Below, piece after piece: positions 1-64,000 of a DNA stretch of 64,000 nt. Position 1 is the stretch's first letter. The number at the start of each line of letters is the position of its first letter. The stretch is from the NCBI GenBank assembly GCA_017506865.1, contig JAFCMP010000541.1:1-64000 (forward strand). The letters run 5' to 3'. The translations under genes were made by a program, and so were the position numbers. Source of the stretch: Tribonema minus. Lineage: Eukaryota > Sar > Xanthophyceae > Tribonematales > Tribonemataceae. Below the pieces are notes generated by a model. The model had not been told where the DNA came from, did no database searches, and saw nothing but the letters and a program-made list of their open reading frames with translations.

Positions 1-71
1 CCGCGCTCTGCAGAAACAGCCCTCAGAAACCTACGCGGCACAGGACTCCGACTCTGACTCGACTCGCCCAC

Positions 72-3000
72 CTTGATCGTGGGCGGCGTCCAGCCGCGCC
101 ACAGCCGCAGCTGCGCGCGCTTGGCCTCGTTCTCCGCGGAGCGCATGGCGATGGCGACGTCGCGCGGCAGAAAGGCAGACGTCCAGTCCACCATGCGCGC
201 CAGCCCGCTGCGCACGAGCTCCACCGCAATGTTGCCCTTGGCGTGCACGACCGTGCCGTAGAGGTTGTCGTACTTGTCAACTCCCTGAGCGTCAAGGGGA
301 GGGGGGGGGGGGGGTGAAGTTAAAGTTGAAATTGTGTGGTGCACGTCACTGCGTCGTGAGGTCAGTGCGGCGATCAGCATGCGCATGGACGGTAGCGTGA
401 TGTGAAGATGAAGTTATGAGTATTAAGTTGAAGTTGTGGAGTGCGGCGTCACCACGTCGTCAGGTCAGCGCGGCGGTCCGGCATGCGCGCTACGTTGCGC
501 ACACTGTCGCGTTTGACAAACAACAGCATGGATAAAAACCAAACATACGGAGAGCGGCTACTGGCGGTGCGGCGACAAGGACGTACGACAGGGCTGTGCT
601 GATGCTGATGGCATAAACGGCGTGCTGATGCACAAAAAAATAATGATAATGGCAGCACTGCTCAGCCATCGCAGGGCCGCCCTTCAGCCGCCCTCATGCT
701 GGCACGCAAAGGGGAGACACTACGTCGCACGCGGCGCACAGCAGCTCTACCCAGCGCTGCGCGAACTGCCACACGACACCCGCACCCCAACACGTGCCGC
801 GCCAAACAGCGCTCACTGCATCGTGCCCAACGAAGCAGCACACCGCCTGCGCACCCGGACCCCCCCCTGCTCCCCCCCCCACTGCGTCACCCCACTTGCC
901 TCCAGCAGTATGTCCACCTCGCGGTTCAGCAAACGCGTCTCCACAAAGTGCCGCGCCTCCAGCGCAAACGGCTCCGGCTGATCTACTGTCGCCGCCGCGG
1001 CCGGCGGCGCCGCCGCCGCCACCGCCGCCGCGGTGCCCGGCGCCGGCCCCCCGCCGCTGCCGCCGCCGTTAGTCGCTGCCTCTCCGCCCTCTCCGCTGGA
1101 GGCAGCGGCGGGGGGGGGCGTGGCGGCGGGAGGCGCCACGCGCGGAGCGTTGACACGCGGGCACGCGATGCCCGCGAGGCCAAAGTTGATCATGGCGCTC
1201 TCGGCGACGACGTACGCGCGCAGGCTGGAGCCGTCGCGCACGTGCTCGATGACCACGCGCAGCGGCGCACACCTGCGTGTAGGGGGTTAGGGTTTGAAAT
1301 TAGGGTTGGGTTGACACGGCGACCTCGCCAAAGCGGCAGACAGCGCCAGATGCGTCGATGCAAGGCCGATTAGCGCAGTCCAGGCGATGGTAGACGGTGG
1401 TACAAATACAGTGCGCCAGTGCCTGCACATCTACCAGGGTTAGACGCCCGCGTGCAGGTGTGTCAAGTGCCGCGGTGCGCGCGCTGCTGGCGGCGCGCGT
1501 TGTTGCGTGTATGCGCGTGATGCTGTCCATCATACGAAACCAGCGCCCACGCCCAGACCTGAGTTATGACCACACATTACGCGAGCGCGTGTACATCGCT
1601 CGCATGCACGAGCTGTCGTGCACGCGCTTGATGGTGATGCTCAGGCGCACAGGGGCTGGTGTCGGTACAGGACGCACCCCTTGGGGAACATGGCTGAATA
1701 TGAGCTGAAGCACACATGTACACAATGGTATTGCCAGGGCGCAGGCTGCAGTCCGCAAGCGTGCGCCATGATGGCGTGCAACATGAGGTAGAGGCTGGTG
1801 TAGTTGAAGTTTGTGTTTAGGTTGCCTTCCAGAGGGATGTGCATATGCCAATATTGTCAGCAATGTTGTGCATGTTGACGCTGCACCGTAGCACACAATA
1901 TAGGCTCTCGATGCGCGACACGCGTCATGCCGCAGAAGCTGGGTACTGCCAAACAGGACAGGCGTTTCATGTTCTATACTGCCTCTGAGTCCTTCATACT
2001 TGTACTTCAAGGCGGTGTGTCAGTTTTATGTGCAACTGACACACGTCAATGCCACTTGACATACATCCGTCAGCTATGCCGAAACAAACAAGTGAGCACG
2101 CCACTGCAATACAGCAACATTAGCGTATTGAGGCGACTCGACACTGATGAACACTTTCACTTGCAATTAGGGAAAGCACTAACGCAATAAAGCAAACTAG
2201 CACAGATCAAACGATAGGATTAGCTGCAATATGTACTGTAGGGTTCAAGTTAGGGGTAGGTTGAAGTTTGGGTCATGATCGCAGGTTCTACAGTAGGTCT
2301 TAGCTGTGTACATGAGGCTGAATGCTCATGAACGCACCACTGAGAAGCTCACAAATGGTATGTTGATCTCCAAGCAAAGGCTAGAAATTAAGTGCAACAC
2401 GATAAAGGGTCGGTCAAAAGGCCAGAAGAGGGGGTGATGCTCACCAGATAAACTGACCTGACCTGCCCCAACCAATGCAATGAATGAACTGCCTTGCCCT
2501 ATCGTAGCCCAAACCTGCAAGCCCTTGAGCTACGCTCGACTGAGCCGTATGGCGGACCAAGTCTCATGTGCAAGCACAAACTGCCAATCAATCAATCAAC
2601 CACATACAAGGCCTACACGCATGGGGTTACGGTGTGTACCTGCATGAGATCGCATCAACTTCAGCTCCAGATTGCGCTCATGTCTGAATAGTTCTTCATG
2701 TCAACATGACGCACGCTCGCATGCTCACAACACAGATTCCGTTTGCCCGCTGCCACCCTGCTCACCGGTGCGCCTGCAGCAGCGCCCGTGTCAACGCCCG
2801 ACCACTTCACGTCGCGCCCCCGCCCCGGCCCTGCATACATACCCTTCCTTGCCGCCTCCGCCGCCGCGCCGAGGCGCTTCAGCTCCTCCGCCTCCGTCGC
2901 AGAGTCGCCCTCGCGCGCGTTCACCTTCGCCCACCCCTCCCGCGCCACGACCGCGTTGAGCGATTCATTGTCCATGGTCACCGTGCCAAAGGTGCGCATG

Positions 3001-4089
3001 CCGCCCTTGTAGTCGACTTTGAAGGCGACCTGCTTGCCTATGGTGAGCTGGCGCAGGAACTCGCGGCTCTCCCACGCCATGGCTCCTCGGTGGTGCCCGT
3101 GCCGCGGCCGATCTGCGTGCGCGCGCCGTGCAAATAGCATCGAAAGAGTGTAAAACACATGCGAGACCGCGTGCTTGGTTCAGAAATGCGGCATAGGTTT
3201 GGTTGGGAGCTGCAAGCTGCTGAGCTACCAGGCATCAGAGGAGTTCGAATTGTACGCGTCAAACAGACTCAAGCAATGAACATCGGTGGCTATGTGTGCG
3301 TCTGAGCTCGGGGTGTAGAGCAGGGGTCATCACCTTGCAAAGAGCATACGCCGTCACGTTGACTGTGCACTGATGCACGCAGCTGCTCCTGCGCATGGTC
3401 ATGTGCGATTGTGTGCGACTGCTTGTCATATATCTGCGACTAATTTCGCGAACTTGTACCCAATGAGGTCAATGACCTGCAATGGTGAACTTGAAGTTGT
3501 GATCGAACGCATGCAATCGGTGCAAGTCGAACGCCAGCTGACTATCCCTTCGGTACGGGTCGCACGAGGCGTCCAGTGACAGTTACTTGCTGATGTACTC
3601 TTCAACATACATCTTACATTAGACATATGGCCAACTTCACACCGAGCTTCGACAGGAAACGTCAAAGATACGGATCACTCAGAGTTATGTGCCAGAAATG
3701 CTTGACAGCAGCTGACGGCACATCAGATTTTGGTCTATTCTTCTTGGGGATCATAGCGATGTGCCTAAGCTTATTGCTTTGACACCCGCAGCCGTTGCGG
3801 ACATGTTCAGACGCCGGCGGGTGCTGACAGTAATCTACACACGACCGCAAACGTTGCGCAGCGTAGGCCCGCAAGGCCCGCAAGCGCGGAAACGCTTTGC
3901 AAATGATCAACTAGAGCCGCGCAGTGAGCCGCAACGCAAACCGGCATGCCATCGGCGTACCTTAGGTGCTGCCAATCCGCTCAGGGATAACTGCAGCTCC
4001 GGTGGGGGCCCCCCTGTTGACCTGCCAATCAAGACAAGGGTATCTCCGCTGAGTACAGCCTTGACCGTCGCTGTGCCAGCCGCAGCCAT
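72..4089 (-). CDS. Tudor-SN (p100/SND1), left-arm copy, exons 1-4 only
   Basis: This is a second copy of the start of the Tudor staphylococcal nuclease gene, an RNA-binding cofactor of transcription, splicing and stress granules. Exons by homology with the complete copy at 38,323 are 4089-3961, 3112-2766, 1272-900 and 284-72; exon 5 would lie beyond the window. Exon 1 encodes the N-terminal MAAAGTATVKAVLSG. Exon 2 here is 3 bases shorter than in the right arm. It lacks one G near 3,080 and two bases near 2,785, so the stretch between them is out of frame, although the right-arm copy reads cleanly and matches the family. Exons 3 and 4 match the right arm. The exon 3/4 intron starts with GC, as in the other copy. 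These losses may be sequencing errors or may mark a decaying duplicate. Confidence 0.85.
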
Positions 4090-4254
4090 GTTGTCCAGTG
4101 CCTACCGTGCACGCAAGAGCCCTGCAGAGAGATTTTGCAAAAAGATGATTTTCACTTTTTTTTCAGTGCGGCAGTGCCCAATTAAAAAGTAATCGGGAAG
4201 TGTGGCTGGCTTGTAGCACAGGCTTGCAGCGGGTTCGAGCGGAGCGTGGCGATC
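4090..4254. promoter_or_regulatory. Divergent promoter, Tudor-SN / RPS18 (left arm)
   Basis: These 165 bases separate the Tudor-SN start codon (minus) from the RPS18 start codon (plus) and must hold both 5' UTRs and core promoters. An AT-rich patch (AATTAAAAAGTAAT, about 4,180-4,193) is the only TATA-like candidate. A run of eight or more T lies near 4,157. Assignment rests on position only. Confidence 0.6.
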
Positions 4255-6764
4255 ATGGTGAGCTGCGCAGGATAAAACAGGGAGCAGGACGGAAGGCTGT
4301 GCTTGGGGTGTGCACACTGGCCAGTGTCTGGGCGTGTGGCACAGAAACCAGACCAATTGCTGTGGGATCGCGAAGTGTTGTTTGTGACGGGATGGTGTGA
4401 GCGATTGCATCGCTAATCTCAAACATTTTGCTTCGGTTTTCATTGCCTTGCAGTCGGACCTTGTGGTGGGCCCCGACTTCCAGCACATTCTGCGTATTCT
4501 CAACACCAACATCGATGGCCGCATCAAGGTCATGTACGCCCTGACCAAGGTGCCTGGTGTTGGGCGCCGGTTCTCCAACCTCATCTGCAAGAAGGCTGAG
4601 GTCGACCACACCAAGCGGTAAGCACAGCAGTATCTGTGATGTAGAGCGTCTGAACCGACTGTTGCTACTGCTTTGCGGTGCTCTTCACCAGGCGCTTGTC
4701 GGTATTGCAGTCATACTGTGCTGTGCTTGATCTTCGTGTCCTGATCACTGTTCCCTATCAATTAACACGGTATTCCGACGCACAATCACAAGGGCTGGGA
4801 CTTTTGTAGACTTGCAGTTGTCAATAATTGCTTGGCGGAATCGGGCTGCCTGTCACGATGCCCCTCTGGTCACCCACCTTTTTTGAGCATCATTACAACC
4901 GCCAAGCTGACATCGCCATGTTCTACTGCTCTCCTGCACAGTGCTGGTATGCTCACAGCCGACGAGATCGAGAAGCTGGTGGCCATCATCCAGAACCCCC
5001 GCCAGTTCAAGGTGCCCGACTGGTTCCTCAACAGGCAGCGCGACTGGAAGACCGGCAAGTCCGGACAGACCTTTGCCCAGAACATTGCACAGAAGCTGCG
5101 CGAGGACCTGGAGCGCCTGAAGAAGATCCGGTGAGCGCTGCTGCAAGCGAAACTGTCTGTTGGCCACAGCGTTCATACCTCCAGATGGCCGTCTGCTACT
5201 GTGATGTCGCCCCCTGAATCAACACCCTTGCAAACATCAGCTGCTCTCTGCGGCTGAATGCTATTTATCAAGTACCCATCAAAATTTGAACGCTGTGCTC
5301 CACGCTATTCTTTACAATGGCACCACGCTGCAAGTCGGCCAGGTAGGTCCTCTTTTATTAATGCCGGCACACAGGCCCACAGCGCTGCAGGAGCTCTGCG
5401 CGGGACGCGTTGCGGATCTGGCGAAGCCGGAAGTACTGCTGGAGAGCACTGCTTCTGGCAGTTGCGAGCTGGCCGCGTGTGCGTGGGGAACTGGGGAAGG
5501 AGGGTATGAGGAGTGGGGGGCGTGGCGGTGACGGTGACGGTGGCGCCCCCTCTCATGTGGCGATATCATGACGAGCGACTCAGCTGCAGAATTGACTGGG
5601 GAAGCGCTGCACGAAACCCCCTGTGGTCGTTGTCAGCAGCTTCCAGTAGCCTGGCATAATTCAGTTTTGGGAAAGGTGGCCATGACGTGAGGCCGAAGCA
5701 ACGGGTACCAGCAGCAATGCAGACTCAGAAAGCCAGAGCGCAAGTGAGATCGTGTCACTGGCGAACTCGCGTTAGCTGCAACACTGGGTGCTGTGCTGGC
5801 TCTATGCAGTCGGCTGAGGGCAGTTGCGCAGCTGAGAAGCCGCACACGACCCCTCACCTTTGACTTTACATCCTCAGGGGTAGGGTGTAGCAGCAGCGGC
5901 CATAGCGCAGCGCAACAGCAGCAGTTGCTGTAGAAACGGTGCATGGCGCTGTGATCGCAGCGGTGCTGCTGTAGGTGCGGACTGATCGTGCTGTTGCAGG
6001 TGTCTTCGCTGCTGCTGCGGCCACTATTTTGACCCGCAAGAGCGTTGGATAACTTTGGTGTGCACACCTGCACCTTCTGCCGCAGTGCACCTTAGGCTTA
6101 GGGTTTTTCTTCAGGGTGAGGGCCAGCCCTCCAGACGCACATGAATCAGCTTCAATTTGAGCTTTGCCGATGAGCCTCCAGGGTGAAGATTTGCTCCCTC
6201 TCTGATCAGAAGTCTGAGTGCATTACTTGCCATTATCGATGTAGCGTCCAGCGTGCTTCAACATGCACGTGTGGAAACAGCGCTGCACCATCGTTGACAT
6301 GGGTTTCACAGGTCATAAAGACGTGTGCGGCGCTGACATCAGCGGCAGATGCATTGGCGCTGAAAACCACTGTTACAGTTGGCAGATTGTAATCGTGGGG
6401 CATATGGCTTGCTGTCTTACAGTTTGTGGTCTTTGAGTAACCGTCAGGCACCTTGCTGCACTTCTAGGGGGAACACGGGGACCCAGCTTGATGAAAGTTG
6501 AAGTACACTGTGTACCTCCTGGAGGACGTCAGGCGTTCAAGAGTAGATTGGAAATGCGTGCCATGCTGCATTCCAGCAAGGTCATCCATGATCAACTGTT
6601 TCTTTCGTCAAATGTATGCACTGCATCTGACCATGGCTACCCTCTCTCCCCTCCCCCCCCCTCCCCTCAGCTCCCACCGTGGTATCCGCCACTACTGGGG
6701 TGTGCGCGTCCGTGGACAGCACACAAAGACCACTGGCCGCCACCAGATGCACAAGTCGGGTTAA
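4255..6764 (+). CDS. RPS18: 40S ribosomal protein S18 (uS13), left-arm copy
   Basis: This is a structural protein of the small ribosomal subunit head, near the decoding and inter-subunit bridge region. Exons are 4255-4257, 4454-4617, 4942-5130 and 6671-6764, totalling 450 bases and 149 residues (human 152). The first coding exon is only the ATG, directly followed by a GTGAGC donor. Exon 2 encodes the [15 protein letters not shown] block, exon 3 the [16 protein letters not shown] block, and exon 4 the [20 protein letters not shown] tail typical of eukaryotic S18. All introns are GT-AG and phases agree. The last intron is long (1,540 bases) for a ribosomal protein gene and could host a small nucleolar RNA, but no convincing C/D or H/ACA element was found by eye. 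The gene is divergent from Tudor-SN. Confidence 0.96.
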
Positions 6765-8241
6765 GCAACTGCTTTCCTGCAAGGTCCCATCCCTTCCTGC
6801 TGTGGAGGCAGCTGGTATGGGACTTCGCCTGTGGTTCCGCCTCTGGTCAATGATACCTTGATGCAGCTACACCCGCAGGCTCTCGTTCTCTGTTTGCGCA
6901 TGTGTTGCTCGCTGCTGTTGCTTCTTTATGAATGTTTGGCGTGCATATTGTTTGTGTTCTTCCTGTATCATCGCATTGCTGCCTGCGTGTGCCTTGCTTG
7001 CAGCACCTGTCTCGTTGTGCTTAGCTGAACAAAACGTGCTGACAGAGCAACAGACCACACATGGTCACGAATCACTCTGCATGCATGCGGCTCGCCAGGT
7101 ACTGTAGTGTCGTCACAGAAGTGAACCTCTGGTACATTACTTATAAATAAATGTACATAAGATCAGTACGTCAGGCATACAAAAAATTACAATGCACCAG
7201 CGCCATTGGACCGACACGTCATGATTGGTCAGTTGGCCAACAATTGGTGTCACAGATGCAAGTGCTGATGCATACAACATTGTGCCTCCAGCTAGTCCTA
7301 GAGATGCAGCAAGCAGTCCTTGGTTACTGGCTTCTTTGTGCACCAAGTGCAGTATGGCGCCTAATCTTCTTGTGCCTGCGCCCGTTCTCAGCGTCGCCAC
7401 CGCCACTATGAACATGATACTACGCTGCATGCGAACTCTGCCAGAGCAGTGTGTCTGTGCGAGGTCGCAGACGAGCTTCAATGACATGTTTACATCGTGC
7501 ACAGTGTGAGTGTCGAGTGCACAGAAAAACCACCAAAGATGAACATTGGGGTCCTACGGTGCCACTGCTGCAGAGATGTGATAATTCAAGGACAAGTTGA
7601 AGTCGATATGGCCTCAAAGTCATCATGTCACTGGTTGCCGCCTATATGATGCACGCAAGCACGCAGTAAGAGGGCAAAGGTGCGTATGAACCCAACAACC
7701 CTTCAACTTAACGTAGGACATTTGTTTTGACTCAGGGTTGACATATACAGCCTACGCCGTATGACCGTATATACCATATGAGCGTACATATGAGTCCCGC
7801 CAGAACGAATATACGGACCGGTGCAGGCAAGCAGCACCCCGCAAGGGCAGCGCAGCCGGGATACAGAGCACAGATGGTGGTACAATGCTTGCATTGAGCA
7901 ATCATATACGACATGAAGCGCGCAGCTCGTGCTCAACAAAGGAAACCATGCTCGGCAACCGCACACAGCTCTCACGCACGGCGGCAAAAAGGAGGACGAA
8001 AGTCACGGCGTATACAATACTGTAAAGTCTGTACATCGCACAGCACACGAGGTACGCAAAGCATCCACACGGCTTGCCCGATGGCAAGACAATGGCGTCA
8101 CCCGTGGCCTAATACAACACTTTCAAACAATGTGAGTGACCCAACAGTATGTAATTAAATGGCTGCAGCAGCCAGACGAAGGTGTGGTGCGATGAAGTGC
8201 GGCGTAGTGTGATATTATCAGATGCAGTCATTCTACTCATG
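6765..8241. other. Convergent intergenic region RPS18 / ChaC (left)
   Basis: This stretch lies between the stop codons of two converging genes and must contain both 3' UTRs and polyadenylation sites. It holds short open frames without recognisable similarity and a purine/pyrimidine patch of ATAC/GTAT repeats near 7,742-7,825. No gene is supported here. Confidence 0.6.
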
Positions 8242-11038
8242 TCATAACGCTGTGACGTCCTCTGTCGCTGTGACCGCAGCCCCAGCGAGCGCGGTGCCCT
8301 CTGGCTTTACCACTAGCGACAACACCACCTCTTCTATTTCCACAACGTGCTCGTCCACCGCGCCGGCTGACCTGCAGGGCAGCAGAACAAATGTGCATCG
8401 CAACTGAGTCGGCCACCTTGTACAGGTGGCGGATTGCAGCGCAGAATTTGGAGTGCACTGCGCTTCTGCAGGCTTCTTGATGGCCAGACACACGGCGCTC
8501 AGGCTGACGGCGTCTGTGGCACGGCTCTCTGGCACGATGACACATGGGCGAAACCAACAAGGTGCAAAGGCATCACTGCAGGGCTCACCTAAACCTAACC
8601 TCAACCCTAAACCCTAACTCTACGACCATGCGGGCTAGTGCATGACTTGCGAGCCGGTGGTGCAATATCCGCGCAATGGCATTGCTGCAAGCTAAGTATG
8701 TACATGCATACATGTACATGCATACACAAGTGATCAGCATCAACACTTGTGACAAGCTGCCTGGTGTTCGTTCACCGCAGCTGATGACCAGTGTGCAGGG
8801 TGTCGTGCGCTGCACGATTTGAAGGCACGCATGCACATACGTGCACACGGCAGCGCTTGCAGCGCCAACAGCAGCGAGTCAGCCACCGCGCAATATACAG
8901 CGGCTCAGTGTGGCAACGACAGCCAACTCTGAACTAGATGAGAAATCTAAAGGCGGGACTCACTGCCCCCCCGCCACGCCTGGAGTAACCCCTGCCTGTG
9001 ACTGTAGACCAAACGATTTGTGCCCCACACTTTGCAGCTCGCGCAGTAGGGCACGAGGTACGCAGTCAGAGGCGGTGACACAAGCAGATGCGCACTGCGA
9101 TGATAATCACCACTAGACATCAACGCTCCGCACTGTCGAAACACGCATCACAACGCGTGCTGCTGCTCTGGCGATGACACCGCACCTCAGCCATGTGGCG
9201 AGGTTGAACAGGTACTCGGTGTTGGCGCCCGATGGGCCGTGCGCGCGCGCAATAATTGCCGCAGCGTCGGCAGCGCTCGCCAGCCAGAAGTTGGGGTTGT
9301 CGGTGGTGCCTGCCGCACACAAAAGGAGTGGAACGCACATGCGTCAACATGGGCCATCACTATGTATCACTAACGTCGAGACGATGAATGGGAAGCCAAG
9401 AATGCATTGCAACGAGTTAACCGTAGAGGGCCAGCGAGAAACACAGGTGTGAAGGCGACGGAGGACACAACGCGATCGGCGCGTTCAAAAATTTGATCGC
9501 TGGCGATGACGTGGCATCCCACCACTGCAGATCTCATGGTCGTAAAAAGTAGCACCCCAGCTCAGGTGACCTTTTGTGCACGGCATCTGGAGGAAACATA
9601 GAGAACAGCTCACCGCTATGCACTGAATGCAACATCTGCAACTCAAAGTCTCTTGTAGCCGCCCCTTGGCTTGTGTCAAAAGCTGGTGGCCGACCACACA
9701 TGCACTGCAAGTCGCAGTGCCCCAAATGCTGGGGCTGGCGCCGAGCTGCGGGGCACATCGCAGCTCAAATCGCCGCATGCATTCTGACAGCGTTGACGCG
9801 CCAGACAGCCGGCCTGTGAAGCTACCCGCATGTACACATGCAGACCTGTTTTGAAGCCTTCACACATACATACCACAAGCCCACGAGTACACACACACGT
9901 ACACATACACACCTGTGTCAGGATACGGCATGTGTTCTGACTGAATTTACACGCCAGACAACATGTCTGCATATGTAGCGGCCTTCACACATACAAACAG
10001 ACCTGGTTCGGGGTCTTGGTACTTACACACATACAGTACACAAACAGTCCACGAGTACACACAAGCACACCTGTGTACAGCAGGGCCTGCAGCACCTCCT
10101 CCTGCGCACCGCCGCTACGGTCGTGACAGTGCACGTCCACGATGCAGCGCGTGTAGCCGCCCTTCTCGCGGTGGTCGAGGTCTGCAAGCACCGCCTGCAC
10201 GTCATCATCAGGCACCCTGTAAACGGCGCCGAACGTCTCTGACGGCGCGCTAGAGGGATCGCGCATGCCGAGGCTCTCCAGGTGGTCATCGGGCACGAGG
10301 GTTACGACGAGGCCCGGCGCAGCGGGTGTGCCCCTGTGGTCCATGCTGCGCTGCGCTGCGGGCGGGCGCATGGGCGTAGAGCAACTGGCGTTGGTCTAAC
10401 TGGTGCCGTCAGCAACGTGAATGGCGTCTGCGCTGCGACTGACAGCTGCAGGGACTGAGGATGCAGTTGGGATGGTCGGTGCCACAATGATCACCAGTGA
10501 CCCAATTTCTTCAAACAAAATGTCGCGTTGTTTAAGCGCACTGTGCCAGCATGGTCGCAAATGGGGCATTTTGATGCACTCAGCATCGCTGCTGTTGACT
10601 TCAAGACGCGTACTAACTTTTTACAGACGACAAGTATCGCCACAACAAGTTGAGGTACAGTTCTTCAGATCTGCTGACATTCTCACCAAACATACGCCGC
10701 CGTCCTTTGATGAAGCCCTGCCTCTTTTCATAGCTTGACCAGCTCTCCTCTGGTCTCCAGCACAGTGACCCATAACCGAAAATCCATAGGGGCTGCGGTA
10801 GCTGGTGGTGCTCTTCCTCCAATGAGCCGACCCAGACACCATTATCAGCGTCCCATGTGCGAACTACTTTGGTCGTGACAATCTCTGCTGGTGCCGCTGT
10901 GGCGGTGATGCCTTCCGCAGCATGAGGTGCTGCCGAGGCAGCAGTCATCTTTGGTGGCGTGAAGCCCTCCGTCAGAGACACGTAGCAGTATGAAAGTATA
11001 AGCAATGGCAGCAGGATTCCTTTAGATCCCCTAGTCAT
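8242..11038 (-). CDS. ChaC-type gamma-glutamylcyclotransferase, left-arm copy
   Basis: ChaC enzymes cleave glutathione to 5-oxoproline and Cys-Gly in the gamma-glutamyl cycle. Exons on the minus strand are 11038-10687, 10355-10071, 9309-9186 and 8371-8242 (891 bases, 296 residues), all GT-AG with matching phases. The family signature LWIFGYGSLCWRPE lies near residues 84-107. Next come the DHRGTPAAPG and VVTLVPD segments, then LDHREKGGYTR with the catalytic Glu of the REKGGY motif, then TTDNPNFWL, GPSGANTEYLF and the final DEHV. The N-terminus is unusual for a normally cytosolic enzyme. It starts with a hydrophobic stretch (ILLPLLILSYCYVSL) followed by an Ala/Thr-rich spacer, suggesting a signal or organelle-targeting presequence; an internal Met31 would give a shorter cytosolic form. 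The coding exons match the right-arm copy. The gene is divergent from the helix-hairpin-helix gene. Confidence 0.93.
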
Positions 11039-11287
11039 GTCATGAAGGTCATTCCCGCAAGCACAACTCAGCCAGGAGCGTCACCGCCAGACCTCAAACG
11101 CGGATCTGGGGAGTGAGTTGGCCAACCACATCTACAGCGGAGCGGCGTCAGAGGGCCTTCATTGCCTGATAAAACTCTTGTGAGTTCGAGCTGCACTCGC
11201 TGCTGCCTTGTCAGTCAGCTCAGAAATTAGGTTTGGCTTCAACACAGCTTCAACTACGAACCTACCAAAAGAGAGACGGTGAGAACT
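11039..11287. promoter_or_regulatory. Divergent promoter, ChaC / helix-hairpin-helix gene (left)
   Basis: This gap of 249 bases lies between two divergent start codons. It must hold both promoters and 5' UTRs; no recognisable core element was found. Confidence 0.5.
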
Positions 11288-14200
11288 ATGGCAGAGGCAG
11301 CGTCAGCGTCGCCAGCTGCAGGAGCGGGCCTCGACGTACACCAGATTCTGGCGGATGCAGAAGACAGGGGCATATCCATCCCGCGGTGAGTGTGTGAACA
11401 ACATGTTCTGACTGATGCAGCAGTAGTATTTGAGAGGTTGTGTACATGATGCAGTATATCCTATTGTGCTGGCCGATGTTGTGAGTCGTGGTCCTCGACC
11501 GCCTTACGTCTAGTGCAGTGTAGATGCAAATGGGCCGGCTCATGCGATGTTCTTCGACTGAGTCGCACCACCAGAGCCTCACTAGCGCTCTGTGCACCTT
11601 GCCCCTGAGATTGCAACAATTGTCAGCAATCTAATTATGCAGACGTGCCCCTGAGACTGTAACAGTTGCCAACAATCTGACACTGCAGACTCCATGCTTG
11701 CTATCATGTGACAGGGGTAAGAAGGAGTGCAAGGAGGTGGTTGACTCCGTCATCAAGGTTGTGCAGGAGTACTCGGATGACAAAAAGGTGGAACCGGAAG
11801 CCGTCATCGCTGGGCTCGAGCACATGTGGGGCCTGACCGCTAAGGCGGGAAAGAAGCGCAAGGCGGAGATTGACAAGAGGGTGCCAGGGCCTGTTGGCAA
11901 GAAGCCCGTGGTTGACCAGGTATGTCCTTAGGCCATCCCATTCGGTAGTAACCTCCTTTCCCAGGCATTTGTCTAATGTTTGTGCGTGATCTTGATGGCA
12001 AATGTGGATGCCAGTGGTACTGCAGTTCTGGATAAATATTCGTAGTCACATGGTATGTGGCCTGCAATGGACTCTCTCGGTGTTTACCGCGCGCAGTGTT
12101 GACTGCACGTACTGCAGCGCATCGTGATGGTAGCTCCTCAGTGGCAGTTTTCACTTGCCCAGACGGCAGTCTCTGTGCTGCTGCACAGCCACATCTCAAT
12201 GCCATCAATGTGCACGTGTGGATCAGATTGTCATCCAGCGAATGTGCGCGGAATCAGCTGATCAGACCATGGGTAATAGGCTGCTGTTACTTGCAAGTTC
12301 AAGTGTGATTCTTGCTAAATGCTAAATGGTGCACTCAGCGGGGAATGAGTGGCCGACACGGGGCAGCTCCGTGCTTCAAATTTGTTTTTAAGAAGCTATG
12401 TGTGCCCACGCACCTGCTACTTCAGGCGGTCATGAAGTGACCCATTGACGACAAGGGTGCCTTCCTATCACGATTTTATGGCGAATGCTAACTTGTGCGT
12501 CAAGAGGTGATCGCCTGAAACTTTCATGTGCCCATGCACCTGCTCCTTCAGGAGGTCATGGGGTGGCCCATGAACGACGACAATGCTTTCATATCACCAT
12601 TTTATGCCGAATGTTAAGTGGTGCGTCAAGTGGCAATTGAGTGGCCAATACGGGGCAGCTCCATACTTCAAATTTATCTGAAGCAGCTCCATACTTCAAT
12701 TCATCAAACGCAGGAGGTCATGGAGTGGCCCGTTGACGACAAGGGCACGTCCATGCGTGAGCTGTCCGAGCGCCTGTGCCTGGAGGCCAAGAAGCGCGGC
12801 ATCGCGCTGCCGGAGGCGGACGAAAAGGCGGGTGACGCCCCCACCATCGCGCTCTGCACGGACGTCCTGGAGCAGTGCAAGACAGAGAGGAGCACCGTAG
12901 ATGTCATACGCGCGCTGGCGCTGTTGCAGGAGAAGACGGGTGTCGCCGAGGAGCCGCGCGTCAAGAACCTCGTGGGCGACGTCAAGGCGAGTTCACACTT
13001 GAAGTTGGATGATGTCAAGGCGAGTACACACCTGAAGTTGGATTGAGAAAGCTCACGCTGCTGCAGGAGAAAACTGGCGTCGCGGAGGAGCCGCGCGTCA
13101 AGAACCTCGTGGGCGACATCAAGGCAAGTTCACACTTGAAGTTGGGTGATGTCAAGGCAAATCCACACTTAAAGTTGGCTCCTGAAAGGTGCGGAGGAGC
13201 CGTGCGTGAAGAACCTCGTGGGCGACGTCAAGGCAAGTTCAAATTTGAAGTTGGCTCATTGTCGGCAAGTTCACGGTTGAAGTTGGCATCGGAGGAAGGG
13301 TGAGGAGGAGCCGCGCGGCAAGAACCTCGTGGGTAACGTCAAGGCAAGTTCACAGTTGAAATTGGCATCAGAGGAAAGGGTGGGGAGGACGAGCCGCGCG
13401 GCAGGAACGTTGTGGGCGAGGTCAAGGCAAGTTCACACTTGAAATTGGCATCAGAGGAAGGGGAAGCCACGTGTCAAAAGATCGCGGGTTGACGTCAACG
13501 CAAGTACTTGCATCTGCTGCGCATCTTGTGCACGACACACCTCTCAGTCATGATCTCATTTAAGCCTTAAGGGTAGGGACAGGAGTAGGGCAAGTCTCGC
13601 TTCAGCGGCTCAATGGTACGCACACACGCAGGTGCTGACGCCATGCACGCCGCAGTCACATCAGGTTTGGCTTGCAACTGCGCCACCTGACTACCGTCAC
13701 TCTTGAGCAGCTGCGTGCACCTTTGCAAGACAGGGGGGGGGGGGGGGGGGGGGGGGCGGGGGGGGGGAGGGGGGTACCTCGAGTTGACATGATATACACA
13801 CCCTCATAGCACTGTCAACTCTTGCAGGCCTGAATGGGCAGGCGCAGGATAGGACGGTCAGCTCAGGGTTAGGGTTTCGGTTAAGGTCAGGTTAGGGCTA
13901 CGGTCAGGGTTAGGGTTAGGAGCAGCTGCATACCCTCTCTGCAAGGAGGGGCGTCGCCAACTTCACCTCATCTACGCACATTCAACGCGCAAACTTGGCA
14001 TTCGGATGTGCAGGTGCAGGAGAATACGGCGCTGGTGGAGGCGCTGCGCGAGCTGGCCAACTCGTACTTCAAGGCCGGCGCCAAGGACAGCAAGAACCGC
14101 ATCAGAGGCGCCATGCTGCAGCGCGTAAGTTGCCTTCCTGTTCCATCATTGTTTGTGAACGCTGAAAATGTCCTTTAAGTACGGCATGCGAGGCAGGGGA

Positions 14201-15939
14201 CGCTGAACTTGAAGTTTCTGGTAGGTGTAGTGATCAGCGGTTGGTCGCCTGAAGCGTGCCATTGAGCCTACAACATAAGAACAGTTGAAGTTTGTACACG
14301 GAAGGCCTAGAGGGTTGCTGTCAGATGCACCTGCAGACAAACATTGCACTTCCATCTCCATGGGACATGCATTGCGCAGCTGTAATGGAACCCTCACCCC
14401 CCCCCCCGGATCCCACCCGCTGACTGAGGCCTGACCAACGGGGACTGCTGTCAACACTGGAGCGGTGTGCATTGCGTGTGCAGGCGATGTCACATTTGTA
14501 GTCATACGCGCCAGCGCAGAAGATGGCATGAATTTGTCTACACCACGAGAGCGATGATTGCTCTCCAAGATGAGTGGCATGAGCTTGGCATACTTGGCCA
14601 ATGCCGTTGCATTTCTTGCACCAACAACCTTGGACGTTCAGCGAGTTCAATCTATTCTGCCTACGAGTCGCACCTGGCCTCAAGTATGAGCAGTGCTGCA
14701 ATGTGCATGCAGCATGTATGCCACCGTCCAAGTGTCGAGCGGACGGCATGGCTATGAATGTTGCGTCAACAGCTGGCGCTTTTCTGTGTACGTGTGTGTG
14801 TATACATAGTGGCACACGCTTAACCCCCTGCAAGGCTAGACCCTGAGCACCGCTGCTTGATGCTGGGGGAATGAGCTGTTGAATGTGAAGTTGCCATCAT
14901 TGGTACGACCGCTGTGCCCATTTGAAGTTGCACATGCTGATTGCTGGTGAATCTCTGCGTTTGTGCAGGGAGCGACCGCCATCAGAGACCTTGACTGGGC
15001 CATCACTCCAGGTGCACTGTATGCCACGTCGCAGGGCTATTGTGACACGCATGCACACACCAACAGTTATGGTAGGAAATCTGACCTTGCCAGCAGTCAC
15101 ACTGTCAGCAATGTATAGCTGCAGCGGTAGGGTTGAAAGATGTCTCTGAAGATTCAGTAATTTGAGATATGCAAAGGAGTCTCTTGATATCATATATGGC
15201 CTTCAATGACTTTGTCACGTGCGGGGGCATGATGGTCCCTTGCTGGTTTACCAAACATATCTGCACGGTGGTTTTTGGTGGGTATTGAACAGCTGTTCAG
15301 TGTCAACAACCCTTGCAGGCACTTACATATGTCCCTATCATCAGGTGGCGTTTTGTGTCATAGATTCCTTATTGGCACTTCGGTGTCCCTGTGACGAGAC
15401 CACAAACCTCAAGAAATCATGCAGGCATCGCGAGACTAAAGCACTGACTCGCTTGCACCATGATGCGTCTACATTGAAGTATGTATGGCCATGTTGTAGT
15501 TGTTGTTGAGCATTGTCTAATTTCGCAACAAGACATCTACATACACCATTTACTGTAGTACTTCGCATGTGTAAGCATTGTATCAATCACCCAAGCTCTT
15601 CCGCGCCTAAGCAAGAATCGACAAGAAAGTAAATCACAGTATTTGTTGATGGTATTGACCCCATGCCCTATGGCATACCACGCAGAGAACTGGCCACAAT
15701 CTCTCCGCTTGCGTTGCACCCTTGAAACCTTTGCCCTATGGCCTGCTCGCCAAACCACAATATCTTCGCTTGCGTTGAACCCCTGCCCTGTGGCATGCCG
15801 CGCAGAGAACATGCCGGTTGCCTCCGGCAAGAGCGACAAGAAAGTGCCGAATGTCGGTCACGACACCATTGAGTACATCAAGGAGTTTTTTGAGACGGGC
15901 AAGATCACCAAGCTGGAAGAGGCCAAGATTGAGGAGTGA
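11288..15939 (+). CDS. Protein with C-terminal Pol X-like 8-kDa/HhH domain, left-arm copy
   Basis: Six exons (11288-11385, 11715-11919, 12714-12986, 14014-14124, 14969-15011, 15806-15939; 864 bases) encode 287 residues. Residues 195-287 resemble the N-terminal 8-kDa domain of family X DNA polymerases. They comprise a helical NTALVEALRELANSYFKAG block, NRIRGAMLQRGATAIRDLDW, and the helix-hairpin-helix VPNVGHDTIEYIKEFFETG followed by KITKLEE. Set against polymerase beta from memory, the Lys68 and lyase Lys72 positions are Asp and Tyr, so a lyase-dead DNA-binding module is inferred; no polymerase palm follows. Residues 1-190 are helical, charged and unrecognised, with a basic GKKRKAEIDKR patch. 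The exon 3 donor reads AAG followed by GCGAGT, so this intron is GC-AG. Exon 4 may start at either of two tandem CAG acceptors. Exon-edge copies lie in introns 3 and 5. Confidence 0.8.
12987..13440 (+). repeat. Four decaying copies of exon 3 tail in intron 3 (left)
   Basis: Directly after the exon 3 donor, copies of the exon's last 40-70 bases recur at about 13,052-13,125, 13,190-13,234, 13,300-13,345 and 13,385-13,430. Each ends at a GTCAAG-like or ATCAAG-like edge followed by GCAAGT, the optimal GC-type donor. Between them the motif ACACTTGAAGTTGG recurs in variants. Later copies are shorter and more divergent. The mirror array lies at about 28,971-29,424. Confidence 0.85.
13733..13774 (+). 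repeat. Poly-G tract in intron 3 (left)
   Basis: Twenty-four consecutive G, then C, ten G, A and six G. It lies in the intron on the sense strand and its mirror is poly-C at 28,637-28,678. Length calls of such runs are unreliable in most sequencing chemistries. Confidence 0.9.
13861..13921 (+). repeat. Interstitial telomere-like repeats (left)
   Basis: Degenerate TTAGGG units (GGGTTAGGG, GGTTAAGG, GGTTAGGGCT) run for about 60 bases in intron 3 of the helix-hairpin-helix gene. Similar short runs occur in many introns of this window (for example 8,587-8,619, 43,014-43,080, 50,929-50,990 and 54,652-54,683), so they do not mark a chromosome end. Confidence 0.7.
15652..15805 (+). repeat. Copies of exon 6 head upstream of its acceptor (left)
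   Basis: The segment around the exon 6 acceptor (CCCTGCCCTGTGGCATGCCG then CGCAGAGAAC) has an upstream copy at about 15,655-15,693 with the same CGCAGAGAAC edge. A partial copy lies at about 15,728-15,750. The acceptor side of the exon has therefore been duplicated into the intron. Confidence 0.7.
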
Positions 15940-17077
15940 GCGGGCAACGACAAAGATAGCCATGCATGGTACATGCTGCATGATTGACGTGAATCATGCA
16001 TGTTGCATGCATTGTATGATCAGTACTTCTCACATGTAGATGTGGACCCGCCATTGGCACTGGAGCCAGAGGGGAAGCACAAAAAAGGACCAACCACAAT
16101 CAATCACAGAGCTAACGGAGGAACCGCGATGGCTCACTGACATAGTCTGTACATGTTGGGGGGACAGCAGGATCAGGATAGTACATGTTGTCATATAGGG
16201 GTGCATACATAAAGGGGGCAAATGAGGTATCATGTAAAATACCTGATGCGGTATGCACACCAGCGCCGCATCTTTGACACATAGTGGCGCTGCTCTTGAA
16301 ACTCACCATGCTCGCGCAAGGCTATCAGTATCAGAAGGCGTGCAATATCTACAGAGAGACCTACGGGCTACAGGGACAGGCTGTGAGGTAGAAGTATGTT
16401 TTGCTGCACAGTGTTGGACCACAGACACCAGCACGCAGCAATGCAGAGACAAGCACCGCTGACAATGCTCCACATGAATACACTACATTTATATTTTGTC
16501 TGCGCTGATTTCCCGTGCGCCGGTGTTGTTCATTTTCCTGTAGCAATACACCATCAGTGTATCAGCAATCCAGCTGATACAGCTGCGCGCATATTACAGC
16601 AGTTGATCGAGAGAGCAGGCAGACCAATCGATGACAGGATGTAGTGCGTAAAGGTAGGCATATTGTTATTGTGAAGAAACTAACAATTATATATCAGACT
16701 ACCTTCACTGCCTACCACCCCCCTCCACGCAGTGCGTCTGTGTGTATCTGATCGTGTCTGAAATCCCTGGTTGTGGCTGCAGTCGCCACTGCTGCTGTTG
16801 ACCATGCACCTGTACAAAGGCACTAACTATCTGTGTAAGTTATGCCAGAACATGTTCATGCCATTGCTAAGTGTCACTATTGCCCTCTGTTTGGCATGAC
16901 ACTCTGCAAGAGCCCGCGCACCCGGGAGTGTGCTCGGGCGACAGTACCCAGAATATTCTGTGAGCTAAAAGAGGCAGTGCCGCCGCTGCTGTGTGCACAT
17001 GAGTATATGCACCGCAGTGGCGGCACAGCCACCATCAGTGTAAACTTGGCTTAATAAGGTGCTGATGCTTGGTATGC
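15940..17077. other. Convergent intergenic region (left)
   Basis: These 1.1 kb lie between the stop codons of the helix-hairpin-helix gene and the small minus-strand gene. Near its start there is a perfect 9-base stem with a 6-base loop (15,977-16,000), 38 bases after the stop codon. ATACAC/GTGTAT pairing occurs near 16,547-16,564. No gene is supported. Confidence 0.6.
15977..16000 (+). terminator. 3'-UTR hairpin candidate (left)
   Basis: TGCATGATT, a six-base loop and AATCATGCA form a perfect stem in the presumed 3' UTR. Its role as an end-processing or stability signal is a guess from position. The mirror lies at 26,410-26,433. Confidence 0.35.
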
Positions 17078-18732
17078 TCAGGGTGCGTTGCTCCTCACGA
17101 CTCCCCCCAGTACAGCCCTGTACTGCGTCTTGAGCTCGCCTGCATGCGATTGCAAAAGAGCGAACAGTGGCTCAGTCAGTTGCTTGTCTTCACCATGCAC
17201 ACACTTGTACATTTTGAAAGTTCCGTTAATGCGATGCTTACCGATAGCGTTGAGTACATACACTGTGCCAACATTGTCAGGCCAATGGGCTGGAACATCT
17301 TGCCGTAAACAAAGCTTTTCGCTACTTTTGTACAGAGTAGCTGTGATGGATGCACTGTGCCAACAGTGTCACTCAGTTGCTGGAACCAGTTGTCATGCAT
17401 GCAAAACTATCATGCTGGACTTCATGAGCTCATGGGTGCTTGTCACAAATCACACCACTTACGCAATCAGCTTGCGGGCGTTCATTGCAAACAACGCGAG
17501 CAATGGCCTCAGGTTGCAATGCATGCTTGAGCTCCTGAGAAGCCGAGACAGCATGCGCCCAGAGAGCTTTTGCGACAAACATAGAGGTAGTTGCTTTCCT
17601 TTACGAAATGCTCTGCACAGAACCTTCAGAGGGCGCGTGTAATGCGAAGGCGCTGTTGTTGACATGAGACTAATCAAACCCATCTGGGCTTTAACTTAAT
17701 GTTTAAGTATCACAAAACCTGCCTGCGTACCTATTTCGTCAATCAGTGGCCGCAGCTGCTTCTCATCCACAGCGCCCGTTTGCTCCACCATTGAATCCGC
17801 CAGATCGCGCAGCGCCGTCGCCTTTGACATGATCTCATCCTCCAGCTCCTCCCCAATGATAGCCTGTATTTGGAAGATGGTGTAACGCAGTGGGCGCTGT
17901 CAGCCCCCACAATGTTGAACTCTCATTGAGCGCTGTCATGACATCTCAGCAGGCTGGCTGTTGCTCGCTGCAAAGCTGCTGCAGCGCGCAACACTTGCCG
18001 CAGGTTCAGACAGAGACCACGTGACTGCAATCGGTGGTGAGATTGAAGTACGGGTGCCATCAACCACAGTCAACATATTGCGGCCTGCATTTGCCCTCGG
18101 GCAAAAGCGCTTGCTGGTCACAGATGATGTAAACTACAGATGAGATTCCTGTTTGCACTGCAACGGACACCTGGCTGAAAACTGTTGTGTATCTGCCCGC
18201 AGGCAATGCACAGGGACGACTGTCTTTTGTTACTTTATTGTGGCTCCGCTTCCATTTTTTGCCTTCTATGAGACACCCTGGGTCAAATGTTGGCACAGCA
18301 GCGTGTAGGTATGTGAGCATGTTGTTGTTCAGGGGCGTCGCAAGCCTACTGTTGCAGAGTTTGCTGTAGTGTTAGCTATTGTAGCCTGTGTCATCAGGCC
18401 ACAGCCGTTGCAGGTCACCATTTGCCTCAAGTCATTTGTTCTTTGAAATGGCGGCATTGAATGCGCAGCTTGCCCATCACCCAAAACTATGTTACTGGAT
18501 GCACAGTCGGGCTTCGATGTTAGTCGGCAAGCAGAGGAGACAGCCAAGGTGCTGTCAAACAGGTCGTGCCGTCACAGCACCAACCACGCTTCTTGTGTGA
18601 TGTTGCTGTCGTGGCAATTGATACAGTATAGTATCTGCAATCAAGTGCCTGCCAGCATGTGGTCACTTGGATGACACTGATGGTACAAAATGAAAGCCCT
18701 CTCACCAATCGTGTTCGCTCTTCTATGCTCAT
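17078..18732 (-). CDS. Small helical protein, unidentified, left-arm copy
   Basis: Three exons on the minus strand join with consistent phases: an exon ending at 18,706, then 17863-17731, then 17139-17078. If translation starts at the ATG at 18,732 the product has 73 residues (MSIEERTRL, then AIIGEELEDEIMSKATALRD, ending in GELKTQYRAVLGGVVRSNAP). The open frame continues upstream of this Met as EALESFFEDANRAGRAAVRE, which also reads as protein. A second, offset frame encoding LPDELSRFGVDTC precedes it to about 18,958. The true N-terminus is probably longer, with a short intron or an indel error between. It is acidic and predicted helical, and I do not recognise the family. The right-arm copy has indels in the first exon. 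Confidence 0.6.
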
Positions 18733-18959
18733 CTCCCTCACTGCTGCTCTCCCCGCCCTATTTGCATCCTCGAAAAAGCTTTCGAGTGCCTCTCTGCCGG
18801 GATCGCTGGCTAGCCGTCGACAGCAGCGAGTCGCTCCTGTTGCTTGACGAAATGCAAGTGTCGACACCAAACCTAGACAGCTCGTCGGGCAGGCCAAGCA
18901 CAACAGCAGTGAGCGCTTCTTATGCATCGCGCACCCGCGCAGCTGCGCTGTGTCCCCAA

Positions 18960-19498
18960 CCGAACCACTAAATGCAGACACCACTGCAGAGAACGGAGAC
19001 TTCAACTTTGATGATACTTCAAACTTAACTGTTCAAGCTCGTGCCGTATGCAGAGGTGAGGTCACCAGAAAAACAACACATTTGCAAAGCGCAAGTATGT
19101 TTCAGCATTAGATATGTATTTATGTATGGGGTGTTAATGCATACACCAGTTTTTACGACTCTGCCACAACTAGACACAACAGAAGCCATGACAAACGAGG
19201 GACTAAGGCTAGTATCACACCCTCATCGCCAGGCACGCTCTGGTACACACTAGACAAGCAGTTCTCACCCCCCGATCTGAACAAAGCAGGAGCAGCAGCT
19301 GCACCGGCTGCCGCACAGTGGCGGCAGCAGCAGCTGCCGCACAGTGGCGGCAGCAGCAGTGGTACCAGCTGCCAAGGGGCCCTATTTCACGTGTAAGAGC
19401 CGCATTGCGTGTCCCCACGAGCAACAGCAGCCTCAAAACCCAGCAGCCGCCCATCTGTCCTACACGCTGACATTACGCTGACACGCAAAGCGCAGCCA
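18960..19498. other. Gap between small gene and WW/WH2 gene (left)
   Basis: About 540 bases with no supported exon. It holds two tandem 26-base units at 19,307-19,358 (core CTGCCGCACAGTGGCGGCAG). It must contain the 3' UTR of the WW/WH2 gene and possibly the promoter of the small gene, since both lie on the minus strand. Mirror: about 22,923-23,455. Confidence 0.5.
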
Positions 19499-19967
19499 TC
19501 AGCTCAGACCCAGGTGCGCCAGTATCCTGTCGAGCTTGCGCTCGATTGCCGCGAGCCGCTGGTCCGTCGTGAGCCCTGCATCCGCGCCGTTGCCGCTGCT
19601 GCCCGCCGCCGCCGCTGCCGCGGGCGTGTAAGGCGCGAACGAAGGCCGCCCGCCCGGCACCGGCACCGGCGGCGGCCCCTGCGCAGGCACAGGCGGCGGC
19701 ACGGTCGCAGGCACGGGAGGCGGGCCCCGCGACTGCACACCACCCCCTCCCCCTCCTGAGTCGCCCAGCCCTGCTGGCCGCGGCTTCACGGTGAAGGCCG
19801 GGATGGGCGGCGCCGATGCGGGCACTGGCGGGGGGCCTGTGGAGGACGCGCGGCCGCTGTTGGTGCGCCTGTTCATGGCGCCCGCCAGCTCGCTCATGAA
19901 GCCGCCCCCTGCGCCACCGCCGCCGCCGCCGCCACCGCCGCCGCTTCTGGTGGCGGCGTGGTTAGAA

Positions 19968-20002
<35 letters not shown>

Positions 20003-20768
20003 CCTCGATCTGTCTTCTACGACCCCCCCTGCCGCCTTGGGCACAGACTTGTCTGCTGTGTCCACTTTCTTGAGTCTAGCGCCGCCCTTAATCGCGGCGA
20101 GGAGGTCACCGGGCGGAGCTGCAGTGCCTGATGAGGGCTTTGCAGCAGGCACAGGGCTAGGTCCCTTGGCTGGGACCGGCGGGGGCCTGCTGGAAGGGGA
20201 GGGGGGCCGCCGCGGATTTCTGGCCGTTCCCATGTCGTCTGCCCGCTGCTTGCGTTGTGGTAGTCTGAAGCAACAGATCAAAAGGAGTGCACGTGAGCAA
20301 GGTGATGGGACGATCGTGCGCAACTTTCATGTTGTGATTCAGTTCTGTGATGGTGCACAGTTTGGCGACAACTCACAGGCTTTACCCTCCGGAGTAAAGA
20401 ACTCCTTCCAGCCTCCTCCAATATCCGCCATGCCTAGTTCAGCAAGCTGGTCGGTGGCCTCTACAGAGCGCCTGGCACGCTTCCTGACGTGCTCCGCGCT
20501 GCTGGTGTTGCTGCTGCGATGACGACTGGAGGCCTGCGTGTTGTTTGGAGGCAGCGCACCGCAGCCGTCTCACTCGAAACTGTCAGAAAGTGCTTCGTTT
20601 GCCTGATGGCGCTGCTTGTGGGTGATCAGCAACGCGTAAGCTTCCAGGAACTGTTTCTTCACTACCAAGGGATTTCTGGAAGGAAGAAATCTGCTTCTTT
20701 TTTTTAAGCCGACTGACAGTGTGTTGGGCAGGGACGACACAGGGGAGGCGCGCAGCGGCAGCAGCCAT
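19499..20768 (-). CDS. WW and WH2 domain proline-rich protein, left-arm copy
   Basis: Likely an actin-cytoskeleton adaptor. Exons on the minus strand are 20768-20574, 20525-20377 and 20264-19499. With two one-base homopolymer corrections the protein has 369 residues. The WW domain (residues 101-130, Trp104, Tyr115-Tyr116, Trp126, Pro129) is split by an intron inside the Tyr115 codon. A proline-rich stretch with PPPVP motifs follows. Next is a WH2 actin-binding motif at residues 167-183 (GDLLAAIKGGARLKKV), poly-Gly tracts, more PPPVPA repeats, and a C-terminal helix ending DRILAHLGLS. The layout recalls verprolin/WIP proteins, but those lack a WW domain. The left arm has 8 A (sense) near 20,698-20,705 where 7 keep the frame, and AAA near 20,216 where the right arm's AAAA keeps it. 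The start at 20,768 sits in a Kozak-like CCACCATGG. Confidence 0.75.
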
Positions 20769-21642
20769 GGTGGGGTTGAGCGGAGCTGGGTGCATGCGAC
20801 CCTTGGTCTCTGCTTGCTGATCCATCCAGCGCAAGGCTTGCGGATCGCAGCTGCACCACCGCACCAGTCTGGCTTGCGAGCTGGCTGCAGAGGCAATGCA
20901 GGCCAATCGCTGGTGTGCCAGCATTTGCGAACGACTTGCTGTAGCAGCAACCATCCTGCTCTGCGGCGCAGGCATGACATCAGCAGAATGGTGATGCGGG
21001 GGGGCAGCCAGGCTCAACATTCGATCCTGCGCCGGCAGACACAGGCCGCAGTGCAATGTACAGGGAAATAAAAGCAGCATTCATCAAATTACGCAGTGCA
21101 TTGAGTAGAGGTTTCTGGCGCAGCAGTGGGGCCAAGGGCCCTCTGGCAGCATTGAAGAGGAGAGCCAAGGCGCGACTGGCGGCTATCGCACTTGCAGTTT
21201 GCTCATGGCAAAATGCACGTGCGATAGCCGCCAGTCGCGCCGATGGCTGTCTCCTCTTCAGAATGGTGCCAGAGGGCCCTTGCCCCACTGCTGCGCCAGA
21301 AACCTCTACTCAATGCACTGCGTAATTTGATGAATGCTGCTTTATTTCCCTGTACATTGCACTGCGGCCTGTGTCTGCGGCGCAGGATCGAATGTTGAGC
21401 CTGGCTGCCCCCCCCGCATCACCATTCTGCTGATGTCATGCCTGCGCCGCAGAGCAGGATGGTTGCTGCTACAGCAAGTCGTTCGCAAATGCTGGCACAC
21501 CAGCGATTGGCCTGCATTGCCTCTGCAGCCAGCTCGCAAGCCAGACTGGTGCGGGGTGCAGCTGCGATCCGCAAGCCTTGCGCTGGAGATCAGCAAGCAG
21601 AGACCAAGGGTCGCATGCACCCAGCTCCGCTCAACCCCCACC
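20769..21642. other. Central region between head-to-head WW/WH2 copies
   Basis: This contains the 5' flank of the WW/WH2 gene on both arms plus the hinge. Open frames run through it in several phases, but none has recognisable domains and they end at the fold. If the palindrome is an artefact, the true upstream sequence of this gene is missing from the window. Confidence 0.5.
21192..21218. other. Palindrome hinge
   Basis: The last clean pairing is 21,181-21,191 with 21,219-21,229. The 27 bases between still pair mostly with each other, with mismatches at 21,192/21,218 and 21,197/21,213, leaving an unpaired centre of only about five bases around 21,205. A hinge this short is typical of fold-back reads and also of hairpin-initiated inverted duplication. 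On either side (21,100-21,320) the arms differ by several small indels and substitutions. Confidence 0.85.
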
Positions 21643-22922
21643 ATGGCTGCTGCCGCTGCGCGCCTCCCCCTGTGTCGTCCTGCCCAACACACTGTCAGTC
21701 GGCTTAAAAAAAGAAGCAGATTTCTTCCTTCCAGAAATCCCTTGGTAGTGAAGAAACAGTTCCTGGAAGCTTACGCGTGCTGATCACCCACAAGCAGCGC
21801 CATCAGGCAAAACGAAGCACTTTCTGACAGTTTCGAGTGAGAGACGGCTGCGGTGCGCTGCCTCCAAACAACACGCAGGCCTCCAGCGTCATCGCAGCAG
21901 CAACACCAGCAGCGCGGAGCACGTCAGGAAGCGTGCCAGGCGCTCTGTAGAGGCCACCGACCAGCTTGCTGAACTAGGCATGGCGGATATTGGAGGAGGC
22001 TGGAAGGAGTTCTTTACTCCGGAGGTAAAGCCTGTGAGTTGTCGCCAAAACTGTGCACCATCACAGAACTGAATCACAACATGAAAGTTGCGCACGATCG
22101 TCCCATCACCTTGCTCACGTGCACTCCTTTTGATCTGTTGCTTCAGACTACCACAACGCAAGCAGCGGGCAGACGACATGGGAACGGCCAGAAAATCCGC
22201 GGCGGCCCCCTCCCCTTCCAGCATGCCCCCCGCCGGTCCCAGCCAAGGGACCTAGCCCTGTGCCTGCTGCAAAGCCCTCATCAGGCACTGCAGCTCCGCC
22301 CGGTGACCTCCTCGCCGCGATTAAGGGCGGCGCTAGACTCAAGAAAGTGGACACAGCAGACAGTCTGTGCCCAAGGCGGCAGGGGGGGGTGTAGAAGAAG
22401 ACAGATCGAGGGGCGGGGCCGGCGGCGGCCGGCGGCGGCGGCGGCGCTTCTAACCACGCCGCCACCAGAAGAAGCGGCGGCGGTGGCGGCGGCGGCGGGG
22501 CGGTGGCGGCAGGGGGCGGCTTCATGAGCGAGCTGGCGGGCGCCATGAACAGGCGCACCAAACAGCGGCCGCGCGTCCTCCACAGGCCCCCCGCCAGTGC
22601 CCGCATCGGCGCCGCCATCCCGGCCTTCACCGTGAAGCCGCGGCCAGCAGGGCTGGGCGACTCAGGAGGGGGAGGGGGTGGTGTGCAGTCGCGGGGCCCG
22701 CCTCCCGTGCCTGCGACCGTGCCGCCGCCTGTGCCTGCGCAGGGGCCGCCGCCGGTGCGGTGCCGGCGGGCGGCCTTCGTTCGCGCCTTACACGCCCGCG
22801 GCAGCGGCGGCGGCGGGCAGCAGCCCGGCAACGGCGCGGATGCAGGGCTCACGACGGACCAGCGGCTCGCGGCAATCGAGCGCAAGCTCGACAGGATACT
22901 GGCGCACCTGGGTCTGAGCTGA
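21643..22922 (+). pseudogene. WW and WH2 domain protein, right-arm copy (frame broken)
   Basis: This is the mirror of the gene at 19,499-20,768, with exons at about 21643-21836, 21887-22033 and 22147-22922. Several small indels break the frame. A T is missing near 21,779, an A is extra in the AAAA near 21,810, a T is missing at the exon 2 start, and a G is missing at 22,024 in the WW coding stretch. Multiple changes also occur in the G-rich part at 22,380-22,440. Conversely it keeps the correct AAAA at about 22,192 and the correct A-run length near 21,706, where the left copy fails. The two copies together give one clean reading, which points to read error rather than gene decay. Called a pseudogene only because this copy cannot be translated as given. 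Confidence 0.6.
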
Positions 22923-23686
22923 TGGCTGCGCTTTGCGTGTCAGCGTAATGTCAGCGTGTAGGACAGATGGGCGGCTGCTGGGTTTTGAGGCTGCTGTTGC
23001 TCGTGGGGACACGCAATGCGGCTCTTACACGTGAAATAGGGCCCCTTGGCAGCTGGTACCACTGCTGCTGCCGCCACTGTGCGGCAGCTGCTGCTGCCGC
23101 CACTGTGCGGCAGCCGGTGCAGCTGCTGCTCCTGCTTTGTTCAGATCGGGGGGTGAGAACTGCTTGTCTAGTGTGTACCAGAGCGTGCCTGGCGATGAGG
23201 GTGTGATACTAGCCTTAGTCCCTCGTTTGTCATGGCTTCTGTTGTGTCTAGTTGTGGCAGAGTCGTAAAAACTGGTGTATGCATTAACACCCCATACATA
23301 AATACATATCTAATGCTGAAACATACTTGCGCTTTGCAAATGTGTGTTTTTCTGGTGACCTCACCTCTGCATACGGCACGAGCTGAACAGTTAAGTTTGA
23401 AGTATCATCAAAGTTGAAGTCTCCGTTCTCTGCAGTGGTGTCTGCATTTAGTGGTTCGGTTGGGGACACAGCGCAGCTGCGCGGGTGCGCGATGCATAAG
23501 AAGCGCTCACTGCTGTTGTGCTGGCCTGCCCGACGAGCTGTCTAGGTTTGGTGTCGACACTTGCATTTCGTCAAGCAACAGGAGCGACTCGCTGCTGTCG
23601 ACGGCTAGCCAGCGATCCCGGCAGAGAGGCACTCGAAAGCTTTTTCGAGGATGCAAATAGGGCGGGGAGAGCAGCAGTGAGGGGAG

Positions 23687-25336
23687 ATGAGCATAGAAGA
23701 GCGAACACGATGGTGAGAGGGCTTTCATTTTGTACCATCAGTGTCATCCAAGTGACCACATGCTGGCAGGCACTTGATTGCAGATACTATACTGTATCAA
23801 TTGCCACGACAGCAACATCACACAAGAAGCGTGGTTGGTGCTGTGACGGCACGACCTGTTTGACAGCACCTTGGCTGTCTTCCTCTGCTTGCCGACTAAC
23901 ATCGAAGCCCGACTGTGCATCCAGTAACATAGTTTGGGTGAGGCAAGCTGCGCATTCAATGCCGCCATTTCAAAGAACAAATGACCTGAGGCAAATGGTG
24001 ACCTGCAACGGCTGTGGCCTGATGACACAGGCTACAATAGCTAACACTACAGCAAACTCTGCAACAGTAGGCTTGCGACGCCCCTGAACAACAACATGCT
24101 CACATACCTACACGCTGCTGTGCCAACATTTGACCCAGGGTGTCTCATAGAAGGCAAAAAATGGAAGCGGAGCCACAATAAAGTAACAAAAGACAGTCGT
24201 CCCTGTGCATTGCCTGCGGGCAGATACACAACAGTTTTCAGCCAGGTGTCCGTTGCAGTGCAAACAGGAATCTCATCTGTAGTTACATCATCTGTGACCA
24301 GCAAGCGCTTTTGCCCGAGGGCAAATGCAGGCCGCAATATGTTGACTGTGGTTGATGGCACCCGTACTTCAATCTCACCACCGATTGCAGTCACGTGGTC
24401 TCTGTCTGAACCTGCGGCAAGTGTTGCGCGCTGCAGCAGCTTTGCAGCGAGCAACAGCCAGCCTGCTGAGATGTCATGACAGCGCTCAATGAGAGTTCAA
24501 CATTGTGGGGGCTGACAGCGCCCACTGCGTTACACCATCTTCCAAATACAGGCTATCATTGGGGAGGAGCTGGAGGATGAGATCATGTCAAAGGCGACGG
24601 CGCTGCGCGATCTGGCGGATTCAATGGTGGAGCAAACGGGCGCTGTGGATGAGAAGCAGCTGCGGCCACTGATTGACGAAATAGGTACGCAGGCAGGTTT
24701 GTGATACTTAAACATTAAGTTAAAGCCCAGATGGGTTTGATTAGTCTCATGTCAACAACAGCGCCTTCGCATTACACGCGCCCTCTGAAGGTTCTGTGCA
24801 GAGCATTTCGTAAAGGAAAGCAACTACCTCTATGTTTGTCGCAAAAGCTCTCTGGGCGCATGCTGTCTCGGCTTCTCAGGAGCTCAAGCATGCATTGCAA
24901 CCTGAGGCCATTGCTCGCGTTGTTTGCAATGAACGCCCGCAAGCTGATTGCGTAAGTGGTGTGATTTGTGACAAGCACCCATGAGCTCATGAAGTCCAGC
25001 ATGATAGTTTTGCATGCATGACAACTGGTTCCAGCAACTGAGTGACACTGTTGGCACAGTGCATCCATCACAGCTACTCTGTACAAAAGTAGCGAAAAGC
25101 TTTGTTTACGGCAAGATGTTCCAGCCCATTGGCCTGACAATGTTGGCACAGTGTATGTACTCAACGCTATCGGTAAGCATCGCATTAACGGAACTTTCAA
25201 AATGTACAAGTGTGTGCATGGTGAAGACAAGCAACTGACTGAGCCACTGTTCGCTCTTTTGCAATCGCATGCAGGCGAGCTCAAGACGCAGTACAGGGCT
25301 GTACTGGGGGGAGTCGTGAGGAGCAACGCACCCTGA
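23687..25336 (+). CDS. Small helical protein, unidentified, right-arm copy
   Basis: Mirror of the gene at 17,078-18,732. Exons are 23687-23712 (from the conservative ATG), 24552-24684 and 25275-25336. The second and third exons equal the left arm and encode AIIGEELEDEIMSKATALRD and GELKTQYRAVLGGVVRSNAP. The first exon has lost one T just before its donor (CGATGGTGAG against CGATTGGTGAG) and has an extra G upstream. As written, the first junction is therefore out of frame. Function unknown; the 5' end is uncertain as for the left copy. Confidence 0.5.
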
Positions 25337-26470
25337 GCATACCAAGCATCAGCACCTTATTAAGCCAAGTTTACACTGATGGTGGCTGTGCCGCCACTGC
25401 GGTGCATATACTCATGTGCACACAGCAGCGGCGGCACTGCCTCTTTTAGCTCACAGAATATTCTGGGTACTGTCGCCCGAGCACACTCCCGGTGCGCGGG
25501 CTCTTGCAGAGTGTCATGCCAAACAGAGGGCAATAGTGACACTTAGCAATGGCATGAACATGTTCTGGCATAACTTACACAGATAGTTAGTGCCTTTGTA
25601 CAGGTGCATGGTCAACAGCAGCAGTGGCGACTGCAGCCACAACCAGGGATTTCAGACACGATCAGATACACACAGACGCACTGCGTGGAGGGGGGTGGTA
25701 GGCAGTGAAGGTAGTCTGATATATAATTGTTAGTTTCTTCACAATAACAATATGCCTACCTTTACGCACTACATCCTGTCATCGATTGGTCTGCCTGCTC
25801 TCTCGATCAACTGCTGTAATATGCGCGCAGCTGTATCAGCTGGATTGCTGATACACTGATGGTGTATTGCTACAGGAAAATGAACAACACCGGCGCACGG
25901 GAAATCAGCGCAGACAAAATATAAATGTAGTGTATTCATGTGGAGCATTGTCAGCGGTGCTTGTCTCTGCATTGCTGCGTGCTGGTGTCTGTGGTCCAAC
26001 ACTGTGCAGCAAAACATACTTCTACCTCACAGCCTGTCCCTGTAGCCCGTAGGTCTCTCTGTAGATATTGCACGCCTTCTGATACTGATAGCCTTGCGCG
26101 AGCATGGTGAGTTTCAAGAGCAGCGCCACTATGTGTCAAAGATGCGGCGCTGGTGTGCATACCGCATCAGGTATTTTACATGATACCTCATTTGCCCCCT
26201 TTATGTATGCACCCCTATGACAACATGTACTATCCTGATCCTGCTGTCCCCCAACATGTACAGACTATGTCAGTGAGCCATCGCGGTTCCTCCGTTAGCT
26301 CTGTGATTGATTGTGGTTGGTCCTTTTTTGTGCTTCCCCTCTGGCTCCAGTGCCAATGGCGGGTCCACATCTACATGTGAGAAGTACTGATCATACAATG
26401 CATGCAACATGCATGATTCACGTCAATCATGCAGCATGTACCATGCATGGCTATCTTTGTCGTTGCCCGC
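25337..26470. other. Convergent intergenic region (right)
   Basis: Mirror of 15,940-17,077, with a few small length differences around 26,200. It holds the inverted hairpin at 26,410-26,433 and no supported gene. Confidence 0.6.
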
Positions 26471-29400
26471 TCACTCCTCAATCTTGGCCTCTTCCAGCTT
26501 GGTGATCTTGCCCGTCTCAAAAAACTCCTTGATGTACTCAATGGTGTCGTGACCGACATTCGGCACTTTCTTGTCGCTCTTGCCGGAGGCAACCGGCATG
26601 TTCTCTGCGCGGCATGCCACAGGGCAGGGGTTCAACGCAAGCGAAGATATTGTGGTTTGGCGAGCAGGCCATAGGGCAAAGGTTTCAAGGGTGCAACGCA
26701 AGCGGAGAGATTGTGGCCAGTTCTCTGCGTGGTATGCCATAGGGCATGGGGTCAATACCATCAACAAATACTGTGATTTACTTTCTTGTCGATTCTTGCT
26801 TAGGCGCGGAAGAGCTTGGGTGATTGATACAATGCTTACACATGCGAAGTACTACAGTAAATGGTGTATGTAGATGTCTTGTTGCGAAATTAGACAATGC
26901 TCAACAACAACTACAACATGGCCATACATACTTCAATGTAGACGCATCATGGTGCAAGCGAGTCAGTGCTTTAGTCTCGCGATGCCTGCATGATTTCTTG
27001 AGGTTTGTGGTCTCGTCACAGGGACACCGAAGTGCCAATAAGGAATCTATGACACAAAACGCCACCTGATGATAGGGACATATGTAAGTGCCTGCAAGGG
27101 TTGTTGACACTGAACAGCTGTTCAATACCCACCAAAAACCACCGTGCAGATATGTTTGGTAAACCAGCAAGGGACCATCATGCCCCCGCACGTGACAAAG
27201 TCATTGAAGGCCATATATGATATCAAGAGACTCCTTTGCATATCTCAAATTACTGAATCTTCAGAGACATCTTTCAACCCTACCGCTGCAGCTATACATT
27301 GCTGACAGTGTGACTGCTGGCAAGGTCAGATTTCCTACCATAACTGTTGGTGTGTGCATGCGTGTCACAATAGCCCTGCGACGTGGCATACAGTGCACCT
27401 GGAGTGATGGCCCAGTCAAGGTCTCTGATGGCGGTCGCTCCCTGCACAAACGCAGAGATTCACCAGCAATCAGCATGTGCAACTTCAAATGGGCACAGCG
27501 GTCGTACCAATGATGGCAACTTCACATTCAACAGCTCATTCCCCCAGCATCAAGCAGCGGTGCTCAGGGTCTAGCCTTGCAGGGGTTAAGCGTGTGCCAC
27601 TATGTATACACACACACGTACACAGAAAAGCGCCAGCTGTTGACGCAACATTCATAGCCATGCCGTCCGCTCGACACTTGGACGGTGGCATACATGCTGC
27701 ATGCACATTGCAGCACTGCTCATACTTGAGGCCAGGTGCGACTCGTAGGCAGAATAGATTGAACTCGCTGAACGTCCAAGGTTGTTGGTGCAAGAAATGC
27801 AACGGCATTGGCCAAGTATGCCAAGCTCATGCCACTCATCTTGGAGAGCAATCATCGCTCTCGTGGTGTAGACAAATTCATGCCATCTTCTGCGCTGGCG
27901 CGTATGACTACAAATGTGACATCGCCTGCACACGCAATGCACACCGCTCCAGTGTTGACAGCAGTCCCCGTTGGTCAGGCCTCAGTCAGCGGGTGGGATC
28001 CGGGGGGGGGGGTGTGAGGGTTCCATTACAGCTGCGCAATGCATGTCCCATGGAGATGGAAGTGCAATGTTTGTCTGCAGGTGCATCTGACAGCAACCCT
28101 CTAGGCCTTCCGTGTACAAACTTCAACTGTTCTTATGTTGTAGGCTCAATGGCACGCTTCAGGCGACCAACCGCTGATCACTACACCTACCAGAAACTTC
28201 AAGTTCAGCGTCCCCTGCCTCGCATGCCGTACTTAAAGGACATTTTCAGCGTTCACAAACAATGATGGAACAGGAAGGCAACTTACGCGCTGCAGCATGG
28301 CGCCTCTGATGCGGTTCTTGCTGTCCTTGGCGCCGGCCTTGAAGTACGAGTTGGCCAGCTCGCGCAGCGCCTCCACCAGCGCCGTATTCTCCTGCACCTG
28401 CACATCCGAATGCCAAGTTTGCGCGTTGAATGTGCGTAGATGAGGTGAAGTTGGCGACGCCCCTCCTTGCAGAGAGGGTATGCAGCTGCTCCTAACCCTA
28501 ACCCTGACCGTAGCCCTAACCTGACCTTAACCGAAACCCTAACCCTGAGCTGACCGTCCTATCCTGCGCCTGCCCATTCAGGCCTGCAAGAGTTGACAGT
28601 GCTATGAGGGTGTGTATATCATGTCAACTCGAGGTACCCCCCTCCCCCCCCCCGCCCCCCCCCCCCCCCCCCCCCCCCTGTCTTGCAAAGGTGCACGCAG
28701 CTGCTCAAGAGTGACGGTAGTCAGGTGGCGCAGTTGCAAGCCAAACCTGATGTGACTGCGGCGTGCATGGCGTCAGCACCTGCGTGTGTGCGTACCATTG
28801 AGCCGCTGAAGCGAGACTTGCCCTACTCCTGTCCCTACCCTTAAGGCTTAAATGAGATCATGACTGAGAGGTGTGTCGTGCACAAGATGCGCAGCAGATG
28901 CAAGTACTTGCGTTGACGTCAACCCGCGATCTTTTGACACGTGGCTTCCCCTTCCTCTGATGCCAATTTCAAGTGTGAACTTGCCTTGACCTCGCCCACA
29001 ACGTTCCTGCCGCGCGGCTCGTCCTCCCCACCCTTTCCTCTGATGCCAATTTCAACTGTGAACTTGCCTTGACGTTACCCACGAGGTTCTTGCCGCGCGG
29101 CTCCTCCTCACCCTTCCTCCGATGCCAACTTCAACCGTGAACTTGCCGACAATGAGCCAACTTCAAATTTGAACTTGCCTTGACGTCGCCCACGAGGTTC
29201 TTCACGCACGGCTCCTCCGCACCTTTCAGGAGCCAACTTTAAGTGTGGATTTGCCTTGACATCACCCAACTTCAAGTGTGAACTTGCCTTGATGTCGCCC
29301 ACGAGGTTCTTGACGCGCGGCTCCTCCGCGACGCCAGTTTTCTCCTGCAGCAGCGTGAGCTTTCTCAATCCAACTTCAGGTGTGTACTCGCCTTGACATC

Positions 29401-31123
29401 ATCCAACTTCAAGTGTGAACTCGCCTTGACGTCGCCCACGAGGTTCTTGACGCGCGGCTCCTCGGCGACACCCGTCTTCTCCTGCAACAGCGCCAGCGCG
29501 CGTATGACATCTACGGTGCTCCTCTCTGTCTTGCACTGCTCCAGGACGTCCGTGCAGAGCGCGATGGTGGGGGCGTCACCCGCCTTTTCGTCCGCCTCCG
29601 GCAGCGCGATGCCGCGCTTCTTGGCCTCCAGGCACAGGCGCTCGGACAGCTCACGCATGGACGTGCCCTTGTCGTCAACGGGCCACTCCATGACCTCCTG
29701 CGTTTGATGAATTGAAGTATGGAGCTGCTTCAGATAAATTTGAAGTATGGAGCTGCCCCGTATTGGCCACTCAATTGCCACTTGACGCACCACTTAACAT
29801 TCGGCATAAAATGGTGATATGAAAGCATTGTCGTCGTTCATGGGCCACCCCATGACCTCCTGAAGGAGCAGGTGCATGGGCACATGAAAGTTTCAGGCGA
29901 TCACCTCTTGACGCACAAGTTAGCATTCGCCATAAAATCGTGATAGGAAGGCACCCTTGTCGTCAATGGGTCACTTCATGACCGCCTGAAGTAGCAGGTG
30001 CGTGGGCACACATAGCTTCTTAAAAACAAATTTGAAGCACGGAGCTGCCCCGTGTCGGCCACTCATTCCCCGCTGAGTGCACCATTTAGCATTTAGCAAG
30101 AATCACACTTGAACTTGCAAGTAACAGCAGCCTATTACCCATGGTCTGATCAGCTGATTCCGCGCACATTCGCTGGATGACAATCTGATCCACACGTGCA
30201 CATTGATGGCATTGAGATGTGGCTGTGCAGCAGCACAGAGACTGCCGTCTGGGCAAGTGAAAACTGCCACTGAGGAGCTACCATCACGATGCGCTGCAGT
30301 ACGTGCAGTCAACACTGCGCGCGGTAAACACCGAGAGAGTCCATTGCAGGCCACATACCATGTGACTACGAATATTTATCCAGAACTGCAGTACCACTGG
30401 CATCCACATTTGCCATCAAGATCACGCACAAACATTAGACAAATGCCTGGGAAAGGAGGTTACTACCGAATGGGATGGCCTAAGGACATACCTGGTCAAC
30501 CACGGGCTTCTTGCCAACAGGCCCTGGCACCCTCTTGTCAATCTCCGCCTTGCGCTTCTTTCCCGCCTTAGCGGTCAGGCCCCACATGTGCTCGAGCCCA
30601 GCGATGACGGCTTCCGGTTCCACCTTTTTGTCATCCGAGTACTCCTGCACAACCTTGATGACGGAGTCAACCACCTCCTTGCACTCCTTCTTACCCCTGT
30701 CACATGATAGCAAGCATGGAGTCTGCAGTGTCAGATTGTTGGCAACTGTTACAGTCTCAGGGGCACGTCTGCATAATTAGATTGCTGACAATTGTTGCAA
30801 TCTCAGGGGCAAGGTGCACAGAGCGCTAGTGAGGCTCTGGTGGTGCGACTCAGTCGAAGAACATCGCATGAGCCGGCCCATTTGCATCTACACTGCACTA
30901 GACGTAAGGCGGTCGAGGACCACGACTCACAACATCGGCCAGCACAATAGGATATACTGCATCATGTACACAACCTCTCAAATACTACTGCTGCATCAGT
31001 CAGAACATGTTGTTCACACACTCACCGCGGGATGGATATGCCCCTGTCTTCTGCATCCGCCAGAATCTGGTGTACGTCGAGGCCCGCTCCTGCAGCTGGC
31101 GACGCTGACGCTGCCTCTGCCAT
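26471..31123 (-). CDS. Protein with C-terminal Pol X-like 8-kDa/HhH domain, right-arm copy
   Basis: Second copy of the 287-residue protein. Exons on the minus strand are 31123-31026, 30696-30492, 29697-29425, 28397-28287, 27441-27399 and 26604-26471. Translation agrees with the left copy throughout: an unrecognised charged N-terminal half, then the NRIRGAMLQRGATAIRDLDW block and the VPNVGHDTIEYIKEFFETG hairpin. It shows the same GC-type donor after exon 3, the same exon-tail copies in intron 3 and the same poly-tract (here poly-C, 28,637-28,678). The paired ChaC gene diverges from a 249-base gap. Confidence 0.8.
28971..29424 (-). repeat. Copies of exon 3 tail in intron 3 (right)
   Basis: Mirror of the array at 12,987-13,440. 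It has four decaying copies of the coding exon edge, each followed on the sense strand by GCAAGT. Confidence 0.85.
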
Positions 31124-31372
31124 AGTTCTCACCGTCTCTCTTTTGGTAGGTTCGTAGTTGAAGCTGTGTTGAAGCCAAACCTAATTTCTGAGCTGACTGA
31201 CAAGGCAGCAGCGAGTGCAGCTCGAACTCACAAGAGTTTTATCAGGCAATGAAGGCCCTCTGACGCCGCTCCGCTGTAGATGTGGTTGGCCAACTCACTC
31301 CCCAGATCCGCGTTTGAGGTCTGGCGGTGACGCTCCTGGCTGAGTTGTGCTTGCGGGAATGACCTTCATGAC
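31124..31372. promoter_or_regulatory. Divergent promoter, helix-hairpin-helix gene / ChaC (right)
   Basis: Mirror of 11,039-11,287, a 249-base gap between divergent start codons. No core element was recognised. Confidence 0.5.
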
Positions 31373-34169
31373 ATGACTAGGGGATCTAAAGGAATCCTGC
31401 TGCCATTGCTTATACTTTCATACTGCTACGTGTCTCTGACGGAGGGCTTCACGCCACCAAAGATGACTGCTGCCTCGGCAGCACCTCATGCTGCGGAAGG
31501 CATCACCGCCACAGCGGCACCAGCAGAGATTGTCACGACCAAAGTAGTTCGCACATGGGACGCTGATAATGGTGTCTGGGTCGGCTCATTGGAGGAAGAG
31601 CACCACCAGCTACCGCAGCCCCTATGGATTTTCGGTTATGGGTCACTGTGCTGGAGACCAGAGGAGAGCTGGTCAAGCTATGAAAAGAGGCAGGGCTTCA
31701 TCAAAGGACGGCGGCGTATGTTTGGTGAGAATGTCAGCAGATCTGAAGAACTGTACCTCAACTTGTTGTGGCGATACTTGTCGTCTGTAAAAAGTTAGTA
31801 CGCGTCTTGAAGTCAACAGCAGCGATGCTGAGTGCATCAAAATGCCCCATTTGCGACCATGCTGGCACAGTGCGCTTAAACAACGCGACATTTTGTTTGA
31901 AGAAATTGGGTCACTGGTGATCATTGTGGCACCGACCATCCCAACTGCATCCTCAGTCCCTGCAGCTGTCAGTCGCAGCGCAGACGCCATTCACGTTGCT
32001 GACGGCACCAGTTAGACCAACGCCAGTTGCTCTACGCCCATGCGCCCGCCCGCAGCGCAGCGCAGCATGGACCACAGGGGCACACCCGCTGCGCCGGGCC
32101 TCGTCGTAACCCTCGTGCCCGATGACCACCTGGAGAGCCTCGGCATGCGCGATCCCTCTAGCGCGCCGTCAGAGACGTTCGGCGCCGTTTACAGGGTGCC
32201 TGATGATGACGTGCAGGCGGTGCTTGCAGACCTCGACCACCGCGAGAAGGGCGGCTACACGCGCTGCATCGTGGACGTGCACTGTCACGACCGTAGCGGC
32301 GGTGCGCAGGAGGAGGTGCTGCAGGCCCTGCTGTACACAGGTGTGCTTGTGTGTACTCGTGGACTGTTTGTGTACTGTATGTGTGTAAGTACCAAGACCC
32401 CGAACCAGGTCTGTTTGTATGTGTGAAGGCCGCTACATATGCAGACATGTTGTCTGGCGTGTAAATTCAGTCAGAACACATGCCGTATCCTGACACAGGT
32501 GTGTATGTGTACGTGTGTGTGTACTCGTGGGCTTGTGGTATGTATGTGTGAAGGCTTCAAAACAGGTCTGCATGTGTACATGCGGGTAGCTTCACAGGCC
32601 GGCTGTCTGGCGCGTCAACGCTGTCAGAATGCATGCGGCGATTTGAGCTGCGATGTGCCCCGCAGCTCGGCGCCAGCCCCAGCATTTGGGGCACTGCGAC
32701 TTGCAGTGCATGTGTGGTCGGCCACCAGCTTTTGACACAAGCCAAGGGGCGGCTACAAGAGACTTTGAGTTGCAGATGTTGCATTCAGTGCATAGCGGTG
32801 AGCTGTTCTCTATGTTTCCTCCAGATGCCGTGCACAAAAGGTCACCTGAGCTGGGGTGCTACTTTTTACGACCATGAGATCTGCAGTGGTGGGATGCCAC
32901 GTCATCGCCAGCGATCAAATTTTTGAACGCGCCGATCGCGTTGTGTCCTCCGTCGCCTTCACACCTGTGTTTCTCGCTGGCCCTCTACGGTTAACTCGTT
33001 GCAATGCATTCTTGGCTTCCCATTCATCGTCTCGACGTTAGTGATACATAGTGATGGCCCATGTTGACGCATGTGCGTTCCACTCCTTTTGTGTGCGGCA
33101 GGCACCACCGACAACCCCAACTTCTGGCTGGCGAGCGCTGCCGACGCTGCGGCAATTATTGCGCGCGCGCACGGCCCATCGGGCGCCAACACCGAGTACC
33201 TGTTCAACCTCGCCACATGGCTGAGGTGCGGTGTCATCGCCAGAGCAGCAGCACGCGTTGTGATGCGTGTTTCGACAGTGCGGAGCGTTGATGTCTAGTG
33301 GTGATTATCATCGCAGTGCGCATCTGCTTGTGTCACCGCCTCTGACTGCGTACCTCGTGCCCTACTGCGCGAGCTGCAAAGTGTGGGGCACAAATCGTTT
33401 GGTCTACAGTCACAGGCAGGGGTTACTCCAGGCGTGGCGGGGGGGCAGTGAGTCCCGCCTTTAGATTTCTCATCTAGTTCAGAGTTGGCTGTCGTTGCCA
33501 CACTGAGCCGCTGTATATTGCGCGGTGGCTGACTCGCTGCTGTTGGCGCTGCAAGCGCTGCCGTGTGCACGTATGTGCATGCGTGCCTTCAAATCGTGCA
33601 GCGCACGACACCCTGCACACTGGTCATCAGCTGCGGTGAACGAACACCAGGCAGCTTGTCACAAGTGTTGATGCTGATCACTTGTGTATGCATGTACATG
33701 TATGCATGTACATACTTAGCTTGCAGCAATGCCATTGCGCGGATATTGCACCACCGGCTCGCAAGTCATGCACTAGCCCGCATGGTCGTAGAGTTAGGGT
33801 TTAGGGTTGAGGTTAGGTTTAGGTGAGCCCTGCAGTGATGCCTTTGCACCTTGTTGGTTTCGCCCATGTGTCATCGTGCCAGAGAGCCGTGCCACAGACG
33901 CCGTCAGCCTGAGCGCCGTGTGTCTGGCCATCAAGAAGCCTGCAGAAGCGCAGTGCACTCCAAATTCTGCGCTGCAATCCGCCACCTGTACAAGGTGGCC
34001 GACTCAGTTGCGATGCACATTTGTTCTGCTGCCCTGCAGGTCAGCCGGCGCGGTGGACGAGCACGTTGTGGAAATAGAAGAGGTGGTGTTGTCGCTAGTG
34101 GTAAAGCCAGAGGGCACCGCGCTCGCTGGGGCTGCGGTCACAGCGACAGAGGACGTCACAGCGTTATGA
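31373..34169 (+). CDS. ChaC-type gamma-glutamylcyclotransferase, right-arm copy
   Basis: Copy of the glutathione-degrading ChaC enzyme. Exons are 31373-31724, 32056-32340, 33102-33225 and 34040-34169, 296 residues. Exon 1 carries the hydrophobic N-terminus and LWIFGYGSLCWRPE. Exon 2 carries DHRGTPAAPG through LDHREKGGYTR with the expected catalytic Glu. Exon 3 carries DNPNFWL and GPSGANTEYLF, and exon 4 carries DEHV and a tail about 35 residues long that is Val/Ala/Thr-rich. The exon 2 acceptor is one of several CGCAG repeats, of which only the first keeps the frame (MFAQRSMDHRG). Intron 2 contains a second copy of the exon 2 edge and donor (ACACAGGTGTG) near 32,491. Coding exons equal the left arm. 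Confidence 0.93.
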
Positions 34170-35646
34170 CATGAGTAGAATGACTGCATCTGATAATATC
34201 ACACTACGCCGCACTTCATCGCACCACACCTTCGTCTGGCTGCTGCAGCCATTTAATTACATACTGTTGGGTCACTCACATTGTTTGAAAGTGTTGTATT
34301 AGGCCACGGGTGACGCCATTGTCTTGCCATCGGGCAAGCCGTGTGGATGCTTTGCGTACCTCGTGTGCTGTGCGATGTACAGACTTTACAGTATTGTATA
34401 CGCCGTGACTTTCGTCCTCCTTTTTGCCGCCGTGCGTGAGAGCTGTGTGCGGTTGCCGAGCATGGTTTCCTTTGTTGAGCACGAGCTGCGCGCTTCATGT
34501 CGTATATGATTGCTCAATGCAAGCATTGTACCACCATCTGTGCTCTGTATCCCGGCTGCGCTGCCCTTGCGGGGTGCTGCTTGCCTGCACCGGTCCGTAT
34601 ATTCGTTCTGGCGGGACTCATATGTACGCTCATATGGTATATACGGTCATACGGCGTAGGCTGTATATGTCAACCCTGAGTCAAAACAAATGTCCTACGT
34701 TAAGTTGAAGGGTTGTTGGGTTCATACGCACCTTTGCCCTCTTACTGCGTGCTTGCGTGCATCATATAGGCGGCAACCAGTGACATGATGACTTTGAGGC
34801 CATATCGACTTCAACTTGTCCTTGAATTATCACATCTCTGCAGCAGTGGCACCGTAGGACCCCAATGTTCATCTTTGGTGGTTTTTCTGTGCACTCGACA
34901 CTCACACTGTGCACGATGTAAACATGTCATTGAAGCTCGTCTGCGACCTCGCACAGACACACTGCTCTGGCAGAGTTCGCATGCAGCGTAGTATCATGTT
35001 CATAGTGGCGGTGGCGACGCTGAGAACGGGCGCAGGCACAAGAAGATTAGGCGCCATACTGCACTTGGTGCACAAAGAAGCCAGTAACCAAGGACTGCTT
35101 GCTGCATCTCTAGGACTAGCTGGAGGCACAATGTTGTATGCATCAGCACTTGCATCTGTGACACCAATTGTTGGCCAACTGACCAATCATGACGTGTCGG
35201 TCCAATGGCGCTGGTGCATTGTAATTTTTTGTATGCCTGACGTACTGATCTTATGTACATTTATTTATAAGTAATGTACCAGAGGTTCACTTCTGTGACG
35301 ACACTACAGTACCTGGCGAGCCGCATGCATGCAGAGTGATTCGTGACCATGTGTGGTCTGTTGCTCTGTCAGCACGTTTTGTTCAGCTAAGCACAACGAG
35401 ACAGGTGCTGCAAGCAAGGCACACGCAGGCAGCAATGCGATGATACAGGAAGAACACAAACAATATGCACGCCAAACATTCATAAAGAAGCAACAGCAGC
35501 GAGCAACACATGCGCAAACAGAGAACGAGAGCCTGCGGGTGTAGCTGCATCAAGGTATCATTGACCAGAGGCGGAACCACAGGCGAAGTCCCATACCAGC
35601 TGCCTCCACAGCAGGAAGGGATGGGACCTTGCAGGAAAGCAGTTGC
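34170..35646. other. Convergent intergenic region ChaC / RPS18 (right)
   Basis: Mirror of 6,765-8,241. It is presumed to contain both 3' UTRs, and no gene is supported. Confidence 0.6.
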
Positions 35647-38157
35647 TTAACCCGACTTGTGCATCTGGTGGCGGCCAGTGGTCTTTGTGTGCTGTCCACG
35701 GACGCGCACACCCCAGTAGTGGCGGATACCACGGTGGGAGCTGAGGGGAGGGGGGGGGGAGGGGAGAGAGGGTAGCCATGGTCAGATGCAGTGCATACAT
35801 TTGACGAAAGAAACAGTTGATCATGGATGACCTTGCTGGAATGCAGCATGGCACGCATTTCCAATCTACTCTTGAACGCCTGACGTCCTCCAGGAGGTAC
35901 ACAGTGTACTTCAACTTTCATCAAGCTGGGTCCCCGTGTTCCCCCTAGAAGTGCAGCAAGGTGCCTGACGGTTACTCAAAGACCACAAACTGTAAGACAG
36001 CAAGCCATATGCCCCACGATTACAATCTGCCAACTGTAACAGTGGTTTTCAGCGCCAATGCATCTGCCGCTGATGTCAGCGCCGCACACGTCTTTATGAC
36101 CTGTGAAACCCATGTCAACGATGGTGCAGCGCTGTTTCCACACGTGCATGTTGAAGCACGCTGGACGCTACATCGATAATGGCAAGTAATGCACTCAGAC
36201 TTCTGATCAGAGAGGGAGCAAATCTTCACCCTGGAGGCTCATCGGCAAAGCTCAAATTGAAGCTGATTCATGTGCGTCTGGAGGGCTGGCCCTCACCCTG
36301 AAGAAAAACCCTAAGCCTAAGGTGCACTGCGGCAGAAGGTGCAGGTGTGCACACCAAAGTTATCCAACGCTCTTGCGGGTCAAAATAGTGGCCGCAGCAG
36401 CAGCGAAGACACCTGCAACAGCACGATCAGTCCGCACCTACAGCAGCACCGCTGCGATCACAGCGCCATGCACCGTTTCTACAGCAACTGCTGCTGTTGC
36501 GCTGCGCTATGGCCGCTGCTGCTACACCCTACCCCTGAGGATGTAAAGTCAAAGGTGAGGGGTCGTGTGCGGCTTCTCAGCTGCGCAACTGCCCTCAGCC
36601 GACTGCATAGAGCCAGCACAGCACCCAGTGTTGCAGCTAACGCGAGTTCGCCAGTGACACGATCTCACTTGCGCTCTGGCTTTCTGAGTCTGCATTGCTG
36701 CTGGTACCCGTTGCTTCGGCCTCACGTCATGGCCACCTTTCCCAAAACTGAATTATGCCAGGCTACTGGAAGCTGCTGACAACGACCACAGGGGGTTTCG
36801 TGCAGCGCTTCCCCAGTCAATTCTGCAGCTGAGTCGCTCGTCATGATATCGCCACATGAGAGGGGGCGCCACCGTCACCGTCACCGCCACGCCCCCCACT
36901 CCTCATACCCTCCTTCCCCAGTTCCCCACGCACACGCGGCCAGCTCGCAACTGCCAGAAGCAGTGCTCTCCAGCAGTACTTCCGGCTTCGCCAGATCCGC
37001 AACGCGTCCCGCGCAGAGCTCCTGCAGCGCTGTGGGCCTGTGTGCCGGCATTAATAAAAGAGGACCTACCTGGCCGACTTGCAGCGTGGTGCCATTGTAA
37101 AGAATAGCGTGGAGCACAGCGTTCAAATTTTGATGGGTACTTGATAAATAGCATTCAGCCGCAGAGAGCAGCTGATGTTTGCAAGGGTGTTGATTCAGGG
37201 GGCGACATCACAGTAGCAGACGGCCATCTGGAGGTATGAACGCTGTGGCCAACAGACAGTTTCGCTTGCAGCAGCGCTCACCGGATCTTCTTCAGGCGCT
37301 CCAGGTCCTCGCGCAGCTTCTGTGCAATGTTCTGGGCAAAGGTCTGTCCGGACTTGCCGGTCTTCCAGTCGCGCTGCCTGTTGAGGAACCAGTCGGGCAC
37401 CTTGAACTGGCGGGGGTTCTGGATGATGGCCACCAGCTTCTCGATCTCGTCGGCTGTGAGCATACCAGCACTGTGCAGGAGAGCAGTAGAACATGGCGAT
37501 GTCAGCTTGGCGGTTGTAATGATGCTCAAAAAAGGTGGGTGACCAGAGGGGCATCGTGACAGGCAGCCCGATTCCGCCAAGCAATTATTGACAACTGCAA
37601 GTCTACAAAAGTCCCAGCCCTTGTGATTGTGCGTCGGAATACCGTGTTAATTGATAGGGAACAGTGATCAGGACACGAAGATCAAGCACAGCACAGTATG
37701 ACTGCAATACCGACAAGCGCCTGGTGAAGAGCACCGCAAAGCAGTAGCAACAGTCGGTTCAGACGCTCTACATCACAGATACTGCTGTGCTTACCGCTTG
37801 GTGTGGTCGACCTCAGCCTTCTTGCAGATGAGGTTGGAGAACCGGCGCCCAACACCAGGCACCTTGGTCAGGGCGTACATGACCTTGATGCGGCCATCGA
37901 TGTTGGTGTTGAGAATACGCAGAATGTGCTGGAAGTCGGGGCCCACCACAAGGTCCGACTGCAAGGCAATGAAAACCGAAGCAAAATGTTTGAGATTAGC
38001 GATGCAATCGCTCACACCATCCCGTCACAAACAACACTTCGCGATCCCACAGCAATTGGTCTGGTTTCTGTGCCACACGCCCAGACACTGGCCAGTGTGC
38101 ACACCCCAAGCACAGCCTTCCGTCCTGCTCCCTGTTTTATCCTGCGCAGCTCACCAT
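35647..38157 (-). CDS. RPS18: 40S ribosomal protein S18 (uS13), right-arm copy
   Basis: Second copy of RPS18. Exons on the minus strand are 38157-38155 (ATG only), 37958-37795, 37470-37282 and 35740-35647, encoding 149 residues that match the left copy. The C-run before the last acceptor is 10 bases here and 9 in the left arm, a typical homopolymer disagreement. The gene diverges from the complete Tudor-SN gene across 165 bases. Confidence 0.96.
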
Positions 38158-38322
38158 GATCGCCACGCTCCGCTCGAACCCGCTGCAAGCCTGTGCTACA
38201 AGCCAGCCACACTTCCCGATTACTTTTTAATTGGGCACTGCCGCACTGAAAAAAAAGTGAAAATCATCTTTTTGCAAAATCTCTCTGCAGGGCTCTTGCG
38301 TGCACGGTAGGCACTGGACAAC
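38158..38322. promoter_or_regulatory. Divergent promoter, RPS18 / Tudor-SN (right)
   Basis: Mirror of 4,090-4,254. These 165 bases between the two start codons include the AT-rich patch near 38,219-38,232. Confidence 0.6.
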
Positions 38323-41300
38323 ATGGCTGCGGCTGGCACAGCGACGGTCAAGGCTGTACTCAGCGGAGATACCCTTGTCTTGATTGGCAGGTCAACAGGG
38401 GGGCCCCCACCGGAGCTGCAGTTATCCCTGAGCGGATTGGCAGCACCTAAGGTACGCCGATGGCATGCCGGTTTGCGTTGCGGCTCACTGCGCGGCTCTA
38501 GTTGATCATTTGCAAAGCGTTTCCGCGCTTGCGGGCCTTGCGGGCCTACGCTGCGCAACGTTTGCGGTCGTGTGTAGATTACTGTCAGCACCCGCCGGCG
38601 TCTGAACATGTCCGCAACGGCTGCGGGTGTCAAAGCAATAAGCTTAGGCACATCGCTATGATCCCCAAGAAGAATAGACCAAAATCTGATGTGCCGTCAG
38701 CTGCTGTCAAGCATTTCTGGCACATAACTCTGAGTGATCCGTATCTTTGACGTTTCCTGTCGAAGCTCGGTGTGAAGTTGGCCATATGTCTAATGTAAGA
38801 TGTATGTTGAAGAGTACATCAGCAAGTAACTGTCACTGGACGCCTCGTGCGACCCGTACCGAAGGGATAGTCAGCTGGCGTTCGACTTGCACCGATTGCA
38901 TGCGTTCGATCACAACTTCAAGTTCACCATTGCAGGTCATTGACCTCATTGGGTACAAGTTCGCGAAATTAGTCGCAGATATATGACAAGCAGTCGCACA
39001 CAATCGCACATGACCATGCGCAGGAGCAGCTGCGTGCATCAGTGCACAGTCAACGTGACGGCGTATGCTCTTTGCAAGGTGATGACCCCTGCTCTACACC
39101 CCGAGCTCAGACGCACACATAGCCACCGATGTTCATTGCTTGAGTCTGTTTGACGCGTACAATTCGAACTCCTCTGATGCCTGGTAGCTCAGCAGCTTGC
39201 AGCTCCCAACCAAACCTATGCCGCATTTCTGAACCAAGCACGCGGTCTCGCATGTGTTTTACACTCTTTCGATGCTATTTGCACGGCGCGCGCACGCAGA
39301 TCGGCCGCGGCACGGGCACCACCGAGGAGCCATGGGCGTGGGAGAGCCGCGAGTTCCTGCGCCAGCTCACCATAGGCAAGCAGGTCGCCTTCAAAGTCGA
39401 CTACAAGGGCGGCATGCGCACCTTTGGCACGGTGACCATGGACAATGAATCGCTCAACGCGGTCGTGGCGCGGGAGGGGTGGGCGAAGGTGAACGCGCGC
39501 GAGGGCGACTCTGCGACGGAGGCGGAGGAGCTGAAGCGCCTCGGCGCGGCGGCGGAGGCGGCAAGGAAGGGTATGTATGCAGGGCCGGGGCGGGGGCGCG
39601 ACGTGAAGTGGTCGGGCGTTGACACGGGAGCGCTGCTGCAGGCGCACCGGTGAGCAGGGTGGCAGCGGGCAAACGGAATCTGTGTTGTGAGCATGCGAGC
39701 GTGCGTCATGTTGACATGAAGAACTATTCAGACATGAGCGCAATCTGGAGCTGAAGTTGATGCGATCTCATGCAGGTACACACCGTAACCCCATGCGTGT
39801 AGGCCTTGTATGTGGTTGATTGATTGATTGGCAGTTTGTGCTTGCACATGAGACTTGGTCCGCCATACGGCTCAGTCGAGCGTAGCTCAAGGGCTTGCAG
39901 GTTTGGGCTACGATAGGGCAAGGCAGTTCATTCATTGCATTGGTTGGGGCAGGTCAGGTCAGTTTATCTGGTGAGCATCACCCCCTCTTCTGGCCTTTTG
40001 ACCGACCCTTTATCGTGTTGCACTTAATTTCTAGCCTTTGCTTGGAGATCAACATACCATTTGTGAGCTTCTCAGTGGTGCGTTCATGAGCATTCAGCCT
40101 CATGTACACAGCTAAGACCTACTGTAGAACCTGCGATCATGACCCAAACTTCAACCTACCCCTAACTTGAACCCTACAGTACATATTGCAGCTAATCCTA
40201 TCGTTTGATCTGTGCTAGTTTGCTTTATTGCGTTAGTGCTTTCCCTAATTGCAAGTGAAAGTGTTCATCAGTGTCGAGTCGCCTCAATACGCTAATGTTG
40301 CTGTATTGCAGTGGCGTGCTCACTTGTTTGTTCGGCATAGCTGACGGATGTATGTCAAGTGGCATTGACGTGTGTCAGTTGCACATAAAACTGACACACC
40401 GCCTTGAAGTACAAGTATGAAGGACTCAGAGGCAGTATAGAACATGAAACGCCTGTCCTGTTTGGCAGTACCCAGCTTCTGCGGCATGACGCGTGTCGCG
40501 CATCGAGAGCCTATATTGTGTGCTACGGTGCAGCGTCAACATGCACAACATTGCTGACAATATTGGCATATGCACATCCCTCTGGAAGGCAACCTAAAAC
40601 ACAAACTTCAACTACACCAGCCTCTACCTCATGTTGCACGCCATCATGGCGCACGCTTGCGGACTGCAGCCTGCGCCCTGGCAATACCATTGTGTACATG
40701 TGTGCTTCAGCTCATATTCAGCCATGTTCCCCAAGGGGTGCGTCCTGTACCGACACCAGCCCCTGTGCGCCTGAGCATCACCATCAAGCGCGTGCACGAC
40801 AGCTCGTGCATGCGAGCGATGTACACGCGCTCGCGTAATGTGTGGTCATAACTCAGGTCTGGGCGTGGGCGCTGGTTTCGTATGATGGACAGCATCACGC
40901 GCATACACGCAACAACGCGCGCCGCCAGCAGCGCGCGCACCGCGGCACTTGACACACCTGCACGCGGGCGTCTAACCCTGGTAGATGTGCAGGCACTGGC
41001 GCACTGTATTTGTACCACCGTCTACCATCGCCTGGACTGCGCTAATCGGCCTTGCATCGACGCATCTGGCGCTGTCTGCCGCTTTGGCGAGGTCGCCGTG
41101 TCAACCCAACCCTAATTTCAAACCCTAACCCCCTACACGCAGGTGTGCGCCGCTGCGCGTGGTCATCGAGCACGTGCGCGACGGCTCCAGCCTGCGCGCG
41201 TACGTCGTCGCCGAGAGCGCCATGATCAACTTTGGCCTCGCGGGCATCGCGTGCCCGCGTGTCAACGCTCCGCGCGTGGCGCCTCCCGCCGCCACGCCCC

Positions 41301-44300
41301 CCCCCGCCGCTGCCTCCAGCGGAGAGGGCGGAGAGGCAGCGACTAACGGCGGCGGCAGCGGCGGGGGGCCGGCGCCGGGCACCGCGGCGGCGGTGGCGGC
41401 GGCGGCGCCGCCGGCCGCGGCGGCGACAGTAGATCAGCCGGAGCCGTTTGCGCTGGAGGCGCGGCACTTTGTGGAGACGCGTTTGCTGAACCGCGAGGTG
41501 GACATACTGCTGGAGGCAAGTGGGGTGACGCAGTGGGGGGGGGGAGCAGGGGGGGGTCCGGGTGCGCAGGCGGTGTGCTGCTTCGTTGGGCACGATGCAG
41601 TGAGCGCTGTTTGGCGCGGCACGTGTTGGGGTGCGGGTGTCGTGTGGCAGTTCGCGCAGCGCTGGGTAGAGCTGCTGTGCGCCGCGTGCGACGTAGTGTC
41701 TCCCCTTTGCGTGCCAGCATGAGGGCGGCTGAAGGGCGGCCCTGCGATGGCTGAGCAGTGCTGCCATTATCATTATTTTTTTGTGCATCAGCACGCCGTT
41801 TATGCCATCAGCATCAGCACAGCCCTGTCGTACGTCCTTGTCGCCGCACCGCCAGTAGCCGCTCTCCGTATGTTTGGTTTTTATCCATGCTGTTGTTTGT
41901 CAAACGCGACAGTGTGCGCAACGTAGCGCGCATGCCGGACCGCCGCGCTGACCTGACGACGTGGTGACGCCGCACTCCACAACTTCAACTTAATACTCAT
42001 AACTTCATCTTCACATCACGCTACCGTCCATGCGCATGCTGATCGCCGCACTGACCTCACGACGCAGTGACGTGCACCACACAATTTCAACTTTAACTTC
42101 ACCCCCCCCCCCCCTCCCCTTGACGCTCAGGGAGTTGACAAGTACGACAACCTCTACGGCACGGTCGTGCACGCCAAGGGCAACATTGCGGTGGAGCTCG
42201 TGCGCAGCGGGCTGGCGCGCATGGTGGACTGGACGTCTGCCTTTCTGCCGCGCGACGTCGCCATCGCCATGCGCTCCGCGGAGAACGAGGCCAAGCGCGC
42301 GCAGCTGCGGCTGTGGCGCGGCTGGACGCCGCCCACGATCAAGGTGGGCGAGTCGAGTCAGAGTCGGAGTCCTGTGCCGCGTAGGTTTCTGAGTGCTGTT
42401 TCTGCAGAGCGCGGCATGAACTGTCGACAATGGGGAGCCAGTACAGTTGTATACTTGATGTGGTAGAGCAGGTAATTGCCAACGAGCTGAGCGCCATTGT
42501 CATCGCCATGCGCTTCGTCGAGAACGAGGCCAAGCGCGCGCACCTTCGGCTCTGGCGCGGCTGGACGCCGCCCACCATCAAGGTGCCCGAGTGGAGTCGG
42601 AGTCGGAGTCCTGTGCTGCAGCGTGGGTCGGAGTCTCGTTTCTGCAAGTGCGGCATGAACTGTCCACAGTGACGAGCCAACTCAGTTGTGTACTTCAACT
42701 TGATATGGTACAGCAGGTGTGCGCGGCATTGTCATCGCCATGCGCTCTGTTGAGATTTGCTTCATTTGCTTGCTGCTGTCACACCCACGCTGACGATTGG
42801 GCGCGCTTTGCCCCCGAATTGTCCAGGGCGTGCGGGAGTTTGCGGCGACGGCGGTGGAGATTCACAGCGGCGACCAGCTGACGGTTGTGGTGACGGACGC
42901 GGTTGGCAACAGGGAGGAGAAGCGGCTGGCGCTGGCGAGCGTCAAGGCGCCGCGCATAGGCAACCCGCGCCGCAAGTGAGTACGCTTTGTATGGTGTCAA
43001 GAGAAGTATGGTTAGAGAAGGGGTAAGAGTAGAGAAGGGGTAGGGTTAGGTTTACGGTGTAGGGGTTTGAATTAGGGCCTGCTGTGAGCTTGTATGCGAG
43101 GGCGGAGCGTCAAGGCGCCGCGCATAGGCAACCCGCGCCGCAAGTGAGTATGCATTGCATGTATGGTGTCAATAAGCAGGGTACGGGGGAGGGGTAGGAT
43201 TAGGTTCGCGCTCTAGGTTATGGTTGAGGTTCGTGCCTGTGAGCTTCAATGCAAGGGGCGAGCATCAACGCATCGCGCATAGGAAACCTGCGCCAAGAGT
43301 ACATATGCGTTGCATGGTGTCAATAAGTAGGGTTAGGGGTAGGGCAGGGGTAGGGTCGGGGTGAGGTTTTCAGTGCCGCGCCACAAGTGAGTATGTGTTG
43401 CATGATGTACGTAACGGTTACTAAGAAGTAACAGTTTAGGTCTGGGTGAGGGTTAGGGCAACTGTCTGCTGTGAGCTTCAATGCGAGCGTCAAGGCGCCG
43501 CGCAAAGGCAACCCGCGCCGCAAGTGAGTAGCGTTGCATGGTGTCAGAAGTAGGGTCAGGGGTAGTGCAGGGTTAGGATCACGATCACGTATTCAGTGCC
43601 TGTTTGTGTATCCGCATTGCTGGTGAAATTCAAGGCGGCAAGGGACTGCGCGCAGGCAATCTGCTGCTGCCGGCACGTACGCAGATTCAGATTTAGGTAA
43701 TCGGGCGGCGCTGACGTGCACTGGCCGCTGCTGCAGTGCCTGCGCTGAGCGCTCAGGCCTGCGCGCTCAACCCTGCTTCAACTGTACTCACCGGAAGTTC
43801 AACTCAACTAGCCAAACCCTACTTCAACCCTACTCGCCATAGCTTCAACCCTACACACCAACCCTACTTCAACCCTACTCAAGGTAACTTCAACTTTACT
43901 GACCAATGGTTCAACCCTACTTGCTGCGCCAGCGTGGACGACGAACCGTGGGCGGCGGAGGCCAAGGAGTCGCTGCGGCAGAAGCTCATCGGTCGCAGCG
44001 TCAAGGTGACGGTGGAGTACGAGCGCGACGTGCCCCAGGGGGAGGGGGAGGCGGTGCGCAGGGCATTTGCGACTGTGGAGCTGGGCAAGGGCGCCAAGGC
44101 CAAAAACATTGCCGAGGTATGCATGTACGGAGGATAGGTCACTGGCATACCCTTCATGCAGACGTGTAGGCGCCTGCGCTAGCCTTCACGCTGCTCCGCG
44201 TTCATGTTTTAAGAGGAGGTGAGACTGAGGACGCATACCTGCTCCTGACTGTTGCTCAAAGTGTATGAAGCCGAAGCACGGGAACTTAAACAAGGGACAC

Positions 44301-47300
44301 ACTTTTTATGTTGACCTCCGCCAGCCCCCGCGGCGACGTGGCAGGGTGCTCGTGTCGGGGGCCTGTCGTGTGGTGTCGGGTCGGAGGCTGTCGTGTCGGA
44401 GGTCTGCTTATGACGGTGCTCCACTGCTAGGAGTGCACCAGCTTGCACCACGCACACTTCAAACACTTGTAGCAACTTCACCATGTGACGCTCCCGCCTC
44501 CGTCTTAGGTGCTCGTTTCTCGTTTCAGAGGGGACCTGCTGACGGTGGTGCGCCACTCGCACTACGCGCACTTCACCACTTCAACTTCATCGTCTTGTAA
44601 CACTCCTACACTCCTGCCTCCGTCTCAGGTGCTTGTTTCAGAGGGCCTGCTGACGGTGGTGCGCCACTACCAGGACGAGCCGAGCTCGCACTAGCTCACT
44701 TCAACACTTGAGCAGCTTCATCTTGTGACGCTCCTCATCTTCACCTTCTTTACGCTCCTGTTGTCGCAACCAGGTGCTCGTTTCGGAGGGCCCGCTGACG
44801 GTTGTGCGCCACCGCGAGTACGACCCGCGCAGCAGCTCTCACTATGCACCCTTCAGCACTTTGAGCAACTTCACCTGCCAGGACGACCCACCCAGCAGCC
44901 CGCACTACGCACACTTCAAGCAACTTCATGCCGTGACGCTTCTGCTTCTGCGTTAGGTGCTCGTGTCGGAGGGCCTGCTGACGGTGGTGCGTCACCGCCA
45001 GGACGAGCCGCGCAGCCCGCACTACGAGGCGCTGGTGTCTGCGGAGCAGGAAGCCAAGGGCGCCAAGAGGGGCGCGCACAGCGAGAAGCCGCCGCCCGCC
45101 AACAGGACGGCGGACCTCACGGGCGACGCGCGCAAGGCCAAGCAGCACCTGCCGCACCTCCAGGTATGTATGTTGTTGTCGCAGTGTAACTTCAAGTTGA
45201 AGTACATGGGTCGGGTACGGGTACGGGCGACGCGCGCAAGGCCAGGCAGCGCCTGCCGCGCACCTCCAGGTATCATGTATGTATGTTATCGCAGCCCGGC
45301 TTCAAGTTAAAATACAGGGCCAAGGCCAACGTGCGCACGTATGCCGTCGCAGCAGCCTGCCTTTAAGGTGAGGTATCAAGTTGAGGTTACGGGCAACGCG
45401 CGCGCCATGCAGCACTGACACGCCTCCAGGCCAGCAATCTGCCCTCCACTTTAACTTCAGTTAGGCGTTGATTTTGCCTGAGACCCTGGAGTTCTTGGCT
45501 CCGAAACGGCCCTCCTCACAAGCGCACATCGACATTCGCATCTAACGTAGAGCTTTTTATGCTTGCAAGCCTTTGTCTACGTTGCATTTGCATTGCCATG
45601 GGACTCTCACTACGAGCGCGCGCTGACAGCTACACTGTAACCGGTGTGGGCGCGTTCAACGCTTTCGCAGTCGCCCGTTGCACACCACACCACAGGCGAA
45701 CGTCACGTAGCTTCGACGGCTGTGTTATGTAACCTCCCGCGCACCTTTCACGCCTTCATCGTGATTGCTCGTGGCTCATTGTACTTGCTCGCCCCTCCGC
45801 AGTCGGACGATGGCAGTTTTGTTGCTACCTTTTTCTTACCCGCGCTTTTAACGCGCATCGCGGTTGCTCGTGTCGCATTGCATCTCCGTCGCAGCGCCCC
45901 GGCGCAGGCATGCGCGCTCTCGTGGAGCACGTCTTCAGCGCCTCGTACGCCTTCCATTATTGTCCGCGGCACTCAATGCCACAGGCGAATGTATTGCAGC
46001 GTCGACAGCTGTGTCATATACCCTCCCGCGCACGTCTGACGCCTTCGTCGCGTGCCTTTCCCTGTGCGCTGCGCGCCGCCGCTGCAGCGCGCCGGCTCCG
46101 GCACGCGCGCCAACGTCGAGCATGTGTTAAGCGCCCTGAACGCCTGTCATTAGTGACTGTCGAGCACCGTGCAAGGCACCGCGTCGCGTGCATCCGCGCC
46201 CGCCTGATGGCAGTTACATTGACATCTTCCCTTCGACGCTGCGCGCTGTCAACAACGCTCATCGCGATCGCTGGTGGCTCACTGCATCTCCGCTGCAGCG
46301 CGCCGGCGGCGGCATGCGCGCTCTCGTGGAGCACGTGTCCAGCTGCTCGTACGCCTTCATTATTGCCTGCCGCACACCATGCCACAGGCGAACGTAACGC
46401 AGCGTCGACGGCTGTGTCATGTTCCCTCCCACGCACGACTAACGCCTTCCTCGCGTGGTTTCCTCCACGCTCCGTGCCGCCGCTGCAGCGCGCCGGCGGC
46501 GGCATGCGCGCCCTGGTGGAGCACGTGTTCAGCGGCTCGCGCTTCAAGGTGCACGTGCCCAAGGAGAACGTGGCCTTCATGCTGGCGCTGAGCGCGGTGC
46601 GCTGCCCGCAGGTAGGGCGCGACGGGCGCCCGGGGGAGCCGTGCGGCGACGCGGCGCGCGCGTTCAGCAGGGACGCCCTCATGCAGCGCAATGTCGAGGT
46701 CGAAGTGGTGAGTAAGCACCGCTACTGAGTCAGCTCCGCTTTCACGTCAAGTTGAAGCTCATGCACATATCTGTCAGTGTGTTCAGCAGGGACGCCCTCA
46801 TGCAGCGCAACGTCAAAGTTGAAGTGGTGAGTCGGAACCTCTACTTGAAGTTGAAGTCAAGTGAAGGGTCTAAGCTGCTGGACGCGCTCATGCAGCGCAA
46901 CATTGAAGTTGAAGTAGTGAGTCACATGATCAACTTCAAATTGAAGGTGAATCAGCGCAGCATGGAGGTTGACGTGGAGCGCGCGGGCGACACTTTAACT
47001 TGCAGTTGAGGTGATCTGAACCAACTCAGAAGTCGGCGGCTGCAGCCTGCCCGCTGCTGCTGCCATTGGCAATGTCGGAGGCACAACGACGATGCTGCTG
47101 CGGGTGTGACACCTCAGGGGGGGGGGGAGCACAAGCGGCGCCTCGCTCGCTAACGCGTACTTCAGCATGTCATCATCGCCTCGCATTGCTGGCGCGTCAC
47201 ATCGCTCAGCGCACCCCTGGCCAGCAGCAGCGGTGCCGTGCTCTGTGCACTGTATGTCTGCATGGTGTGGACGCTACCTCAGCCACCCGGGGGGGAAGGA

Positions 47301-50300
47301 CAGGCGGCCCTTGCTCGCTAGCGCGTACTTCCACATGTCATCATCGCCTCGCATTGCTAGCACGTCACATAGCTCAACGCACCCTTGGTCAACAGCAGCA
47401 GTGCCGTGGTCTCTCAGCTATCCCTACCCCTAACCCTGCTTAGCTCGACATGGGTTAACTAACCCTAACCCCATTCCTGACCCTACGCAGCTCGACATGG
47501 ACAAGAACGGTGTGGCGCTGGGCCACCTGTTCGTTGGTCAGGGCGACCAGCGACACGACTACGCGCTGGACCTTCTCAAGGCGGGCCTCGCGCGCTGTGA
47601 CGAGCGCGCCATCGACCGCATGGGCGTGGCGGGGCAGGTATGTATACTTGCATCAAGTGCCTACCTACCCTTAGCGTTAAGAAACATTTGGCTTGCAGCT
47701 GGCAGCGCTCACATCGTGATGCGCTCCGTTAGCATCTCACAGGAGGCAATGCTGGAGGTCGCACCTGCCTGCAGTGGGGCTGGCAATGCTGCTGCTGCGG
47801 CGGCTGCTGTGATGAGCGCCCATCGATCGCATGGGCGTTGCCGGGCAGGTATGTATGGAATTCAATTAAAAAATCGTACAGCTCTAGTTGACAAGGGGTG
47901 GTTAGCCGTCAGTGCCTTCCACCAATGACCGTGGTCGCCGCTGCTGCAGCAATTGCGACGAGCGCGCCATTGATCGCATGGGCGTGGTGAGGCAGGTTTG
48001 TATACTGTACTTAGACATGCACGGCGTGCCTACTTACACACTTGCTCGCGAGGACGCAGTGTCCATGTGGCAGCGCCCACATTGCAGTGCGCTTCATGGA
48101 CACTTTGCAATCCCTTTGGTTACATACTTCGAAGTAGTAAGTAAAGCTGGTGTTTGCACCTGCCTGCTGATGCTTCTGCGACGAGCGCGCCATCGACCGC
48201 ATGGGCGTGGCAGGGCAGGTACGTATGCTCTCGCAGCTTCACCTACCTGCCATTAGTGATTAGGGATGTTGACTTCTTTAATCTGGCAGCGCCCACATTG
48301 CGATGCGCTCCGTGGACAGCTTGCAATCGCTTTGATTACTTGGCAATGCTGGCGGTTACTCTTGCACCAGGCACAGCCATGTGCTCTGCATTGCCGCGTT
48401 GTCTCCTTCGTGAAGCAGTGACACAATCCGGCCACGCGTGCGTGGCCCTGCACTGCCGTCAAGGTCCCCCTCACCGCGGACACCGACATCCCCCGCACTG
48501 CCACGGCGCATCTTTTGTGCCACGCGCCGCCATGATCGCACCTGCACGCCCTGCACTACCGCGATGTTTCTCTCACCGTTACGCCCCGCATTGCGTTGCC
48601 ACGATGTGTACCCCGTGTCAGGCGCTGACGTTGGCTGCGCAATTCCACACCATGACGCTCACACTACGACCGCACTCGTACACGCCCTCCACCGCCGCGA
48701 CGTCTCCCTCACCGCCATGCCTCCCGCATCCCCCACCCCCCTCCCCCCCCCCCGTATATGCCCTCCACCGCCGCCATATTCCCCTCACTGCAACGCCCCC
48801 TGCATCGCCCCTTCCTCCCCCCACCCACCCGCCATTACAGGCGCTGACGAGCGCCGAGGCAGCGGCGCGCGCCGCCAAGGTCGGCATCTACTCACCAGAA
48901 GCGGAGGCCGCCGCGAACGCCAACGGCCGTGGCACCGCGCAGCCTGCAGAAGAGGAGGCGCCGCTGAGCGTTGAGCTTGTTGCAGCACGGCTCAGTGATA
49001 TCGAGGACGGCGGCGCGTTCCACCTGCAGATGGGGCCGCCGGCGCTGCTGAAGCAGGTGCCTTGATGTTTTGAAGTTGAAGTTGAGGGGGAGCATCGCAT
49101 GCCTTGAGGTTGGAAGGTTTGGGCGTTGTCTGCTAGTAGTCTGCTGGCAGCATCTCCCTGCGGCAATCACAATGATGCTATGGCAGCCTTGTGACTCGCA
49201 CACTCTGCCAAACACAAATTCTGCATCGCTTAGGTGCGCCATATAGCTACACCCAGTGACCAGGTTTTGCAGTACTGTAGTGCTCTGGCTCTGCCTCCAG
49301 GTCAAGCCACGGGTGGCAACAGTCAAGGTGAGCTAGGCATTGGCGGTGCGTCAGTCAGAGCACACAAGAGTGTCCTGACCCTCATCCAAGGTTTGGGGTT
49401 AGGGTTAGGAGAAAACAGAGCTCCAAGTACCCCCCCCCCCCCCAATCCGCGCTCTGACTCGCCTGATGCCAACCAACTGCCCACTCTTGTTTTGCCAATC
49501 CCAGCCTTGCCACAGTTCCAAATCCTTAGTGCTCACTCACCCTTCAGCTCTGGCCGCAATCCGCGAGGAGGAAGCCAAGATAGCAGCGCTCAAAGTGTCC
49601 CCCCCCCTGCCTGCCCTCCAACCCCTCTGACGCCCCTCATAACGCCAGCATCAATTCTCTCAAATACTGCCCCTGAAAGTCATCCGTATAACCCTACCTT
49701 CAAAACCTACTTCAACCCCGGCAGGTGGAGGCCAAGATGGCAGCGCTCAAGGCGCAGGTCGGCACCGGCGGCGCGCCGATGGAGCACCGCCGCGGCACCA
49801 CGTGCGCAGCGCTGTTCGATGCTGGCGACGGCGCGGGGGAGTGCTGGTTCCGTGCGCGCATAGAGGCGGCGGCGCGCGGCGGCACCGCCGTCACGGTGCG
49901 CTACATTGACCACGGCAACTGCGCGACTGTGCCCGCCGGCAAGCTGCGCCCGCTCGACAGGTGCGCGTGACGAGCAGCAGTACACTTCAACTGACTGCTT
50001 CAACTCATACTTCAATCCTTCAAGTCTCAACCCATACTTCAACTAATACTTCAACTGCACAAGCATCGGGAAGGATGAGCAGCATACTTCAATTTAAGAG
50101 GTGTACTTGCACTCAGGAGGAGTGTGCGCTATGCGAACGTTGGGAAGGTGCTGGCTGTGTGCAGGAGCGTACCTGACGACGGCTGCGGCGCAAGGCTTGT
50201 GTCATGCATGCATTGACCGCAGCAGCCGCGCCGCCGGCGAGCTGCGCTGGCTCAACCGGATTGTGACAGAGTCTACATGGGCAGATGGCAGTTGACCTAT

Positions 50301-51666
50301 CTTGTTCAAGTGGCTGTCTGCTCTCACTCAGTAGGGGTCTGTTGCTGCGGTGCGGGTGATTGGCCAATGCTGACTGCGCGCGGAGCACAAAGGCCATGAG
50401 CACCGTTCTCTTGCACGACTACAAGGCTCGTTCCTTGGCCGCGCATCTGTCTACCGCACGGGCCTTCAGGGGCCTTTTTCCTCGTGCGCTTGGGAAATGT
50501 GTCTTGTCTTCTGTGCGTCAATCAGCTTCTGCCCCTCCTCATGTCATGGAAGCGCAGGGCATTTCATGCTACCACCTGTTGCTCAGCTAGTGTCTTCGCC
50601 TCTTGTGTCACTCGCTGCCTCTTGTCCGTGCTTCCCCACCAACCATCTCGCACTGAACCGCTCCCCCCCCCGCCCACCTCCACCCCCCAGGACGTACTTC
50701 GACCTGCCGCCGCTAGCCAAAGAGTGCGTTCTGGCCTACACGCGCGTGCCCAGCCTGACGGAGGAGTGGGGAGGCGACGCTGCGGGGCTGCTGCAGGAGA
50801 TGGCATGGGGCAAGGAGCTCAAGGCGCGCATGCTGGGCAGAGACGCCACTACGGGCAAGCCCATGGTGGCGCTGTACGAGGAGGGCGAGCAGTCCATACA
50901 GGAGGTGAGCGGAGTGTAAATCACAACAAGTAGGGTTAGGGGTGCTTCGGGTTAAAGTTCAGGATTAGGGTTAGGGCTAGGGCTAGGGTTGGCAAGCCCA
51001 TGGCGCTGTACGAGGAGGCGAGCAGTCCATACAGGAGGTGAGTGGGAGGGTATTGCACTGCAAGTAGGGTGAATGAAGGTCAGGATTGGAGCAGCTTAGG
51101 GGTAGAGTTAGGGTTAGGGTTAGCAAGCCCGCCACCATGCCTCGTCAGCGCGTCGGCTGTTGAAAGCATCATGCTCGACAGAGTGGCACTCCCTTTTGCC
51201 GCACCTGAACGTCAGGCCCGTGGCCGAGTTTACGGTTTCCAGAGTTGCAGGATGGGACCACGCAAACCACAGTGCGGTGCGCAGCTCACAGTCTGCTCGG
51301 TGTACCGCGCACCGAAGACAGCGCGCCATCTGGTAGCACGGCGGCCGCCGCTGTTGCCACAAAACCAAGTGTGAATCGCGCACTTCAATCGCTTGTCGCC
51401 CGTATTGCCGTCACCATTAACCACACACAAACCAAAATCTCACCACTAAACTCGCGCGCACGGCGCAGATCATGGTCGGCGAGGGCCTGGCGCGCCTCGC
51501 CAAGCGCGCGGAGAAGGCGGTGGCAGCAGCGCAGCAGAGCGGCGCGCCAGCCGCCGCCGCCGCCGCGGAGCTCGTGGCACGTCTCAAGGAGGCGCAGGAG
51601 GCGGCGCACAAGGGGCGCGTTGCCATGTGGCGCTACGGCGACTGCACGTCTGACGACGAGAACTGA
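38323..51666 (+). CDS. Tudor staphylococcal nuclease (Tudor-SN/p100/SND1), complete
   Basis: A conserved eukaryotic RNA-binding protein of transcription, splicing and stress granules. Thirteen exons: 38323-38451, 39300-39649, 41143-41515, 42131-42343, 42827-42975, 43933-44116, 44957-45163, 46489-46707, 47491-47637, 48841-49056, 49725-49960, 50691-50904, 51469-51666. They total 2,835 bases and 944 residues (human 910), with phases agreeing at every junction. Staphylococcal-nuclease repeats: SN1 about 1-160, SN2 165-350 (IEHVRDGS), SN3 356-525, SN4 536-690 (VEHVFSGSRFKVHVPKENV). The Tudor domain (745-810, WFRARIEAA then VRYIDHGN) is set within a fifth, split SN fold ending AMWRYGDCTSDDEN. SN2 carries an Ala/Gly/Pro-rich insert at about residues 201-257. 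Intron 3 has a GC donor; its position is fixed by the plant-like LEGVDKYDNL reading. Introns 4-10 and 12 hold copies of adjacent exon edges. The first four exons lie in the palindrome. Confidence 0.95.
42344..42826 (+). repeat. Exon 4 tail copies in Tudor-SN intron 4
   Basis: The last 82 bases of exon 4 recur at 42,501-42,582, still open (AMRFVENEAKRAHLRLWRG) and ending ATCAAG then GTGCCC. A shorter relic is at 42,727-42,754. Flanking intron sequence (a GTCGGAGTCCTGTGC region and a GCGGCATGAACTGTC region) is repeated too, so the unit is about 239 bases. The palindrome ends inside this intron. Confidence 0.85.
42976..43545 (+). repeat. Exon 5 tail and donor array in Tudor-SN intron 5
   Basis: The exon 5 edge (GGCAACCCGCGCCGCAA then GTGAGT) is repeated at 43,104-43,143 and 43,484-43,523 with almost no change. 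Degraded forms lie at about 43,258-43,297 and 43,373-43,386. The spacers carry GGGTTAGG-like runs and TGCATGGTGTCA. Confidence 0.85.
43785..43930 (+). repeat. ACTTCAACCCT minisatellite before exon 6 acceptor
   Basis: Units of AACCCTACTTC and variants (TTCAACCCTAC, CTTCAACTTTAC) repeat about ten times, ending only a few bases before the CAG acceptor at 43,932. It combines the CCCTAA-like and ACTTCAA motifs seen elsewhere and probably acts as the polypyrimidine region. Confidence 0.75.
44507..44925 (+). repeat. Exon 7 head copies in Tudor-SN intron 6
   Basis: The start of exon 7 (GTGCTCGTGTCGGAGGGCCT and onward) occurs three more times upstream, at about 44,511-44,575, 44,630-44,692 and 44,775-44,858. 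Each is preceded by AG like a real acceptor, and a partial fourth piece lies near 44,877-44,925. Copies end within the exon and are separated by ACTTCA-rich spacers. Confidence 0.85.
45225..45435 (+). repeat. Exon 7 tail relics in Tudor-SN intron 7
   Basis: GGGCGACGCGCGCAAGGCCA followed by a CACCTCCAGGTAT edge recurs at about 45,225-45,272. A weaker copy is near 45,398-45,433. Both resemble the last 45 bases of exon 7 and its donor. Confidence 0.7.
45660..46480 (+). repeat. About 200-base tandem array with exon 8 heads
   Basis: Segments around the exon 8 start (CTGCAG then CGCGCCGGCGGCGGCATGCG) recur at about 45,886, 46,077 and 46,290, before the real one at 46,489. That is a period of 190-213 bases, with a flank resembling CACAGGCGAACGTAACGCAG repeated in step. 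Copies are increasingly similar to the true exon towards the 3' end. Confidence 0.8.
46708..46985 (+). repeat. Exon 8 tail and donor copies in Tudor-SN intron 8
   Basis: The exon 8 edge (GACGCCCTCATGCAGCGCAA through GAAGTG then GTGAGT) is repeated at 46,780-46,826 and 46,874-46,916. A relic lies at about 46,952-46,982. TTGAAGTTGAAGT motifs lie between the copies. Confidence 0.85.
47804..48218 (+). repeat. Exon 9 tail and donor copies in Tudor-SN intron 9
   Basis: The final 45 bases of exon 9 (GACGAGCGCGCCATCGACCG and onward to GGGCAG then GTATGT) recur at 47,804-47,848, 47,952-47,995 and 48,174-48,218. Donors are GTATGT, GTTTGT and GTACGT, giving four potential donors in series. The last copy is nearly perfect. 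Confidence 0.9.
49566..49595 (+). repeat. Exon 11 head relic in Tudor-SN intron 10
   Basis: GAAGCCAAGATAGCAGCGCT resembles the exon 11 start GAGGCCAAGATGGCAGCGCT about 160 bases upstream of it. A single copy. Confidence 0.55.
50990..51037 (+). repeat. Exon 12 tail and donor copy in Tudor-SN intron 12
   Basis: GGCAAGCCCATGGCGCTGTA and onward to CAGGAG then GTGAGT duplicates the last 50 bases of exon 12 with a few small deletions. It is flanked by GGGTTAGGG runs on both sides; a GCAAGCCC relic follows at 51,123. Confidence 0.85.
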
Positions 51667-53211
51667 GTTGTCGTTGTGCCCAGCAGCAGCGGCAGCAGCA
51701 GCAGCGCTCACCAGAGGCAGGAGCAGCAGCAGCGCGCTGCGGCGGCGCTGCCGCTGCGGGGCGGCGCGCTAATCAGAGGCGGCAGCAGCAGGGATCAGCG
51801 ACGACGGTACGGCTGCGTTGGTGCGTGGCGGCGGTGCTTTCAGAGGCTGTAGTGGCGCTTTGCGGCAGCGGGGCTTTGAGGCACTGTGAGCAGCCCAAGT
51901 GGGTGGGAATGTTGGGGGGGGGGGGGGGGGTCACGGGCAAGTGCCTGCACATGATACAGCACAGCACACACACACAAACACACGCATGCACACGGCACCT
52001 GTGCGGTGCCGCACCAAGTTGAACTTCAAGATGAACTTGAAGTGGAGCTCGTGTGCAAAAACGAGTGTAGGTTTTGCACATGGCCCTCTGTGCGTTCTGA
52101 GTGTTTCGAGGTTGTGATATCTGCCCAATATAGGGCTGTTACAGTCACTGTGGCACTTGTGCTGGAGCAGTTCTAGTTGGCAAACTGTATCAGGTGGAGG
52201 GGCTCAAGGGGGCGGCACAGGATGGTTAGACAGGGTTGCGATGCATGTTATCACACAAGGGCCCTTGCAATGCAACACTGAAGCACCTCCAGACTTGTGA
52301 AACAGTGACATTATGGCCATGCGGTGTTGTGTTTGTGTGCGTTGTCAATGGTGTGCTGATTGAGTCACAACCTTGTCTGCATGGTCTCACAAGCAGAGCC
52401 GGCCCGGCCACATTTCAACTGGCTAATAAGCCGCGCTTCACAGCCGCTGTCATATCGTCACAGACAGGAGGATGCTTCAAATGCTGGCCATTGAACTGCG
52501 TGGATGCTTCCAATGCTGGCCATTGAGCAGCGTGCTATACATGCACTTTCAAATTGTGTCCACGGAGCGCACCTCCACTGATGTCCTGCAAAGCGCAGGG
52601 GCCTTCCCATCCGCACTGCGGACGTCAACCTGTTGAACCCGAATTTGCCGAGATTCTCAAGTGTCAGCTGATTACATACTTCATGGGCAGGGAATGATGC
52701 GTGACCAGCATGGAAGCCAGGCAGAGCAGCGCACTTCATGAGAAGCTTAAGCGAGAGTGGGTGTGTAGTTATTGCAATGCTGGGGGGGTGGCCCAATGAA
52801 GCAATGTACCTGACAGTGTGTATGATACACAGACACAGTGGTCTGAACCACGCATTGTGCACAGCGACGCGCTCTTGTTGCGAGTCATCGCTACAGCTGA
52901 ACATTCAAGTATTCGATTCGCACAGCACAGAATGGCACGCGCAGTCTGAGGCAGCAGTAGCCGCTGCTGCTGCTGTTTGACAGAGATGAGTACTTACCGT
53001 AATGACTCATGACCCCCTGACCTCTCAGGGGTCTGCCCGTGCAAAGCTCAACTTACACTTTGGATACAGAAGAGCAACGGGGCGTGCTCTGACTGCGCGA
53101 CTCGCGCATTACATGTCTGTGCCCCAGTGGTGACATCACCCCCCCCATCAGCGCAACTCAGCGCCTGAGCAGCGCTGCTGTGGCGCAGCGGTACGTAAAC
53201 AACAGCCTTTT
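51667..53211. other. Convergent intergenic region Tudor-SN / RBR
   Basis: These 1.5 kb hold both 3' UTRs. They begin with CAG-rich sequence (51,680-51,790), then a long G-run near 51,914-51,930. A two-unit repeat with core CAATGCTGGCCATTGA lies at about 52,470-52,530. A hairpin (GACCCC to GGGGTC, 53,011-53,033) lies about 180 bases past the RBR stop codon. Short open frames here look spurious. Confidence 0.6.
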
Positions 53212-56200
53212 TCAATTCCATGAGGCAGCAGGCCTCCTCCGCAGCCGCCGACGCAAGCCCAATGTCTGCTGCACCGGCGGCCACACCAGCAGCTGTTGCT
53301 GCTGCAGCTGCACCGGCGGCACTGCCCTCTGTTGCTGCTGCTGCAACACCGGCGGCCATACTAGCTGCTGCTGCTGCTGCTGCTGCTGCTGCAGCTGCTG
53401 CAGCAGCACCGGCGGCAACGCCACCTGCTGCTGCTGCTCCTGTTGCACTGCCGGCGACGCCGCCGCCGCCGGCTGCGGCTGCTGCTGCCGGCGCCACCAC
53501 CGCCGCTGCAGCGCGACCCTCTCGGTCAACGCGGCGACCAGCGCGCGCACGCGCCGCCGCGCCGCGCTGCCGCCCGTCACGCGGCACTCGTGCACGACGC
53601 GCATCACGTGCGACGCGGGGTGGCGCTCCGCGGCGGCGCCGCCGCCCGCGCAGCGCGCGCACAGCGCCAGGCTTGGGCAGTGCACGCACTCCAGCAGCGG
53701 CCCGACTATCGGCACGCGGCAGCAGTCGCACGGCAGCGGCACGCCGGGCGCGACCATGTGGGCGGCGCGCGCGGCGCGGCGCGGCGGCGGCACGCGCGCT
53801 GCTGCTGCTGCTGCTGCTGCTGCTGCCGCGGCGGCGGCGGGCGGCGCGTCGACGGTGTAGGCGGGCGCCTTGAACCAGGAGAAGTGCTTGCCGCAGCCTA
53901 CGCCGTAGCCGCCGCTGATGTCCGTGTCGCGGCCGCAGACCATGCGGTCGCAGCCCTTGTCCTTGAAGATGAGCTTGCCGCAGTTGGGGCACGGCTTGCA
54001 GGCGCGCCGCTTGTACTGCGAGGTGGGGGTGCGGGGGGGGGGGAGGGGGGGGGGGGGGGCTGTGTAGGCACGCATTGCAGCCAGTCGAAGGGAGGCAGGT
54101 GGCACTTACAAGCAGAAGCGGGAGGTTATTGAGCGGCGAAATGAGGGCGTGTGCTGTGGAGAGAACACGCACGCACCTTCTCCGGGAGCGCGTCCTCATC
54201 GCGCACAACATACCGCCACGTTTTGAATGCATCCAGAAAACTCGCAAGTACAAGTATATCCATGCCCAGTACGTGTACATGCACGCGCATACATGGTGTG
54301 TACTTCGAAGTACATGATATACACGTGGGGAGAACACACGCACCTTCTCTGTGAGTGCATCGTCGTCGTGCCGCGCCTGCAGCGCCGCCGCCGCGGCGCG
54401 CGCCCTCTCGCACTGCTCCGCGCGCTCATCCTGCTGCTGCGTGTCGCGTAGGTAGGCGGCGCGCCCCTCACGTTGCCACGCGTCCCTGGCCAACAGGCGA
54501 CAGACGGGGGGGGGGGGGGGGGGGGGGGGGAAGGGGGGGGGGCGGGGTAGGGCGGGTTTCGAAACGTCAGCGCCGTCAAGTAAATGCGAGTAGGTCATAG
54601 GTTGGTCCCGCGCTACATTTTGCTGCTTTGAGGTACACATTCTGTTGCTTAGGGTCAAGATCAGGATTAGGTTTAGGGTTAGGTGTGTCAGTGCGCCTGT
54701 CGCACTGGTGCACGTCCTGCACTAGAGCGAGGTCCCATGCGGCAGTGAAGTGATGAGCAGTGCTGCAGACGAGTGCTGTTGGTTACTGCTTTACACGGTG
54801 TGGCGCTAAATAGCAGCGAGGGTGAATAACAAAACTGCATTCATTGCATACTTTACCAATAGTTCAGAGTACATATCAAGGAGGGCGTGTGCGGCACAGC
54901 ACGCATGCGGAGTGCCCTTCGCGCTACCATTAATGCAGCTCCAGGCGTTGAGGCATGACGTAAGTAACTAGGGTTTGGCACCGAATCCCGAAATACAAAA
55001 GTGTCGCAAAGCACACGCGCCTCATGATACGGGAGTGTGCAACATTTGTGCTGTCCAAATGCTGGCGAAAACAGCCCAGCATCGACAACGATGCGCAGCT
55101 GCTCAACCACAGAGTGAGTCTCAATCAGAGCGTGAGTGATCAGAGAGTGAGTTCTGAGCGTCCGCACAGCACAGTGAGATGCATGCACGTATGCACCAAG
55201 CCGACTGCAGGGCACCGCTCAACCGCAGAGTGAGTCACTGAGTGAGTCACTGAGTCACTGAGTCCGCACAGTCCCGTCAAGGGCATGCACAAGGCCGCCT
55301 CTACTTACAGCAGGGCCGCTCGACCACAAATTGAATCTGAGAGTGAGTAAGTGAGTGAGTCACTGAGGTATTACGCACCAGGCGGCCTCCAGGGCTGGCA
55401 GCTCCTGGCAGTTGCACCGGTAGTGGTAGGGGTACCGCTTGCACACGCGGCAGAAGTCCGTGTTGCAGCAGGGACATGTCACGCGCTTCGGGCCCCTTTC
55501 ATCCAGGATCATGCTGCAGGCAACGGGGTCGAAGGGCAACAGTTGCAGAATTGAGAGTCACACAGAGGCTACAAAGAAGTTGTTTTCTGACCAGCAAGCT
55601 GGGTTTTGTTCATTGGGTGCTGGTGTGGTAGCTGTTCTGCAGGCACATTCAAGGTGGCCTACGATTGGGGCCACGTGGCGCAGTTCGCTTGATCCAGCAC
55701 CAGCACTCACCCTTGAGGGGTGGCCGGTGAATCATCACTTTCTGATGGAGATTATTATCAGCACCAGAGGGCAGACAAGATGTCCCGTGCGCTGCACACG
55801 GGTATTCATCACTCGCCAGCACTACATCAACAGCAGGTGGCTTGATCTGCGTGCTGTCACAGAGTGCCTCGTGCCAGCACCCAGGCCATGCCTGACGGGG
55901 CGGTGATGGACTGCTGCGACAAGCTAACAGCGCGCAGTGCAATGCAATGACGGCGAGCTTGCGCGACAGGGAGTGGGCACAAGCTAGTGCCCGAAGAGCC
56001 GGCGCTCACGCGTTCCTGCGTGCGCGCAGCGAGTCTGAGTCGCAGTCTGAGTCGCAGTGCTCCTCTCGTGCTGTGCCGTTGCTGCTCAAGGTGAGCGCGA
56101 TGCAAGTGCCGCAGCGCAGCCCAGTGACACACCGCATGACGCGTCAGCACTCACTTCAACTTCATGTCACTGCTCAGCAGTAGCGCAGCTCAAGTGTGTG

Positions 56201-57367
56201 TCAGTGCTCACCTACACACAGTACTGCCCCCCCCCCCCCCCCCCCCCCCCGCCCCCCCCCCCCCCCCCCTCTATGCTACGCCCTCCCGCAGCCACATGTC
56301 AAGCGGCCGGAATCACCCGTATGCCTGTGGAGCGGCAGCAGCGCTCACCTGTTGTCGCACGACGGCAGCACGCAGCGCAGCGCGCCCAGCTCGCTGAGCC
56401 CGCGCAGCTTGAAGGTGAGCTCACACAGCGCCTCTACGCGCCGCCCCTCCTCGATTGCCGCCTCCCACGCAGCGTCGGGCGCCGCGCCGCGCTGCTGCGC
56501 GCCGAACTGCCACCAGTGGCCGTCGCCGTCGTCGCCGCTGGTGCTGGCGGTGGCGGCGGGGATGCGGAGCCCGCGCTTGAGCACTGCTGCCTGGACGTCA
56601 GCCTCGGAAAACGTGTAGGCGCAGCTAGGCGGGGGCAGAAAGGTGAGGGGGGCGAAGGGGCAGGTAGGTATCGCCTGCCGCGACAGGACCTGCTCGCGCA
56701 CGTGCGCATAGAGGCACTCGACGCACAGGCGGTGGCCGCAGCCGCAGGGCATCTCCGTCATGTCGTCCTGGGACACGATGGCGCAGCAGATGACGCACTC
56801 CTCTGCATCGTCGGCGTCGGTCTCAGTGGAGCTGGCAGAGGCGGCGGTGAGGCATGCGGTGGCGGCGGAGGCGCTCCCTGGCTCCTGCCAGGGCACATGA
56901 AACCAGCTGATCGCGGCGGCGCAGGTGGCGGCAGATCGTAGCAGGTAGTACCAGCTGCTGTCAGCAGAGGGTGGCCACAGGTTGTCAGCTAGTTCATCGC
57001 CTGTATAGCACGAGCTGGCCGCAGCGGGAAAGATGCCTGCGTCGGAGAGCAGCTCTCGGACACGCGGCAGCGCCAAATGCCGGAGCCTGTCGCCTTTGAT
57101 GGCAATAAGATTGTGGATGTGCCGCGGGGCGTAGCCGAGCTGCCGCAGAACGCGAGAGAGGGCCCCTTGCCAGTCTGGCTCAACATCGGCAGTATGCAGT
57201 TGACACGTTAGCGAGAAATGGCGAGCGAAGTGATGGCTACGCTAAATTGGTTTTTGATCGTCATGTCATGTATTGTTGAACACTCAAAGCCACTTGCGAA
57301 CAGACATGAGCAGGCCGCATGAGTGGAGTCCTCACTGACCTGCGTGAGTAGCTGCGGGAGCAGCCAT
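53212..57367 (-). CDS. RBR-type E3 ubiquitin ligase with ZZ finger and Gln-rich tail
   Basis: A RING-between-RING ligase, which takes ubiquitin from an E2 onto its own RING2 cysteine before the substrate. Five exons on the minus strand (57367-57340, 57174-56349, 55513-55379, 54485-54344, 54015-53212) give 644 residues with consistent phases. RING1 starts at Cys136 (CVICC, then MPCGCGHRLCVECL). The IBR spans the exon 2/3 junction (RCVLPSCDN, then VTCPCCNTDFCRVC). RING2 is CPNCGKLIFKDKGCDRMVC with the expected catalytic Cys near 399. After a 14-Ala run comes a ZZ-type zinc finger at about 473-520 (CDCC, CVHCPSLALCARC, paired His). The tail is Gln-rich, with repeated PPV units between Gln runs. 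Exon 1 (MAAPAATHA) is short and inferred from its donor and phase. RBR plus ZZ on one chain is uncommon. Confidence 0.88.
53280..53480 (-). repeat. CAG-rich repeat encoding Gln/PPV tail of RBR
   Basis: On the sense strand, imperfect CAG runs alternate with units encoding ALPPV, VWPPV or AVPPV, repeated about five times. It lies in the last exon and stays in frame. Length polymorphism is likely. Confidence 0.8.
54016..54343 (-). other. RBR intron 4 with exon 4 tail copy and C-run
   Basis: On the sense strand a second copy of the exon 4 edge (GACGCGCTCCCGGAGAAG then GTGCGT, 54,174-54,195) follows the real one at 54,344. A long C-run (54,033-54,059, read as G on the plus strand) ends 17 bases before the acceptor of exon 5. 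Confidence 0.75.
55085..55376 (+). repeat. GAGTGAGTCACT repeats in RBR intron 3
   Basis: Repeated GAGTGAGT and CACTGAGT units occur in three clusters within the intron. On the plus strand they look like donor sites, but the gene lies on the minus strand, so they are a simple tandem repeat. Confidence 0.7.
56227..56268 (+). repeat. Poly-C tract in RBR intron 2
   Basis: More than 20 C, one G, then about 18 C. On the sense strand this is a G-run about 80-120 bases after the exon 2 donor. Confidence 0.9.
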
Positions 57368-58208
57368 CTGTATCTTTGGAAGAGCCTGTGGCCAGAGTGG
57401 TGGGTCTTCAACACACGCTTTTGAGATCTTACAGTTCAGGGAAAGGAATTGAAAAAAAAGTTCAACCAGGGTCAGCAATCAACTTGACTCACCCTACGCC
57501 CGGGTGTCGGATGAGGCATGCAAACACATTACGAGGCATCTCCAGAGCAAATACCATAACTGAGTACAAAACAGATGAAAATGGACATAACCATGCTGCA
57601 CGACGCAGCATTGGCTCCAACGTATATACGCATGTAGTCAGAGGCGTACTAACCAATACGAGTTGTACAAACAAGTGCAGTACAATCAGGAAGGCAATAC
57701 TCTGCATCTTCCAAAAACAACAGACCAAGCACGCAGACAAAAGAAATAGGAAAAAAGCTATGGCCTGCTCTTCCTCATTTAGCAAGAGTGGAAAACTTGA
57801 CGACCCGCATAGCTCGTGCGCTGATACCCCCGAAAGACCAGAGAGCCAAAAGATAATGTCTTGCTGTGTGTGTGTGATCGCACTGCTAAGCGTGCGCTCC
57901 ACCTGGGGGATACCATGCCAATAACCCCCTCCCTCCCTCACCCCGTGCGCCAAGCAGGCCTGTACAGATAACCACCCCCTGTCTGGCCCCCCTGCCCCCT
58001 CCAATTCTGCCACACTGCCCTCATTAAGCCACAGTCGGCAGCGACGGCGGGCGTCGCCAGACCTGAGCACTGCCACTTTCAGGCAGGCAGGCAGGTGTGC
58101 AAGACGACTCTGTGCGGCACTGCGCGTCGTGCCGCATGCGCGTGCGTCCGAACACAACTAGACTAGGCAATCCATGCGACTAGGCAATCCATGCGAAGCG
58201 CGTACGCT
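57368..58208. other. Intergenic region between PDX1 and RBR
   Basis: This is the 3' flank of PDX1 and the 5' flank of RBR, both on the minus strand. A 222-codon open frame crosses it (57,489-58,157, minus) but has no recognised domain, and its composition looks non-coding. A tandem CAGGCAGGCAGG-like patch lies near 58,080. Confidence 0.55.
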
Positions 58209-61200
58209 TTAGTGTTGCTCCCATGACGAGCCGTACAGCTGGATCTCAGTAGGGCCTGTGAGCTTGCGCTTCTTGGGTATTTGGCCCTCGGACGCGCCCT
58301 CACGGTCGCGGAAGTTGACGGGGTCGGACTTGATGTCGCTGATGCCCACCATGGCAGGGCCGAGCGATGTGGAGACCTCCGCCAGAATCTGCAAAATTGA
58401 TCGTGACAGGAGAGAGCAATGTCAGGAATGAGGTGCACGCTGTAGCCTGAGCAGCAGTTCAGTGATGTCTGCACGCGGAAGACAGCAGTATCACGAGGAG
58501 CTCAACGATCTTTTTGATTCGTTTTTCATCAGGAGGAGCTTTTGATCGTACTTTGAGGGAAGAGGAAAACAATAGAAATGTACTACGGCACGAGCATGCA
58601 CAGACAATCAGCACTACAGTAACGCAAGTACCTTGAGAAGCAGGCGCTTTGGTACCTGTGCCCCTTGTACACTTTATGTTGTGTGCAGCATCTCTGAACC
58701 CTCTCGCAGTTTAAAAGCAGCATATGTTTCTGACAAGAGCTTGACCTGAAACAATGTCTGAATTATACAGCAATAGTTGCTGACCAAAAGCTGGCAAGGC
58801 ATGCTGCGCTCCAGCTAAATGCAAGTAAACACCACCACCCCCATGCTGAGCACCATTGCTTTTGAACTCCAAACAAACATGGCAGCTGCCACAGAGGGGC
58901 ACAGCGCGACGGGATACATACCTTAGCGTCGTTGAAGTGCGTCACCGCCTGCACAATGGCCTTGGCGCGCTTGACGGCGTCAGTGGACTTGAAGATGCCG
59001 GAACCGACAAACACGCCGTCCATGCCAAGCTGCATCATGAGCGCTGCGTCGGCGGGCGTGGCGACGCCGCCTGCGGCGAAGTTGACGACGGGCAGCTTGC
59101 CAGTCCTGGCAACCTCCTTCACCAGCTCGAATGGAGCCTGCGCAAATGAGAAATGTATAACATTCGTTGAGACGAGTGATTGGTCAGCATGGAAGGGCGA
59201 TGCATAGAATGGTTAGAGTAAGTGCATGTTGTAGCATACTAACATGAAACATGCCATTTCCTGTCAACAGGGGGAAGCGCACTGTGAACAGTTATGAAAG
59301 GCGGTGAAGTCTGTCCTAGCAAGTAGAAGACCTAATACTCAAACGCTTTCAAAGGCTCGCAAACAGAAATCTTTTGTCTGCTGTGGATATGGTGGCACTG
59401 TTTGACTCGATCCATATGGCTGCAGCTGTGGCGACCACAATTGTTCATGGAAAGCACTTGTAGCCAACCACACTGTGGCTAACAACACCTTGTTGCCTAG
59501 GCTGTACTAACATTAGATTTGTTTTCATACGGTCTACTACAACAGGCTCAAGCACTGTTGCTTGCATGACCTGCATTAAGCTGCCCCTAGCCAAAAACAC
59601 CAAATCACATCTAGTAAATCACAAATCGCTGCTGAACAAAGCAGACCCTTTGCAATTGCTGCAAGATACTTGAATGCCCTGACTGGCCAGTTGCATCCAC
59701 CCTACCTTAACCCGGTTGCTGCTGGCGTAGTTAACCCTATCCAGGGTGACATCACACAAACGACTGACTGTGCAACAGTACACATTGCAGTTCCATCTTC
59801 GATAAATGACCAACTCAAACACTGGGTTTAACTATGAAGTAAGCTTGAGAATGACATCATTGGCTGATGAGTATGAGTTGACAAATAGAGTGACATTTGA
59901 GATCAATTTTCTGCGCAATGTCATCACAACAACACTTGCTGTAACACTCAAAAAAGGCGGTGACTCACAATCACAATCATTTGTATGTGGGCATGATTAA
60001 GACACATATTGCATAAAATTCGGCATATTACATAAAATTTGGCCACTAGATTGTTGTACTATGTATGATTGTACTATGAAAGAGTACATGCTAACCCTGA
60101 CGAGTCAGGGCAGGGCAAGTCATGTCCCACTCATCACTCCAATACCGTCAATACATCATGCTTGAACACCACAGACGACCTGCATCACCATACAGCAATG
60201 CACATACACATTTGCCCAACAACACCCTCAACTTCATGTCAGCGTTCAGCACCAGTGAAAAGGTGTGCTTGGCAAACACTCAAGTCTGAATCCTCAAATT
60301 CACATCAGCAATCTGCAGCAATACAGTACCTAGATGTGCTTGGCGAACACAAAGTCTGAATCCTCAGTTTCGCATAAGCGTTCAGCTGCAGTACATACCT
60401 AGATGTGCTTGGCACACACGACTGAGCAAACACAAAGTCTACAAGCTCTCAACTTCACGTCAGCGTTCAGCAGCAGTACACACCTGGATGTGCTTGGCAA
60501 ACACAAACAGCTCATCCTCGTCCATCACGGCCACCATACGCCTATGTAAATGTTCAAATTCAACGTAAACATTACAATCTGAGTGGTCGAGTTCGCGTCA
60601 GCGCTCAGCAGCAGTACACACCTGGATGTGCTTGGCAAACACAAACAGCTCATCCTCGTCCATCGCGGCCACCATGCGCAGCGCGATAAATGACCAACTC
60701 AAACACTGGGTTTAACTATGAAGTAAGCTTGAGAATGACATCATTGGCTGATGAGTATGAGTTGACAAATAGAGTGACATTTGAGATCAATTTTCTGCGC
60801 AATGTCATCACAACAACACTTGCTGTAACACTCAAAAAAGGCGGTGACTCACAATCACAATCATTTGTATGTGGGCATGATTAAGACACATATTGCATAA
60901 AATTCGGCATATTACATAAAATTTGGCCACTAGATTGTTGTACTATGATTGTACTATGAAAGAGTACATGCTAACCCTGACGAGTCAGGGCAGGGCAAGT
61001 CATGTCCCACTCATCACTCCAATACCGTCAATACATCATGCTTGAACACCACAGACGACCTGCATCACCATACAGCAATGCACATACACATTTGCCCAAC
61101 AACACCCTCAACTTCATGTCAGCGTTCAGCACCAGTGAAAAGGTGTGCTTGGCAAACACTCAAGTCTGAATCCTCAAATTCACATCAGCAATCTGCAGCA

Positions 61201-64000
61201 ATACAGTACCTAGATGTGCTTGGCGAACACAAAGTCTGAATCCTCAGTTTCGCATAAGCGTTCAGCTGCAGTACATACCTAGATGTGCTTGGCACACACG
61301 ACTGAGCAAACACAAAGTCTACAAGCTCTCAACTTCACGTCAGCGTTCAGCAGCAGTACACACCTGGATGTGCTTGGCAAACACAAACAGCTCATCCTCG
61401 TCCATCACGGCCACCATACGCCTATGTAAATGTTCAAGTTCAACGTAAACATTACAATCTGAGTGGTCGAGTTCGCGTCAGCGCTCAGCAGCAGTACACA
61501 CCTGGATGTGCTTGGCAAACACAAACAGCTCATCCTCGTCCATCGCGGCCACCATGCGCAGCTCCTTCTGCACCTGCCGCGCATGCCTTACAGCCTCCAC
61601 AACGTTGCCGGTGCCCGCCTCGCCCTTTGTGCGGAGCATGGCTGCGCCCTCTGCCACACGCCTCTGCAAAGTTGAATTTAGCAGTTACAATGACAGGTCA
61701 GACTTGTATGTAAGGCTGCTGATTGACCAAGAAGCCAAGAAAAGCTGTTGTGAAGTGTGACTCAGCACACGCTCAAAGTAGACACACATTGGAGCCAAAA
61801 GCCAAATTTGCTGACTGCCAAGTCCGGTAAAACAAAACCTTCAAACTGACAGGATCGAAATTTGCAGAAAGTGAAAAGAGCTATGTGTATGTAGGATGAC
61901 ATGAAAACATCTGTACAATTGTCTGCTGAGAAAAGGACATCACAGCAAACACCATAAGGCATCCACCTCACAGCTCTCTCAGTGAGTGCAAGCACCTTAC
62001 TCAGGTGCAGCAGGAATATACACGTGACTGTACCACATCACGACCACGACAAATCACATCACAACCACGACAAACTGATGTTGAGGACATCACATTTTTT
62101 TACTGTGCTTGATCGACAATGATGACAATTACTTGAGTAAAAGCAGCAACCGTGGGCTGACAAACAGCCCCAACACCAGCATACCAACTAGCAATCAATA
62201 TCGAACACATGACACAAGTTCGGCACGCGTGCCGATCCTAGGCTGCGTGGCACATAGGCACATGACACAAAGTCATGTAGTCACAGAAGAGAGTGCTGCA
62301 GGCCATGCACTGAACACTAAACAATAGACCGTCATTCATCAATACTATGTTGTGGCGTAAACATCCTTATTAACTCACCAGCGCCTCGCCGAGGTTGCGG
62401 CATCCACAGACGAATGGCACCTTGAACTTGTTCTTGTTGATGTGGTTGTCCTCATCTGCCATGGTCAAGACCTCGCTCTCATCGATGTAGTCGATCTCAA
62501 TAGCCTCCAGGATCTGAGCCTCCACAAAGTGGCCGATACGGGCCTGCGTGACACATGAAGAAGGGAAAAAGTGGAGCACCAACTTCAATACTTCGAAGTA
62601 TTAGTGTTTGTGTGGAGAAGCAGATTGCAAATGTGAACAACTGCAACGTGCAAATACATTGTGTTGTAAAGAAGTGCATTAATATTGGAAAGGCCTTCAG
62701 TAACCTGTGAAGAAATAAGCATGGAACATTGGCTTTGACATTTAATATTGAAGAAATCAAGTCGCAATGAAAAGAGTACAAACATGCTGATCAATTCATT
62801 TTGGCGCTATACGGAGCCCAGATATCTATTGATAGAGTAAATTGCAATGTCTTTCAAATGCACACGACCAATGTTAATAAAGCTTCACAAAAAATGGATA
62901 ATCAATGCAAATATAAATTACAGTTGCTCGATTGTCACTGAAAATCAAAACACATTCCAGACTGCAGCATTATGATGAAGCGTGTGGGGTGCAAAGACAG
63001 CTCAGGCTCTTCATGTGGCTATTCCAAGCGACCGATGAAACCTGCCTTCAAAGATGCAAACAATACAACATCACATAGGTGAATAACTTTTTGATGTCAG
63101 CGTATAAAAGTGAAGCAGACCCACCTTGGCCATGACAGGGATGGACACGGCCTTCTTGATCTCAGTAATCATCTCAGGGTCCGACATGCGCGCAACGCCA
63201 CCATCCTTGCGGATGTCAGCGGGAATACGCTCGAGGGCCATGACAGCCACCGCGCCTGCCTCCTCTGCAATGCGCGCCTGCTCGACGTTGATGACGTCTG
63301 CAGCAAGGTGCAAGGCGGCAAGAGGTGAGAAGGGAGGTGATGGAAAGCAGATGTAACAGTGTTGGGAGGCGAAACTGGATGACAACATCATTGAAATGGC
63401 AATAAAAAATATCAAGAGCACCGTAGACATATGAGTCAGGTTTGGGACAAAGCAACAAAAGGCTGTGGCATTCAAGTGCAATAAGGGGAGTAGAGATTGG
63501 TGCTTCTGAATCTAATAATGCTTTGCTGAGGCTACTGGAGTAAACACCTGCTATCAAGCTGCTGCATGGGAACCAAACTTCTAGGCTAGTAACGAAGTTG
63601 GAACTGAATGAGTATGAGGAGAGACAGACAAAAAATACTGCAATTGTAGAAGTACGCTGACTGCCATGCAAAGCCAATGATTTATGTGTGTTATGGGGGG
63701 ATCGAGATGTGAATCTTACGGTCCGGCAAAAAAATGAGTCAGTGTTCATAGGTGGCAGGGCAAAAATGACCAAATAGTGACAAGACTTGCAGGAAGATCA
63801 TGATTGGGATGCTGAGTGCATCAAGCAATGCAATTTGCGGTAAAATCAAAAGTCTTAAACTACACACTTCAAACGTGAAATACAATGGAAAACGCACGAC
63901 TACGTACCCATGATGACTCCACCCTTGAGCATCTGAGCGAGGCCAGCCTTCACACGGTAAGTGCCGGTGAGGATGCCTGTCTCCGCCGCCTCGGCATGGC
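58209..64000 (-). CDS. PDX1: PDX1/PdxS pyridoxal 5'-phosphate synthase, 5' end missing
   Basis: This synthase subunit condenses ribose 5-phosphate, glyceraldehyde 3-phosphate and ammonia from the glutaminase PDX2 into vitamin B6 cofactor. Exons on the minus strand are >64000-63908, 63297-63125, 62543-62379, 61663-61502, 59137-58922 and 58388-58209; the N-terminus lies beyond the window. Both active-site lysines are present: IPVMAKARIGH across the second exon junction, and [10 protein letters not shown]. The phosphate-binding [20 protein letters not shown] and [10 protein letters not shown] segments follow. The C-terminus departs from the family. After AMVGI comes a roughly 40-residue tail with an IPKKRKLTG basic patch, ending SSWEQH, in place of the usual LNDEKVERFANRSE-type end. 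All introns are GT-AG and less GC-rich than those of neighbouring genes. The 2.36-kb intron before the 59,137 exon contains a recent tandem duplication. Confidence 0.94.
59800..61562 (-). repeat. 0.88-kb tandem duplication including PDX1 exon tail
   Basis: Unit 1 (59,800-60,682) and unit 2 (60,684-61,562) are nearly identical, differing by a 4-base deletion near 60,947 and at least one substitution (60,558 against 61,438). Unit 2 ends inside the coding exon. The duplication therefore copied that exon's last 61 coding bases, its GTGTGT donor and about 0.82 kb of intron. Each unit also contains an older exon-tail copy (60,476-60,545 and 61,356-61,425) and several shorter relics around TGTGCTTGGC-like cores. 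Confidence 0.93.

Follow-up and report, generated by a model that had tools for sequence, protein, structure and literature searches.

Exon edges are copied into adjacent introns in several genes of Tribonema minus. The window is the whole stretch of DNA analyzed, 64,000 nucleotides of contig JAFCMP010000541.1. Existing introns have probably grown as segments straddling the exon-intron border underwent local tandem duplication, with the spare units becoming intron. Seventeen local arrays were counted in six genes. An exon edge is included in 13 of them, with an overlap of 5-82 nt, and the other four lie clear of any edge. The 13 edge arrays fall in four genes, one of which (RBR) is weak, and eight of them belong to Tudor-SN (Table 1). 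The initial annotation had claimed that introns were enlarged as exon edges and their splice sites were tandemly duplicated in repeated rounds, and this claim holds across several genes with variously diverged copies.

Arrays were counted by self-blast with low complexity masked, from pairs of 35 nt or longer with an E value no higher than 1e-3 and a lag of no more than 1300. A tail array is made up of exon tail, donor, and intron start, repeated head-to-tail. A head array is made up of intron end, acceptor, and exon head in the same arrangement. Alignments of the copies cross the exon-intron junction. Head-to-tail units of exon edge, splice site, and adjacent intron are the mark of boundary-spanning tandem duplication. 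The longest exon part is 82 nt, and none of the 17 arrays holds a whole exon. Whole-exon duplication for alternative splicing was rejected on this basis and because the copies have no significant codon-position bias. Identity to the original ranges from 0.82 to 1.00 among 36 copies, 32 of which differ by 6-18%, in agreement with the earlier description of copies graded from near-perfect to decayed.

Exon-edge copies and their gene context

Six genes were modeled in the window, each called as a single open frame, with 29 introns comprising 23,106 bp. Donors are GT in 27 introns and GC in two (at 41516 and 29424). The models are backed by Pfam, and three of the six are also backed by PDB matches. 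The Tudor-SN protein contains four stretches of Pfam SNase plus TUDOR and matches SND1 chains in PDB (3bdl, E 2.9e-56). The structures matched by RPS18 and PDX1 (Table 1) are presumably all plant proteins.

Tudor-SN exons are numbered from 39300-39649 as exon 1. Exon 2 (41143-41515) encodes an Ala/Gly/Pro-rich stretch inside the nuclease-like part of the protein. A 27-nt exon (49301-49327) is optional, as the frame is open without it too. Both ends of this exon are included in the 57 edges tested. The C-terminus of the RPS18 model seems wrong, and the introns analyzed are unaffected. The first RPS18 exon is 3 nt long and has no tail test, hence 57 edges and not 58. The last coding exon of RBR contains low-complexity tandem repeats (53268-53488) rich in Gln, Ala, Val, and Pro. 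The words ACTTCAA, TTGAAGT, GGGTTAG, and CTAACCC occur at 0.26-0.95/kb in introns of the six genes, at 0-0.33 in unassigned DNA, and at 0-0.26 in exons. Searches of the window with Rfam (gathering scores) and ARAGORN (bacterial code) gave no matches. Single scans of viral contigs with a 122-aa piece of Tudor-SN, and of genome contigs with the whole modeled protein, confirmed no relatives.

Table 1. Genes, palindrome, and exon-edge copies in the window
Feature	Position	Strand	Description
Near-perfect palindrome	1-42414		No spacer; 99.6% arm identity; center about 21207.5
HhH (helix-hairpin-helix) gene	26471-30696	-	HHH_8-like; Pfam E 3e-4, under curated cut-off
HhH intron 4 head copy	26600-26755	-	Acceptor + 5 nt of exon 5; score 28 vs shuffle maximum 23, 0/28 other introns; blast E 2e-6
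HhH intron 2 tail array	28948-29492	-	Last 39-68 nt of exon 2 + GC donor; 4 further copies; mirror about 12919-13463
HhH intron 1 head array	29666-30093	-	Acceptor + 27-32 nt of exon 2; unit 126; mirror about 12318-12745 (left palindrome arm)
ChaC	31373-33225	+	Single open frame
RPS18	35647-38157	-	Open frame; best solved-structure matches 4v3p, 8jiw
Tudor-SN (SND1-type)	39300-51666	+	13 exons modeled, upstream first exon left out; 12 introns; one open frame
Tudor-SN intron 3 tail array	42262-42755	+	Last 82 nt of exon 3 + donor + intron; unit 239; partial third copy
Tudor-SN intron 4 tail array	42934-43600	+	Last 42 nt of exon 4 + donor; 3 further copies mapped
Tudor-SN intron 5 head array	44401-45026	+	Acceptor + start of exon 6; 4 copies mapped, 35-65 exon letters aligned
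Tudor-SN intron 6 tail array	45119-45430	+	Last 45 nt of exon 6 + donor; 2 further copies
Tudor-SN intron 6 head array	45680-46539	+	Acceptor + first 46-58 nt of exon 7; 3 further copies
Tudor-SN intron 7 tail array	46662-46946	+	Last 37-46 nt of exon 7 + donor; 2 further copies
Tudor-SN intron 8 tail array	47594-48339	+	Last 42-43 nt of exon 8 + donor; 3 further copies
Tudor-SN intron 10 head copy	49566-49593	+	23/26 nt of exon 11 head
Tudor-SN intron 11 tail copy, weak	50211-50256	+	Decayed; donor lost; score 32 vs shuffle maximum 27, 0/28 other introns
Tudor-SN intron 12 tail array	50854-51130	+	Last 51 nt of exon 12 + donor; one further copy
RBR/IBR gene	53212-57205	-	Single open frame
RBR intron 3 tail copy, weak	54156-54371	-	Blast E 7e-6; exon-only score 21 vs shuffle maximum 22, not passed
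PDX1	58209-63988	-	Open frame; best solved-structure match 5lnt (PDX1.1)
PDX1 intron 4 tail array	59800-61562	-	Short-unit copies of exon 4 tail + donor, plus 880-884-bp tandem duplication

Each edge was represented by a 40-mer of exon letters only and scored against the adjacent intron. Fifteen of the 57 edges outscore all 200 shuffles of their own intron as well as all 28 other introns. At a score of at least 34, 13/57 edges match their own intron, vs 0/46 for the intron on the other side of the exon (maximum 25). On the antisense strand, none of the 57 edges reaches 34. Self-alignment of introns against flanking exons, the check proposed earlier, was thus run within the window, and at a score of at least 32 the own-intron excess is 14/57 edges vs 0/1,596 comparisons with other introns. 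At 28 or above, the counts are 15/57 and 5/1,596. Introner or transposon copies that resemble exon edges by chance would also place repeated sequence in many introns, as is observed here. This explanation is extremely improbable, given the cross-intron counts of 0/1,596 at 32 and 5/1,596 at 28, and introners were rejected on this comparison of exon-edge copies.

The copy signal is concentrated at the edge. Exon windows are positive in 20% of cases at 0-19 nt from the edge, 11% at 20-39, 2.5% at 40-59, and 0% at 60-119. At 120 nt or more, 29/410 windows are positive (7%), all in the low-complexity exon 4 of RBR, its last exon. Duplicated intron windows make up 7-8% within 59 nt of a splice site and 20% at 150 nt or more, as expected if the copies sit deeper in the intron. 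The HhH intron 2 head scores 35, and copy mapping found no array there. This score probably reflects a resemblance of the exon 3 start to the exon 2 tail array rather than an array of its own.

In Tudor-SN, tail copies follow exons 3, 4, 6, 7, 8, 11 (weak), and 12, and head copies precede exons 6, 7, and 11. The copies in introns 10 and 11 are weaker; they passed the exon-only test and stand outside the 17 arrays. All Tudor-SN arrays listed in the initial annotation are covered once its numbering is mapped, with its exon numbers one higher up to its exon 9 and equal thereafter if it missed the 27-nt exon. The same pattern had been described in four other genes. It is present in HhH (introns 1, 2, and 4) and PDX1 (intron 4), and is weak in RBR, where the intron 3 copy is found with intron letters included and fails with exon letters only. 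ChaC has no exon-edge copy by either the edge test or copy mapping. The GC donor array of HhH intron 2 carries GCAAGT in all four copies vs GCGAGT in the original.

The process had also been called general and ongoing. It does not look general within the window, where the edge test found no exon-edge copies in ChaC, RPS18, or four of the five PDX1 introns. Their absence from ChaC and RPS18 argues against a process that strikes all genes equally. As for ongoing activity, there is one near-fresh event, the 880-884-bp tandem duplication in PDX1, which is possibly an assembly error.

Assembly quality and array placement

The palindrome at the start of the window is probably a fold-back assembly artifact. 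Its arms differ at 66 places, and 52 of these cluster in the 3.2 kb of arm nearest the center. By a simple rule, 41/55 arm indels have a homopolymer context. HhH, ChaC, RPS18, and the first three modeled exons of Tudor-SN lie inside it, and their mirror copies in the left arm therefore cannot be counted as independent occurrences. The palindrome does not account for the diverged arrays.

Noisy long reads that give false repeats could in principle have produced the copies themselves. A 42-kb palindrome with mostly homopolymer-type differences fits this explanation, as does the 99.4% identity of the PDX1 duplication. An assembly artifact is nonetheless very improbable as the source of the arrays, since 32/36 copies are 6-18% diverged and carry private substitutions, which read doubling cannot create. 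Assembly error was rejected for these diverged copies and is possible for the PDX1 880-bp event alone. This duplication, the youngest of the events, begins 61 nt inside the exon. At its junction, a point in the intron is joined to that exonic point with one extra base and no evident microhomology. The junction could fit end joining; it is a single event and possibly an assembly error.

Placement was compared with a null of random duplication plus survival, in which introns were collapsed to estimated pre-expansion lengths. Edge arrays number 13/17, vs 5.8 expected (P 0.0005). Because exon originals do not decay, edge arrays remain visible longer, and exon letters were masked for this reason. 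Nine of the 13 edge arrays remain after masking, vs four interior arrays (P 0.01 at P(edge) 0.34). By blast-pair criteria, the 12,050 bp of unassigned DNA contain no arrays, with 5.9 expected; this DNA may hold UTRs and introns of unmodeled genes. Exon parts never exceed 82 nt (P 0.0017, with the threshold chosen after viewing the data).

These four results favor a refinement of the tandem-duplication explanation, where duplication itself is targeted to exon-intron borders to a degree that survival would not leave, e.g., by co-transcriptional breaks or by replication stalled at splice junctions. Such targeting is conceivable, and we consider it unlikely. The numbers are small and the placement statistics come from one window picked for this pattern, with 8/13 edge arrays in one gene. 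Outside Tudor-SN, edge arrays are 5/7 (P 0.049). The null hangs on guessed pre-expansion intron lengths, and at P(edge) 0.45-0.5 the masked count is not significant (P 0.07-0.13). Exon parts overall are only mildly shorter than under uniform placement (z -1.75). In addition, TRF short-unit repeats (up to 46 bp) exist in unassigned DNA, e.g., at 23062-23114, 52470-52534, and 58161-58196, and are outside the array count. The count also excludes the low-complexity repeats in the last RBR exon (about 53268-53488). The edge bias is a hint and not proof, and purely position-blind duplication may be insufficient.

Copy evolution and spare splice sites

Copy evolution was measured in nine arrays with at least two copies. 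Five PDX1 copies, which belong to the latter half of the 880-bp duplication, were left out of the dinucleotide, indel, private-change, and site-score counts, which keep 31/36 copies. The same five are counted in copy mapping, the premature-stop test, and the identity range. Four of the 36 copies have no mapped junction and fall outside the site counts.

Copy-private changes affect 21/353 letters at codon position 1, 15/351 at position 2, and 28/353 at position 3. Most are at position 3, and the difference is not significant (chi-square p 0.14). The rate at intron letters, 24/436, is similar to that in exon parts. Columns where all copies stand against the original number 1, 0, and 5 of 125 at the three codon positions, and 7/152 among intron columns. 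Private changes lack a significant codon-position bias and shared ones are scarce at positions 1 and 2, as expected of a conserved exon original and drifting copies. Constraint thus seems to act on the original in the exon, with no sign of it in the copies. Without polarization, mismatches number 27, 24, and 70 at positions 1, 2, and 3, an apparent enrichment at position 3. We take this to arise in part from changes on the side of the original that are counted once per copy. Among indels in the exon parts of copies, 4/14 are multiples of three. Coding constraint on the copies was rejected on the indel lengths and the lack of significant codon-position bias.

Splice dinucleotides are retained at 58/62 positions of the copies (tail 40/42, head 18/20). 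This is slightly better than the surrounding exon letters (803/930) and not a clear difference. It runs opposite to the expected loss of harmful sites. Spare donors have a mean score of 7.17 (n=19), compared with 8.58 for real donors and -5.77 for other intronic GT/GC. Seven of the 19 match or outscore the real donor of the same intron. The same is true of 8/9 spare acceptors relative to their real acceptor. The earlier claim that spare splice sites are supplied stands at the level of sequence, with 17/19 donors and 5/9 acceptors above the 95th percentile of other intronic sites. Use of the 32 mapped sites would give a premature stop in 31. The extra length is a multiple of three in 8/32. The exception is 45895, the farthest spare acceptor of Tudor-SN intron 6 (45895-46488), where the frame stays open with 198 extra residues.

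Strong spare sites, intact dinucleotides, and the open frame at 45895 are what would be expected if expression were tuned by the copies, whether they act as poison exons, as decoys for splicing, or as alternative ends of exons. Such functions are improbable. Besides the stops and the extra lengths, private substitutions lack significant codon-position bias, and just over half of the spare acceptors exceed the background 95th percentile. Given the premature stops and the absence of clear coding constraint, nothing in these sequences shows that the copies are useful. Since spare sites are strong yet nearly all lead to a premature stop, the real site must be picked by context. Most simply, only the real site would belong to an exon with a partner site. 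The outermost site presumably stays in use, as judged by the open frame alone.

The earlier reading had also tied the arrays to AGGT-type intron gain, where introns are born by tandem duplication of exon segments. The introns do contain direct repeats of exon sequence, as such birth would leave. The tie did not survive, since intron 3' ends do not match upstream exon tails (0/28 with p < 0.05, smallest 0.08) and intron 5' starts do not match downstream exon heads beyond about chance level (1/29 with p < 0.05, RBR intron 1, 0.027). Only one of 57 comparisons is thus significant, and AGGT intron birth, whose signature is missing, was rejected as highly improbable.

Under the preferred explanation of boundary-spanning duplication in existing introns, a segment across the border would duplicate locally and head-to-tail. 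The first donor of a tail array, or the last acceptor of a head array, would remain part of the full exon and be kept by the spliceosome. With this outermost site retained, the protein would be unchanged and the extra units would turn into intron. Exon definition would account for the choice, with a copied edge having no partner site of its own. Freed copies would mutate neutrally, and purifying selection would hold the original. Arrays may extend through unequal exchange between copies, as suggested by the partial third copy in Tudor-SN intron 3 (lag 239). No function of the copies would be required. A bolder version is doubtful: borders would be duplication hotspots in this lineage, the constrained edge would act as a master that seeds copies together with a splice site, and introns would grow outward with the outermost site always taken.

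Transposons or anonymous repeats are the usual account of intron lengthening. In these genes, much of the intron sequence reveals its own origin, and copies of graded age come with a built-in constrained reference. The arrays are natural competition assays, in which similar donors or acceptors stand in a row and nearly always only one keeps the frame open. The rule of splice-site choice (exon definition, first-come, or position) is directly testable on them. Ready-made splice sites accumulate, and new exons or introns could arise from them.

Comparison with known systems

The human 6-16/IFI6 gene encodes an interferon-induced transcript, and Turri et al. reportedly described in it a minisatellite with many splice donors. 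It is said to be a single locus with a short repeat. The likeness lies in tandem repeats that give several splice donors at an exon end. The arrays described here have longer units, number 13 in four genes, and occur on both donor and acceptor sides.

In potato RdRp, a boundary-crossing tandem duplication made a new intron, according to the available text of the report (PMC4974935). As here, the duplication crosses an intron-exon boundary and copies the acceptor and exon head. One duplication in potato gave a new, used intron and altered exon structure, whereas many duplications here merely lengthen many introns. ATP2A1 (Hellsten 2011, as summarized in the available parts of PMC4974935 and PMC3443670) is similar in that gene-internal DNA with splice-site sequence was tandemly duplicated. 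It differs in that the signature of intron birth is missing here, and the segment duplicated here spans an existing border.

Daphnia neointrons contain internal direct repeats, proposed in the available text to come from repeated staggered breaks that lengthen introns (PMC4202315). Some of these repeats within introns copy terminal exon bases. As far as that text goes, the Daphnia exon-intron repeats are 4-12 bp and lie at opposite ends of the intron, whereas those here are in tandem and include up to 82 nt of exon plus the site. In Chlamydomonas and Volvox, introns have the highest density of tandem repeats, with an enrichment close to intron-exon junctions (PMC3887541, available part). This plant and green-algal survey covers units of 1-50 bp only, and exon-edge copies are not described in that part of it.

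A search of titles and abstract beginnings, with few subscription papers, found no recurrent exon-edge tandem arrays in introns, which is weak evidence of absence. Single boundary-spanning duplications are already known. New here are their recurrence in 13 arrays, their presence on both splice sides, and the competent-looking sites left in place.
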